From: Agarophyton chilense
Lineage: Eukaryota; Rhodophyta; Florideophyceae; Gracilariales; Gracilariaceae
Direction: 5' to 3'
Length of the DNA stretch: 64,000 bases
NCBI GenBank assembly: GCA_030374765.1
Contig: JARGXX010000129.1
Coordinates: 620,001-684,000 of the forward strand
Positions 1-64,000 of this stretch are shown here, piece by piece. The notes below the pieces were generated by a model that was given only the letters and a program-made list of their open reading frames with translations, searched no databases and was not told the origin of the DNA. How positions within the stretch are numbered: position 1 is the stretch's first letter; each line of letters opens with the position of its first letter. Made by a program: the position numbers and the translations under genes.

Positions 1-1435
1 AAGGCATCTGTGAGTTGTTCAAGTAATAGCTCTTCAAGAGAGATTCGTTCGAGTTGATCTTCTGGATCACAGTTTGAACGCGTCAGCGTGTACGTTTGAA
101 GTTCCCCTATTGTAGTTGATGGTGAAATCAAATTTTGAAAGGCGCAGAAGCCATTGTACTAAGCGTTCCGACGGGTCGGTAATCGAAATGAGCCGTATGA
201 GGCATGAATGATCGGTATTGACCGTAAAGTGAGCACCCTGTAGGTAAGGTCTGAGGGTCATGAGAGCCAAACCCATCGCAAGGCATTCCTTTTCTGACAC
301 AGACTACTTCTTTTCTGCGTGGTGCAGTGTTCTCGACCAGTATCTAATAGGATATCGTATGCCGTCTCAATGCGTTTAAAAAAGGGCACACCCTATCTGA
401 AAATCGCTAGCGTCTGTATCGACGGAGTAAGAAAGATCCGTTTTCAGAATTGATAACACAGGAGCTGTGGTCAGCACGTGTTTTCGCTTTGCGATAGCTT
501 CCGTTTCGGCTTCTCCGAATTCCATCAATTGAACGGGTTCTCCCTTCTTCAATAAAGCATTAAGTAGTGCAGTGATATGCGAATTGCGCGGCACAAATCT
601 TCTGTAGGCGTTCCAGAGTCCGAGAAAAGATCCCAATTGCGTCTGTGTTCGCAAAGATTTGAACTCACGAATCGCAGCGGTCTGCATTTCTTCCATTTCC
701 AGTGTCCCTGGCTTTATCCAGTGTCCCAGGTATTTCACTTGGTCCGTGAAACATTCACCCTTCTTGATATTCAAGGTAGTTTCAGCTTGCTGTAACTTCT
801 CGAAGATTCCCTCAACATTCCCGAAATGGTCTTCCATATTCTTACTGAAAATAATGATGTCATCCAAGTAAGCAAGACATGTTTTCCACTCATACTGTGA
901 TAATATTATATCGATAGCACCCTGAAAAGTCGCAAGGGCGTTGGACAAACCAAATGGCATTCGCTGAAAGAGATACAGTCCTGCGTGACACGCCAATGTA
1001 CTCTTATCTTGGTCTTCTGGGGCGACTGGTATCTGCCAGTATCCCCAATTTGCGTCAAGCGTAATAAAACATTGGCTTCTCCAAAACTATCGATGCATTC
1101 ATCCATACGCAGTAATTGGTACGTATTCCTCACAGGTACTGCATTCAGTTTTCTGTAGTCAGCGCAAAACCGTAAAGAACTATCTCCTTTGAGAAGAAGG
1201 ACCACTGGGGACGTCCAACCTGATTGAACTAGCTCAAAGATTCCCTTCTCCAACATGGATTCCACGTATTCTTGCTCGATCTGACGAGTTCGCGGGCCTG
1301 CCCAATACGGTAACTGAGCGATGGGTCGTGTACCCGTTACAACATCAATATGATGTTCTGTAGCCGCGAACTGGCCAATGTGTCCATTTCATATATGTGA
1401 AAACTTCGTTAGAAATCTGCGCAATCTTCCTTTTT
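1..1435 (-). pseudogene. Broken Ty3/gypsy pol fragment (RT and RNase H)
   Basis: This is a decayed piece of a Ty3/gypsy retrotransposon polyprotein that continues past the left window edge. Read on the minus strand, it gives the RT N-terminus (FCADYRKLNAV near 1,160), then the RT palm with an intact YLDD motif near 865, then the start of RNase H (DTDASDFQIGCALF near 385-430), then the rest of RNase H ending near 67 (HADAF). These pieces lie in different frames separated by small indels near 1,000, 905 and 300-376, so no functional protein can be made. Non-coding similarity to the pol of the complete elements continues up to about 1,435. The RT sequence (DECIDSFGEANV) resembles the element at 23,885-34,538 more than the one at 2,463-13,528. 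No LTR for this copy is visible. Confidence 0.85.
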
Positions 1436-2462
1436 ACTCCTCAAGAACATGTTCCATCTTCACGCCCTCGAGGGCTTCTTCCATCTCTTCTTCAGAGACG
1501 TTCTCATCCTTCATATTATTCATGTTCTCGACGGCTTCTGGCGCTGTCGACTTCTGCTGAGTGGCGGGCATTTGCGAATTTGCACCACATTGCAAACTCG
1601 TAAATGCCCGCCACTCCGCCCTTCGTGTGCAACCTACCTATTCCGCCACCTCCGCGTGCCCGTGCGGGGCTTGTGAAGCAGTTGCATCGCGTCAAACGCC
1701 CAACCCCATCTCCCTGGAGTCTGTGTTTGAAAATGAAGTTCGTCCGTACTCGTTTTGTGATTGAAGAGTTAGGCCCATGTCTACTATTGCATACACGGTA
1801 AATTATTTCAGCTTTACTCGTTCTTGCTGCAACTGTTGGAGAACAGTCTTCCAATGCATTTCCGACCTGGTTTTCTCAAATTATCTCAAAGAGAAAAGTA
1901 TGTTCTATACACGGATCAAAGTCTCCAGCATGTCGTACTGCTTGGACTGCAATACTCCTTCGAGAGCCAAATCTGTCAGATTCTGACGATTGTCGTCTCT
2001 TTCCTATTTTGAAATAGAGAAATCACTTTCCACAATGGAATTCCTAGAGAAAATGTGCCAAGAGCGGCGCAGAAATCTCTGGACTTTGCAAAACGGGGCA
2101 GGAAATTCTTTCACGCCTCACTGAAAACGTTGCCGCCCTTCACAGAATTCTCTACATGCTTCAAATGTTGCGAAACAGCTGCGTCTCGGCAAATTGCATC
2201 CTTGAAAACCACAAAGCAGTCTTCTACTTCCACGAATTTCTCCTGAGAGAAAGGAAAGAAGAATCATTCTATCTGAGCATTGATGATCTGGTAGACGTTT
2301 ATGGGGCGTAAGCGGGAAAGTTGTAGGGGGAGAATCGATGATACGGGACAATCTGCGGCAGCGTTTTGAAGATTGAGCTCGGCCGTCAGCTTGGATACCT
2401 GTTGGGAAGAAGATAAAACAGAATTCCCATTGTGATGAGTATATCTCATTTTCGGCATCTGG
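1436..2462. other. Non-coding stretch with no recognised gene
   Basis: I see no convincing gene here. Short ORFs on both strands have no recognisable motifs. A near-perfect hairpin lies at 1,561-1,614. The last five bases (tctgg, 2,458-2,462) are the target-site copy of the adjoining retrotransposon. Confidence 0.5.
1561..1614. repeat. Inverted repeat, 24-bp arms with 6-base loop
   Basis: The arms 1,561-1,584 and 1,591-1,614 are reverse complements at 22 of 24 positions around a 6-base loop. A stable stem-loop, a MITE end or a transposon footprint are all possible. No flanking duplication was identified. Confidence 0.7.
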
Positions 2463-3349
2463 TGTAGGACAACGCTTGGAGCGGAGACACCACGAAGATG
2501 TTCGGGATCTTCCTCTCTTGAGAGACACGCCTCAGGCGGAGGAGACGCGTCCCAGCGGAGCACAGAAACAGAGCCACTCTGGAAAGGCACGACGGAGTCG
2601 GGTGTAAGACCGAGGCCAGTCCGGCGGGATATACCTAGAGTGTTTAGGTGAGCACGGCACAGTCCGGGGTGTGACCAATCCTAGGCGGAGCGGTACCACG
2701 GCGATTGTCCGAAAGGGAGCGAGGAAACACTCGTATGAGGGGGGCGAGCGGGGTGAGTGAGGCGGCCACTCACGAGAGCCAAAAAGGAGAACAAGAGGAA
2801 CGGTGGCGAAACCCTATACAGGGGCGCGACTACGACAAGTGTCGGTGAATGAATATGAACCCACGGTGGTGGTAGCACTTTGGTCGACAGAGGGGTGTAT
2901 GAACTAACGTGCGACGGGCGCTAAATCAGTATGCGGTGAAGACGCGCCGAAGGCGAAGAGTTCAGAGCCAAGACTCCCTCCTTGGGATCTCCCAAGAGGG
3001 TGTTTACTGGGGAGCAGTGCTGAACCTCCTAAGTACTGTGGCGCGCGGCCCCTGACAGTGGGCGCGCGCCCGAAAAATAGACACTAAATAGCGATAGCGT
3101 AGCCAAATAAATACTAAAAAATTACTAAATAATACTAACCATTAGGTAGAATCTGGGCCACGTGTGGCACGCCTCGCACTCGAGCGTCGGCATCCGTGCA
3201 GTTCACGTGTGCCACCCGTGTGCACTTCCGGTCCTAACCGGCCGTCAGCACGCAATAGCGGTATAGCTTGTCATAGACCAAGCTAGTCCTCAAGCAAGCG
3301 AACTTCCTGAGTCCTGCGAAGAAACCCCCTTGAAAGGCATTGTCCTTCA
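2463..3349 (-). repeat. 3' LTR of element 1
   Basis: An 887-bp terminal repeat nearly identical to 12,656-13,528. It starts TG and ends CA on the plus strand. It carries a 14-bp insertion absent from the other LTR, near 2,865-2,880, where a ggt repeat is expanded and followed by agcacttt. A GC-rich block (gcgcgcggcccctgac, near 3,040-3,070) is followed by an AT-rich stretch at 3,100-3,140 that could hold the promoter. Confidence 0.95.
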
Positions 3350-3384
3350 TATCCCTCTCCTTAGGTGACGAACACGCCGTCGAC

Positions 3385-4863
3385 ATGGCGGGGAGGCAAC
3401 GGTCCAACCGGCATAAGAGCGAGCCGCGTAACGCGTCCAGCGACCACTCGACTGTCGAAGGCAGAGCTGCATCACCGAACGACAAACGCAACAACGCGGT
3501 AACCACTCCTCGAAATTCGAGCGCTCTTCCGCATCGTACGCCAACTTCCAGCGACCACATCCCGACACCTCGGCGACCAGCACTCCCGAAGAACGGTGGT
3601 AACAATCCCCGCCGGGGTTACTTCTCCGGTTTCCATTCGGCTCCCCTTCCGCAGGGGAGTGCCTCCTCAACCGCGCCGATCCAATCCCGGGGTCCCGTTG
3701 AAGCTTCAAGCAACATCACTCCTGAGGAGGACAACTGGCCAATTTACGACGAACTCGTCGGGTTAGACCCGCGTCAACATGCGGCGATTCTCCGGAGAGC
3801 TCCGTGGTTCCATCCGACAGTGGTCTTCGACGAAGAACTCGTGGCCGCGTACGCTGATGGCAATGCGCGTCTCCCGGGCGAGCTGCCGGCTTTAATCACC
3901 ACTTCGTGGGACAGGCGACGCCGCGTGGCGGTTCCCGTTCAGGCGATTCTGCGGCGAAGGCGCGAGTCGGCGGAAGAGGCGCATTGTACCTTCGTCCGCA
4001 TGGGCTTCTCACGGATCAACCGGGCAAACTTTCAATACCCCATCCCCAACGAATTCGGCTTCGGCCTACGGATGTACCGGACGCAGGGTGAGATCGGCTA
4101 TTGTGACCGCCTTGCGGCGTTGGAAACTTACGCATGGCGCGGTCAACAGCGAACCCGTCAAGAAGCGATCTGCTGGGTCCGTCCGATCATTCGTGCCGAG
4201 TTCCGTCACCTTCGTCGTGAGTCCCGATATCGCTGCTTACAGAAATTCATCCGCGAGGAGCGTCGGGGCATATCCCGCTTTGGGTTCCTTGTCCCTTATC
4301 AGAACACGGAGATAAACCGGATTAGTCCCTTTTACCAGTTCGGGCGATACGCTTCCCTGCCTGGGTGGTGGTCCTGCGTCGAGATGTGCCGGGGATGTTA
4401 CGTGGAGTTGCCTCCAGTCGTCTCCTATCTGGGCTCATACCTCATCGAGGATCCGCACTCCGGCTTATGGTCCGTGGTCCTAACCGAATGGGCAGTCCTC
4501 GCCGCGGCGTACATCTTGTGGGAAGCCTACGACCAGTATCGACTGTGGTATCTTCCCCGGCGTTTGCGTGGTTACATCCAGCAGCTGGACGTTCAACTCT
4601 CTCTTGGAGGTGTCAATAACGCTGATGAAGCTCAGGAGCTCATCAACATCATTAGGCGTGTCGACTTGGCTGTCGTGCCTGTCCGGCAGGGCAGCCGTGG
4701 TCAAGAAGCAGGTGGGGCTGATCGGTCTCCGGGGCGTCGCACGCCGTTGGCGGGAGATTTCATCTTCTTTAACCCATGGGAGCAGCAAGAGATCTCCGAG
4801 GCGGAGTCGTCGGCACTCAGGATGGCTTTGCAAGGCATACCATACGGGCACCCCGTGGGGTGA
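3385..4863 (+). CDS. Antisense ORF of element 1, unknown protein
   Basis: A 492-codon ORF runs opposite to gag-pol. It starts 36 bp inside the 3' LTR edge at the first ATG (MAGRQRSNRH); the open frame extends back into the LTR but has no earlier ATG. The N-terminal ~110 residues are Ser/Pro/Arg-rich and look disordered. A folded-looking core follows, with an APWFHP motif, a basic segment rich in RRR, FGRYASLPGWW, VELPPVVSYLGS, a hydrophobic Trp/Tyr-rich helix (LTEWAVLAAAYILWEAYDQY) and SPGRRTPLAGDF. Nearly every one of these motifs recurs in the antisense ORF at 32,007-33,703. The frame stops at 4,863, but homology to the other copy continues in the +1 frame to 5,197, so a one-base frameshift near the CCCCGTGGGG at about 4,850-4,860 has probably truncated it. 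I recognise no known domain. A retroviral-type envelope is unlikely: there is no signal peptide, and the orientation is antisense. Confidence 0.75.
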   Translation: MAGRQRSNRHKSEPRNASSDHSTVEGRAASPNDKRNNAVTTPRNSSALPHRTPTSSDHIPTPRRPALPKNGGNNPRRGYFSGFHSAPLPQGSASSTAPIQSRGPVEASSNITPEEDNWPIYDELVGLDPRQHAAILRRAPWFHPTVVFDEELVAAYADGNARLPGELPALITTSWDRRRRVAVPVQAILRRRRESAEEAHCTFVRMGFSRINRANFQYPIPNEFGFGLRMYRTQGEIGYCDRLAALETYAWRGQQRTRQEAICWVRPIIRAEFRHLRRESRYRCLQKFIREERRGISRFGFLVPYQNTEINRISPFYQFGRYASLPGWWSCVEMCRGCYVELPPVVSYLGSYLIEDPHSGLWSVVLTEWAVLAAAYILWEAYDQYRLWYLPRRLRGYIQQLDVQLSLGGVNNADEAQELINIIRRVDLAVVPVRQGSRGQEAGGADRSPGRRTPLAGDFIFFNPWEQQEISEAESSALRMALQGIPYGHPVG

Positions 4864-5197
4864 TCTCCCGGAGGAGGAGGGCGAATATCGTGGCGACGAG
4901 GTCATGGAAGACGTTGGAGATCCCGATGGTGCCGATACTACGGCGCAGCCGGCGCAAAGAGCGACTCACGCAGGTGCAGTGGTCGATCCAGTGGCGGCGG
5001 CGTTGCCGGACGAACCAAAAGTTATCGAGGTTCCCATACGCCCAGAGGCGGTCGTGATCTCCCAGTTCCTTCGGGGTGTTGGATTGAACGCGAAAGCGGC
5101 GAGCGGCGACATCGGTGCGATGAGAGACGCCCTCGTGGCACGCCTGACCGGCAGGAGTACCTCCGCTAGCGAATCGGTTGGCGCGCACGGCAATTAG
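4864..5197 (+). pseudogene. Frameshifted C-terminal part of the antisense ORF
   Basis: This is the continuation of the antisense ORF in the +1 frame, within an open frame that spans 4,568-5,197. It begins with an acidic linker (PEEEGEYRGDE) and ends with VVISQFLRGVGLNAKAASGD. This matches the end of the copy in element 2 (DPLRQFLLDAGFPVNQVEGD) in spacing and hydrophobic pattern. The terminal ~40 residues could be a small helical module of SAP or LEM type, but that is a guess from length and pattern only. It ends about 230 bp before the end of the oppositely oriented pol, so the two reading frames are convergent and do not overlap. Confidence 0.6.
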
Positions 5198-5425
5198 GGT
5201 TCTTCCAACTAATCCCTTGTGATCTTGGTTAGTATATCCCGCTGTGCGGTAGTGTGTGCAGCAACTTCGAAAATAGTAAACTGCTTCCGTCTATGGCGTA
5301 TTTCTTCTCTTTCTACTCTTCCACTTCTTCTGAGTGTCCCTCCTCGAGGTCTTCTGTGCATCTTCTCCTTCTTCCAAGGGTCCTTATACAGATCTTCTGT
5401 TCCTTTATCCCCATCGGGTGTCTTC

Positions 5426-6788
5426 TTATCCCACTTGGGCTCGGTCTATGGTAGCCGGCAAAGCCGTGACAGTACGACGTTGATACTGTACCACCTTTGA
5501 CCGAGGTAGGTGCTCTATCGGTTCGCCTGAATCCCATTCGGGGCCGTACCCGTACCAACGGACCAAATATTGGAGATACCTCTTTGGGTGGTAGGAGTGC
5601 TCCAGAATGCGTCCGACCACGAACTCTTGTCGGTACACTTCCCGGCCATCCCGTATGACGGTGTCGCTATTTCCGGGTGGTACCCGTCCTGAGCCAGGGG
5701 GTCCCGAAGTTATCACGCGTTGGGCGGCTTCGCTCCGGTCGGGCCGTGTAGCGAGCAAGGCAGTCCTCGGCTGAGTAGAATGTCGACCCGAGTTCGGCGG
5801 TTCATTTTCTCCAAGTGCCGGATTTGTTTCGGCGCTTCCCACTCCGGTTGGAGGGCCCACACCAGCGGGTAACCCGGGTGGTCGTTCCGCTAATCGGCGT
5901 GGTGAAGCTCGCTTCGGCGGTGAGATTCGGTGGGGCGGTGGCGCATTGTCGCACCTCTCTGTCCCACGGCGAGATTCCGTGTAGTCACGTGAGCGTTCCA
6001 ATGGCTGGCTGTCCGGCGTCGGCGCCGTGGATGTATCCGCCTCCCTGTGCGGGATACTTGGCGGTGCGTCGTCCACTCGTACTGTATCAGACTGCGGTGC
6101 GTCGAGCGCATTTGCATTTCGCGTTGCACGTGTGGTGACACCTCGGCAAGTGTTAGTGGCGTTTTCAGCAGCTGCGTTCTGAGGCTTGGATAGCGGCTGC
6201 GTCGAGTCGTGCAGGACGTCGGTATCAGGCACCCCTGATGGGCGAAGAATGACACGCGACGGTGCGGCCGGTCTAGCGACGGTATCGACCGGATTACGAC
6301 GGCTGTCGGGCGCCTCCCCCTCCTTAGACGATGTGCCGGAGTTGTTGTCCGTCGGGTTAACGGGGGAGGAGCGACGAATGCGCGACACGATTCCTTGCGG
6401 GTTGGGCGCCGCGGGTAGCGGAAGGTCAGCCAAAACCCGAGATGGGTGTGGTAACGCGTAGGGCCGCGGGTGGACCTGGGGTAAAGGGGTCGATGAATCC
6501 GTTTCAACGGGAGCAGTCACACCAGTAGGTTGGGATGTTAACGGCGGAGGAGCCGATACCATGCGATCGCGGGAGATGCGTTCGTTTTTACCAGCGAGGT
6601 CAACAACGACAGTGTCGGAAGCCACCGAAATAACCCGAGAGGGGCCGTCAGCACCGGGTGACAGCTTGTGGCGTTTCTCCTTCTCTGGGTTCCAATACTC
6701 CTTGCGGATGAATACATAACCGTCGTGGGCGAGACGTGGCGGCGAGCGAGGGGCTTTGGTATCAAAGTCATGCTTGTAAGCGGCCTGG
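5426..6788 (-). pseudogene. Pol C-terminal part with chromodomain (element 1)
   Basis: This is the distal part of the Pol polyprotein, in the same frame as 6,791-9,997 but separated from it by one TGA at 6,791-6,793. The first ~55 codons hold the segment found downstream of integrase in related copies (FIRKEYWNPEKEKRHKLS). A long Pro/Thr/Ser/Arg-rich linker follows, and then a chromodomain near 5,460-5,640 (FVVGRILEHS, YLVRWYGYGPEWDSGEPIEH). Chromodomains on Ty3/gypsy Pol proteins are known to direct integration to chromatin carrying particular histone marks. The aromatic and W..W-like pattern (LVRWYGYG, WDSGEPI) is visible, but the usual TWEP is WDSGEP here. A protein starting at the ATG at 6,625 would be 399 residues, but this is more likely the tail of Pol. 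Confidence 0.85.
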
Positions 6789-6790
6789 GC

Positions 6791-9700
6791 TCAGCCCATT
6801 GAACGCCGTGCGGCGGGAACGAGCTTCGAAAGCCAAGTTTTCCACGCTTCGCGGTAAGCAGTCGGTGACGGAAAGGTATCCAGCGTGGGCTGTGGTTCCA
6901 GCGCCACGGGCGGTAGGGTACGGGACAGTACCAGCTCGAAGGGCGTTAATCCAGTTGTCCTGTGCACCTGCGTATTGTACGCAAAGGTGAGCGCATCTGT
7001 GAACAAGTCCCAATCTTTGGGGTGGTCTGCAACGTAAGAACGGAGTGTCGCAGGTAGTGTCCGGTTGAACAGTTCGGCCTGCCCATTAGTTTGGGGATGG
7101 TAAGTGGTCGTTAACAGGTTCTTAATGTCCAAGATGCGACACACATCCTCGAAGAAACGAGAGGCGAACTGTCTCCCGTTATCGGAGAGGAGGTTGACCG
7201 GTGGGCCGTAGACGAAGACCCAGTGTAGGACGAAGGCTTGAGCCACGCTCATAGCGGAGATCTTCCGTAACGGTACGGTCCGGACCAGCTTGGAGAAGCG
7301 ACCCGTAATTACGAGTAAGAACTTGTAATTCCACTTAGTGGTAAGGAAGGGACCGAGTATATCGATGGCCACAAACTCGAATGGAGCGCGAGCTGGAAAA
7401 AGCTTCAACTTCGTCGCGTGACGGCAGAGCTTGACACGGTTCCGAGCGCAATCGGTATAAAACCGCACTGTTGCGTAGCAGTCCACTGCCATGGCAGGCC
7501 AGTAGAAGTTACAGCGTAGGGTGAGGTAAAGTTTCCGTCCCCCGACGTGGGCACTCAGTTTGGAGTAGTGCGACAACCGCAAGACTCTCGACTGGAGGTT
7601 ATGTGGTACCACGATTTGTGGGTGCGATCCGAAGTTCGGTACAAGGTATCCGGCATCATTCACCTGAGAGGGGAGAGTACCTCCTTCATTGAGTTGAGCG
7701 CGGACCTTCGCGCAGAACGGGTCAGCGTATTGCTCCAGTATCATCTCCTCTGGAGTAATAGGCACGAAGTTCCCTGGTAAGGGTTTCTCCGAATCTTCCG
7801 AGAGAAGAAAGTCGTCCAATTCGGAACCGGAATCTGAAGAGTCCGTGTCTCGTTCTTCGTCCTCGATGGTAGCGTCGTCGCCATTCACTGCAAAGCAGGG
7901 TATTTCATCGTCTTTGACGGGTAGTGCTTCGCCAGTAGTGACCAGGCGGGAGAGAGCATCGGCTTGGGTGTTGCACGATCCTTTTCGGTACTGCACGTCA
8001 AAGTCAAATTCCGCTAGACGGAGACGCCAACGCATCAAGCGGCCTGAAGGCTCGGAGATGGAGAGTAGCCATCGAAGTGATGCGTCCGTAAAAACGGTGC
8101 AATGATTACCCATGAGATAGGGGCGCAACGTTTGTAATGCCCATACTAGTGCAAGGCATTCCTTCTCCAAGACCGAGTAATTCTTCTCGTGGACGTTTAG
8201 CGATGGAGACCAGTACCCCACGGGGCGTCTTTCCCCATTGGGTGCAGTTTGAAACAGTGCACAACCTACTTGGTAGTGGCTGGCGTCCGTATCTACGGTG
8301 AAGGGCCTTCCAGGCTTGGGCAACGAGAGGATTGGGGCGGAGACGACAGAATCCTGAAGAGAGTTGAATGATTCCGTTTGAACAGGGGTTAAGGGGTTCA
8401 GTTTTGGTGGTTGGCCTTTCCGCAAAAGCTCGTTTAACGGTGCAGCCTTGTCCGCAAAGTGCGGGATGAATCGTCGGCAGACGTTTGCGAGCCCCAGAAA
8501 GGAACGAAGCTCGGTTTGCGTCCGCGGTTCTTTAGCCTCTTTGAGTGACTTAACACGAGTCTCCTCGATTGTAACACGTCCTGGACGGATAAAATGGCCG
8601 AGATACCTCACGGTGTTTGCGAAGAAGTCACATTTCTTCAACTTAAGAGTGACACCCGCATCTCGTAGCGTGGTCATGATATCCCTCACATGAGTGAGAT
8701 GTTTGTTTAGATTATCTGAGAAGATGATTATGTCACCTAGGTAGACCAGGCAGGTACGCCATTTGAAGCGGGCCAATAGGATGTCAATGGCTCGCTGGAA
8801 AGTGGTGGGGGTGTTGGTAAGACCAAAAGGCATCCGTTTGAAACGGTAGAGACCGGAGTGACACGCGAAAGCGGTTTTATCCTGGTCTTGCTTCCCTACC
8901 GGAACTTGCCAGTATCCCCAATTGGCGTCCAGGGTTGTAAAGACGGTGGCGGTGCCCAGAGAGTCGATGTACTCGTCCATTCTTGGGATTAAATACACGT
9001 CCTTGACGGTAACGGCATTCAACCGGCGGTAGTCGACGCAAAACCTCCAGGAACCATCCTGCTTTGGAGCCAGTACTACTTGAGAAGCCCACGGCGATTG
9101 AGCCGGTTTAATGACTCCTGCTCGAAGCATTTTATCCACTTGTGCCTTTTCTTCCGTGCGTGCGGCGGGTCCGGCACGGTATGGGTGCTGAGAGATGGGT
9201 CGGGTGTCCGGTAGCAAATCAATCCGGTGTTCCGTAGTGGCAATCTCACCAAGGGAGCCGTCCCACATAGTGGTGAAGTCCCTTAAAAGTTCTTGCAATC
9301 GATGGCGGTATGACTCCGGGACGTGGCTGAGATCCAGGTCCTCGGGTTCTTGGACTGGATCGGGGCGGTCACCACTCATTGAAACAGGCTGCGTCCCTGA
9401 TGTTACAGGTTGAACCCCGGGTACCGGTGATGAAACGGGTTCCGGGCTGTCCCCCTCATTAGAGTGAACAAGTCCGAGAACGTCAGCTGCGGTCAGCTTT
9501 GTCGGCACCATAGCGATGGGGTGCGGCATGACGGACCCTATCACTTGGTTCTTCACCAGATACTGGGGTACAGTTCCTAGATTGGCGATCAGCACGTGAA
9601 ACGGTTGGTTTGGCTTCACATGGACGATTCCATTCGCAATTGCGAGGCTGTGCATGTCATACAGTGACGACAATGGTTGCAATACCCGGAGTCCATGTTG

Positions 9701-9997
9701 ACGGGAGGATACTTTCACCATCATTTGGGACTCAGGCGGGACGCACAACGACGCTGCGACGCGGAGCTTATTAGATTCACGGTTATCAAGTCCAGGTTCC
9801 TGTGCTGCCGGTAGTGGGAGATGCTTCTTCGTGGCACGCCTCAGCGGACGACGAACGATCGGAGTGGACGATCCATCCTCCATCTCGACACGCCGTTGGC
9901 GGGGGAAGATCGCTTCGACGAAGCGGTCGCAAAAGTCGCAACCCAAGATGACAGGGGTGGTTAATTTCCGACATACGACGAAGTCAAGTTTCACCAC
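6791..9997 (-). CDS. pol: Pol polyprotein of element 1: RT, RNase H, integrase
   Basis: An uninterrupted frame of 1,068 codons that reads in continuation from the protease. In order it has the protease C-terminus (PVILGCDFCDRF), RT (WRFCVDYRRLNAV, MPFGLTNTPTTFQRA, LVYLGDIIIF), RNase H (FTVDTDASHYQVGCALF, EKECLALVWALQTLRPYL, TQADALSRL) and integrase (FVAIDILGPF, LLSDNGRQF, TTYHPQTNGQAELFN). The integrase D, D and E residues are present. Two key residues are changed. The RT box YLDD is YLGD (codon GGT near 8,738), which removes a metal-binding aspartate, and the first Cys of the integrase HHCC zinc finger is Tyr (VRFYTDCARN). The protein is therefore predicted to be inactive despite its length. 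The first listed codon is GTG; the frame is really entered from the protease, with one frameshift near 10,030. Confidence 0.9.
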   Translation of the reverse strand: MVKLDFVVCRKLTTPVILGCDFCDRFVEAIFPRQRRVEMEDGSSTPIVRRPLRRATKKHLPLPAAQEPGLDNRESNKLRVAASLCVPPESQMMVKVSSRQHGLRVLQPLSSLYDMHSLAIANGIVHVKPNQPFHVLIANLGTVPQYLVKNQVIGSVMPHPIAMVPTKLTAADVLGLVHSNEGDSPEPVSSPVPGVQPVTSGTQPVSMSGDRPDPVQEPEDLDLSHVPESYRHRLQELLRDFTTMWDGSLGEIATTEHRIDLLPDTRPISQHPYRAGPAARTEEKAQVDKMLRAGVIKPAQSPWASQVVLAPKQDGSWRFCVDYRRLNAVTVKDVYLIPRMDEYIDSLGTATVFTTLDANWGYWQVPVGKQDQDKTAFACHSGLYRFKRMPFGLTNTPTTFQRAIDILLARFKWRTCLVYLGDIIIFSDNLNKHLTHVRDIMTTLRDAGVTLKLKKCDFFANTVRYLGHFIRPGRVTIEETRVKSLKEAKEPRTQTELRSFLGLANVCRRFIPHFADKAAPLNELLRKGQPPKLNPLTPVQTESFNSLQDSVVSAPILSLPKPGRPFTVDTDASHYQVGCALFQTAPNGERRPVGYWSPSLNVHEKNYSVLEKECLALVWALQTLRPYLMGNHCTVFTDASLRWLLSISEPSGRLMRWRLRLAEFDFDVQYRKGSCNTQADALSRLVTTGEALPVKDDEIPCFAVNGDDATIEDEERDTDSSDSGSELDDFLLSEDSEKPLPGNFVPITPEEMILEQYADPFCAKVRAQLNEGGTLPSQVNDAGYLVPNFGSHPQIVVPHNLQSRVLRLSHYSKLSAHVGGRKLYLTLRCNFYWPAMAVDCYATVRFYTDCARNRVKLCRHATKLKLFPARAPFEFVAIDILGPFLTTKWNYKFLLVITGRFSKLVRTVPLRKISAMSVAQAFVLHWVFVYGPPVNLLSDNGRQFASRFFEDVCRILDIKNLLTTTYHPQTNGQAELFNRTLPATLRSYVADHPKDWDLFTDALTFAYNTQVHRTTGLTPFELVLSRTLPPVALEPQPTLDTFPSPTAYREAWKTWLSKLVPAARRSMG

Positions 9998-10014
9998 GCG
10001 AGCGCCAACGCGGA

Positions 10015-10428
10015 CTACCAGCCTATGAACCCTACCGTACCCAACGGTTTGTTGTTCGCGTCAGCGACCTCCGGCACGTGGTCGCGGCAGATCCTAGACT
10101 GCAAAGCAGGCGGTAACACTTCCTCCACGACAAAGTTCGGACCGGCACCGGTGTCTAAGACGGTAACGTGTCGCACCATAAACTGGGGTGAAAGGCCAAG
10201 GTCGACATAGACCTTGTAGTTTCTCTTAGCCATCACCAGAACTCTATCCGGGAACCGGTTATGGAAAACACGTTTCCACGGACGACGCAGAACACGAAAG
10301 TGTTCCGGGTTTACGTCATTGACGGCCTCTTTCCTTGAAAGTATTTCGACCGGGGAGCGAGGCTTGGACGTCTTGGGCGCCGTCGACCTCGATTCTGAGG
10401 GCGCCCCTCCTTGAGAGGAGACTCCCAC
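10015..10428 (-). pseudogene. Aspartic protease domain of element 1 Pol
   Basis: The start of Pol, in the -1 frame relative to gag and directly after the gag stop. It contains RNYKVYVDLG, then the retropepsin active site VLDTGAGPNFV, then a flap-like region and ADANNKPLGTV. In element 2 the protease runs into RT in one frame. Here a one-base frameshift near 10,030 separates them: the protease frame ends in a stop at 10,015, while the RT frame resumes with HRLVVRVG. Retropepsins are about 100 residues and act as dimers to cut Gag-Pol. The catalytic Asp is intact, but the enzyme would be released without RT. Confidence 0.8.
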
Positions 10429-10430
10429 AT

Positions 10431-10440
10431 TTAGTTTTTC
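10431..10440 (-). promoter_or_regulatory. Probable -1 ribosomal frameshift site at the end of gag (element 1)
   Basis: On the minus strand the sequence GAAAAAC is followed immediately by the gag stop TAA. Protease is open in the -1 frame across this point. This resembles retroviral slippery heptamers ending in AAAAAC or AAAAC. Element 2 has the same arrangement at 26,911-26,920. Confidence 0.55.
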
Positions 10441-12490
10441 TGGGCCTGCTCCGCCGGAGGCGGCTGCTCAGGGCGTTGAGCGGGCAACGCCTGGGCATCA
10501 GGTCCAGAAGGTACCGCAGAAGCGGTGGGGTGACCGACCACGCCGGTGACACGGGATTCGGGTGCAGGTACCACCCGAGCTCTGGGAAGCGACACGTGAC
10601 GTGGAACATCCGTTCGAGCACGGATGTACGATGCAATCGGAACAGCTGCTTTGTCCTCCGGGGATAGGGCCTCGTAATTGACTACGACTTGTGCCCATTC
10701 TCGGAGAGACAACACACATTGTGGAGAAGTATGGCCTGGTTTGTAGCAGAGATGAAAAATCAGACCAGAAGCCGGCGTTGGGTGGCGAGGCTCGGCGAAC
10801 TTCACCACGGGGCGGGTATCTCTCCAACCAGGACGCAAAAAGCGGACATTACCACTCTAGTGTGGGACGCGTGGCGCACGGACGCGACCATTATCCGCAT
10901 AGAGTAGCGTGTCATCCTCAATCACGTATTGTGATTCGTCCAAGGTTTAGGGTAACTCCGTTGTCGGGATGAAATGAACGTCGCTATGGGCAAGCTGCAC
11001 GTTATCATAATCCCTTCGAGAGGCCTGTTCGTCGATCATCGAAGCTGACGGGGTACCCGGTTGTAACATCAACGCTTTTGCGGATCTAAGCCTGGATCCA
11101 GGAGTGCGGGCGGGCAGGGGTTCACTTTCTGCGCGAGCGAACTGCACTAGTTCCAAATACGTGGCTTTAGGTCTAACTTCTCGACGTCGAGCAACAAGAG
11201 TCCGGATCGCCGGGTACAAACCATCGACAAACATAGTACAACGCTCTTCAGCGGGGTAAACATTGCCACAGCGGTGGAAGGCCTTGTTAAAGCGCGACGA
11301 ATAATCGGTTTCCGACTCGCCTGGACGTTGGCGAGTGTCCCGCAGGGCGCGTATCGCCTGCTGAATGACGGAGTTAGTAGCATACGACCTCAGGAGGTAC
11401 TGAAATGCTTCGGGCCAGCAGGTTACCCCTCCCTTGGACGCGCGTGATGTACCTCTGTCAGAGTGATACTGGTCTTCTGCAAGCCCACGTAAGAAGTACG
11501 GTAAGGCATTGTAGGCCTGTCTTTCGTTCATTCCAAGGATATCAGCTTCCGCGACAAAGCGTGCCAAGAAATCCAACACCAATATTGGGTCTTCCCCAGT
11601 AGACAACTGGTTGCGAAGTGAAAGCTGCATTCGCTTAATGCAGTCCTTCACTCTTCCCGTACCACGGGGTGTACGATCCAAAGAGGAGTCCTCCAAACGG
11701 TAGTACCGGTATGATAAGAGCTTCTTAAAGAGCGAATTGGTCCGTTTCAGCTCCTTCAAACCTGTGTGCTTCCTTCCCTTCGTGCGGGCGCGGATCACTC
11801 CATGGGTGGCTGTTGCCGCTTAGAGCGTGAGGAACGCTCACGGCGAGCTACTTCCACCGATGAATCGGAAGAGTCGGACTCCGAGGATGAGGAGTCTGAC
11901 GGTTCGGGATCCGTGTTTCTTCGCTTCTTTCGAGCCTGGCAGTTCTCTTCCTTATTTCCATTGTGGGATACTGCAACCGGCTCGGCCGGGTCATTCCCCG
12001 ACATCAGGGTTTGTTCCAACGTCTCGAGACGGCTTCGGACGCGCGAGAACTTGTCCGCGATGTCCTTGACAAAGGCCGAGGGTCCACTAAGGGACTCCAG
12101 AATCGAAATCACATCCGCACGGAGGACATGGAGGTCCTCAGAAAAATCCTGCGTAGCATTGTCATCTACCTTCTTGCGAAGGGAATCAAACTCCTCTGCA
12201 AGGATGACTTGAGCTTCCCGCATAGAGCGGAGTTGCTCTTCCACAGCTTCAAAGCTGGGATGGATAGTGACGTCCCTAGCAGGGGAGAGCATCTGCGCGG
12301 CGGCAGACGCCGGTCCTGCTCTACTTGCTGGGGGTGTCGAATCAGAGACAGGAGGTCTCGAGGTTCTTCCATCGGGCACGCCAGTCGATCCACCGGTATG
12401 AGATCGTGAACGGACCGGGATACAAGATGGTTGCAATGGTTCCGGTGCACCGGTTTGAATCCGCGTCCTCGGACGGTCTTTGGACGACAT
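10431..12490 (-). pseudogene. gag: gag of element 1, broken
   Basis: The nucleocapsid/capsid polyprotein, starting at the ATG at 12,490 (MSSKDRPRTR). The first part (12,490-11,795) has a predicted coiled coil and a Ser/Asp-rich acidic tract. Capsid homology follows at 11,798-10,947 (ARFVAEADILGMNERQAYN, YLLRSYATN, YSSRFNKAFHRCGNVYP, FVDGLYP), which matches the gag of element 2 closely. The nucleocapsid (10,838-10,431) has a zinc knuckle whose first Cys is Phe (FHLCYKPGHTSPQC). Lesions are a -1 frameshift near 11,797, where element 2 reads straight through, a TAA at about 10,944 and a TAG at about 10,857. The last codons are CAG AAA AAC TAA, and protease follows in the -1 frame. Confidence 0.85.
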
Positions 12491-12637
12491 GAGATCAGAA
12501 TCCGTTACACGTGAGTATCCAAACCCGATCGGCTAATGGGGCCCAGAAACTTACTCGAAGAGGGCAACTGAGATCAACCTCAATTTGTGGGTTCTCTTAC
12601 CGATTAATCGTTACTGAGTGTGCCTGACTCAAAATTC

Positions 12638-12652
12638 TAAGTCGGGAGACCA
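12638..12652 (-). promoter_or_regulatory. Primer-binding site of element 1
   Basis: Three bases inside the 5' LTR the minus strand reads TGGTCTCCCGACTTA. This starts with the TGG expected for pairing with a tRNA CCA end. The identical 15 bases lie at the same position in element 2 (24,554-24,568). I could not assign the tRNA. Confidence 0.7.
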
Positions 12653-12655
12653 GTT

Positions 12656-13528
12656 TGTAGGACAACGCTTGGAGCGAAGACACCACGAAGATGTTCGGGA
12701 TCTTCCTCTCTTGAGAGACACGCCTCAGGCGGAGGAGACGCGTCCCAGCGGAGCACAGAAACAGAGCCACTCTGGAAAGGCACGACGGAGTCGGGTGTAA
12801 GACCGAGGCCAGTCCGGCGGGATATACCTAGAGTGTTTAGGTGAGCACGGCACAGTCCGGGGTGTGACCAATCCTAGGCGGAGCGGTACCACGGCGATTG
12901 TCCGAAAGGGAGCGAGGAAACACTCGTATGAGGGGGGCGAGCGGGGTGAGTGAGGCGGCCACTCACGAGAGCCAAAAAGGAGAACAAGAGGAACGGTGGC
13001 GAAACCTTATACAGGGGCGCGACTACGACAAGTGTCGGTGAATGAATATGAACCCACGGTGGTCGACAGAGGGGTGTATGAACTAACGTGCGACGGGCGC
13101 TAAATCAGTATGCGGTGAAGACGCGCCGAAGGCGAAGAGTTCAGAGCCAAGACTCCCTCCTTGGGATCTCCCAAGAGGGTGTTTACTGGGGAGCAGTGCT
13201 GAACCTCCTAAGTACTGTGGCGCGCGGCCCCTGACAGTGGGCGCGCGCCCGAAAAATAGACACTAAATAGCGATAGCGTAGCCAAATAAATACTAAAAAA
13301 TTTCTAAATAATACTAACCATTAGGTAGAATCCGGGCCACGTGTGGCACGCCTCGCACTCGAGCGTCGGCATCCGTGCAGTCCACGTGTTTCACCCGTGG
13401 GCACTTCCGGTCCTAACCGGCCGTCAGCACGCAATAGCGGTATAGCTTGTTATAGACCAAGCTAGTCCTCAAGCAAGCGAACTTCCTAAGTCTCGCGAAG
13501 AAACCCCTTTGAAGGGCATTGTTCTTCA
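12656..13528 (-). repeat. 5' LTR of element 1
   Basis: An 873-bp LTR paired with 2,463-3,349. It lacks the 14-bp insertion of the other copy. The downstream target duplication tctgg is at 13,529-13,533. Confidence 0.95.
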
Positions 13529-13533
13529 TCTGG

Positions 13534-15419
13534 AAATGCACAGAAGGCTCCCATCGTCAGCAAACTAATGTCCATGTTAAAACTATGAACTAGAAGACGC
13601 TTACCAATCATAGTAGGGCTCTGTGAGACAAAAACAGCCTCCGTGACCGTGATGAGAATCTCCAATCCAGATTAAAGTCCGTACATTCCTCCCATGCCTC
13701 GGATTTCTTCCACCACTATAAAAGAATGACTGTTTTGCTCACCTATTAAAGTTTTCTTTCTCTGAATAAATCTAAATCAGACGTAGACGCTTTCAATGAA
13801 ATGAGAAAACCCAGACAACAGTACCCATCAATTAGCAGTAGGTACCACAAGTGGGGACATAGTTATCGTACCGATATAATTTTCAACCGTACACTTATGT
13901 TTCGAGATCCAAGAAAAAAACGATTTCTAGCAAAATCCAGCGTGTTGAAGCATCAAAAGGGCACGTTGTTATCATCCCATTTCGAAGGTTTGTTTGTCGG
14001 CATAGGAAAGCAATAATGCGCGTTTAGGCTACATTGGAACTGGTCACGAAGGGAGCCGGGAATAACATTTTGGATTAAGAGATTCTATTGATGAGCCGTA
14101 GACCATATTGGATAGAATCCCTCAAGTGCGACTGAACTGAATCGCGTAATGGCTCCTTGGTATTTGCCAACCATTTCGCTCCATCAATAGCGACTTATAT
14201 CAACTTCCTACTCCACTGCACAACCATCAAACCCTGCAATATAGACAGTATCACAAAACCCAAAGCCTCACCTGTATGTGACTCCAAAAAGGAATGGAAA
14301 AAAAAACGTAAATATTGTACTCCCATTGAATCAAACAACCGATCAAGAACATCGATTTAGAATTTCTCTTTTTAAGGTGCAGCCTCCAATCATATGGAAA
14401 TTTCCAGATTCTTTTTCGTACAGCAAATAGAATATTTGCTGAAGATTAACAGCAAGCACAACCTGTATGTACTACAAGACCTTTTCTATATCAAACGTAA
14501 AAGAGTATCAATATCGCATACATTTGTAGTAATCGTTGGCGACTTTTTCGCTTGTCTGAAAAACACATCTAAAAGATACATTTTTAATAGTCGTACAAAA
14601 CTCACTGCTCTCATTAATAATCACAAAACAGTGCCCTCTTTTTCGCCAGCAGAATTGAAGAGAACATTCCTTTGGATGCGTTGTGCACATTTTTCCTTAG
14701 CAGTGAACAAACCAATAGTAATCCTCTTCACATACGTTCAATAATCTTGAAGCTAAGTGCGTCGCCACTACCAAACTGAGACGTAATTCTTTCAACATAC
14801 GGCACTATTTTGTCGAAGAATTAAAGTTTCTTCAGACTAATCGATTTTTTAATATTCATACCACTTCGCTGTGTCCTGTTTTTCAAAATTAAAAGGTATT
14901 GGTTTGTGCACAATGATGCGCGGAAGATTCTTTCGATTGGAGAAGGGCACGGCTAGACTTTTCGTTCGCTCCACCGCCAAATGTTACGAAAAATCTGCGA
15001 ATAATTGCATTCATGTCTTCAACATGCTGACATCGGGTGGTTTATTGTACCCTAAATTAAACGATGGAAATTTCTAAACAAACTTGTTCGTCGTTCGCGG
15101 AGCTTTGTAATTATGGTTTTTATAGTCATTGTGGCTTGTAAACCTATCTGCAACGCATTGGATTGAAAATGAAATGCAATACAGAGCTTGGAAAAGCTCG
15201 AAGATGTGTACTTGGCTACTGCCATCTATACAGATCAGGGCGATGTTCATGGTTTGTGTCTGATGGCTGTGTGTTGTTTCGGTTTCGCCTTTTGCGCGAA
15301 ACCCGACTCTGAGATGGTCAGAGAGGCTCAGGGATCTAGGAAATGCTTTCTTCTAGACTCGGATCACCGGAGCTCAATAATTCGGGCAAATTCGGACTTA
15401 CTGTAAGCGAACCAGTTTG
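13534..15419. other. AT-rich intergenic DNA, no recognised gene
   Basis: No ORF here has a recognisable domain. The longest, 14,394-14,744 (+), is a 116-codon frame of AT-rich composition that I consider chance. No LTR, tRNA or tandem repeat was noticed. Confidence 0.5.
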
Positions 15420-15801
15420 CAAGCGGCGATGATGCGCCTTTGCTCTCTTTTGTTCTGCGCCAGTGCCACGTCGCGAGATTCTCCAGAGAGCACTCCTTTC
15501 AGTGGTGTGGAATCTCGGGATCTCCGATGTCAGCAATCAGCTTTCCACCCCTTCATAACGCCTGCCAAATGATTAGTTTTAACTGCGTCACCTCCCAATT
15601 TCACGGCGAACACTTTTCTCCGCCGACTGCGTTTTAGCGTCGCATCGTGATCTTCTTGCCAGATATGTATACAAGGAGCTGTCAAACAGATTTCACCCTC
15701 CCTCAGCCTGAGCAGAGTGGTCGAAAGCACCTACATCTAATCACTCAAAAAAGAGCTCCTCATATACGTTTGTGCAATGAAAAGCCTTGTCGTTCTCATG
15801 T

Positions 15802-15846
15802 ACTATTTACAAACTATTTACAAACTATTTACAAACTATTTACAAA
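15802..15846. repeat. 11-bp tandem repeat after the CBM20 stop codon
   Basis: Four copies of actatttacaa, which overlap the 3' end of the CBM20 gene and its 3' flank. The same array is in the right arm at 52,203-52,248. Confidence 0.9.
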
Positions 15847-17024
15847 CACCTCCATTGATCTTGTAACAGAATACTAATCCCATTTTCAGGCGGGACGTAC
15901 CTGTTGCAACCGCTTTCCCACAAAACCGCCCCTTCCTTGCTCTCCACTACGTACTTGTACTCGGCGTTGTCATTCCGTTCAATGACTGCTTCCGCGAGCA
16001 AGCTACTCCCCATGACCTCCATCCGCAACCCCGCTTCCGTGTTCCAACTTCCTAAAGCGACGCAGTTGCCAACCACTTTTGCAACCCCCCCAACCAATGC
16101 GTTTCGTGCATCAAGCGGCAACGTATCCTCGGCCAAACTGAATCTTACAGCCCATCCGTCGAACACTGGTTCTGGTGGTGGACTGTACGGCGGGGAGGTG
16201 TACGGACTCTCGGTCTCGTCACACCGAGCATGTCGCTCCTTCTTCCTCAGCAGGTACAGGGGTGCCCCATACTGAGCTGCGTCTTCGGAGAACCCCGCGT
16301 CGCTCGCCACCTCAACAGCCGCCGGCGACCAAGACATCAGCAGTACCATGCTACCAGGTGCGCACATGGTCGCAACTGCCTTCAGCTGTTGTAGCAAGGC
16401 AGGATCGGACGCGTTCTGCAGCTGCAGGAGCCACACCGCTGTCGCTCGCCAATCAAATCCCATCAGCACCAACGCAGCGGGCCATTCCTCAGGGCACGGC
16501 CGACATTGGACGTGCCAGCAGTACGGAGGGACGTGCTGATCGCCGCTTATCACGAAAATCTGGCCTTTGGGGAGCAAAACCGGGAGCTCTCCCAGCACCA
16601 CCGCCTGTCCAAAACAGAAGCGTCGAACGAGGGAAGCTACCGTCCCTGCCAAGCTGCGTTCACGCTCTTCTTTGCTTTGGCTTGTTTCGTTTTGCTCATC
16701 CCATCGTTGGGCGAGTACCAAGTCCGCAATTGTCATCCCTGACAGAGTTGATGACACGGAGCCCGATGGCGTATACTCGTCCGCGCTGCTGGCTTGGTAG
16801 GTGTATTGCTCGCCAGAAAGGGAAGAAGAAGGGGATGTTGACACAGTCCGTGATAGGGCACACCCATTTGCGCCTCTGGCCTGGTTGTGGGACAGTCCGC
16901 TAGCAATGGAAGAAGAAGAGCTTGATGACATGGACGGCGCTTGGTTGCGGATGTTTTTGTGAGTGCAGTTCTCGAAAATACTTCCAAACATCTTCATGAC
17001 GCCCTCGAGTAAAAAGCTTTTCAT
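15840..17024 (-). CDS. CBM20 starch-binding-domain protein (left copy)
   Basis: A 394-residue protein identical to the copy at 51,025-52,209. I start it at the ATG at 17,024 (MKSFLLEGVMK), which has an A-rich context. The open frame extends further upstream only through a Pro-rich stretch without an ATG, which reads as a pyrimidine-rich leader. Residues 30-95 are Ser-rich. Residues 100-260 form an unassigned globular-looking region. Residues 290-393 are a CBM20 fold: VVGNCVALGSWN, then AEYKYVV and LWESGCNRYV, with the starch-contacting Trp residues at about 327 and 369. CBM20 binds granular starch or glycogen. No catalytic amylase, phosphatase or dikinase domain is visible, so a scaffold or targeting role in floridean starch metabolism is an inference. 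No signal or transit peptide is obvious, consistent with the cytosolic starch of red algae. Confidence 0.8.
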   Translation of the reverse strand: MKSFLLEGVMKMFGSIFENCTHKNIRNQAPSMSSSSSSSIASGLSHNQARGANGCALSRTVSTSPSSSLSGEQYTYQASSADEYTPSGSVSSTLSGMTIADLVLAQRWDEQNETSQSKEERERSLAGTVASLVRRFCFGQAVVLGELPVLLPKGQIFVISGDQHVPPYCWHVQCRPCPEEWPAALVLMGFDWRATAVWLLQLQNASDPALLQQLKAVATMCAPGSMVLLMSWSPAAVEVASDAGFSEDAAQYGAPLYLLRKKERHARCDETESPYTSPPYSPPPEPVFDGWAVRFSLAEDTLPLDARNALVGGVAKVVGNCVALGSWNTEAGLRMEVMGSSLLAEAVIERNDNAEYKYVVESKEGAVLWESGCNRYVPPENGISILLQDQWRCL

Positions 17025-19595
17025 CTTTGGTGTCTTGGGAGAGATATTCAAGACAGGGTGCCCGGGTTTAAAGATAAAAGGGAGGTGGAATGGAGAGGGG
17101 TGGGGTACGGTGGGGTGGGGAAGAGTGGAGTAGGTTGGGATCGTTGGGGTCGGGCCAGGCCGGTGGATTCGGATGGTGAAGGCAAGACTGAAAAGCAACC
17201 AACTCAGAGAACTCGACCAACCGATAGAAAAAAGAGTGACAGGAGGACAGAAAGAACCACTTCAATGGCGTTTAGATTCAAATCGGTTGGTGAGCGCGGA
17301 ATGGAAGAGTCGGAGTGTGGACGAAGAGCGAGCTCTTTTATACACCACAGCGAAGAGCGAGTCGAAGAACTCAAAGTCATTGCTACTAGTTTCAGTGTCG
17401 GCATTTTGCTCTGATTCATACGTAATAATCAGCAATCCAAATTGGAGAGGCGTCGAAGAGCTTGCGTTCGAGGACATTATCTGCTCATAAGTATCCGCTT
17501 ACGGTGCTTTGGCGGAATGCAACGAAATTGTCGGAAAGAAACAGACAGTGGTGAGGTGAGGTGACGACTGTTCTGTGCCATTGGATCTTGAGTACAGTGC
17601 TCGACGACGATGCCACGCAAGCTGTTCAGAAGTAATCGACTGTGATGAAATTGATCGGAAATGCACGTTCCAGGCAGCAAATCACGAGCCTCACTCGAAC
17701 TCCCTCAACATCTGCCTCGTCTCCCAGCAGCAGATTAGATTTCCGGGGATTATCGCGCACGAGCTTTCGATTAATCATTCGAAGCACATTGTAAATGATG
17801 ATATAGTACAATATACCTTTGTTCACCTTTTGAAGGCTAACTCCAAACATGTATCAAAGCGTCAGTCTACAATCTTCCGAACAAATTCAACAGACAGCGT
17901 TCGTGCCTTTCTAATATGTGTGTCACGAAATTTTGAAGAAGGGTTGGTGGGACTCTTAGCTTTCATCGAAGGGCCATCACGTGGAGTTGGTAAGAAAGCA
18001 CCCGAAACACCCGTCTCTCTTCCATAATGGTTCTTCTCAAGGCTGCTACTATCGCTGTTAGATCTACCAAATATTAACAAAAACTCAAACCTGCTGGGTA
18101 TACCCTGCTCTTCAACTAGAAGTAAGCGCTTTGGGAATCTCGTATGCTCCCGCTCTCACTTGGTGAGATTGAAAATTCATTCATGAGGCATGTTCTTCTT
18201 TCTATGTCTGTGATTGTTTCGATCTCTGCAACGAACTCGTTCGCCATTTCGAATCTGTCATCGTGGCGGATCAAAATGGTGGTGTGGCTCCAACTTCTTT
18301 CCGATATTTGACTATTTATCCCTATAATGCGGCACCTTCAAGTTACTCAAGAGGTTCCACAATATATCATTTCATCGCACTAGAGCCACTTTTGTCGACG
18401 GAAGCCAAGAACGGAAAGTCCTTGACCATTGCAATGGGAAAAGTTTTTCTTTCAAAAGTTTTACTTGAGCTTGGGAATAAAAAGCTAATGTCCACCGGAA
18501 AGACGAAGACGAGTAGTAGGTATTAGAACGATTAACTAAAAGTCGCATGGAGAGAATAGGTTCGGGGAAACTTTGTACCCAAGACAAACAGAGAGAGGGA
18601 GAGGACTTGCCTCCCAGGGAGTTGTTTGACAATGCATCATTTACAAGATTGCCCAAGTGTCAAAAAGGTGCGGAGTGCGTCTTTCAAAGGGACTCAAAGC
18701 AAGCGGCGGCCGTGTTTCCTTTTCTTCTTCATGAGCGTGTTTTCTCAATTTCTAGCTAATCTGAAGCAAATCTTGGTGCTGGGTATTCTGCTCGATACTT
18801 TTCTAACGCTTGCCTTCCAAACACACTCAATGCACTAACTTGTTCACAGAAACCTTTTTATCTTCGAAAGATTCTCGACTGCGTGCGTCCCGCCTATTCG
18901 CCCACTGTTTCTTCACGTGCACCCGTTCGTTAATCCCTTCTAGAGCTCTTCGCACACTAATGAACCTCACTATGTACGTAATGCCCTAAATGGATGCAGG
19001 GCGAACAGAGGGGAGTAGAGCCACTGTGCCGATTGTTTCTTGTCGCACGGAGATCAAATATTTCGTGCATCGCTGTCATCACTCTTTTCGATCAAAAGCA
19101 GTTCTATGTAAATCTTCTGTCTCAACTTCATAGGACACTCTCTTCAAATTTCGTCGGCACGAACGGCGTTGCTGCCCTCCTCACCTACCTCGAGACAATT
19201 CTTTCGAAAGCCCACGAGCTTTTCTGATCGAGCAATCTTTCTTCCGTACATTGGTATGCTAACCTAATCCTCAAGTACTGTAGAAGAACACCCAAGAAAA
19301 CTTTCTTTCTTTCGAATGCCATCATGTTGGAGGTCCAATGCCTCGAGTGCAAGTGACATACCAACTCTGAATGTCATCATGCACTTCTGCAAACTTTTAA
19401 TGATTCAACCCACATGTCCACAGGAACAAGTCGGAATGCTGTTTCGTGCCCGAGCTGATTAGGATAACCAGAGCATATTCTGCAATGGGAAAGTTTCGCC
19501 ACATTCACATCCCTCCGGTTTAAATCACATAAAACTCAACCTGTTTCAGAATCACATATCGAGCCACTGAAAATCATACCACTTCCAAAGAAATA
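17025..19595. other. Intergenic part of the left arm
   Basis: About 2.6 kb between the CBM20 start and the membrane-protein fragment. A G-rich tract at 17,080-17,165 (C/T-rich on the gene strand) directly precedes the CBM20 gene and may be its promoter or leader. Short ORFs such as 17,575-18,027 (+) and 18,263-18,526 (+) recur in the right arm only because the whole segment is duplicated. I see no domain in them. Confidence 0.5.
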
Positions 19596-20246
19596 TCAAG
19601 TACCACTTTTAAACCCAGACGCACGCTTTGTGGAACCGTAGTCATTCACTATCGCTGTGCCTTTCAGTGGGAATGCTTCAGGACTCTTGTGGAGATGCAC
19701 AGCGGCAACGAGCCCAAAAATAGTCCACCCAATCGCAAAATAGTATTGGGCAAGATTCGCCATCGGCTCGGAAACGGCATGAGACGCTAATCGTTCAACT
19801 GCAAACACTGCGACCAAACATCCGAATCCCAAAGCCAGGCTCCTTCCCACACCATATATCAAAGCACTGTTGTTCTTGCCGAATAATTCTCGTACAAGCA
19901 AAGCGGATATGCAAGCGCCAGTAGCAAATAAAACAACCAAAAGCCCACTACAAAGAACAAACACAGCAAACCAAACCATCTTAGAAATGTGAATCACTAA
20001 GATGAACAGAAGTAGCTGTAGAGCCACCAAACACAACGTCAAGTTCTTCGTTCCAAAAGATAGTGGACCAGACGGGAGTCTGATCGCGTTACTGACGATG
20101 CCAACATTGGGACTACAGATCGCCGCGAGCAAATTTATGGCCTGGAGACAGCGTGTCGCAACAACCATGCTAGCATTGAGAGAATGTCTCACACCAAAAA
20201 CGAAAGGGATGAACACACATCTAGCCTGTGCTCCTGAAATACCCAT
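19596..20246 (-). pseudogene. Fragment of a multi-pass membrane protein (left copy)
   Basis: A 216-codon frame from the ATG at 20,246 (MGISGAQARC). It contains about five hydrophobic helices (for example LVALQLLLFILVIHI, MVWFAVFVLCSGLLVVLF and LALGFGCLVAVFAVERL) with Gly-rich turns, and resembles half of a major-facilitator or nodulin-like transporter. The gene begins only about 70 bp inside the sharp edge of the inverted repeat, so the missing N-terminal half was probably cut off when the segment was copied. Seven or so residues differ from the right copy, most of them near the N-terminus, and the last two residues also differ. The transporter family is uncertain. Confidence 0.5.
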
Positions 20247-20316
20247 AACGTACAACTAGAACCTAGGTGTCCAAGTCCATCCGAAACCGGGTCTTTAAAC
20301 CTCGATAGTGTAACGC

Positions 20317-21225
20317 GATGAATAGAGAGAATGAAGAAGAAGGTAGTTTTGTGGCTAACGTGTATTTAAAAGAACGCGTTGGGCAACAGTTTTTATCGAG
20401 CAGGCAGTTCTGGACTAACTATAAAAATCGTCTAATAGGACTTTGACTTCCAAAGAAGACGCCGGAAACCCACTCACCAAAACATAGAAATCCCGCTTAC
20501 AGAAGCATAAAAGCCATCAAGAACGTAGAGAGTCCTTTGAAGCGAACCAAAAGCGCCGTGCTGAGGCGAGAGGAGAGCACGAACGACGTCATTTTGCTTC
20601 CGAGTTGCAGCTATTGCGTGCCAAGACGTGCCTTGCAAATGCCGCGAATTCGAGCGCGGCGCTGCACTGACGCCAGAGCAAATAGTTCAACATTCTCCTC
20701 GACCTGGTCGCGCGCAGTCACAATCTGGCGACAAAACACCCAATCACCTTTCTCCCTCCAGCACTGCCAAAGTCACAACGGGTGGTCGATCCTGTGCTGG
20801 TGTTCGTCTTCACACTGCGGCAGCAGAATGTTTCTGCTGCACCCCCGTCGCTACTGGATGCTCGTTCAGGCAGCGGCGAAGACATTGATGCTCACAAAGA
20901 TGCGGAATGATGGGCAAGCGAGCACGAGGTGCGCTTCGCGACTATAAGTACTTCACTCGGTCGGCTACGTCTCCCTTCGCTGGGGACTTCGCTGTTGTTG
21001 CTCTGCGCGCCTCTGGAACATAAAGAAGTAAACGAATTTCGTTTTCTATACCTCAGAGGTTGCGTCAGATTTTGATTCTGATTTTTGCACATGCGCTTCG
21101 AGCTTTGCAACGTACTTCTCTCTTGACTGCAGTGCGTAACTGCGTTGGCAGAACTGACAGTTACATAGCATGGGCGCAACCGTATAAGCTATAGGGAAGA
21201 GCTCCTTTTGAAATGGCCAGTGCCT
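20317..21225. other. Spacer DNA at the inner edge of the left arm
   Basis: No recognised gene. A 136-codon plus-strand ORF at 20,537-20,947 has no motif and is probably chance. Confidence 0.45.
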
Positions 21226-22105
21226 TTAAAACAAGCTGTTTCGGTTGTTGTTGATGTATTCTAGGCTCCATTCATTCACCATACGCTGCTGCCGTATATA
21301 CCAGTCATGTAGCACGCCACACATCTTGTCAGTGCTTTCGTTGCACTTGTATGGCACGACCAATTCTCCGTCCCCCGCGAAGCCCATTTCGACAATTCCA
21401 TGCTGACCGTCACTCAAGAACGAGGACGGAATCCGGTAAAGTTCACATTTCGTGTAGAGGATCCTGTCGGTCTCAGCGCCCTTGTCCGATATCTCCAATC
21501 TGATGGATTGTGCGTAGAGGTCGAAAAACACAACGATCGCGTATGCGTGGGCCTTCTTATACCCGTCGTACGCACGTTCCTGTTCTTGTTGCTTTTTGGA
21601 CGCCACCGTTTGTTTTTGTTGCTGTTAACGTGAAACAAGAATTTAGGAAGCCCGATGATAAGCACCTCAGCAGCAAACCTTTCTGCCTCAGACAGCCACC
21701 GTATTAACTTTGGCACCACCATGTCCCAGGACTTGAACATGGCTTACAGTACGTGACGGTAGTAGTCTGACACCGAACCTGGTGATAGCCCGTACCTGTG
21801 CGCCACACGCACCAACACTATGCCTCTCTCATTTGAGGCACTCGTCAGGTCAAGGAAATTGAACAGAATCCCCTGGCTGTCTAGCTTCCGATTTCGTGCG
21901 ACGCGGTTTAGAGAAGAATGATACTCCCCATGAACTTCCATTGGTCGAGGTATTGCATCAAAGATGATGGCGTGGAAAGCATCAAAGCCTTCTCTTGTGA
22001 TGTGGGCGGTCTTCTCGAATAGCTGAACATCAGGGTCTTTCTCTCCTATCTCTCGGTAGACTTGGCCGGCTGCGAGCTGCGTGTAAGTCGCTTTCCATCC
22101 AGCTA
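21226..22105 (-). pseudogene. PIF/Harbinger-like transposase relic
   Basis: Minus-strand reading from about 22,100 gives an N-terminal region with a helix-turn-helix-like segment (RNRKLDSQGILFNFLDLTSA, then HRYGLSPGSVSDYYRHVL) that ends in a stop at 21,744. A displaced frame then gives FKSWDMVVPKLIRWLSEAER, and another (21,606-21,226) gives YDGYKKAHAYAIVVFFDLY, then LSDGQHGIVEMGFAGDGELV and MVNEWSLEYI. This order matches the DDE_Tnp_4 transposases of PIF/Harbinger elements: NxYDGxKxxHA, the second acidic residue before GF.GD, and the final E in a NEW.. helix. The second catalytic Asp appears as Glu. At least two frame breaks make it a pseudogene. Terminal inverted repeats were not identified. 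Confidence 0.6.
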
Positions 22106-22539
22106 GAGCGTTATTTTCCCGGGACCCTGTTCATCCCTATCGCTGCTATCCTCTCGCTCATTTGGGTGAACACTGGATGACGTAGCGAAGTCCTGTTGAC
22201 CCGACATGTCTGTATGCAAGGCAGTGTGTGTCATTTGTTGATGGAAAATCACGGCAAGCGTGAGATCCATTTTCGATGCGCTCCAGGGCGTGATTGCCTT
22301 CGCCTTCGCCTTCGCCTCCGCCTTCTCAGAATGCACCTCAAGTAAACGGCAGGATACGTGTGACACCAAACAAAGCTATTCCGATTTTTGCCGTTATTTC
22401 AGAATAAAAAATGCGCTGAAATTAGGGTCTAAACCATAAAGAAGAAATGCTTCATTAAAACTGGCTATTGGTTTACATATATCTGACGTAACCTACCATG
22501 GAGGATAGCAACAAAGAAACAATTTAATACTTTATTAGC

Positions 22540-22815
22540 CAAGTTAAAAGAGAGAGAGAGAGAGCACCTAATCTGAGAAGGGAGGGAGGGCGGGAAAAGA
22601 GAAACGTACGAAGACGATCACACTGCCCCCATCGTCGGGTCGCTCTTAGACGCTTTTGTACCGCCGGCGGCGATGCAATATCGTCAGTTCAGTGGCATCC
22701 ATTTCACGTATTTTTCGTGTAATCCGCACTGACTGGAGCAGTCTTTTCAATCTTCTCTATCCATGTGCAGTGCGATTCATGCATATAAAACGTCTACGTT
22801 ACACGAAACCTCCAA
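22540..22815. repeat. Downstream terminal repeat of the DIRS-like element
   Basis: A direct-repeat partner of 37,283-37,505. Shared blocks include atcgtcggg.cgct, gtaatccgcactga, tatccatgtgcagtgcg and gcatataaa. It is preceded by an (AG) run at 22,549-22,564. Confidence 0.6.
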
Positions 22816-22899
22816 GACAGGCAATGTTCTGAACTCGTTCATGACGTGCTCGACTGTATCGAGGGCACGGAAACGGAAGGCGGGGAGAAAGAGCCTCCA

Positions 22900-23770
22900 A
22901 AAACCAAAATGACGGGGCGGTGGATCGCAAAGTGCGGTCGAACTATGCAGTAGCCTTTTTTTCGCTGTTAGGAACCCACCTAAATCGAGCTAGCCTAACT
23001 GGAAAGGGGATACCAATTAACACTTGCTCAGTGTGTGCTCAAATGCTCAGAGTGTGCTAGGTGTACTTTCTATGCACAGGAGCAGAAATTGAGAGGGCTG
23101 TGAAATATCTGCTTAAGGCGGCCATCAGAGTAGCACTGCAATATTCCACGAGTTCCCCAGACAAAGAAAAAAAGTGAACGGGCTGTCCACGAACCACTAA
23201 CCAGTGCCGGATTACGTCAACAGGCGACTGCAGATATGCGAGATGATTATATTGTATCAAATGCTCTTGACTAGCCGCTCTGTCTTTGACCACGGACATT
23301 CGAGCAGTTATCTCCGAACGACTACCAGTATCCCGATCAGTAAGAAGAGGACAGAAAGAACTGGCGCGAAGACTGGTAAATCAATATGTAAAACCCACCA
23401 TTGCGTAGTCTCGTACTGTTTGCACCGAGTCACTTGTCGTTCCTAATGCGTACAGTTTGAGTACGTATTCGACGGGAACACCGCAACGTACAGCTGGTGA
23501 CGGAAATTGAGTCTCTTCTCAACGAGCGTAGGTTCGAATGACATTCAAAATGAAGGGAAAAGTTGGAACAGGATCACCTGTAAGTAGCACTTGCATTTGT
23601 CGAACGGCGCTCAGATATTGAGGAACCGAAGCGGACCTGATTGTGAGCCGTCCTTTCTCTCGAGCTAAGCAAAGCCAGAATATATATGTCACGAAATGTT
23701 CTTCGCAAACAGGCAGTATCGTTCGGTTTTCGTCGAGACAGAACTCTACCCCAGTTTCCCATTCACAATT
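22900..23770 (-). pseudogene. Tyrosine recombinase relic
   Basis: The minus-strand ORFs 23,574-23,762 and 23,057-23,299, with the sequence just beyond the second, give a pattern like the C-terminal half of a DIRS-type tyrosine recombinase. A segment resembling the G.P....L...L hinge (VHFFSLSGELVEYC) leads into HRKYT-stop-HTLSI, where HSxR is expected, and then AHTEQ. The catalytic Arg of HxxR is Ser and several stops are present. The assignment rests on this pattern and on the position downstream of RT/RNase H. Confidence 0.4.
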
Positions 23771-23884
23771 GCGAATGCGCGTTGTCCGCTTGCTTCAAGC
23801 AAATCTATTGACTACATTGTGTGAACGCTGCGCTCCCGAAGTTTCCCCAGCAACGGGGCCCACCCTCTGCTGGCCGGCGGTGGA

Positions 23885-24551
23885 TGTAGTATTCTACTAT
23901 GTCGGGGAATCCGATAGGATGATTTTTCGCGAAGTCGCGGTTGGAACTCATAAGTGAGTGATGTCATCAAACTTGTGATATGAAACGGCACACCGCGTAG
24001 GATGCCAAGAGGCAGGGTACATTAGTGGAAAACGTGGTATCACGAGTGGAGTGTCTTGCAACGGCGCATTTAGTGGCGATCCAAGTGGCAGGTTTTACTA
24101 CCCTTTGTAGCTAGACGTCCATTAGGGACCGTACCCATACAGTGGTTTGGCTAAGTGGCTGACCAATGGGTATTATTTATATATTTATTTGGGCACTCAT
24201 CCTGGCACACAGTATATAGTGCACCAGAGGTGAGCGCCGACTCCAAGTAAAGGAGACAACATGGGCATCATGACTATTCTGTTCCTCGCTTAGTATTCCT
24301 TAACCAGAGATCCGGACGAGCTATAATAGATAGTCAGCCCCCAACCACTTCACGAGCCGTCTCGTACCTACGTTCCCTCAACGTTTTACAGTTGCACTGT
24401 TCACCCTCGTTGGCGAGTAGTGGCCTTACACCCCACTTCCAGCTCGCTGGTGTTGTAGCTCTACCACCCCTTTTACTTCGCCGCAAGCGACCCATCAGCA
24501 GTCCGAACGCTGTAGCAGGTGTCTGCTCTCTCCGTTAGAGCGGATATTACA
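23885..24551 (+). repeat. 5' LTR of element 2
   Basis: A 667-bp LTR. An AT-rich TATA-like stretch (tatttatatatttattt) near 24,174-24,192 is a plausible promoter core. It is the partner of 33,872-34,538. Confidence 0.96.
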
Positions 24552-24553
24552 AG

Positions 24554-24568
24554 TGGTCTCCCGACTTA
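24554..24568 (+). promoter_or_regulatory. Primer-binding site of element 2
   Basis: TGGTCTCCCGACTTA, two bases after the LTR, is identical to the site of element 1. Confidence 0.7.
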
Positions 24569-24766
24569 TAATCACTGTGGTCAGCTGCTTTGAACAATTC
24601 GTTCGTGGAACGTGGAATCGATATCGATACTTGGAAGAAGTGGAATCACTACAGTTATTGTTTATCAAACCACCTCCGGCAATTGCGGAATTCATCGTGG
24701 ATGAACACGTGGTCGAGAAGTCGAAGACACCATTTGGTTTGCACCTGGACTCAGGTTTGGTCTAGG

Positions 24767-26920
24767 ATGCCGAAGACCCGAAGCCAGTCGAGTACTGGTC
24801 GCCCCGGTCCTGCGGGACCACCCCCGAAACCGAGGCTCGCCTCATCTGTTGAAACCGGAGAGCGGCTGTATCGTCAAGCGATGTCGCGCTCACGCTCGGT
24901 GAATGATGAACGAGATCTCTCGGATGTACCGGCCCCTGTGGCAGCGGCAGTCACGGCCACCACAGAAGCCGTAGTTGACCCCGAGGTCGTCGGACCTCAA
25001 GAAGGGGATGATTTGCGCAGGGAAGTGCGTCGTCTCAAGTCTGAGTCAAGCGCTTCGAGTGTGCGCATGGTTGCGTTGGATTCGCAGATCGCTGCTCTTA
25101 TCGCTGATGTCGAACAATTACGCAGTGCGCACCAAGCACTCGTTCGTCAAGACGATGGGAAGCAGGTCTCTGCATCAGTGAAAACACTACGTGAGGATTT
25201 GAACCATCTACTGGAGAGGTACGGGAATACGCCCGATGCGCTACACGGCTTAACCGTGGATGTAGAGGAAGTCCTCATTCGAGTTAACCCTCGTTTAGAA
25301 CGCCTGGAGGCGGCAGTTCATGCGCAGACTGCTGCTAAACCAGTCGTGCTGGAAGAGGAAGGAGCTCCTCTGGAGGAAGCTCGTTCGAAGAAGTCGAAGT
25401 CACGACGTAAGAAGCGGAAGTCCGCACGTGATTCGAGTGATGAATCGTCAAGTACGGAGGGTTTCAGTTCCAGTACTGATGATTCTGATGATTCAGATAC
25501 GTCAGATGACGACTACAGTGATGATGGTCATCGAAGGTCCCGATCTCGGAAGAAGAACACTTCTTCGTGGTCAATGAGAAAAAAAGGCTCACCTTACAGA
25601 GGATTGAAGGTGCACCCGTGCACGAATCCGCTTTATCGGAAGGTCCTGAATTGCAGGTACTACCGTCTGAAGGTGAAGAGCAAGGAGCGCTCAGGACGCG
25701 AAACCGCGAAGGTGAAGGATCACATCAAACGATTGAAGATCTGCCTTAATGATTTAACATTTGATGGGAAAACCCCCATTCTCGATATCTAGTTTCCCAC
25801 TCGATTCGTTGCCGAAGCAGACACTCTAGAGATGAGTGAAAAACAGGCGTTTGTGTCTTTACCACATCTCCTGAAGGGTTTTGCTTTAGAGCAATATCGT
25901 TCCGAATGCGGATCATTGACAGCCGATGAAGGCGGCGTTACCTCATGGCCAGAGGCGGTGCAGTATTTGCTGCGCAGTTACGCGACTTCAAACGCGATAC
26001 GTCAGGCAATCCTGGACCTAAGGGATGTGACCCAAAAGACTGAGGAGGGCGAAGCTGAGTACAGCTCAAGGTTTACCAAAGCTTCAGTCCGCTGTGGAAA
26101 CGTCCACTCGACGGAAGACAAGATTACCTTGTACATCGACGGGCTGGACCCGAGCATCAAGTCGTTGGTAGCTCGATATCGAGAGAAGCATGGAAGAGTC
26201 TCCTTTTTGGAGTTAGTTCAGTTTGCGAAAGCTGAAGGAGACGCGGCCAGAGTGCGTGGTAGCCCCCGTCGTTCAGTGGCTTTTGGAACCTCAATGGGTA
26301 AGGAGAAGATCTCCGCCAGGGTTAATCAGCGCAGCAAACTGCTACATCTGGAATCTCCAGTTGACTCGCGAGATTCGTCGTTGGCACCCAAAGGGAGTGA
26401 CTCGCATGAGAAGGCGGTCCATTTAATGGAATATACGGACTCTTCTGTACCTACAGTGGATCTCCCACACTCGGAGTCTCAGGACGAGGAAGCCCTAATG
26501 GCTATGGAGGGCCGTCGCCCTATGTACCGTCCCTACACGGTGCCACCACAAGGAGGTTTTAAGAACGGGAAACCCGGATGGGTGGATAATCGCACGGCAT
26601 ACCGTTCACAACCTATGTTGACCAACTGTCGTGACGGTTTGATCTGTTATTCATGTTATGGAAAACACCATTTGAGTGCAGAATGCACGCTTCCTGCAAA
26701 GGATCTGAGTCGTATCATGAAGAATTATGAAGCACTGTCAGAAGAGAAAAGGAGCCGCATACCGGCGGGCATGTATTGGAAAGCCAAAAGTTGGTTTTCT
26801 CAGACACCAATGCGCCGGACGGACAAGTTGGTTGCTCAGAATGCTGAAGTGTTACAACCCGGAACCCCTGTAGGAAGAGGCGCCTTTGAGGCGAATAAGC
26901 CGGTGCAACCGGAAAACTAA
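24767..26920 (+). pseudogene. gag: gag of element 2 with one in-frame stop
   Basis: Starts at the ATG at 24,767 (MPKTRSQSST) and reads in one frame to 26,920 except for a TAG at 25,790-25,792; element 1 reads through at the matching position. The N-terminal third has a coiled-coil-like region followed by a Lys/Arg tract and a Ser/Asp-rich acidic tract. The capsid region follows (TRFVAEADTLEMSEKQAF, WPEAVQYLLRSYATS, LYIDGLDPSIKSLVARY). The nucleocapsid has an intact CCHC zinc knuckle (CYSCYGKHHLSAEC near 26,646-26,690) that would bind element RNA. It ends CCG GAA AAC TAA, with Pol open in the -1 frame. Confidence 0.88.
26911..26920 (+). promoter_or_regulatory. Probable -1 ribosomal frameshift site at the end of gag (element 2)
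   Basis: GGAAAAC is immediately followed by the gag stop TAA. The -1 frame (GGA AAA CTA AGT) is open and continues into protease. The equivalent junction in element 1 encodes the same Lys-Leu in the -1 frame. Confidence 0.55.
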
Positions 26921-29900
26921 GTGAGAGAGCCCCTAGGGGGTCGGCACTAGTCGATCCCGTAGTGCTGAGCAGGGAAAGCTCGCCTCCCTGCTCCTGCTCT
27001 TGGAAGCCCAAGATTCTCTTGAGGCCTCCCAAATTTCCGCCGTACGGAATCAATCCGCGGGACGGAAAGCGAGTACAGTTTGACTGTGAGTTACATCGTC
27101 CTTGGAGACGTTATACTTGTCCGTCAAAACGGGAAAGTTACCTCATGGTAGTGTCTAAAAGAAACTATAAGGTCTAAGCCGACATCGGCTCTGACAAGAA
27201 TCTGTTATCTCGTCGATTGACTATCCTGGACACAGGTGCTCGTCCGATCTTTATACGGGAATCGGAGCTCGCTCCTGCTGACTTAGAACGTATTCGATAC
27301 GGTCCTTTACCGAACATCCGGGATGCCAACAAAAATGCTGTGAAGACACTGGGAACAGTTCGACTCGTGGTGCGTTTGGGACGCTTTGTAGTCCTAGTCG
27401 ACTTCATCGTCTGTAAGACGTTAGCGGCACCAGTGGTACTGGGATGTGATTATTGCGACAGGTTTGTCGAAGCCATTCGCCCGCGAAAAAAACTAGTGGA
27501 ACTAGATGATGGATCAATTTTACCAATTGTTCGCAAGCCAATGGGTCGTTGCTCTGAAGCACCTCCACTTCCACCATCTATGGAATACGGTAGATCCCGA
27601 GGACGTGTCTCGCCGAGGATTCGAGTAGCGAAGAGTGCCATGCTGAAGGCGCAAACCCAAACTTGGGTTCAAGTAAGAACAAAACGACACGGACTCGTGG
27701 TAATTCAACCGAATACTCGGATGTACGAATCCCGTGGATTGGTAGTTGCTAACGGCATTGTTCAGGTTGATCCTGGTAGCCCCTTTTGAATACTAGTGAG
27801 TAACTTCACCGATAACGATTATCAGATACCGAAGAATCAGGTTGTTGCAACAGCTTTGCCTCATCCCATAGTGGTGGTCCCTACTCAAATTTCTACTGCA
27901 GAAGTATTGGGATTAACCCATGTCTGGGACACAGACGAAGAACTGCAAACTCCGTCTGGAGATCAATTGCAAACGGCAAAGGATCCAGAGAGCCTGGTCG
28001 ATGAGCTAGACTTGGCACATGTGCCGGAACACTACAGAACGAAGATCAGGTCTATGCTGAAGAAGTACATATCCATGTGGAGTGGAAAACTAGGAGAGAT
28101 CCCCGCTACGGAACACCACATTGATTTGGTCCCAGGGTCACGACCCATCTCCCAACCACCCTACGGAGCGGGACCGCGAACTCGCCAAATCGAGGAGGAG
28201 CATGTCAGCAAAATGCTGGAAGAAGGAGTAATCGAAGCAGCTCAATCTGCTTGGGCATTACCAGTGGTGCTGGTTCCAAAACCTGATGGTTCTTTACGAT
28301 TTTGTACCGATTATCGAAAACTGAACGCAGTTACAGTTCGAGATACATACCCGTTGTCTCGAATGGGCGAATGTATTGACAGCTTTTGAGAAGCGAACGT
28401 GTTCACCACGTTGGAGGCCAACTCTTGCTATTGGCAGGTGCCTGTAGCGGAAGAAGACCAAGATAAAACCGCATTTGCGTGTCACGCCGGTCTCTACCGT
28501 TCCAAAAGGATGCCCTTTGGCCTAACGAATGCACCGGCTACTTTCCAGCGTACTCTGGACTTCTTGCTCTCAAGATACAAGTGGAAGACTTGTTTAGTCT
28601 ATTTAGACGATGTGATCATCTTTTCCCAGGATGTGGAAAGCCATTTACGGCATGTCGAGGAGATCCTCAAAGCACTACACAGCGCAGGTATCACCTTGAA
28701 GTTCAAGAAATGCGATTGGTTCGCTGGCACCGTCCGGTACTTAGGACATGTGATCAAGCCGAGACAGCTTGCCATTCAAGAGGCACAAACAGCGGCTCTT
28801 CGCGAAGTAAAACCTCCGTCGACACAGAAGCAATTGCGTTCTTTCCTCGGCTTGTGCAACGTCTACCGACGATTCGTGCCGCGATACTCGCATATAGCGG
28901 CACCGCTCAACGCAAAGCTGCGTAAAGGACAACCAGTACAGCTGGAACAATTCAGACAAGCTGAAGTGAAAGCGTTCGACACGCTGAAGACAAAGATTAT
29001 TACAGCCCCAGTCTTGGCCATCCCCAACCTGCCATACTCAGTGGATACCGACTCTAGCGAGTACCAAGTAGGGTGTGCCCTTTTTCAAACACACCCTGAT
29101 GATGAACGCAAACCCATTGGTTACTGGTCAAGATCGCTGAACGAAGCTGAGAAGATGTAATCAGTTTCAGAAAAGGAATGCCTTGCAGTCGTTTGAGCTC
29201 TAACCACATTGCGACCGTATCTCCAACGAGAACGTTTTACCGTCAACACGGATCATTCGTCTCTACGATGGTTACTGTCCGTTACAGACCCCTCTGGTCG
29301 TCTCACACGATGGCGCTTACGCCTTTCTGAATTCGATTTCGAAGTGAAGTAGAAAAAGGGATTGGCCAATGTCCAAGCTGACGCGCTATCGCGACTCAAA
29401 ACACTGGGCGAAACCCAAGGCGAAATCGATGAAGAGATACCTTGCTTCTACATGGAGACCCATTCACCATCTTTTGAAGAAGAGGAACAAGAGACCCTTG
29501 ATGATTATTCGGATGCAGACCCGTTCTTTGCATTAGCAGACACTGACCCTTCAGTTCAACTCGAGCGAATCTCGTGCGCTGAGCTCCTCAATGAGCAACA
29601 CGCCGATGCGTTTTGTGCGTCGATACGCTCTCGTCTTAACGGGGAGGAGGAGCTCCCCTTTTCACTCGATTCACGAGGAATACTGTTAAGACATGTCGAA
29701 AAGCATGATCAAATCGTGATTCCACCCGTCTTGAAGAGTCGAGTACTCCATCTGGCACACTACAGCAGATTGTTTGGTCATCCAGGAGGAACGAAGTTGT
29801 TCATGACTCTAAGGAGAGATTTTTACTGGCCTACTTTGGCAATGGACTGCCATGCTACAGTGAGGTTGTGTACAACATGTGCGAAGAATCCCTTGAAGCT

Positions 29901-31734
29901 TTACAGAAAGCGGAAACCGATGAAGTTATTCCAGGCAAAAGCGACTTTACAATACGTCAGTATCGAAATCCTAGGGGAATTGATTCGCTCAACGCGAGGT
30001 TATCGCTACCTATTGGTAACCACCGACCACTTCTCGAAGCTAGTGCGGACTGTGCCGATGAAGCGGATAACCGCAACCGTAATCGCACAGGCGTTTATCA
30101 AACACTGGGTATTTATATACGAACCACCAGAAGTTTTGTTATCAGATAATGGGAAGCAATTCGTTGCGAAGTTCTTCCAGAATGTTTGCCGCATTATGGG
30201 CATTCCAAACGTGTTTACCACGACCTATCATCTGCAATGCAACGGTCAGGTGGAGCGTTTCAACCGAACGCTGATAGCAGCACTACGACACTACATCGCG
30301 GACCACCCAAAAGAATGGGACATGTTTACTGATACTCTGTGCTACGCGTACAATACGCAAGTGCATACCTCTACGAAGAAGGCACCGTTCGACCTCGTGC
30401 TCTCACGTAACCCTCCAGCTTTACCGGTTGCGCTCGACGACGAGACAGAATTGGACGCACTGACCCCGGCTAAGTACCATCTGAAATGGAGGAATGACCT
30501 GAAGGCCAGAGCGGAAGAAGCCGCTAAAGAGTTATCAAAGACGCAAGCTCGCTATAAGCGAAACTATGACGCCAGGAGGCGAAGAGGAAATCCGACAATC
30601 CGAGTAGGAAGTCACTTCTTCGTGCGAGTTGAATGACCGGACAAACAGGAAGAATCTCGTCATAAGTTGTTGCCGATAGCGGCTGAACCCTTCAAAGTGG
30701 TGGACCTTGATGAAGACACAGTGCTCATCAAGACAGGTGAAGACGTTGAACGTGTATCGCGCAATCGTGTTGAAGTCGCGCCTGACCCGCAAGTGGAAGT
30801 CTAGGTATCTGGTAGAACTAAAGAGAAAAGTGCGACGGAACGTCAAGGCAAAAGCCCAAGTGACTCTTGGGAGATTGAACCGCCACCAATGGCTCGAGCG
30901 GAGGAGAAAGCTCCTGATCTCCCACCGCCTGCGGTTGCGTACGCCAATCACAGACAGCTTCCGAAATATCGGGATATGCCCCGTGGCACGCACACACCCG
31001 TAAGTACAGAAATGGAACCTGAAAGCAGGAAAGATGTTTTGGAAGTTGGCCCCAAGGACTTGGAAACGAGTGCACGCGAACACGCGCCGTTGCTGCTTCA
31101 GGCTGAACCGTCAGGTGAAGCGCCACTCGCTGTTCCGCCGATATCGGCTCCCATCCCTCGTGGGCAGGAAGGAGAAGAGGTATCGCCTCCTGTCGTGGTG
31201 CAAGCAACATCATCCACCCAACAGCGGTCAGAATCGGATAAACCGAAGGAAGTTCATCCAAGAATGGAATTGAGAAGTAGCAAGAAGTACGCTTCTATGG
31301 AAACTGGAAAACAGGATAGCTCTTTATCTGAGAAAGGTTCTCAAGGAATGAGTACACTGCTCCTGCGGGCAGAACGACGGTTAGTCGACGAGCGAACACT
31401 TAGCGACGCGGAGACTGCTAACACAGAGACGCTTGGGTCAGCCCTAAGGCATTTCAAACCTGTTAACAGGAGTCTCGCGCCAACAGCAAAAGCATTGGGA
31501 AACGCCCAGGAATATGTTATGGATCGCATATGTGAACATGGCGAACATGAAGATACCAGAGAATTACTGTATCGAGTCCGTTGGTACGGTTTTCCTCCGG
31601 AAGCGGATACGTGGGAGCCTATAGCTCATATCCCCCGTTCGCAACTCGTGCGATATCATCGACGCATGCGATTGCCACTCCCCAGGGAGATCGACTCCTC
31701 GATAGTCGGGCTCATGGGCACATCCCATTTCTAA
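26911..31734 (+). pseudogene. pol: Pol of element 2, one frame with eight nonsense codons
   Basis: A single frame of about 1,608 codons with no frameshift but eight stops (starting at 27,175, 27,787, 28,387, 29,158, 29,194, 29,350, 30,634 and 30,802). Domains in order are: protease (TILDTGARPIF); RT near 28,130-28,900 with FCTDYRKLNAV, MPFGLTNAPATFQ and an intact YLDD; RNase H near 29,040-29,400 (VDTDSSEYQVGCALF, SEKECLAVV, VQADALSRL), which holds three of the stops; integrase near 29,730-30,450 with the zinc finger HYSRLFGHPGG...CTTC, LLSDNGKQF and QCNGQVERFN; and a chromodomain near 31,509-31,690 (YRVRWYGFPPEADTWEPIAH). The first integrase catalytic Asp is Glu (VSIEILG; element 1 has VAIDILG). 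Confidence 0.92.
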
Positions 31735-32006
31735 GTATGGGCTACAAAGGTAGTAAAAACTTGAAAGGCGAGAAGAAAACAAGAAACCATGAAGAGGAAA
31801 CGTGTAGACACGCAAGAAAAGGACATTTATTGATTATCATCTATGACGAACTCGAGAAGCTAGAAGAAGGATTGAAGAACTCGAGAAGCGAGAAGAGATG
31901 AAGACTAGAAGATAAGAAGAGAACGAGAAGACACGAAGTCACCGGAATTTTATTGGTATCAAGATACCCCCGCAAGGTTGTTGACTAGGAGTCTTTTCTG
32001 GGATCA

Positions 32007-33703
32007 TCAAAGAGACGTGCGATCACGCAGGTTCGAAAGAAGCTGTGCGCGATCACCCTCAACTTGGTTCACGGGAAAGCCCGCATCTAAGAGGAACTGC
32101 CTCAGCGGATCCAAGCCTGGATCTTCGACCGGCACTGCACTTGGTTGTTGGGTAAACCCATGAGAGTACTCTTGAGCAACTCCCGCCGCTGCGGATTGAT
32201 CGACGGAAGTCGCTACGCCTGCCAGCTCTGGCTCGTCCTCGTAACCGAGTTCAGCCTCAGCTCCCGGCGCTTCCTCATTCGGTTCCTCTCCGTTCTCGGA
32301 TGGAGTAGCATCGTACACGTATCCAGTAAGCTGGTTCGGTGTCATGTCACGCGGGTTCTCCCGAAGAAAGCGAGCCTGCTCGGAGGTGATCAACTGGCGC
32401 GTCCAGGGGTCGTACCAAACGAAATCTCCAGCACTTGCTGTTCGTCCAGGAGAATGGTCGTAGTGTCTTGCACGGGTTCCGCGAGCGGATTGACCAGCTG
32501 GCACTCCATACCAGTCGACACTGTCGATTACATCTACAAGATGGAGGAAGTCGGCATGGTTCGCACGGGATCCCAGGACAAGGGAAAAAATCGAGTTCTC
32601 TCGCATACTTTCGCGCTGTGGGCGACATGTACCAAACTCTGAAGGTATCATAAGCATCCCACAGGAGGAAGACGGCCATCTTGGCGATAAACTCGGTATA
32701 AACCACAGTCCAATATCCCTAGAACGGGTCGTTAACCAACGCGGACCCGATGTAGGAGATCACCGGTGGGAGCTCCACAGGGCAACCACGAGGACTCTCG
32801 ATCGCCGCCCAATGCTCCGGAATACCGATGTAGCGCCCGAAGCGCGCGTTCCGCCGGATGCGGTCAATCTCGATCATTTGATCCGGCACCAAATAGCCCA
32901 AACGTGATCGAGTACGACGTTCCCAACGGGGATAATCCCAATAGAGAATGTCACGCTTTCGAAGGAAGCGGAATTCCGCACGAAGAAGAGGTTGCCGAAA
33001 GCAGAGAGCTGCATCACGCACACCGCGCACACCGCGCCAACCGCTAACATCGACTTCAACGAGTGTCTCGATATACGAGTAGCCTTCACCGTCGGTAAGG
33101 GCTTTCCTGGAATCTAGTTCCCAGTCCTGCGGGAGGAGAACCGTACTGATAAATCGGAGAAGACGCTGGTAAATCGGCTTGGTGAACCGCGTACGGGCTT
33201 CGGACAAGGTTTCCGATGAATATCGCGCAATCGCGTTGTCTGGAAAAGCAATATGGCTCGCCCAGTCGTCGCTATAAATCGCGTGTTCCAGAATACCGTT
33301 CCGGAATACCGTCAGGGAAATACCCACCGTGTACATACTGTTGTATCAACGCGTCATCGCGCATAGCAACTGGATCAAACCAGGGCGCTTGCGCAAAAAG
33401 TTCAACGTTGTCGAGAGGATCTCATCCATAGAAATCCGCAGGGTGCGGGTAGCTCCGCTGAGCACGACGAGAAGGAGCTCGAATCACACCCGCAGAGGCA
33501 ACGTAAGCCGCGTTCGACATCGGAGCCACGGTTGGCTGAGGTAACGGTACCGACCGGAATCCGGTGTACGGGGTGGGGAACGAACGGTATGGACCGAGTT
33601 GAGCAGTAGGCTGCGACGCAGAACCAGCAGTGTTTGACGGAGCCCCAGAAGGCACATCCTCAGAGGAGGGCTGAAACGGGTTGGACCCGGAGTTCGGATC
33701 CAT
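32007..33703 (-). pseudogene. Antisense ORF of element 2, homologous to that of element 1
   Basis: A minus-strand frame, convergent with pol, that begins at the ATG at 33,703 (MDPNSGSNPF), 168 bp inside the 3' LTR, and ends at 32,007, about 270 bp beyond the pol end. It is broken by a TGA at 33,422, a TAG at 32,719 and frameshifts near 33,300 and 32,600, but colinear homology to 3,385-5,197 runs throughout. Examples are APWFDP for APWFHP, RAEFRFLRK for RAEFRHLRR, LGYLVPDQMIEIDRI for FGFLVPYQNTEINRI, VELPPVISYIGS for VELPPVVSYLGS, VFLLWDAYDTFRVWYM for AYILWEAYDQYRLWYL, and SPGRTASAGDF for SPGRRTPLAGDF. The intact protein would be about 565 residues. No known family is recognised. Confidence 0.8.
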
Positions 33704-33871
33704 CGCGAGAGATCGAGCTTAAGAGCGGTGAGGAACAGAATGCTGTTGAGAACTGTAAGAGTTGGTCGTGCAGCAAGGAATTCGTGATGACGATGAGTAC
33801 CCGGAACACCGGTCCGACTGCGTATAAACGCTTCTTGCGTTCCCCATGGTTCGCGCTTAACGAGGGGGATA

Positions 33872-34538
33872 TGTAGTATTCTACTATGTCGGGGAATCCG
33901 ATAGGATGATTTTTCGCGAAGTCGCGGTTGGAACTCATAAGTGAGTGATGTCATCAAACTTTTGATATGAAACGGCACACCGCGTAGGATGCCAGGAGGT
34001 AGGGTACATTAGTGGAACACGTGGTATCACGAGTGGAGTGGCTTGCAACGGCGCATTTAGTGGCGATCCAAGTGGCAGGTTTTACTACCCTTTGTAGCTA
34101 GACGTCCATTAGGGACCGTACTCATACAGTGGTTGGGCTAAGTGGCTGACCAATGGGTATTATTTATATATTTATTTGGGCACTCATCCTGGCACACAGT
34201 ATATAGTGCACCAGAGGTGAGCGCCGACTCCAAGTAAAGGAGACAACATGGGCATCATGACTATTCTGTTCCTCGCTTAGTATTCCTTAACCGGAGATCC
34301 GGACGAGCTATAATAGATAGTCAGCCCCCAACCACTTCACGAGCCGTCTCGTACCTACGTTCCCTCAACGTTTTACAGTTGCACTGTTCACCCTCGTTGG
34401 CGAGTAGTGGCCTTACACCCCACTTCCAGCTCGCTGGTGTTGTAGCTCTACCACCCCTTTTACTTCGCCGCAAGCGACCCATCGGCAGTCCGAACGCTGT
34501 TGCAGGTGTCTACTCTCTCCGTTAGAGCGGATAATACA
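33872..34538 (+). repeat. 3' LTR of element 2
   Basis: A 667-bp LTR, partner of 23,885-24,551, preceded by a purine-rich tract (cgaggggga at 33,861-33,869). The target duplication gtgga follows at 34,539-34,543. Confidence 0.96.
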
Positions 34539-34569
34539 GTGGACATGAACATACGATGCGCTGATCGTG

Positions 34570-36515
34570 TTAGAGGTTTATCTCCAAAAGGCCTGCTTGC
34601 AATGTTGAATTTAGGGAACTTTGTGCGTCCCAAACGTATTCTGGAGGTTCTGGTAGGATAGTAGTGCTCTTTTCCATTTGTATTGCTTTATGGTACCAGC
34701 CCTGACGGGGCCATTTCGGGACTATCAGCATTACCGGAGCTCGGCTCTGTCGCAGTTTCATTAAGGTTGCCACCATCAGGTCTACTGGTGGACACAACAG
34801 GCGCACTCCCTTAGTTTTCTTCCAAGTTTGCAAGAGTTTCTGGTACGTCTGGAGGCGCTTAGATACCGGGTGTTCTCCAAGTGGGCTGTAGGGAAACGCC
34901 TCTAGTAGAGGTTGCATAACAGCCAGAACGAAACGCCTGAGCCTTCGGGTTATCCGGGGATCTCCGCTAGGGAACCGTCGTGACAATGCATCTGCGAATT
35001 TCTTGGCTACGGGCGGAAGCCATTCGGGCCGGATTCGCATTCCTAGTTCGTCCAACACAATTTTCAGACGTCGGAGATATTTCATGAGAGGCCGGCAGCA
35101 AGAAACAAAATTGTATGTGACGTGCACGACGACCTGGTTATCGATGTGTAGCAGAATAGGGTTTCGTTGGCTCTCCACGATCTTGCGCTCGAGACTGCCC
35201 GACTGTAGACGTCGAATTGCCTTTAACTCTTTTAGAGTGATAGACTCTGCGCGGTTCTTCCAGTTCCAGATGCCCTGAGATTTCCAATACCCGTTGACTC
35301 TGTACGAGAAGTCCTCTAAGTTGACTGTTCCTCCGTAATCAACATCCATCGCGTCGGAGTGCATAGCGCAGTCGGCGGTGGAGAGGACCATGGAAGTCCC
35401 ATCCAACTATTGACGTGTGAGTCTCTTCCAACTGCGAAGATCGCGAATACTCTGATGACTGAGCCCGCACCATCTTCTCGAGTCCCATTTGCCGTGGTTG
35501 ATATCCCAAGACAAAGAGCGCGTATAAAAAAGAGCCCAGAAAATTCTCAGCAGTGAATACACGCAGACGCCACAGAAATCTGCAGCATTTTGCCACTGAC
35601 GTAGCGCCGCCCCCGACGAACATCACTGAGAAGCTTTCGAGCAATCTCTTGCATATCGCAAAGCTTGTGGGGCTGGACGTTTAAACGCATTGTCCGCGTG
35701 CTCACCACTACCCCCAGGTGCCTCACAACCTGCCAATCGCTCCAATCTCCCTTGTCCGGACTGCGGGACAATCCTAATTGCTGCAGTAGAGCTTCCACTT
35801 TGCGCCGAGCTCTCGGGCAGTGCGCCGGGCCAGCCATGACGCAAATCCTGGACGGAGCGATCAAGAAATCGCCCAAGTAGGCCAAGACCCTGTAGCCGAA
35901 GTGCCGCTATTCCGTAACTAATAAAGTCATCAACTGCGTGAGCCAGATCGGCTAGTGTCCCCACCCAAACTGCAACGCGACACAACGAAAGCATCGTCCA
36001 TAGTAGAAGAACAGAAACCAATCCGGTATGGCTGGGGCAAACCGCATATGCCTGTATCCTCTCTCGATGTCCATGTACATCATGTAGTCTTCCTTTTGTA
36101 ACGTTATGGCAAAGTGCTCCACGGATGCAATGCGTAGTGAGCCGGGGTTCCAGTTCTTGGACTGTATCAAAAGATTGATGACGAAACAACTTTTGCGCTA
36201 TACTTCTTTCTCTTTCCAGGTAGTAAAGGCCAACCAGACTACCACTCCCGCTCGTGAAAGACGTTCCACATGCCTCTGGGACACTTGCTGCTAAATTCCA
36301 AGCTTGCAACCCTCTTCCAAGTCCCTCGAAGCGAAGGCGTTGTCCTTTTCTGACTGCGGCACGTCCGACAGCTGCACACCATGATACGGGGTGAAGGTCC
36401 GAGTGGGAGATTCGTACAAACTATACTTGACTGCTCGGTAGAGGTATTCTGAGCAATCAATCTCGCGCCATTCTTCTGCTTTGCGCTGTGTTGCATGCCA
36501 TAGGCAACGAAACAT
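34570..36515 (-). pseudogene. DIRS-like reverse transcriptase/RNase H, frameshifted
   Basis: Overlapping minus-strand pieces in different frames read in order. The RT N-terminal region is at 36,515-36,291 (EWREIDCSEYLYRAVKYSL). Next are YMDIERGYRHMRFAPAIPDW near 36,080, the catalytic box YLGDFLIAPSR near 35,870 and DWSDWQVVRHLGVVVSTRTM near 35,720. RNase H and the tail are at 35,406-34,570 (LLHIDNQVVVHV, KKFADALSRRFPSGD, MLIVPKWPRQGWYHK). This LG-V-V-T pattern and the W/P-rich tail are typical of RTs from tyrosine-recombinase retroelements, not Ty3 or LINE RTs. The box is YLGD where YLDD is expected. At least three frame breaks are present. Confidence 0.65.
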
Positions 36516-36526
36516 TTTGATTTGGC

Positions 36527-37203
36527 CTACTGTTCATTGGCGGACGAACCCCTCCCGCTACAGCGCTTTATCGCGTTGCTGGCATGGAGAGTTGCTACTG
36601 CCCTCATTAACTGGGTCGCCATGTGTGATTCCAGACGTCCCATGGGTTCCTCTAAATGTTCCGCTGCAGCAATATTTCCTTTCTTCTCCAACATAGGCAG
36701 CACCAGTTTTGCATGAGTGGGATCTTCCGCCGCCATTTTGTAGAACTCGCGGCGAAGATCCACCACTCGCAGGGCATTTTTAATCGTAACAATGGCCCAA
36801 ATGTCAAACTTCTGGGCTTCTTCCTCCTTATTATCGACCAATGACTCTTCACGCAGTGAGATGGAAGCCTCATAGAAATGCATCCAGTACCCAGCTGTGT
36901 TAATGTAGATAGACTCGTACTCGGACAAAGGCCTCATGATGGTATGCTTCTCCGTATGCATGCGCAAGGGCCACTCACGATGAGCAAAGAACCCACCATA
37001 AAACGCTTGAATTGAAGGGACCTATTCATACAGATATCGAGCCAATCCGAATTCCGTATCATCTCGACAACGATGGGCAACTTTGGCATATGCCACCATG
37101 TAAGCTTCGTCAATCCCCACGGCCTCCGACAAAACTTTTCTTTACAACGTTTTCGTTTTTTCCAGAAGCCCGCTAGCGTCCGCCAAGCTATTATTGAAAG
37201 CAC
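36527..37203 (-). pseudogene. Gag-like ORFs upstream of the DIRS-like RT
   Basis: Two overlapping minus-strand frames (37,203-36,934 and 36,967-36,527) lie between the terminal repeat and the RT. The second encodes a helical, charged protein (REESLVDNKEEEAQKFDIWA, LRREFYKMAAEDP) without a zinc knuckle. The position suggests the first ORF of the element. No family motif is visible. Confidence 0.4.
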
Positions 37204-37282
37204 TCATTTTCATTCAGATCACCGATCTGCTCATGCAAACGCATTCGGCCAACGCAAACCGCCTGCCGCTGACGTTCGGGAC

Positions 37283-37505
37283 TCTCTTTAAAAGAGAGAG
37301 GCACGAAGACGACCAGATTGCCACCATCGTCGGGCCGCTCATTCATACTTTAGTACCGCCAGCGGCGGCGAGCGATCGTCAGTGCAACGGCCCCTACTGC
37401 CCGTACGCGTCGTGTAATCCGCACTGAATGGTGCAGTCTGCGCAATCCTCCCTATCCATGTGCAGTGCGTTCAATGCATATAAAGCGTCTATATTACATG
37501 TAACA
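37283..37505. repeat. Upstream terminal repeat of the DIRS-like element
   Basis: A direct-repeat partner of 22,540-22,815, about 75% similar by eye. It sits just upstream of the gag-like ORFs. Confidence 0.6.
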
Positions 37506-38279
37506 GCGCAGAAGAAAATCCCAGCTTGGGTCAAAGTGAGTTCTGTCACAGCATAATTCTTTGCAATGCTGAGTGCAGTTTGAAACATCCCAAAGACCTT
37601 CAGTGACCACATATGGATTTTCAACGACTCCCGTTCGACGCTTTACGTTCTCGAAGGATAACTTAAACAACAATCACCTCACCTGCAGGGGCTAGCAAAG
37701 GCCTTCAAAGAGCTACCTATAAATGCACTGTCCATATCTCATTGGTTCCGAGTCACTGCAGAACGACAGAAGAAGAACGAGTAGACCAGCTGGCGACTAC
37801 TCGTTTGTTAACACCATTAGAAGAGTAGGTCGAAGTGGAGCATGATCTTTTGGACGTGATATCTGCGCTTACGATCAAGCCAAACAACGGGAGGCTGTTT
37901 CCGGAAAATGAAGAGAACCGAGTTGACTCTAAAGATGCGCGCTTTACGGAGGCTGTGCTAGCCTAATGCTACACTGGGCACAATCTTTCCCTCTATTTGG
38001 TTGCAAGTAATGTCGAGGAAAGTACACTACGCTGTGAGTGCGCTTTGGGAGTCAAAACAGACAGCGAACACGTGGTCATGCGCCAGAATCCGATAGCATA
38101 TGTAAATCTAACAGTCTCCGAGTAGGGTGTGGTAAAACTTAAGCTCTTTCCATCGAGGTTATATTCGGTCTTGTGCTGTCGACTGAAACGGTTTTGGCAT
38201 CCGTTTTTCTTGAATCTATGAAGAGTGAAGGTATTAAAAGAACGAGGTTGCAGAAGATCCCTTCCTTTGAATTGGCTAT
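37506..38279. other. Inter-element DNA, nothing recognised
   Basis: No convincing ORF, LTR or RNA gene. It lies between the DIRS-like repeat and the remnant Ty3 element. Confidence 0.4.
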
Positions 38280-40715
38280 TTCACCGAGTGTGTCCTTCTT
38301 GACAGAGATCACGTTATAGTGTCCATCTGTAATGGCTGAAAGTTTGTGGCACTTCTGTTTTCCAGGATTCCAGTACTTCTTCCGTATGAATTCTGGATGG
38401 CCCTTTTTGATTGGCGTTATGTTATATCTAATGCTAGAGTCAAAATCACGCTTAACAGGGCTTATAGAAGAAGCATGGAATTGCCGGCCAGGGGCGCTAG
38501 CGTGGAGAGCCAGCTCTTCCATTGCTTGCATTAGTTCTCCGAAGAAGAGACGAAATCCAGCGTGGGCTGGAATTCCAAAGTCACAGGTGGAGAAGTACGC
38601 GATAGACCCTATAGAAATGCAGTAAAACCAATAGTTCTGTGTATATGTGTGGTATACGAGAACGTCATAGCTGCCGAAAACAAGGCTCACGTTTTTAGAT
38701 AATCTGCGACGCATGAACGGAGAGATGCGAGCAGCCTTTCTATAAACTGGTCAGTTTTCTCATTACAATGAAGATGGTAGGTTGTATGAACGGTGTTTTG
38801 ACGTCAAAAGTGCGATACACGTTTTGGAAGAATCGCGATGAGATTTGTTTCCAATTGTCGTAGAAAACGTTAGCCGAGGAATAGTAGACGAATATCCAAT
38901 GGTTTACGACCGCTTGAGTCACTTTGAAATAGGAAGTCGTTCGTAGAGGCACGGTTCGAACCAGATTCAAATAGCGATCTGTGATTACGAGTAAGAACTC
39001 GTGTCCGCTTTGCAGGGTTAGGTTCAGGCTGAGTCTGTCAATTGCGACGAACTCTATCGGAGCCCGTGCTGGGGTTGGTCTCCACTTTGTTGAGTGAGGG
39101 CATAGCTTCCCCGGATTCTTCGCGCAATAGGAACAAAACTGCACGGTTGCGTAGCGAGCCACAGCTAAGGCTCGCCCATAAATGTTCCTCCTCGAGCTTC
39201 TGCTCTCCAGAATATCTACCGAGCTTCGCATAGTCCCACAGATGCAATACTTTAGTTTTTAAAGCATGCCGTATCAAAACTTGTGTGACGCGTTCTACCG
39301 TGCTTACGAGGTACCCAATGTAGTTTATCTAAAAATGAAGATCCGCTTCATTATTGAATCTGGATCGTATTTTCGTTGAGAATAGGGCGCTTTGTTGTTC
39401 TCGGATCATTTCTTTTACAGTCGTAGAGACACAATTGCCTAGAAGGTGGTTCTGAACTTATTCCACGACTAGTAACTCATTGTTCGTATCCTTGCCTTCC
39501 TATGTTGGGCCGTCGGTGATATAGCACGATATCTTCTATTCATTTCTGGCCAAATGTTTTCTATTCATGGGTAAACGGGACAAATCGTCTGCTTCTGCGT
39601 TCTGGGTGCCTTTCTTGAAGATCACATTGAAGTAATACTCGGCGGGGTGTAGGCGACAACACAGTACAAGGCCTGACGGTTCTGATATGGTCATCATCCA
39701 TCGTAAGGGGGAACGATCTATGTACACGGTAAAGTGCGCTACCGTGAGTTGTGGGCGAAGGCTGCTAGAGCCCAAACCACAGCTAAACACTATTTCCCCG
39801 CCGAAAAGGAGTTCCGTTCGTAAATATTTAGTGAACGTGTCCAGTAACCAATAGGTGTTTGTTCCCTTTCTGGGAGATTCTGAAACAGAAAACAGTCTAC
39901 TTTTTAGTCACTAGAGTCCGTCTCCACGGAAAACGGGTCTTCGGGTTTCGGTATCAAACATATCCTTGCTGAGGTTACCTCCTATTTGAAGGAGTTGAAG
40001 GCATCCGTATGGGTGGTCATGAAGCGTTCCTGCTGAACTGGTTTTTATTTCCCAAGAAGAAAGTTCACAGGGTCCGAGGTGTCCGAGAAGTTTGGGAAAA
40101 AACTGTCAGTAGACGTGGACTAACCCTTAGATGGAGCTGAGTTCCGTTTTAGTACGGGGCTCCCTCGCTTGTCGAAGACGTCGCAGCGACTTCACTCGAG
40201 CTTTTTCGATAGGTACACGTCCTGAACGGTTTGTATGGTCATGATACTGGGCTGTATCTCTGAAGAATTAACCCTTCCTCAGTTTGATAGTTATTTCAGC
40301 CTCACGAAAAGTGGTCAGTTTATCCATAAAAAGGTAATCTTGATATCGAAATTGTTCGGGAAGACGATTATATCGTCTGGATGAACTAAGCGCGAACACC
40401 ACTCAAAGTGGCCCATCGAAATGTTGGTAGCACGCTGAAAAGTAGCGGTAGCACTGGTTAAACCATAAAACATTCGTTTGAAAACGTAGAATCATGAATG
40501 AAAAACAAAAACGGTCTTTTCTTGGTCTTGTTTCTTAACAGGTGACTGAAAATATCTTCAATTGGCTTTCAACGCGGTGAAATTGGTAGCAGGGCCAAGA
40601 GAGTCGATGTACTCACCCATTCGTAATATTACATACACATCTCTGATTTTTGCGTCGCTTCGGGGACGATATCTTTTACAGAAACGTCAAGAGCCATCTT
40701 ATTTAAGAGCCAGTA

Positions 40716-42960
40716 TCATCCGGTGCACCAAAGTAGGGTCAGTAGACCAAATAGGGTCGCTTTGGTGATTATATTTCGCCACATTTTCACAGAATATGAA
40801 ACTCTCCGATATCATAACTACTCTACGTTAGAAACGGCTCATAACATTCGAATTCCAATGACACCATCAGAATCGGCGCGCTTTTTCAGATGGATAACCA
40901 CCATTTCGTCTGCTGCGGCCTTCTCCCAGGCTGCGAACAGCACTCGTGACTCCAAAACTCTCTTGAATCGGCAGTACTTTTGTTCAGTAGCCCGAATGAC
41001 ACACAAACGCGTTTTCGCACTGAAGCAAGGCGTTCCCCGACAAAACTTGCATCACGTCTTACTTGACCTCCGGAGCTCAACAACATCCATAAGTAAATGT
41101 GCTCGAAAACACAATGTACCCTACTCTACCTTGCAGCGCAAACACTGCACGCAAAGTGGCTCGGCCACATCTAAACGCAGAGGGCGTAAACCACTCTTCT
41201 CAGAAACAGAGGAGAAACTTATCAAGCAGTCCGTCCTGTCGTTTTCGCATCAGGGAACACCTCTTTCACACAACTGCTTCAATGATCTTGTACAACATTT
41301 TGTACACTCGCTGCCACCTCAGCGTAGACAAACATTGCCCTTCATCAACTGCAAACCAGGTGATGGTTTTGTTCGTAACTTTCTCCGACGACACCCGGAT
41401 GTATCCTTAAAGCGAAGATCTCAATTGGAAAAACCACGACAGATGGCCATGTCCGCGAACAATCTTGCGAAACACTTTGCACGTCTCACGCAAGTTTATA
41501 AGGAATTCAAAATAGAATCCCCTGAACAGATCTTCAAAATCGATGAGAGCGGTTTCTCTACTCGCACTGCAGCTCGATGCCGGGCGAAGGCGTTGTTTGA
41601 CGCAACAGGCCGTAGTAATTCTGTCGAACTCAAATGGACTTCAAACGCGCAGCACGTTACCATCATGCCAGTCGTATCCGCTGATGGTCGTGCATGGAGC
41701 CCGCTCGTCGTGCTACCTGGAAAGCAAGCAAAAATCGAAGGAAGGCAGACGGAACTGTAGAGACACCGTCCACCTTCCTGCCACCAAACGCATATTGCGT
41801 GTATCGAGAGAAGGCCGGTGTTGATAGCCAGATATTTCTCGAGTGGGGGAATAAGTTTGTTCAAGAGACCACACGTCTGCGAGAGAGATATAGGAACATT
41901 GTCCTTGCGTTGGATGGGTATGGAGCACACTGTACATTCAAGGTTCTTCTTTTGTTCAAGGACAATCGTATTGTTGTGGTTGCCTTGCCCGCGCACACAA
42001 GCCACCGCACGCAACCTCTGGACTTTTCGGTCTTCTCCCCGTATAAGACAGCGTTCCGTAATGCACTCAACCGCCGCACGCTCTTTGTCAACGAATGTTC
42101 CAAAAACGATGTGTACACAATATGTGAGCTATTAATAAACGCGTACAATCGAGCTGTTACGTTTCAAATCATCATAAGCGGTTTTAAGGCCTGTGGATTA
42201 CGGGAGTCGCCAACGGGAGGTGTGAATCCAAAAGTTATCAAAACCACCGACATTACTAACCTACAGAGTGCACCCATTCAAGGTGCCGCGTTTACGACAT
42301 ACAATCAACTAGTTCACTCATTCACCACGTCCCTTAATCTGTTACGCAGTGATAGCGATGTGTTAGTGAACGGGACATTGAACACAACAGGTGGGTTGTT
42401 GTTGACTGGGAATGGTGTGCTTACGGCGTTAGAGAAGCGCCAACAGGAACGTGCACGCGCGGAAAAGGAAAAGAATGATCGCGCTGCTTTGGCAGAAAAG
42501 AGGTGCATTGAAAAGCATCTTGAAATGGCGGACCGCCAACGTCGGCGCCTTCAAGCCGAGATGGACAAGCGAGCTCACGAGGTTTGGCTTGCTTCGCGCG
42601 GTGAACGAGCCTTAACGTTGGCAGCGACCAGAGCTGCGCGCCGCGATGCAGCAAGGCTACGGGCTCGTTTGGGAAATGCAGTTACTGAAGGCACTCCTTG
42701 AAAATGATAGTTTTTTTGGCGCCTTGACACGGTGCGTTTGGCCCACATTATGTCTTTTCTTGAGACCTTTAGGGATATCAAATAGCACCTTTGTAAGGCC
42801 GTTAATGAAGCCTAAAGAGCACCGAATTCTCGTTCGAAAACCCCGAGCTATATCCCGATGTTTCAAAGGTTACATAGGAAGCGTTTGAAGATATGTAGTC
42901 AATATTAACCAAAAAAGAATTTAAATCTTTGAAAATGACCCATCTTTTGGTACTTTACGA
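40716..42960 (+). mobile_element. pogo/Tigger-like DNA transposon inserted in element 3
   Basis: A 2,245-bp insertion flanked by TA (40,714-40,715 and 42,961-42,962). Removing it rejoins element 3 at a point that matches element 1 at about 20 of 24 bases across the junction. Imperfect terminal inverted repeats lie at 40,716-40,741 (ends agtagggtca) and 42,936-42,960 (begins tgacccatct). TA target sites are the rule for the Tc1/mariner/pogo superfamily. It encodes a DDE transposase. Confidence 0.75.
40858..42701 (+). pseudogene. pogo/Tigger-like DDE transposase, frameshifted
   Basis: Starts at the ATG at 40,858 (MTPSESARFF). The N-terminal half has a Psq-type helix-turn-helix (STTSISKCARKHNVPYSTLQ), a Lys/Arg-rich RGRKPLFSETEEKLIK segment and a CENP-B-like second domain (DGFVRNFLRRHPDVSLKRRS). 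The DDE_1 core follows: FKIDESGFSTR (first D), LALDGYGAHCTF (second D) and SHRTQPLDFSVFSPYK (third D). A one-base frameshift near 41,735, by an A-run, ends the first frame at 41,760; the second continues to 42,701 with a Lys/Arg/Glu-rich helical tail. Apart from that lesion the protein, about 610 residues, looks complete. Confidence 0.85.
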
Positions 42961-44240
42961 TACAACTAGAAATGCCCAAGGCTACTTAGCTGGTTTTATC
43001 ACGGCAGCGTGGAATCATTTGGTACACCTGGAATTTTTCTGTTCACGAGTTTTGGGATCTGCCCTGTACGGGTGTAACACCAGTAGCCTTCCGTCCGGCA
43101 ACACATGAATCATGTGTTCCGTCCTATTTATCTCACGAAGAAATTCATCCTATATTGTGGTAAAGTTCCGTAGAATGGTATGCAACCGTGTAACGGTAAG
43201 GATCCGATACATGATCTACGCCGAGCTTGTCAAGCTTAACATGATGGATTTGGTCGTAACTCGTTGAAGCCGGGTTTCTCTTCTCTTCCGTCCCACATTT
43301 CGCTTGTGAACCATTCGGCGGTTGAGCAACGGTCTTCTCTCCCTCTTGAGGGTAAACGACATCGAACATTTTGGTAGCGATTATCCCAGTAGGAATCATT
43401 CTGAAGAGGTCAGACAATACTGTAGCAGTAACTTGGTTGTTTCCCAGAAACTTAGGTGTTGAGCCAAGGTTGGCAATTAACACTTTGAATAGCTTTTCAA
43501 GTTCCACTTGAAGTATTATATTCGCAAGAGCGGGATGAGACATGCCATTAGAGATGATAAACATTGTACCACCAGAAGACCGTGTTGACGGGTAGTTACG
43601 CTAACCCATCCATTGGATTTCGCTGGGACTCTGATAGACGCGCCAAGTCGGAGCTGGATTCATTGCCGCGAAGCGGGTGGCTATTCCTGCGCAGCAGGAA
43701 GTGGGCTTCTTCAAAACGCGACTTATAATACGGCGGACGATAATGAATGATAAGCCATCTTCCATATCAACATGCTTTATGCGAGGCATAATCGCATCGA
43801 AGAATCGGTCACATAATTCACAACCCTATGAAACCGAGGCAGGAAATGGTCGGCGCAGAACAAGTTTGAGCTTCATAAAAAAAGATCCAAACAGAACGAT
43901 TAGGGCGACTTTGCCAACCATCTCTGGCGGATTTTTATTTGCGTCTGCGACATCAAATATCACATCGGTTATTTTTGCTTTGCCACGACCATAAATTACT
44001 TTGAGAACCGGTTAGTACGAATCCGACTCCGCAGGAGAAGCAAAACACCAAAAATATAAGAATCCACGTCTAATACGGCCGGCTTCCATCTAACGATGGT
44101 AACCGGAAAGCGAGGTGGGGATGCCTTGGGCGACGAAACCCTCGATGTTTGGCACACCTCGTTCGTAGAAGAGACTTCGTCTATCAGTCTTTCTGGGGTT
44201 CTTTCGCCTGGGACTGGTCCGTGGAATCTTAGAAAACTAG

Positions 44241-45465
44241 CAGCATTAGGCTAGCGGGGTTGATAGTTGTGGTTTAACAGGAACTGATGGCCTGCGAAGC
44301 AAGATAAAGTAACTTCTTACGCGGTTTGGGAGTCGGAAGATTCCCGGAAAACTACGTTTTCGCGCCAGTCAAAAGCTGTTGCCGTCATGGAGCACGTCAG
44401 CGCTCCCTCACCGAGGAGGTGAGGGCTCCGTCAATACAATCCTCGTTCGCAGGTTTTTTCAATAGCTTCAACCCTGGGCCGCCACTAGCGCCGAGGACGC
44501 CGCAATATGCCGCAATCCATACGCCCCTATTTCACGGCCAGTGGCCGTCTTCACCAAATTCGCTAATTAGCCGTCTCCGCTTCACGTGTCAAAAGCTGCT
44601 GTTTTTGTCCAACACCTTCCTGGCCTTTCGCCGCTCTACCCATCTCCGAGTATTAGAGTTGGCTCCCGCCTCGCTAGGCAACCTACGTCGTCACGATCGT
44701 CATATCCAACGATCTATACCCGCCTTTGAGGCTTCGTGCCGCGATCGCCGCCGTAACAGAACACCAAACCAACCCACCTCTTGTGTCTTTCGTTCTGCTT
44801 TCGCGGAGCCCCAGTCCGCCCTCGTCACTCTCCCTGTCCTGCAGCTTTCTCATGGTCTTTCGTCTCCAGTGGCCACCCGTTCTGCCACTGAAGAGATATC
44901 CCACAGCAGTACCTTTCAGTACGCGCGGCGCCGTCTTTTTTGGTCCAGCATGTAGCATTCTCAATGCACCTGAGTTCGACCGATCGAAATAATACGAAGT
45001 CGCGATACGGCATCCATAAGCTATTGCTTGGGCTATACCCGATTACGAGAAGTTATGAGAAGAATTACTTCATGGAAAGAATAGGACAGGAGAAATTTTA
45101 AGTAGGAAGTACTGTATTTAGTGTAAACTGTAAGGTTTCATCACCAAATACTTTATTTGGTATTATTTAGATAATGGTGTAGTGGCTCGCCACGTGTATG
45201 CAGTACTGCATAGTACTTGCTTTTCCTCTTGGCACATTAAAGAGCACAGGGCCCAGGTGATAACGGCGAGGACCAACCAACAACCACAAACCAACAACCA
45301 ACAACCACCAACCAACAACCAACAACCACCAACCAACAAAAACACCATCTTGGTGAGTCCTATAAATCCTAAAGTGGTTCACCACGAAGGGGCACCTATA
45401 GTATCAGTTCTCAACCGTTCTGAGCTATAGCTCTTGTTCCGAGGATACCCTCTACTGTTGCGCGT
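44241..45465. other. Intergenic DNA with a short tandem repeat
   Basis: An open plus-strand frame at 44,326-44,955 (209 codons, Arg/Ser/Pro-rich) lacks any motif and is doubtful. A block of accaaccaacaacc-type repeats lies at 45,275-45,345. Confidence 0.4.
45275..45345. repeat. AACC/ACAACC simple tandem repeat
   Basis: About 70 bp of caaccaacaaccacc units, strongly asymmetric (no G on the plus strand). Confidence 0.9.
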
Positions 45466-46866
45466 TTACCGCCCTTTTTCTACAGCTTTCTGTGCGTGTG
45501 TGTGGGTTGTTTTCTTTACTGGTACTTGGTTATTTGTTTGGCTCTTGAATCCGCGAAGACGGCGTGTCGGAAAGGCCTTTATGTAAAACGACACTATTGC
45601 GCGATCCTTGAATACAATAAAACCACTGTTCCTCGCCACCTTCAGTGCTGCATGGGCACCCTTCCCTTTCTCAAATATTTGGACGAGACGCCATTGTCCA
45701 CGAAGGGCGTGCTTCAAACTTTCAATTGCTTCCTTTAGAGCCGAGCGGTTTATGCCATCAATATTATTAAACCGGACAGTGCCTAAGACTTTGCACTCCG
45801 AGTCGCCGAGTCTCTGTAATTGCCTGGCGTGGAAGTGTCTGGTATAGAAATTGTCCATTACCATAAGTCTCCCATGCTCTAGCGTCGGATACAGTTGTGT
45901 CTGGTGTGCCATTTAGGCACATCAAAGCGCAGAATTAGAGCTTTTCTGTACCAGGAGTCCGTCAATTGTCCTTTCTACAGCCCCTCTGAGATTTCGGATA
46001 ACCTTTGTATAGCGCTTTTCTGGACTCTGACCGGACCGATTTCCGAAACCATTATCTTGAAAGCTATGAAGATACGCATGTGACCACCCGACAACTGCGT
46101 AGAATCTTTTTACAAACTTGACCGGCTTGTTCTTCATATAAGATTGAGCTGAGGTACGTCCCTTACAACAGAAAGTGTTCTCATCTAGAGAAATGACCTC
46201 AACTGGAACTGCAAGTGTAGCACCGTTCCGCCCAAAGTGTTCTAGAACTTTTCTTCTATGCCATTGTGTTTCAACCACACTAAAGTCTGGATTACACATT
46301 TCATACAATCGTAGTGCCACACGTATGTTCATGAAGGTATTCCTGCTCAAAGTCTTCTGAAAAAAAATACCCAGGAGCCCCGATGTATTTTAGTAGTCCG
46401 GAAGGTGGTTTAGCCGATGAAAGGAAGTCGCCAGCTCCAAACTAAGATAGGCTCGCAGCTCATCCATTCGAAGAGGCTTCCTTCGTTTTCCTCATTTTAG
46501 TAGTTTTGTACTAGTCCAGGACCTCACTTCTTCCAAAAATTTGTCGTTTAGTAACAACTTGAAGGTACCCAACTCCTTCTTTTTTACGTAAGCTCTTCTT
46601 ACCAGCTGTTCTTTGAGTAGGTACAAACCACTGCATTTCCCTCACTTTGCGCAGTACGGATGGTTCTTGCACAGATCTTCTTTTTCTACTGCGCCGAGTG
46701 ATGTCACAATAAATTCTTCGCTGTCATTTCCATCCCAACATTCCTGGTTTGCGACTTCAAAGTTGCATTCTTGAGTATTCATGAGTGCCGTATAGTCTAC
46801 ACTTTCGATAACAGTAGGTGAGGAAGAAGAAGATTGATTCATGAAATTCCAAGTTGTTCGAGGCAA
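45466..46866 (-). pseudogene. piggyBac-like transposase relic
   Basis: Three minus-strand frames. The first, 46,866-46,642, is an acidic N-terminus. The second, 46,350-45,922, reads MSRNTFMNIRVALRLYE, then VISLDENTFCCKGRTSAQSY and MKNKPVKFVKRFY. The third, 45,912-45,466, has VMDNFYTRHFHARQL and VLGTVRFNN. The order MSRNxF, DExxxxxKGR, KP.K.., MDNFYTS.x.L and GT.R is the DDE_Tnp_1_7 (piggyBac) signature; catalytic Asp residues are visible in LDENTF and MDNFYT. A stop at 45,913 and missing sequence around 46,400-46,640 break it. TTAA target copies were not identified. Confidence 0.75.
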
Positions 46867-47732
46867 GATTACGAAACAGAAATCTCACAGTGGAGAAAAG
46901 GCATGGCCATGTTGTTTGGCGGGTTTTCTAGGGTTTGGTAGGGCCGGTTGCGATGCCATCAGTTCATCTGAGCGCACAATTTAGTGTCAATAAAAGTACG
47001 CATACTTTTGTTACGACGTGCATGTTACTCGAGAAAGGAGAATTGGCGCGTTTTATGTAGCTGATATTGGCTCACTATCGTAACTGTCATTGGCTCAGAT
47101 TGTAGCTAGGTCAAAAGGATCCAATGAGAGTGCAATATCTTATGTCTATCATGGTAGAGATAACAGAAACAAGTACTTGGCAGGCTGGCATGTGGTTGAG
47201 TTTCAGTCTTTTCTTCCTCTATCCAATCATGTGCACAGCTTATGTCTACCTGAGTACACATAAGCTTCCAGTTTCAAAACGGTTAAAAAGGGCTAATGTG
47301 TTTCCCTTTTTTTTCTCCAATGTATTTCGAATGCTTATGCGGCGTCGTTTTGCCCTTTGAGAAATGCTATCTTAAGTTCGTGCCCATCCGCGCCGGTAAC
47401 CGTGCCGAGATCTCCATTGTCTCTGTACCCCATTTTGTATCCATCACCGTAGTGGATCCAGAACGTCGATGGGCATGCCCGTCTGGCAGTAAACTGCCGG
47501 ACACAAAGTTCATGTTGGAACCCTTTGCCCAGATAACGCACTGTTCCTTAAAACCATCCCTCGTCCTATTCAAGTGCTGCCCTGACGGGTAAAAGGCTTG
47601 GTTCAAATGGTAGACCTACGGATCCGTCGCGCCATATGTCACAGTCCCCTGGGGGGAGTGTGGATATGAAAAGGTTTGTTGCCTGATTCTTTACGGATGG
47701 AGGATCCCCCCTAATGCAAGGTGTATATCCCA
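46867..47732. other. Spacer DNA at the inner edge of the right arm
   Basis: No recognised gene. A short minus-strand frame at 47,335-47,541 (WIHYGDGYKMGYRDNGDLG) could be a transposon fragment, but I cannot place it. Confidence 0.35.
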
Positions 47733-47802
47733 ACGTTACGCTATCGAGGTTTAAAGACCCGGTTTCGGATGGACTTGGACACCTAGGTTCTAGTTGTACG
47801 TT

Positions 47803-48453
47803 ATGGGTATTTCAGGAGCACAGGCTAGATGTGTGTTCATCCCTTTCTTTTTTGGTGTGGGACATTCGCTCAATACTAGCATGTCTGTTGCGACACGCTG
47901 CCTCCAGGCCATAAATTTGCTCGCGGCGATCTGTAGTCCCAGTGTTGGCATCGTCAGTAACGCGATCAGACTCCCGTCTGGTCCACTATCTTTTGGTACG
48001 AAGAACTTGACGTTGTGTTTGGTGGCTCTACAGCTACTTCTGTTCATCTTAGTGATTCAAATTTCTAAGATGGTTTGGTTTGCTGTGTTTGTTCTTTGTA
48101 GTGGGCTTTTGGTTGTTTTATTTGCTACTGGCGCTTGCATATCCGCTTTGCTTGTACGAGAATTATTCGGCAAGAACAACAGTGCTTTGATATATGGTGT
48201 GGGAAGGAGCCTGGCTTTGGGATTCGGATGTTTGGTCGCAGTGTTTGCAGTTGAACGATTAGCGTCTCATGCCGTTTCCGAGCCGATGGCGAATCTTGCC
48301 CAATACTATTTTGCGATTGGGTGGACTATTTTTGGGCTCGTTGCCGCTGTGCATCTCCACAAGAGTCCTGAAGCATTCCCACTGAAAGGCACAGCGATAG
48401 TGAATGACTACGGTTCCACAAAGCGTGCGTCTGGGTTTAAAAGTGTTATTTGA
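47803..48453 (+). pseudogene. Fragment of a multi-pass membrane protein (right copy)
   Basis: The counterpart of 19,596-20,246 with the same ~5 hydrophobic helices. It starts at the ATG at 47,803, 70 bp inside the arm edge. Nucleotide differences cluster between 47,860 and 48,065 and again just after the stop, and are rare in between. Upstream of the arm edge no frame continues the missing N-terminal half, so this copy is truncated too. It is a transporter-like protein of uncertain family. Confidence 0.5.
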
Positions 48454-51024
48454 TATTTCTTTGGAAGTGGTATGGCTTTCAGTAGCTCGATATGTGATTC
48501 TGAAACAGCTTGAGATTTATATGATTTAAACCGGAGGGATGCGAATGTGGCGAAACTTTCCCATTGCAGAATATGCTCTGGTTATTCTAATCAGCTCGGG
48601 CACGAAACAGCATTCCGACTTGTTCCTGTGGACATGTGGGTTGAATCATTAAAAGTTTGCAGAAGTGCATGATGACATTCAGAGTTGGTATGTCACTTGC
48701 ACTCGAGGCATTGGACCTCCAACATGATGGCATTCGAAAGAAAGAAAGTTTTCTTGGGTGTTCTTCTACAGTACTTGAGGATTAGGTTAGCATACCAATG
48801 TACGGAAGAAAGATTGCTCGATCAGAAAAGCTCGTGGGCTTTCGAAAGAATTGTCTCGAGGTAGGTGAGGAGGGCAGCAACGCCGTTCGTGCCGACGAAA
48901 TTTGAAGAGAGTGTCCTATGAAGTTGAGACAGAAGATTTACATAGAACTGCTTTTGATCGAAAAGAGTGATGACAGCGATGCACGAAATATTTGATCTCC
49001 GTGCGACAAGAAACAATCGGCACAGTGGCTCTACTCCCCTCTGTTCGCCCTGCATCCATTTAGGGCATTACGTACATAGTGAGGTTCATTAGTGTGCGAA
49101 GAGCTGTAGAAGGGATTAACGAACGGGTGCACGTGAAGAAACAGTGGGCGAATAGGCGGGACGCACGCAGTCGAGAATCTTTCGAAGATAAAAAGGTTTC
49201 TGTGAACAAGTTAGTGCATTGAGTGTGTTTGGAAGGCAAGCGTTAGAAAAGTATCGAGCAGAATACCCAGCACCAAGATTTGCTTCAGATTAGCTAGAAA
49301 TTGAGGAAACACGCTCATGAAGAAGAAAAGGAAACAAGGCCGCCGCTTGCTTTGAGTCCCTTTGAAAGACGCACTCCGCACCTTTTTGACACTTGGGCAA
49401 TCTTGTAAATGATGCATTGTCAAACAACTCCCTGGGAGGCAAGTCCTCTCCCTCTCTCTGTTTGTCTTGGGTACAAGGTTTCCCCGAACCTATTTTCTCC
49501 ATGCGACTTTTAGTTAATCGTTCTAATACCTACTACTCGTCTTCGTCTTTCCGGTGGACATTAGCTTTTTATTCCCAAGCTCAAGTAAAACTTTTGAAAG
49601 AAAAACTTTTCCCATTGCAATGGTCAAGGACTTTCCGTTCTTGGCTTCCGTCGACAAAAGTGGCTCTAGTGCGATGAAATGATATATTGTGGAACCTCTT
49701 GAGTAACTTGAAGGTGCCGCATTATAGGGATAAATAGTCAAATATCGGAAAGAAGTTGGAGCCACACCATCATTTTGATCCGCCACGATGGCAGATTCGA
49801 AATGGCGAACGAGTTCGTTGCAGAGATCGAAACAATCACAGACATAGAAAGAAGAACATGCCTCATGAATGAATTTTCAATATCACCAAGTGAGAGCGGG
49901 AGCATACGAGATTCCCAAAGCGCTTACTTCTAGTTGAAGAGCAGGGTATACCCAGCAGGTTTGAGTTTTTGTTAATATTTGGTAGATCTAACAGCGATAG
50001 TAGCAGCCTTGAGAAGAACCATTATGGAAGAGAGACGGGTGTTTCGGGTGCTTTCTTACCAACTCCACGTGATGGCCCTTCGATGAAAGCTAAGAGTCCC
50101 ACCAACCCTTCTTCAAAATCTCGTGACACACATATTAGAAAGGCACGAACGCTGTCTGTTGAATTTGTTCGGAAGATTGTAGACTGACGCTTTGATACAT
50201 GTTTGGAGTTAGCCTTCAAAAGGTGAACAAAGGTATATTGTACTATATCATCATTTACAATGTGCTTCGAATGATTAATCGAAAGCTCGTGCGCGATAAT
50301 CCCCGGAAATCTAATCTGCTGCTGGGAGACGAGGCAGATGTTGAGGGAGTTCGAGTGAGGCTCGTGATTTGCTGCCTGGAACGTGCATTTCCGATCAATT
50401 TCATCACAGTCGATTACTTCTGAACAGCTTGCGTGGCATCGTCGTCGAGCACTGTACTCAAGATCCAATGGCACAGAACAGTCGTCACCTCACCTCACCA
50501 CTGTCTGTTTCTTTCCGACAATTTCGTTGCATTCCGCCAAAGCACCGTAAGCGGATACTTATGAACAGATAATGTCCTCGAACGCAAGCTCTTCGACGCC
50601 TCTCCAATTTGGATTGCTGATTATTACGTATGAATCAGAGCAAAATGCCGACACTGAAACTAGTAGCAATGACTTTGAGTTCTTCGACTCGCTCTTCGCT
50701 GTGGTGTATAAAAGAGCTCGCTCTTCGTCCACACTCCGACTCTTCCATTCCGCGCTCACCAACCGATTTGAATCTAAACGCCATTGAAGTGGTTCTTTCT
50801 GTCCTCCTGTCACTCTTTTTTCTATCGGTTGGTCGAGTTCTCTGAGTTGGTTGCTTTTCAGTCTTGCCTTCACCATCCGAATCCACCGGCCTGGCCCGAC
50901 CCCAACGATCCCAACCTACTCCACTCTTCCCCACCCCACCGTACCCCACCCCTCTCCATTCCACCTCCCTTTTATCTTTAAACCCGGGCACCCTGTCTTG
51001 AATATCTCTCCCAAGACACCAAAG
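48454..51024. other. Intergenic part of the right arm
   Basis: This mirrors 17,025-19,595. The C/T-rich tract at 50,885-50,985 precedes the CBM20 start and is a likely promoter or leader region. Confidence 0.5.
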
Positions 51025-52209
51025 ATGAAAAGCTTTTTACTCGAGGGCGTCATGAAGATGTTTGGAAGTATTTTCGAGAACTGCACTCACAAAAACATCC
51101 GCAACCAAGCGCCGTCCATGTCATCAAGCTCTTCTTCTTCCATTGCTAGCGGACTGTCCCACAACCAGGCCAGAGGCGCAAATGGGTGTGCCCTATCACG
51201 GACTGTGTCAACATCCCCTTCTTCTTCCCTTTCTGGCGAGCAATACACCTACCAAGCCAGCAGCGCGGACGAGTATACGCCATCGGGCTCCGTGTCATCA
51301 ACTCTGTCAGGGATGACAATTGCGGACTTGGTACTCGCCCAACGATGGGATGAGCAAAACGAAACAAGCCAAAGCAAAGAAGAGCGTGAACGCAGCTTGG
51401 CAGGGACGGTAGCTTCCCTCGTTCGACGCTTCTGTTTTGGACAGGCGGTGGTGCTGGGAGAGCTCCCGGTTTTGCTCCCCAAAGGCCAGATTTTCGTGAT
51501 AAGCGGCGATCAGCACGTCCCTCCGTACTGCTGGCACGTCCAATGTCGGCCGTGCCCTGAGGAATGGCCCGCTGCGTTGGTGCTGATGGGATTTGATTGG
51601 CGAGCGACAGCGGTGTGGCTCCTGCAGCTGCAGAACGCGTCCGATCCTGCCTTGCTACAACAGCTGAAGGCAGTTGCGACCATGTGCGCACCTGGTAGCA
51701 TGGTACTGCTGATGTCTTGGTCGCCGGCGGCTGTTGAGGTGGCGAGCGACGCGGGGTTCTCCGAAGACGCAGCTCAGTATGGGGCACCCCTGTACCTGCT
51801 GAGGAAGAAGGAGCGACATGCTCGGTGTGACGAGACCGAGAGTCCGTACACCTCCCCGCCGTACAGTCCACCACCAGAACCAGTGTTCGACGGATGGGCT
51901 GTAAGATTCAGTTTGGCCGAGGATACGTTGCCGCTTGATGCACGAAACGCATTGGTTGGGGGGGTTGCAAAAGTGGTTGGCAACTGCGTCGCTTTAGGAA
52001 GTTGGAACACGGAAGCGGGGTTGCGGATGGAGGTCATGGGGAGTAGCTTGCTCGCGGAAGCAGTCATTGAACGGAATGACAACGCCGAGTACAAGTACGT
52101 AGTGGAGAGCAAGGAAGGGGCGGTTTTGTGGGAAAGCGGTTGCAACAGGTACGTCCCGCCTGAAAATGGGATTAGTATTCTGTTACAAGATCAATGGAGG
52201 TGTTTGTAA
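51025..52209 (+). CDS. CBM20 starch-binding-domain protein (right copy)
   Basis: Identical in all 394 residues to the left copy at 15,840-17,024 and oriented away from it. The start ATG at 51,025 has the context ccaaagATGA. The domains are a Ser-rich N-terminus, a unique central region (residues about 100-260) and a C-terminal CBM20 (residues 290-393; LGSWN, AEYKYVV, WESGCNRY). Complete protein identity, while flanking non-coding DNA within the same arm differs by several percent, points to selection or gene conversion acting on this part. Dosage of a starch-associated protein is a possible consequence. The molecular function beyond glucan binding is unknown. Confidence 0.82.
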   Translation: MKSFLLEGVMKMFGSIFENCTHKNIRNQAPSMSSSSSSSIASGLSHNQARGANGCALSRTVSTSPSSSLSGEQYTYQASSADEYTPSGSVSSTLSGMTIADLVLAQRWDEQNETSQSKEERERSLAGTVASLVRRFCFGQAVVLGELPVLLPKGQIFVISGDQHVPPYCWHVQCRPCPEEWPAALVLMGFDWRATAVWLLQLQNASDPALLQQLKAVATMCAPGSMVLLMSWSPAAVEVASDAGFSEDAAQYGAPLYLLRKKERHARCDETESPYTSPPYSPPPEPVFDGWAVRFSLAEDTLPLDARNALVGGVAKVVGNCVALGSWNTEAGLRMEVMGSSLLAEAVIERNDNAEYKYVVESKEGAVLWESGCNRYVPPENGISILLQDQWRCL

Positions 52210-52248
52210 ATAGTTTGTAAATAGTTTGTAAATAGTTTGTAAATAGTA
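52203..52248. repeat. 11-bp tandem repeat at the CBM20 3' end
   Basis: Four copies of ttgtaaatagt, the counterpart of 15,802-15,846. Confidence 0.9.
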
Positions 52249-52640
52249 CATGAGAACGACAAGGCTTTTCATTGCACAAACGTATAAGAGGAGCTCTTTT
52301 TTGAGTGATTAGATGTAGGTGCTCTCGACCACTCTGCTCAGGCTGAGGGAGGATGAAATCTGAGTGACAGCTCCTTGTATACGTAGCTGGCAAGAAAATC
52401 ACCATGCGACGCTAAAACGCAGTTTGCGGAGCAACGTGTTCGCCGTGAAATTGGGAGGTGACGCAGTTAAAATTGATCATTTGGCAAGCGTTATGAAGGG
52501 ATGGAAAGCTGATTGCTGACATGTGAGATTCCGGGATTACGCACTAGGAAAAAGAGTGCTCTCTGGAGAATGTCATGGCATGGCATTGGCACAGAACAAA
52601 AAAAGAGCGAAGGGGTATTAGCGCTGGTCGTGAATTATAA

Positions 52641-53440
52641 GGGTAGAATACAAGCGTTTCTTCGCATTCGCTCTTGAGAGGCGCCGCCGCAAATCCATAA
52701 TTTGCGGGTGAGCTTAACAAGAGACTCCCCGAGCGCAGAAGGACGAACGGGGAGCGCATGATCAGGCGGAGGTCTCGCGCATGGTACGATAGACCAAGCA
52801 CAAAAGCTGCATGGTGCGGGGTTATGTTTTTGTGGGGACGGCGAATCCATGTCTGATGTAGAAAGGAATGACGTGGCGGGTGCGTGGACCCACGTTCCAC
52901 TGCGGTCGGAGCAGTGGCGCGGTCCACCACGCAGGGCGCGGGGGCGGCGGTTCGATGGCCGAGCGTAACCCTTCAAACGAGCGAGGGTAGTACTTGCGGC
53001 GCAGCTTTCGGAGGTGATTGAACCCTCCAGCACGACGGTGGCGACCCAAATAGGACCCATGAGCTGAAGGGGGGAGCGCCAGAATCGCACGAGCAGCCGA
53101 TTCCCTCGACACCCAAAATTTTCGGTCCATTTTTGTCTCGAACGGTTTGAAAGGGTGAGCCCCCCTCACTCTTGCATGCACTTTCCGAAAGTGCTTTCGT
53201 AGCTAGCCAATCTACACATACCCTTCCCCCCCCCTGTCCATGCTTGGCTACGGCGTACCCGTCGTACCGCGCGCATTCCTTGTCGTTATTTGGGCCTTTT
53301 GATCTGTTCTCCCACCACCCCCCAAGAGCTCCTTCCACCATCTCCATCGCAGCCCTTCATCCGGTCATCCTGCCCTGCCCCACCTTTCCGCCCCACCATT
53401 ACTCTTCGCATCCTCACGCCCAAACTTCCCACCATTCGCC
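52641..53440. other. Intergenic region upstream of EDC4
   Basis: No gene recognised; the overlapping minus-strand ORFs here have no motifs. From about 53,215 the plus strand is strongly C/T-rich up to the EDC4 ATG, which is a likely leader or promoter. Confidence 0.45.
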
Positions 53441-56400
53441 ATGGTCGGCGCCAAGCCAAGCGCTTATCTCACCGAAGAGGCAAGACTTGAGGCGCAACGT
53501 CGCATGCTTGCCGAGCGGTATGGCCTCTTCTCCGACGAGTCAGATGACGGTGACGATTCCTCCCACCCCGAGCCTAACGCTTCAGGTCCGCCAAACGGCT
53601 CCGCCGCACAAAACGGCGATACCCATGAGTCCTCAGCCACCGCCAACGGCCGTGAAGCCGCGCTGCCCAAGCCGCCACATCATGAGCCCGCATCCTCCGA
53701 AGCTGCTACCTATGGTGAAAACTCTAGCGTTCACGACAGTGACCTCACCTTTGTAATGTCACAAGACGAGTCTCTCCAGGACGCGGCCCCAACAAGCGCA
53801 AATCCCGAAGCTGAGGCTCCCCACGCCTCTAGCCCAGTTTCCGACAAGGCTTCCCGGTGGCCTGGAGTGGAAATGGTGGACCCGGACCACTCCAATATGA
53901 TCCAAGCCTTTCACCAGTACAAAAGCGATGCCAATCGCGAAGCAGTTTCGTCGCGCGATTTGCGCGTGACCCAGATCACCATGTACCCATCACAGTTTCT
54001 TGAGAGGCATGAGCGCAAAATTGCCGTTAACGACAAGGTCATCACTTATGCTGTCGGCGGTCATATTCGCGCCATTTTGCGAAACAGTGCGGAGAGTCGA
54101 TGCTTGCTCAAAGGCCATGACTCGTCTGTGGCCGATCTCGAATTCTTGGCGGCACAAGAGACCAATGTATCCGTAAACCTCGAGGGGGAATTCATCTCCA
54201 TTCTCGGGAGCGTTGCGGATGATGGCTCTGTGTACGTGTGGAAGATTATTCGACGTGATACAGCCGACTCGAGTAAGTTGGAAGTTCAGGACAGCATTCG
54301 CTTTGAGCATCCTCATCAAGAGAAAGGAAAGAGCTACCGCCGCATAGCGTTTCGACCGGGACCGAACTCAATCATCGCCGAGAATGGACTCGGGGTCGCC
54401 ATGTTGCTTATGGATGGCGATTCTTCCGATCTTCGCGTGGTGGAACTCGTCAAGATGAATGAAAAAATGATGGTGCGCGACAAGTTTCTCAAGGCACGGA
54501 ATGAAGCTGTCGAGAAGGGAAACAAGACAGAAGGCAATATCGACGCCGCCGCATGGTTGTCGGAGAAGGTTGTTGTCACTTCTCGAGGCGGCTACGTGCA
54601 TTTATGGAACTCGGAAAACAATCTGGCACCGTACATTGTGAGTTTACCACGTGAGAAAACCACCAAAGTGACCGGCATTCACACGTTTCGAAGCTACGGG
54701 CTGTTGCTGGTCTCGGAGGCAGGTCGAGAGCTTGAGTACTGGGTGATTACAAATATGCCCCAGGACTTGAGATCAGTCACTGTGCAACTCCGACAACGGA
54801 TTCGCCTCTTTTCTGAGGATGACACGGATGTATTTTGCCATACTTCAGTGGATCCAGCGGAGGAGATTGTGATTGTGTCAAATGTGAAGGGGAAGTCGTT
54901 CTTTGTGTTGCACTACAACCGAAGCGCAAAAGCGTTTGATACTGTAACAGAAGTTCCGGTGCGACAGCCCATTCACTCGTGCAGCATGACGAGGAGCGAT
55001 AAGCCACCTCTGCCTGGTTCGGCAGCTTCATTTACCGAGGTGACTCCCATCCAAACCGAAGAGCTCGGTGTTTGGTGTGTGCAACCACGAGGCATCAATC
55101 TCATTCATCTTCCTGCGTCGGACTGCGCGCCGCGCTCTGATGTGCAGAGCGAGGTGTACCCAATGCCCACCGAGAAGACGATTACACGAAAGATGGACAA
55201 GGTACCGGCACCGCTGGTTTCGCAAAGTCTTCCTCCAAACCCAGCATTATCCATTACCAAAAACAAAGATGGGCAGAGCACGTGTTCGCCATCGACTTCA
55301 GCTCCCAAGCGCGTGCCCAGGTCTCTCAACAACATGAAAACGCTCAACACGTCGCCCATTACAGCCAAGGCGAGGGAAGTTGTTTCTGGCGGAGGAAAGT
55401 TTGGGTCGCAACATGTCCCAATGTCAACCACGACGACGCCTGGGATGGAGAGCAAGGCCAGTCCTGCTCCAACGCCCATAGTGTTAACGTCTCAAACCGG
55501 GAGTATAAACCATAAGAACATCAGTCCGCTGCCAAGCACGAGTGTGAACTCATCGGAAGCTGCTCCAAGCGCGGAAGAAGTGGCCACCATGCTGCTGAGC
55601 GCAGCGAAGAAGGCCGTTGTGGCGTTCGAAGAGTGTGCGCCGCAGAGAAATGCCAGCGAGAAAGTGAAAATGGAGCGGCTGATTGAATCGGTTTCAGAAA
55701 CGGCGGAGGCCAACCTGGAGCGGTTTGTGAATTCATCTATGAAGAAGGTTCTAGCGGACAAGCTTGTGCCAGGCGTATCGCAGATTATTGCCGAGTCTCG
55801 TGAGGCTATGAAAAAGCGAACGAAGTTGGAATCGCAGCTCACCGTGGATCATTTCGACAAGGTGATTGAGCGTTCCGAAATCAGTGGGTCATTCTCGACA
55901 GCATGCGATGAGATGACTCGACAGGTGTCGGAGGCAGTGACAAAGTCAATGGGGGCCAAGTATGAAGAGTTGATAAGGCCGACGGTGGAGATTGTGAAGG
56001 ACGCTGGGGAGGATATTTGCGCGAGTTTGGCTTTACTGACAAGTGAGATGCAAAAGGCGACGCCTCGGGAGGAGGCTCGACCAGAGGTGGTGGAAATCCG
56101 ACCCGAGGACACAAGACGGAGCATCGAGGAGCAGATTACTCTGGGGCACATAGATGACGCGTTCTTGACGGCGTTAGACAGTGCGGACCTGGAGTTGGTG
56201 ACTTGGCTATGCCGAAAGTTTGATTCGAGCACGTTCTTCGAGACGCACATGCTGTCGCAGGTGTCGCTGTTGTCGCTTGCGCAGCAGCTGGGACACGGGC
56301 TGCACGACGAGGATGTGGAACTCAAAGTGGAGTGGCTTCGCGAGATCATGCTGGTGCTGGAGCCGGAGTCGGAAGAGATTGAGGCGATTGCGATGCAGTC

Positions 56401-56524
56401 GATGCAGGAGCTGTTGGGCAAGGTAATGGAGCTACGGCTGAGCAAGGAGTTTGTGGAGCAGTACGACGGGTTGGAGAAGAATTTGAAAACGTTGAGTAGG
56501 TTGATCGCGTCGCACGTAAACTAG
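53441..56524 (+). CDS. EDC4: Enhancer of mRNA-decapping protein 4-like (Ge-1/VARICOSE family)
   Basis: 1,027 residues, one exon, with the start ATG at 53,441 in a strong context (cgccATGG). The family scaffolds the cytoplasmic mRNA decapping complex, linking DCP1, DCP2 and XRN1 in P-bodies. The N-terminal ~150 residues are acidic, Ser/Pro-rich and disordered. A WD40 region at about 180-560 has RCLLKGHDSSVADLEFL and VADDGSVYVWKI, the hallmark of EDC4 proteins. A Ser/Thr/Pro-rich linker follows at about 590-700, then coiled-coil segments at about 710-860. The C-terminal Ge-1 alpha-helical domain spans about 890-1,027 (GHIDDAFLTALDSADLELVT, QVSLLSLAQQLGHGL, VEWLREIM). Length and order fit the family (animal EDC4 is about 1,400 residues, with a longer linker). 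It is convergent with petC, 156 bp away. Confidence 0.9.
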   Translation: MVGAKPSAYLTEEARLEAQRRMLAERYGLFSDESDDGDDSSHPEPNASGPPNGSAAQNGDTHESSATANGREAALPKPPHHEPASSEAATYGENSSVHDSDLTFVMSQDESLQDAAPTSANPEAEAPHASSPVSDKASRWPGVEMVDPDHSNMIQAFHQYKSDANREAVSSRDLRVTQITMYPSQFLERHERKIAVNDKVITYAVGGHIRAILRNSAESRCLLKGHDSSVADLEFLAAQETNVSVNLEGEFISILGSVADDGSVYVWKIIRRDTADSSKLEVQDSIRFEHPHQEKGKSYRRIAFRPGPNSIIAENGLGVAMLLMDGDSSDLRVVELVKMNEKMMVRDKFLKARNEAVEKGNKTEGNIDAAAWLSEKVVVTSRGGYVHLWNSENNLAPYIVSLPREKTTKVTGIHTFRSYGLLLVSEAGRELEYWVITNMPQDLRSVTVQLRQRIRLFSEDDTDVFCHTSVDPAEEIVIVSNVKGKSFFVLHYNRSAKAFDTVTEVPVRQPIHSCSMTRSDKPPLPGSAASFTEVTPIQTEELGVWCVQPRGINLIHLPASDCAPRSDVQSEVYPMPTEKTITRKMDKVPAPLVSQSLPPNPALSITKNKDGQSTCSPSTSAPKRVPRSLNNMKTLNTSPITAKAREVVSGGGKFGSQHVPMSTTTTPGMESKASPAPTPIVLTSQTGSINHKNISPLPSTSVNSSEAAPSAEEVATMLLSAAKKAVVAFEECAPQRNASEKVKMERLIESVSETAEANLERFVNSSMKKVLADKLVPGVSQIIAESREAMKKRTKLESQLTVDHFDKVIERSEISGSFSTACDEMTRQVSEAVTKSMGAKYEELIRPTVEIVKDAGEDICASLALLTSEMQKATPREEARPEVVEIRPEDTRRSIEEQITLGHIDDAFLTALDSADLELVTWLCRKFDSSTFFETHMLSQVSLLSLAQQLGHGLHDEDVELKVEWLREIMLVLEPESEEIEAIAMQSMQELLGKVMELRLSKEFVEQYDGLEKNLKTLSRLIASHVN

Positions 56525-56654
56525 TGGAGTTGTGTTTGTTTGTTTTGTTTGTATAAGAAAAAGAAAGGCGACAGGGTGGTGCAGCAGGTAAACAAAAAGT
56601 TTTCATGACGGTTGTTTTACTACTAAGAGTTGGGAGCGACAAAACGAAAGGTTA

Positions 56655-56676
56655 GCGCGCGCGCGCGCGCGCGCGC
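56655..56676. repeat. (GC)11 dinucleotide run between EDC4 and petC
   Basis: An uninterrupted GC alternation of 22 bp, 4 bp beyond the petC stop codon. Such runs can adopt Z-DNA, and this one lies in the shared 3' region of two convergent genes. Confidence 0.95.
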
Positions 56677-56680
56677 AAGT

Positions 56681-57361
56681 CTAAAAGTTCCACCAAGGGG
56701 CCTCACCGGTGCGGAAGTCCTGTTCCTTCCACGACTTGAGGACGACGTTGTCGCTTTCGTCGGTTTCGACGCGCTCGAGGGCGAGCGGGAGCGGGGCGGG
56801 TCCGCGCACGACGGCACCGGTCGGGGCGTACTGCGACCCGTGACAGGGACACTTGAACTTTTTCTCGGCCTGGTTCCACGGTACGACGCAGCCCAGATGG
56901 GTGCACACGGCGTTTAGGGCGTAGAACTCGAGGTCGGACTTGTCGTCGGTGACGATGAGGTAGGTGGCATCGCCCTTGAGACCCTGGACGAGCTCGCGCG
57001 AAGCGGCCGGGTGCGACTTGATGTAGTCGGCCTTCCTGACGTTGTTTCCCAAGGCATCCTTGGCGATGACGCCCGCGCCGGCGCTGCCAGAGGATTTGGG
57101 TACGAAGAAAGAGCCTAGCGGGTAGAGCACGCCGAGGGCGACGGCGCCCGTGCTGCCCGCTAGGAGCAGGTTCATGGTGTTGCGCTTCGCCATGTCTGGT
57201 ACCATGTCGTCGGCGCTGGCGCCCGCCGCCATGCGCGCGGGCGCGCGGCGGCGCGACGGACGCGCGGTGGCGGCGGAGGCGGGCACGGGCACGGGCACGG
57301 GCACGGCGGCGCCGGAGAAGACGCGGCGCGGGGCGACGGCGACGGCGGTGACGAAGGCCAT
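56681..57361 (-). CDS. petC: Plastid cytochrome b6f Rieske iron-sulfur protein precursor
   Basis: 226 residues, starting at the ATG at 57,361 (gcgccATGG). The frame is open far upstream, but only through low-complexity GC-rich DNA. Residues 1-45 form a transit peptide rich in Ala, Val, Arg and Pro, with a PVPVPVP repeat encoded by a gtgccc tandem. Residues about 62-87 are the thylakoid membrane anchor ([19 protein letters not shown]). The soluble Rieske domain has CTHLGC (153-158) and CPCHGS (171-176), giving the 2 Cys/2 His [2Fe-2S] ligands and the disulfide Cys pair. It ends [12 protein letters not shown], typical of PetC and unlike mitochondrial Rieske proteins. It carries electrons from plastoquinol to cytochrome f in the b6f complex. 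Nuclear location is implied by the transit peptide and the neighbours. Confidence 0.96.
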
Positions 57362-57369
57362 GGCGCGGG

Positions 57370-57370
<1 letters not shown>

Positions 57371-57406
<36 letters not shown>

Positions 57407-57455
57407 TAGACGCAGACGCAGACGTAGACGTAGACGGAGACGGAGACGTAGACGC
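57371..57455 (-). repeat. Hexanucleotide repeat in the petC leader
   Basis: Some 14 tandem units of cagacg/tagacg/gagacg (plus strand), starting 9 bp upstream of the petC ATG. On the gene strand this is (cgtctg)n, which would encode Arg-Leu repeats if translated. Confidence 0.9.
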
Positions 57456-57715
57456 CGGGGGCGGCGGTAGAGAGACGGGTGGTGACGACGGGGAGGGAGA
57501 CGACGACGAAGATGGGGTTGGGCTGTGTGGGTGCGTGTGGGTGCGTGTGGGGGGTGGGCGGGGGCGACGTGCGTGCGTGGTGCTCTGCGTTGCGCTGCGC
57601 TGGGCGCGGGGGGCGAGGGGCGTGCGCGGCGTGGGCGGTGGCGGCGCAAACGGATGGTGCAAAATGCAGATCTCGGCGCGTGCGTGAGCTCCGTGCGAGC
57701 AGTTGTTGTGCGCGT

Positions 57716-57835
57716 GAGCCGGTTGGTCGGGAGCCGGTTGCGCGTGAGCCGGTTGGTCGTGAGCCGGTTGGTCGTGAGCCGGTTGCGCGTGAGCCGGTTG
57801 GTTGGGAGCCGGTTGCGCGTGAGCCGGTTGGAGGT
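57716..57835. repeat. 15-bp minisatellite, eight units
   Basis: Eight exact 15-bp periods of gagccggttg followed by a variable pentamer (gtcgg, cgcgt, gtcgt, gttgg or gaggt). The two commonest unit types are interleaved, which suggests unequal exchange or slippage. It lies in the petC upstream region. Confidence 0.95.
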
Positions 57836-58321
57836 GGCCGCGGCTCGGCGGGACAAGACAGCGATGGGACGCACACTCGGCACTGCACTGTGCTGCACAA
57901 CGGACCGCAAACAAAAGTTGGCACGTTTCCGTTGGAGTTTCCGTTTCGGTTTCGATTTCGGCGCGTTGCGTTTCGGAGACGGGAAGCAACGTGCACACTT
58001 TTGCACAACACACCCACTCCCGCACGTGACGTTGCTATGAGCGCGCTTTACAGTGCGCATTCCCGGGCGCGCGCGCGCGCCATGGGGGGGTGGGTAGGGG
58101 TGGCCGTTGCGCATACGGACGTGGCGCGCGGGCGCGACTCTTTTAGGTGCGTGCGTCCGCGGGGGTAGGGTGGGGGAGTGTGTGGCCCCGTCCACAGCAA
58201 ACGCAGACGCGCGGGGGGGGGGGTGTGTGAGCGCTTGTGGGCGCGCGCTTGTTATTGTGTTGCGACGTTCGCGCGCGGACATAGACGGACGGAGCGTCAG
58301 TGACCACGTCGTTCGTGAGTG

Positions 58322-58576
58322 ATGCTGTTCATGTTGTCTCCGCTGTTGAGAGAGGCGGCGTTCTGGTTTGCACTCGGTGTGGTGGTGGCCGCGTTCATGT
58401 GCGCCGCCGTGCTACTGCTTGCTGTGAGCGCGCCGGGCATTGGCGGCACGGCGGCGCTGGTGCGCGCAGTGGGCAAGGGCGTCGACGCCGTGCTGTGTCC
58501 GGAACGCGAACGCGAACGTGAACGCGATCGCGCGCATGTGAGACGCCCGTCGAGACGCTCGTTTGACGCGCTTTGA
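58322..58576 (+). CDS. Possible small single-pass membrane protein
   Basis: An 84-codon ORF from the ATG at 58,322 ([10 protein letters not shown]). One clear hydrophobic segment ([20 protein letters not shown]) is followed by a short loop and a strongly basic/acidic tail ([15 protein letters not shown]). It lies between divergent petC and the mannosidase. No family is recognised. The Arg-Glu repeat comes from a cgcgaa hexamer tract, so the ORF could be fortuitous in GC-rich DNA. Confidence 0.4.
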
Positions 58577-59162
58577 ACTGATTCTTCGTTTTGTTTTTTT
58601 GTGCTACTACTACTACCATCTTACCACTTTTCCTTTTACCTCGCTGAGCTCTTGTTCATAAACGAGCGTTTCTTTGTCGTTGCGCCTTGCTTGCCGCGCG
58701 CGCCCGCTTGCCGCCTTTGAGCGCTGCCGCTTCGCCGTGTCGCTCCAACTTAACTTCACTCTTCACTCTTCACACACACACCTACACTCGGGCGAGCCCG
58801 TGGCACGTTGCCACCGAACCACGTTGCCACCGAACCACGTTGCCACCGAACCACGTTGCCACCGAACCACGTTGCCACCGAACCACGTTGCCAGCGCGCC
58901 ACGTCTCCACGTCGCATGAACATGAACATGAACACCGAGCGCAAGTCGAAGACGAACGGCGCAGACACGCGCGCGACAACAGAGACCACCGCGCGCGACC
59001 AGCGCGACAAGCGCCACAAGCAAGCGCGACAAGCGCGAGGAGAGCGCGTCGGAGCAGCGCGCGCGCGTCGTATCTACACCATCATCCACTCGACCGCGCG
59101 CCGTTTTGAAAAGTCCCACTGCCACTGTCGTCGCAATCTCCGCACCTTCTCTCTCTCCCCAT
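58577..59162. other. Intergenic region upstream of the mannosidase gene
   Basis: It holds the 16-bp minisatellite and CT-rich stretches. ORFs on both strands here encode only the repeat or lack an ATG, and I take them as chance. Confidence 0.5.
58804..58915. repeat. 16-bp minisatellite, five perfect and two degenerate units
   Basis: Units of cacgttgccaccgaac start at 58,804, 58,820, 58,836, 58,852 and 58,868, followed by two diverged units (cacgttgccagcgcgc, cacgtctccacgtcgc). Confidence 0.95.
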
Positions 59163-60848
59163 ATGCTCCCGCGCGCGCGTCCCCGCGTCCCCGCCGCCGC
59201 AGCCGTCGTCATGTTGCGTCGGTGCGTCGCGTCGCCGCCGTACTGCGCGGCGCGCGCGTCGTCGCTGTCAAAGACGCGTCCCGCGCGCGCCCGCGCTCTG
59301 CTGGTGTTGCTGCTGCTCACCACCGCTGTAGTCTTCGTGCTGTTCACGTCGCTGGTAGCGCGCGTCGTGCTTGTGCTACGTGCTTCGTCGGCGCGTCTTG
59401 CGCGCCGCCAACAACCGCATCGCAACGGCGTACATGAGTTTGCACGCCTGCGTCTCGACGTGCGAAATGTGACGCGCGTCATGTACGCCGCGTATATGCG
59501 CGCTTGTATGGGGCACGACGAGTTTGAGCCGCTTACTGGCCGCTGTAACCACTGGTTTAACATCGGACTTAGCGCCCTGGATAGCTTGGATACCTTGCTT
59601 ATCATGCACCTGCATGATGAGTATCGAGCTACGCGCCGCTGGGCTGCTGCTTCGCTGCGCTTCGACCGCGTGGCGCAGAGCGTGTCGCTGTTTGAGCTTG
59701 TCATTCGCGCCCTTGGCGGTATCAACTCCGCATACGAGCTCACCACCGACCGGCTCTGGCTCAACAGCTCGCTCCGACTGGCAGACATGCTGTTACACGC
59801 CTTCGAGCACACCCCAACAAAGTGCCCCCCACCGCAAGTGTTCATCGGCCGAGACATTCGCACCCGCATGCGCGCACACCCGCTACCAACCTTCTCGTCC
59901 GCCTCGGAGGTGGGTTCGTTGCAGCTCGAGTTTCGTACCCTGTCCTATCTGTCCAACGACCCCAAGTACAAAATCGCCATCGACCGCTGTATGAACGTCG
60001 TCACGCGCGCCTTTGCCAACCACTCCCTGGTGCCCCCCGTCTTCGACCTGTCCACCGGCGTGTTTCACGGCGAGCGCATCACCATTGGCGGCTCGGTAGA
60101 CTCGATTTACGAAATGCTCGCCAAAAACTGGGTCATGAGCGGAAAGCGTGACCCCACGCTTCGCGCCCTGTTTGAACGATCCGTGCAAGCCATCATGCAA
60201 ACACTCAGCCGAAACAACGGTCAACACCTGTACATTGGCGAGATGAAACGCGCCCAGCCGCAATCGTTCCGCCAACATATGGACCACTTGGCGTGCTTCT
60301 TTCCGGGCACGCTGGCGTACGCCGCCTTGCACGGGCTGGGTGGCGGTGTCAACGGCACGCGTCACAACGATTACATGCCAATTGCGCGCCGTCTCACCCG
60401 CAGCTGCTTCTATATGACGCGCGGCGTGCCGAGCGGACTGGCTGGCGAAATTACCATGTTCGACAGCGCCACGCCGCGCCCCAAGAGCGGCCACGACGTG
60501 AGTTACCTGCGCCCGGAAATCGTGGAGGCGCTGTATTACATGGACAAAATCGATCCGCTTGCCGGCGACACTTATAAACGCATGGGACGCGTCATGTGGA
60601 ACAGTATCCGCCAATCGGCGCAAATCGAAGGGAGAGAGGACGGCTTGTTGTGCACCACGTACGGCCTTCTCGGTGGCGACGCCGAATTGAGTCACAGCGG
60701 AAAGCTGCACTCGTTTGTTCTGGCAGAGACGCTCAAGTATTTTTACCTGCTGTTTGACGAACGGTCGCCGGACGACGCGCAGCTGCCCTTGACACAGTGG
60801 GTGTTCAACACCGAGGCGCACCCCGTGCGCATCAGAGGTCGTGAATAG
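59163..60848 (+). CDS. Class I alpha-1,2-mannosidase (GH47), Golgi/ER type
   Basis: 561 residues from the ATG at 59,163 (MLPRARPRVP); a second in-frame ATG at 59,211 is possible. It is a type II membrane protein: a short basic N-terminus, one membrane anchor at about 45-72 (ALLVLLLLTTAVVFVLF), then a lumenal GH47 domain. Motifs are LSALDSLDTLLIMHL, SLFELVIRALGGINSAYEL (catalytic Glu region), GGSVDSIYEMLAKNW, HMDHLACFFPGTLAYA, YLRPEIVEALYYM, SFVLAETLKYFYLLF and the final VFNTEAHPVRI, whose Thr binds the essential calcium. GH47 enzymes trim alpha-1,2-linked mannose from N-glycans (Man9 to Man8 or Man5). The acidic residues are in place. An EDEM-type role cannot be excluded, but the length and the anchor favour a processing mannosidase. 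GC content is high and no introns are seen. Confidence 0.92.
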   Translation: MLPRARPRVPAAAAVVMLRRCVASPPYCAARASSLSKTRPARARALLVLLLLTTAVVFVLFTSLVARVVLVLRASSARLARRQQPHRNGVHEFARLRLDVRNVTRVMYAAYMRACMGHDEFEPLTGRCNHWFNIGLSALDSLDTLLIMHLHDEYRATRRWAAASLRFDRVAQSVSLFELVIRALGGINSAYELTTDRLWLNSSLRLADMLLHAFEHTPTKCPPPQVFIGRDIRTRMRAHPLPTFSSASEVGSLQLEFRTLSYLSNDPKYKIAIDRCMNVVTRAFANHSLVPPVFDLSTGVFHGERITIGGSVDSIYEMLAKNWVMSGKRDPTLRALFERSVQAIMQTLSRNNGQHLYIGEMKRAQPQSFRQHMDHLACFFPGTLAYAALHGLGGGVNGTRHNDYMPIARRLTRSCFYMTRGVPSGLAGEITMFDSATPRPKSGHDVSYLRPEIVEALYYMDKIDPLAGDTYKRMGRVMWNSIRQSAQIEGREDGLLCTTYGLLGGDAELSHSGKLHSFVLAETLKYFYLLFDERSPDDAQLPLTQWVFNTEAHPVRIRGRE

Positions 60849-61959
60849 ATAGACATGGCGCAGCGCAGCGATGTGTCAAGTCCAAGTCGCCCATTCGCTT
60901 CTGTGCGTTGCTGCCTTACCCTATATATACATAGATATATATATGGATACGCCGGTGACGTTGGGCGCACTGCTGATTGTGAACGCATTACTGCGCCCGT
61001 GAAGGTACGCAGTATGCGCGCACTGGAGGCGGTTGGTGCACAATGTGTACATAGATAAGTTTTAGTTTTAGTTAGCAGCCAAGTGTGTATGAAGGTGAGG
61101 GCATTTCACGCGCAGCGGCGCGTAACGGCATGCCGCCGCCCGCCGGTGATGACCATGGTGGAGCCTCATCTCACACGCACGAAGCACGAAGATGTCGTGC
61201 TCGAGGCACGTGCTTCATACCTCGGCAACTTTTCAAATGGCACAACGGTCAGAGCGCGAGCCGCCCGAAAATTCAAATTCAAAAATTCGCTCACTCACAC
61301 AGCAGCTCATTAGATATGGCGCGCGCGCCACGCGCTCATCGCCAGCACCATCGCCGCCCAACGTTGCAGAGCGAAACGCGAGAGTTGGTGCAAAACGCGC
61401 GCAGCACGTTTGTGCGCTTCTCCCGCCCGACTGCTTGCGACCTCTGCGCGCGCCCTTGGTCGCTTCGTCAGCACGCGTCCCTTCCACTCCTTGTTCCAAA
61501 CCGGCGTGGCCCGCTTGTCTTCCACAGCTTCCCTGCTTTGTAACCGCTCTTTGTGCCGTCCGAATCTATATCAACGTTCTCTTTTCCGCGTCTGCATCGT
61601 GTGCTTTTCTTCTTCGCATCGTCTGTTGCCACTCCCCCTTTTAGTGTCGCCCAGTTGCTTCCCCACTTGGCCATTCTCACGCTCAATCCCCCTTTAAGCG
61701 CTCCCCGCCTTGCTTGCTTCCATCCATCCATTCATCCCCGTCAACTTTCACTCAGGCCTGTCGTCCCACTTCATCTCCACTTCATCCACTTCATCACTTC
61801 TAACTGCACTTCCGACCTGCAGCCAATTACACACCCCAGCCACATCCCCGACGCATCCTCCAGTTCCCATGCGCAGTTAGTTTCAGTTCTACATCCCACT
61901 CCCCTCCCCCCCCCCCCCCCCCCCCTCCCCCTCCCCCGTGTTATACTCATCCAATAATA
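60849..61959. other. Intergenic region with TA-rich and poly-C tracts
   Basis: A TA-rich stretch (tatatatacatagatatatat) lies near 60,920-60,945. From about 61,430 the plus strand is C/T-rich and ends in a poly-C run at 61,901-61,937, just before the next gene's ATG. Small ORFs in between have no motif. Confidence 0.5.
61901..61937. repeat. Poly-C tract in the leader of the following gene
   Basis: A long C run interrupted by single T residues, 23 bp or more upstream of the ATG at 61,960. Confidence 0.9.
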
Positions 61960-64000
61960 ATGGTCGTCACCGACGCCGTTCCGAACACCCCCGTGCTTTC
62001 TCCCCAGGACACCCAAATCGCAAACGCCATATCCGCCTGGCTTTGCGCCATCAACTTGATCGACTCTGGTCTCTCGTTCGAGCAAGCCACGCGCCAGTGC
62101 ATTTCGCTGTGCCGACTCTTCAGCCGTTTCGCCCCGCACCTTCTCTCAGAACGCGACTTTTTCCTCCCTTCTTCCAATGCCGAGGCCAACCTCTCTCGTC
62201 ATCGCCGCTACAACACTCGCCGCTTGGCTCGCTGCCTTTTGCGCCACTTCCACCTCACGCCCCCAGACCCCAGCATCTCGCTTCCGGATGTCCAATCGCC
62301 TCAACCTCTTGTGCAGCTTCGACAAAGTGCCAAACACACCATTCTCTCTCTCTCAGATGCGGCAACCTCAGAAGACGTAGATCCGCTGCCTGTCATGCTG
62401 TCTCTGGCGGAGGTTGTGCTTTGTGCAGCTGTACACAGTGAGAAGAGAGATCCTTTTATTCAAGCAGTACTCACACTACCACCGCACCACCAAGATGCAC
62501 TGGCTACTTCCATTTGCCGCACAACCGTCGAAAAGCCAAAGGAAACGCGCGTGCTAGGTCAGATCCCTGTCAACGACGAGAACCTCTACCTCACCACCCT
62601 CTCACCTTCCACAAAACCAACCTTCACGGAAAAGTCACACAGTCCTCTTTCTGCCCCACGCGGCATTCCGCTGGCAGACTACAAGGCGCTCGCTGCAGAA
62701 CGAGACAACCTCAGGAGAAAGCTTGCCGCCTGTGAATTCGAGAAGAACAAGGCAGTGGAGCTATCCCAGGGCTTGAAAATCAACCTGGAAGAGGCTTCCG
62801 ACAAGATTCGCTTGATGGAGACAAAGCACGAAGAAAGTGCTACAGAATTGTTGAACAAGTCAAAGGCACTCAGTGAAGCCAAGACTGCACTGCGCGGAGC
62901 TCACGTTGCTGCCGAAGAAGTCGACATTTTGCGCGCAAAGGCCGCTTCTGCCGAACAGTTGGAAGCAAGCCTCAAAAGAGCCAGCAAGAGGCTGGAAGAG
63001 GTCTCTGACATGCGGAGGGCGACTAAAGACCTCGAGGCACAACTATCTGCGTTTAGGGAGACAGAAGAAAGATTGTCCAAGCACACCGATTACCTGGAAT
63101 CGCAGCTTACGTACAGCAACACCCGCAGTACCCAATTTGCCAAGTTGGCTGAAAACCTCACAGCTGAGATGGAGAAGAAGGACGGTGAGATCAAAACGCT
63201 AAAGAGTGAAAACTCGTCGTTGAAGACAAGTATGGAGGCTGCCAATCAACAGCTGGCCGCATTCCTCATGCAGTCCGCGCAAACGGCATCGAGAGATACT
63301 GCAATCAATCGTGCTTCGGAGGACATGTCTGCGTCGGTAAGGACTCCAAAGTCCTTGGGCGTCGCCCAGACTACCACCGATCAGACCACTTCGACGACAG
63401 CTGTGCCGATGTCCGATGAGCTCGTCAAAGAACGTGCATGTGATATCTTGTTCAAAGATTCGCTTGTTCGCATGACATGGATTGATATTGTCGAATGCGT
63501 GAATGGGGTCATGGATGCTTGGTATGATATTAATGCCATGGAAGGCACGGAAGGTCCTTCTTTGGGAAGCAGCAGCGAGGCAGAGATCCACCGCCAGCCA
63601 TCCCTCTCGGCTTCTGAACAACCCGGTGTCCTCTCACGGCCCAGTCAACAGAGCGTCGACACAAACGCTAGCTACATCGGCAGCGATGCCGAAAGTAGAA
63701 TGAGCCTGCTACCGGAGTTTGCCGTGATGGACTACCAGGAAAGGATTGAAAAGGGCCATACTGGAGATGAGTTTGACTACGCCGCAAACCACACAAACGT
63801 GGAAGAGATTCCTCTGAATCGCATGCATCAAGCACAGGTGCCCCACGCGCAATGCGAGAAGAGCACGGCCCCTATCCCAGCAGAAGGTACTTCGTCGCTT
63901 AGCGCGACCGATGATGATGATGGTGACTCTGAACCGGCAGATGAGACGGTGAACGCTACCATTTCAAAGCCACCCAGCAACCCACGCATGTGCAACACCA
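61960..64000 (+). CDS. Coiled-coil protein, possibly Hook-like, partial at window end
   Basis: An open frame of 680 codons from the ATG at 61,960 (MVVTDAVPNT) that runs off the window. Residues about 15-190 form a helical globular region (ISAWLCAINLIDSGLSFEQA, VMLSLAEVVLCAAVHSEKRD, PFIQAVLTLPPHHQDAL) whose pattern recalls the N-terminal domain of Hook and CCDC88 adaptors. A long coiled coil follows at about 240-430 (heptads such as LRRKLAACEFEKNKAVELS and LEASLKRASKRLEEV). After that comes an acidic, Ser/Thr-rich tail with a short helical insert (DSLVRMTWIDIVECVNGVMD). The Hook resemblance is weak and is an inference; a generic coiled-coil scaffold is equally possible. Confidence 0.6.
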   Translation, partial: MVVTDAVPNTPVLSPQDTQIANAISAWLCAINLIDSGLSFEQATRQCISLCRLFSRFAPHLLSERDFFLPSSNAEANLSRHRRYNTRRLARCLLRHFHLTPPDPSISLPDVQSPQPLVQLRQSAKHTILSLSDAATSEDVDPLPVMLSLAEVVLCAAVHSEKRDPFIQAVLTLPPHHQDALATSICRTTVEKPKETRVLGQIPVNDENLYLTTLSPSTKPTFTEKSHSPLSAPRGIPLADYKALAAERDNLRRKLAACEFEKNKAVELSQGLKINLEEASDKIRLMETKHEESATELLNKSKALSEAKTALRGAHVAAEEVDILRAKAASAEQLEASLKRASKRLEEVSDMRRATKDLEAQLSAFRETEERLSKHTDYLESQLTYSNTRSTQFAKLAENLTAEMEKKDGEIKTLKSENSSLKTSMEAANQQLAAFLMQSAQTASRDTAINRASEDMSASVRTPKSLGVAQTTTDQTTSTTAVPMSDELVKERACDILFKDSLVRMTWIDIVECVNGVMDAWYDINAMEGTEGPSLGSSSEAEIHRQPSLSASEQPGVLSRPSQQSVDTNASYIGSDAESRMSLLPEFAVMDYQERIEKGHTGDEFDYAANHTNVEEIPLNRMHQAQVPHAQCEKSTAPIPAEGTSSLSATDDDDGDSEPADETVNATISKPPSNPRMCNT

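Follow-up and report, generated by a model that had tools for sequence, protein, structure and literature searches.

A conserved antisense gene beside the 3′ LTR of red-algal chromoviruses

Two complete Ty3/gypsy elements in a 64,000-nucleotide stretch of the Agarophyton chilense genome (contig JARGXX010000129.1; hereafter the window) carry homologous genes on the strand opposite gag-pol, in the interval that separates the chromodomain-encoding end of pol from the 3′ LTR. Comparison with related copies elsewhere in the genome indicates that this is almost certainly a real, selected gene of the element, and the explanation that we favor, and consider likely, is that a lineage of red-algal chromoviruses carries it as an accessory gene, encoded in antisense orientation in this interval.

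Chromovirus A occupies positions 2463..13528 with gag-pol on the minus strand and is flanked by a perfect 5-bp target-site duplication (TSD), TCTGG, and chromovirus B occupies 23885..34538 on the plus strand, also with a perfect 5-bp TSD, GTGGA; the boundaries proposed by an earlier, sequence-only reading of this DNA are thus exact. Repeat search and LTR pairing place the 5′ LTR of A at 12656..13528 (−) and its paired 3′ LTR at 2463..3349 (−), the two being 96.7% identical; the LTRs of B, of which the 3′ copy spans 33872..34538 (+), are 98.1% identical. The order RT–RNase H–integrase with a C-terminal pol chromodomain, by which chromoviruses are recognized, is found in both elements. In A, Pfam identifies gag at 10947..11819 (−, PF03732), the RT, RNase H and integrase part of pol at 6791..10060 (−; PF00078, PF17917/PF17919 and PF00665) and the pol end with the chromodomain (PF00385) at 5426..6790 (−). 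The same domains occur in pieces in B, with gag at 25793..26920, an RT/RNase H part at 28390..29160, an integrase part at 29353..30636 and the pol end with its chromodomain (PF00385) at 30805..31734, all on the plus strand. A repeat search with 20-base seeds returned no repeat of at least 60 nt common to the two elements.

The antisense gene of A lies on the plus strand, where its open part (3385..4863) comprises 492 codons and a stop; the frame is lost through a 41-bp deletion, seen as a gap relative to sister copy L003, and the remainder (4864..5197, +), with a C-terminal motif beginning QFLRGVGL, lies in another frame. The gene of B (32007..33847, −) aligns without gaps to copy L053 and has stops at codons 43, 142 and 372. 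Both frames sit between pol and the 3′ LTR, opposite gag-pol, as defines the antisense class termed aORF-3R, and converge with pol across gaps of 228 bp (A) and 272 bp (B), matching the approximately 230 and 270 bp estimated by the sequence-only reading. That reading had also proposed that the two genes are related, which is confirmed by their proteins (71 of 178 residues identical, 40%, in the core, E 3e-36; tblastn E 2e-50). Its description of both as long ORFs holds only in part, as the homologous genes are present but neither window copy is intact: both are disabled, A by its deletion and B by its three stops, although the family itself is not dead.

The genome searched comprises 79.8 Mb in 135 contigs; the published Gracilaria (Agarophyton) chilensis assembly is described as 76.07 Mb in 138 contigs, with 48.9% GC and 66.2% repeats (PMC10388701). 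Loci were gathered from the antisense gene itself, so that the counts cover gene-bearing elements only, and they are lower bounds because the best candidates alone were scored. Family A has at least 84 scored places and family B at least 150, with matches 83–100% identical to the B query. Three further families were found with homologous proteins from the protein searches: C (at least 77 scored places) with P0012 of Gracilariopsis chorda, D (at least 88) with P0010, and E with P0018. Thirty fetched copies each of A and B, four loci of C, five of D and one of E (L071) were read, and the chromodomain region of C, D and E was located by tblastn with pol A as query. The lists for A, C and D have no place in common within 2 kb, and the B protein is 32–34% identical to those of A, C, D and E. 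The matched part is free of stops in 12 of 84 scored places of A, 54 of 77 of C and 61 of 88 of D, with a stop inside the match in the other 72 A copies; of the 30 B copies that were fetched, 26 contain a stop in the reference frame. Open copies elsewhere in the genome encode 591–644 residues from the chosen methionine across families A–E. The sequence-only reading had expected a functional gene to have left intact copies elsewhere, and such copies are present.

Protein searches returned 16 distinct homologues (P0010–P0025), extending the gene to a second genus. P0011 and P0012 come from Gracilariopsis chorda, the former closest to family D (62%, BLASTP) and the latter about equidistant from A, C and D (42%); P0013, P0014, P0015, P0017, P0020, P0021, P0023 and P0024 are unnamed products of A. 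chilense, and the remainder are P0010, P0016, P0018, P0019, P0022 and the weakly matching P0025. P0013 (‘unnamed protein product [Agarophyton chilense]’) corresponds to locus L043 and is letter-identical to it from residue 21 to the end. None of these homologues bears a host-gene name, and a scan of IMG/VR returned no homologue. The comparison that the sequence-only reading had suggested thus yields relatives in Gracilariopsis and Agarophyton, at least three further families and no Pfam family. It also bears on annotation, as public protein records of both genera label relatives of this transposon gene unnamed or hypothetical.

Comparison between families provides the strongest evidence that the protein itself is maintained. 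The core alignment of families A–D, to which E was added afterwards, contains 90 invariant columns, and in a frame-by-frame comparison the coding frames score highest in all six pairs of A–D, with the antisense shadow frames second. Over 533 ungapped codons of A–D, codon positions 1, 2 and 3 are identical in fractions of 0.51–0.64, 0.53–0.67 and 0.29–0.37, respectively, and 61–69% of the shared residues (Met and Trp left out) are encoded by different codons. Between families, third positions therefore appear close to random and the protein sequence is nonetheless maintained, and this retention of the first two positions together with extensive codon replacement argues that selection acts on the protein. 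The antisense protein also appears to be conserved like the other element proteins, though evolving somewhat faster: the A–B comparison gives 40% identity in its core versus 52% over 1085 columns of pol, and pairwise identities among A–E are 32–52% versus 42–72% for the chromodomain region.

Variation within families A and B, examined in 28 of the 30 fetched copies of each after near-duplicates and very gapped copies were dropped, is less clear-cut. Singleton variants give a pN/pS of 0.98 (A) and 1.06 (B), near neutrality as expected of dead insertions, whereas variants present in two or more copies are depleted in nonsynonymous changes (0.62 in A, Fisher p 0.0025; 0.70 in B, p 0.006). The other two frames of the same strand give 1.10 and 1.05 in A and 0.85 (p 0.08) and 1.83 in B, none of them significant. 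Several results weaken the within-family test. Constraint is also apparent in the antisense frame that has its third positions in common with the gene (0.82 in A and 0.61 in B for shared transitions), as expected of a shadow of the gene; when transversions are counted separately, the ratios are 0.55 in A and 0.85 in B; and of the controls, pol A is not depleted in a C-terminal stretch (1.10), whereas pol B is (0.51, p 0.03; 17 nonsynonymous, 14 synonymous). The within-family test is noisy, and the codon pattern between families is the stronger evidence. The proposal of the sequence-only reading that the gene was functional and selected is supported by that pattern together with the shared variants, and the similarity on which it relied is real in a proper alignment rather than compositional, as the E value of the core alignment and the ranking of coding frames indicate. 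A dN/dS ratio near 1, which it had named as counter-evidence, is seen for single-copy variants but not for shared ones.

The gene travels with the element. Among the best-scoring 30 loci of each list, window copies included, pol adjoins the gene on the opposite strand in 28 (A) and 29 (B); in two of the three exceptional loci the break is marked by LTR sequence resembling that of E or B, and we read these as probable nested insertions. With the window copy left out, homology between copies reaches the outer edge of the LTR and goes no further in 28 of 29 loci of A and 26 of 29 of B. The gene is therefore co-mobile with the element in these two families. The same convergent order is found in C (L062), D (L063 and L070) and E (L071), so that A, B and one or two loci each of C, D and E share a common layout of LTR, polypurine tract, ATG, gene, poly(A)-like signal and convergent chromodomain end. 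Furthermore, the families A–E fall in a similar order of pairwise identity whether the chromodomain region or the antisense protein is compared (Spearman 0.73, over 10 non-independent pairs). The shared order, the breaks at LTR edges, the parallel ranking and the Gracilariopsis relatives together favor old joint inheritance over repeated capture, with horizontal transfer a possible alternative, and the association of gene and element would then predate the divergence of Agarophyton and Gracilariopsis.

The placement of the gene suggests how it could be expressed. In all measured copies (the two window copies, L062, L070 and L071) the ATG lies behind the polypurine tract, which in A occupies 3350..3365 (−; TATCCCTCTCCTTAGG on the plus strand, called by eye) immediately before the antisense gene. 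The distance from the ATG to the inner edge of the 3′ LTR, on whose inner side it lies, is 35 nt in A, 24 nt in B, 79 nt in L062, 45 nt in L070 and 35 nt in L071, the LTR edges of A and B being taken from paired LTRs and those of C, D and E judged by eye. With so little room before the ATG, a normal leader would have to begin inside the LTR, making the 3′ LTR the putative source of an antisense promoter. Downstream, AATAAA or AGTAAA occurs 38–77 nt past the stop in all five families, as judged from one or two copies each with hexamers picked after looking, compared with a background of 4.3% of overlapping 100-nt stretches from the same loci (258/5954); in A this putative poly(A)-like signal is the AGTAAA at 5275..5280 (+). 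The hexamers are also present in 16 of 19 A copies and 23 of 24 B copies with a locatable stop-adjacent anchor (of 30 each). We therefore consider it quite likely that an LTR-driven antisense mRNA is made, which would start in the 3′ LTR and end in the convergent gap. HTLV is described as having an antisense promoter within the 3′ LTR, and maize Grande gene23 as having a promoter upstream of the gene (PMC7264820).

Translation would yield a soluble protein of approximately 600 residues. Its N-terminal tail would be disordered and mostly basic and bear a short GFxSAP-like motif; a largely helical core rich in arginine would follow, then an acidic linker and, at the C-terminus, a short helical segment. 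The N-tail (94–153 residues) is of low complexity and mostly basic, with a net charge of −8 in C and between +1 and +18 in the other seven of the eight proteins, and contains the short motif GYFSGFHSAPLP in A, PYTGFRSVPLP in B, STGFQSAPHP in D and YFSGFRSAPLP in E, in looser form in C, P0012 and P0016. The conserved core is rich in Trp, Tyr and Arg and, taken as 330 residues, has 33–42 arginines and 0–4 lysines; the C-terminal part beyond it is acidic (−5 to −20), and the protein closes with a short helical stretch. What is most unusual about this protein is that it contains almost no lysine. The K/(K+R) ratio is 0.03–0.12 in all five families, compared with 0.37 and 0.20 in pieces of pol A, 0.44 in gag B, 0.44 in one piece of pol B, and 0.49 and 0.17 in the host genes of the window, EDC4 and GH47. 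Relative to the expectation from the base composition of codon positions, the five families have 2/11.4, 4/11.7, 6/12.0, 3/10.6 and 5/12.7 lysines (observed/expected; Poisson p 0.0009–0.046), and lysine is not below expectation in pol A (48/30.3), EDC4 or GH47.

Domain and structure searches did not relate the protein to any described family. Pfam found no domain in the window proteins (E ≤ 0.1) or in six members (E ≤ 5), save a single E3_binding match of E 0.24 in one of the six; none was found in PHROGs or NCBIfam, and no relative in the PDB. AlphaFold models are weak (pLDDT 34 and 51, the latter helical), and a fold search with a weak model gave no match, including in the PDB and BFVD. The best 19-residue hydropathy among eight proteins is 1.57, below the usual transmembrane cut-off of 1.6, indicating no transmembrane segment, and the polar N-terminus does not look like a signal peptide when judged by eye.

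By analogy with Grande gene23, TRP28 proteins and HBZ, and from composition, we infer a regulatory role. Given an arginine-rich core, disordered-looking tails with short motifs and no sign of membrane or particle association, the protein is probably a soluble trans-acting regulator rather than a structural or Env-like protein. It would act in trans on the element or the host as a regulatory accessory protein, and its binding of nucleic acid or of a host factor would favor transcription or escape from silencing. Nucleic-acid binding is the leading candidate for its activity, one that we advance tentatively. An env gene is usually located between pol and the 3′ LTR, where the antisense gene also sits, and the Trp/Tyr/Arg-rich core could belong to an antisense-encoded protein for entry, cell-to-cell transfer or particle assembly; the hydropathy and N-terminus described above, the lack of Pfam, PDB or BFVD matches (the fold searches using a weak model) and the presence of gag as a separate gene make such a protein quite improbable. 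The convergent arrangement, and the regulatory antisense RNAs discussed for other retrotransposons (PMC7264820), would also suit a gene whose transcript alone matters, through dsRNA or self-limitation of copy number, with the open frame a by-product. As third positions are near random and 61–69% of the shared residues use other codons, which reveals selection on the protein, this is the least credible of the explanations weighed here; the codon pattern refutes RNA as the sole role, though RNA may have an additional one. Retroelements do capture genes (PMC7264820), and passive copying of a host gene recently captured by one element could likewise place an extra frame in this position. Such an event is very improbable given that the five families are 32–52% identical and have homologues in Gracilariopsis, which makes the gene old, that no homologue has a host-gene name, and that divergence parallels that of the chromodomain region; ancient capture of a host gene is possible.

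Lysine scarcity fits arginine-based nucleic-acid binding, and it also fits work beside a ubiquitin ligase. The protein could be a ubiquitin-system adaptor that recruits a host ligase to a silencing factor, its lack of lysine avoiding its own modification, for which the lentiviral Vif and Vpx proteins offer a comparison. All five families share the low K/(K+R) ratio with lysine below expectation, and lysine deserts are reported to be prevalent among components of the ubiquitin–proteasome system (PMC10169902). We nevertheless regard an adaptor of this kind as unlikely: Pfam finds no ubiquitin-system domain in six members beyond the one E3_binding match, arginine in place of lysine would also suit nucleic-acid binding or a G+C-rich gene, and host GH47 is lysine-poor as well, though not below its own expectation. 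In its full form the proposal is doubtful: a nearly lysine-free protein, expressed from an antisense promoter in the LTR, would serve as an adaptor between a host ubiquitin ligase and a host silencing factor, contacting the ligase through the conserved GFxSAP-like tail motif or the C-terminal helices and the silencing factor through the arginine-rich core. If true, it would represent a Vif/Vpx-like counter-defence that evolved independently in algal chromoviruses, and would help explain the several hundred copies of these families in an 80-Mb genome.

The accessory gene that we favor has counterparts in arrangement: what is known already is the placement, and what is new is the protein family, the host group and the occurrence in chromoviruses. 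The sequence-only reading had judged the family undescribed, which stands for the protein, as no match was found in Pfam, NCBIfam, PHROGs, the PDB or the open literature; the arrangement itself is known outside red algae. Antisense ORFs between pol and the 3′ LTR, with a function that the sources leave unexplained, are described in Grande, RIRE2, Retand, PvRetro13 and fungal Boty (PMC7264820, PMC11963269); a search of the open-access literature, subscription papers being outside its scope, found no paper on such ORFs in red-algal elements. The plant aORF-3R genes (Grande gene23, RIRE2, Retand ORF4 and PvRetro13) share the same place, conservation across families and a proposed accessory role (PMC11963269, PMC7264820). 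They differ in host and lineage, Retand belonging to a non-chromovirus lineage and the elements here being red-algal chromoviruses, and apparently also in the protein, as the common antisense-ORF domain of Retand elements is TRP28 (PF04195; PMC11963269, PMC7264820). This domain is found neither in six members (E ≤ 5) nor in the window proteins (E ≤ 0.1), and across the genome it has no match over the cut-off and one below. Boty of Botrytis and Sclerotinia is an example of an antisense ORF in a non-plant element (PMC7264820), and the protein searches named no fungal protein among the homologues. Plant Tekay chromoviruses similarly possess a conserved extra protein, but their additional ORFs lie at the 5′ end and encode largely disordered proteins of approximately 400 residues (PMC11728184).

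The deltaretroviral genes HBZ (HTLV-1) and APH-2 provide a further parallel, being antisense genes driven from the 3′ LTR that encode regulatory proteins (PMC11963269, PMC7264820). HBZ is a bZIP protein, in contrast to the red-algal protein, in which neither bZIP nor another Pfam domain was found, and the antisense promoter of the red-algal elements is a putative one. In A. chilense one protein is kept in five families of a single genome, with relatives in a second genus and with most scored copies of C and D open, and this combination makes the role of such genes testable. Antisense genes beside the 3′ LTR, encoding apparently unrelated proteins, are now known from red-algal chromoviruses as well as from deltaretroviruses and plant Retand-type elements. 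Their recurrence points to a repeated solution, in which a gene makes use of a promoter available on the opposite strand of the 3′ LTR.

At locus L063, one of the genomic loci of family D (a chromovirus family related to those in the window by its antisense gene), the antisense gene is bracketed by the two arms of an inverted repeat (positions 1207-1987 and 4221-5001), which match perfectly over at least 781 nt. Both arms correspond to the end of pol, and the family D antisense gene at this locus therefore sits between two opposed pol ends. A second pair of family D copies is arranged head to head on contig C117 (1234754 and 1238186), and contig C68 carries three family D copies in tandem at a spacing of about 9.2 kb.

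In the window, element B (23885-34538) is flanked on both sides by a 4,868-bp inverted duplication, the left (15448-20315) and right (47734-52601) copies of which are 99% identical; the longest frame of the left copy encodes a CBM_20 starch-binding domain. The window also contains a Pogo/Psq-like DNA transposon (40627-42701), whose HTH_psq and DDE_1 domains lie in overlapping frames, and two host genes, each a single long open frame, encoding an EDC4/Ge-1-like mRNA-decapping enhancer (53303-56524) and a GH47 alpha-mannosidase (58932-60848).

Comparison of the acidic linkers, C-terminal to the arginine-rich core of the antisense proteins, revealed a second recurrent short motif, D-P-x-(V/L)-D-N, which is present in families C (L062), E (L071) and D (L063 and L067) and in the homologues P0010, P0011, P0016, P0018 and P0019, and is missing from the A and B proteins, P0012 and the family D copy L070. 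Ten homologues of the transposon gene, from Agarophyton (P0013, P0014, P0015, P0017, P0020, P0021, P0023 and P0024) and Gracilariopsis (P0011 and P0012), are listed in public protein records under the labels 'unnamed' or 'hypothetical'. Of these ten, P0013 alone was traced to the locus of an element (L043). A remote relative of the core, P0025, encoded on a 4,635-bp JGI contig and perhaps from a source outside Gracilariales, matches family E at 33% over 135 residues.
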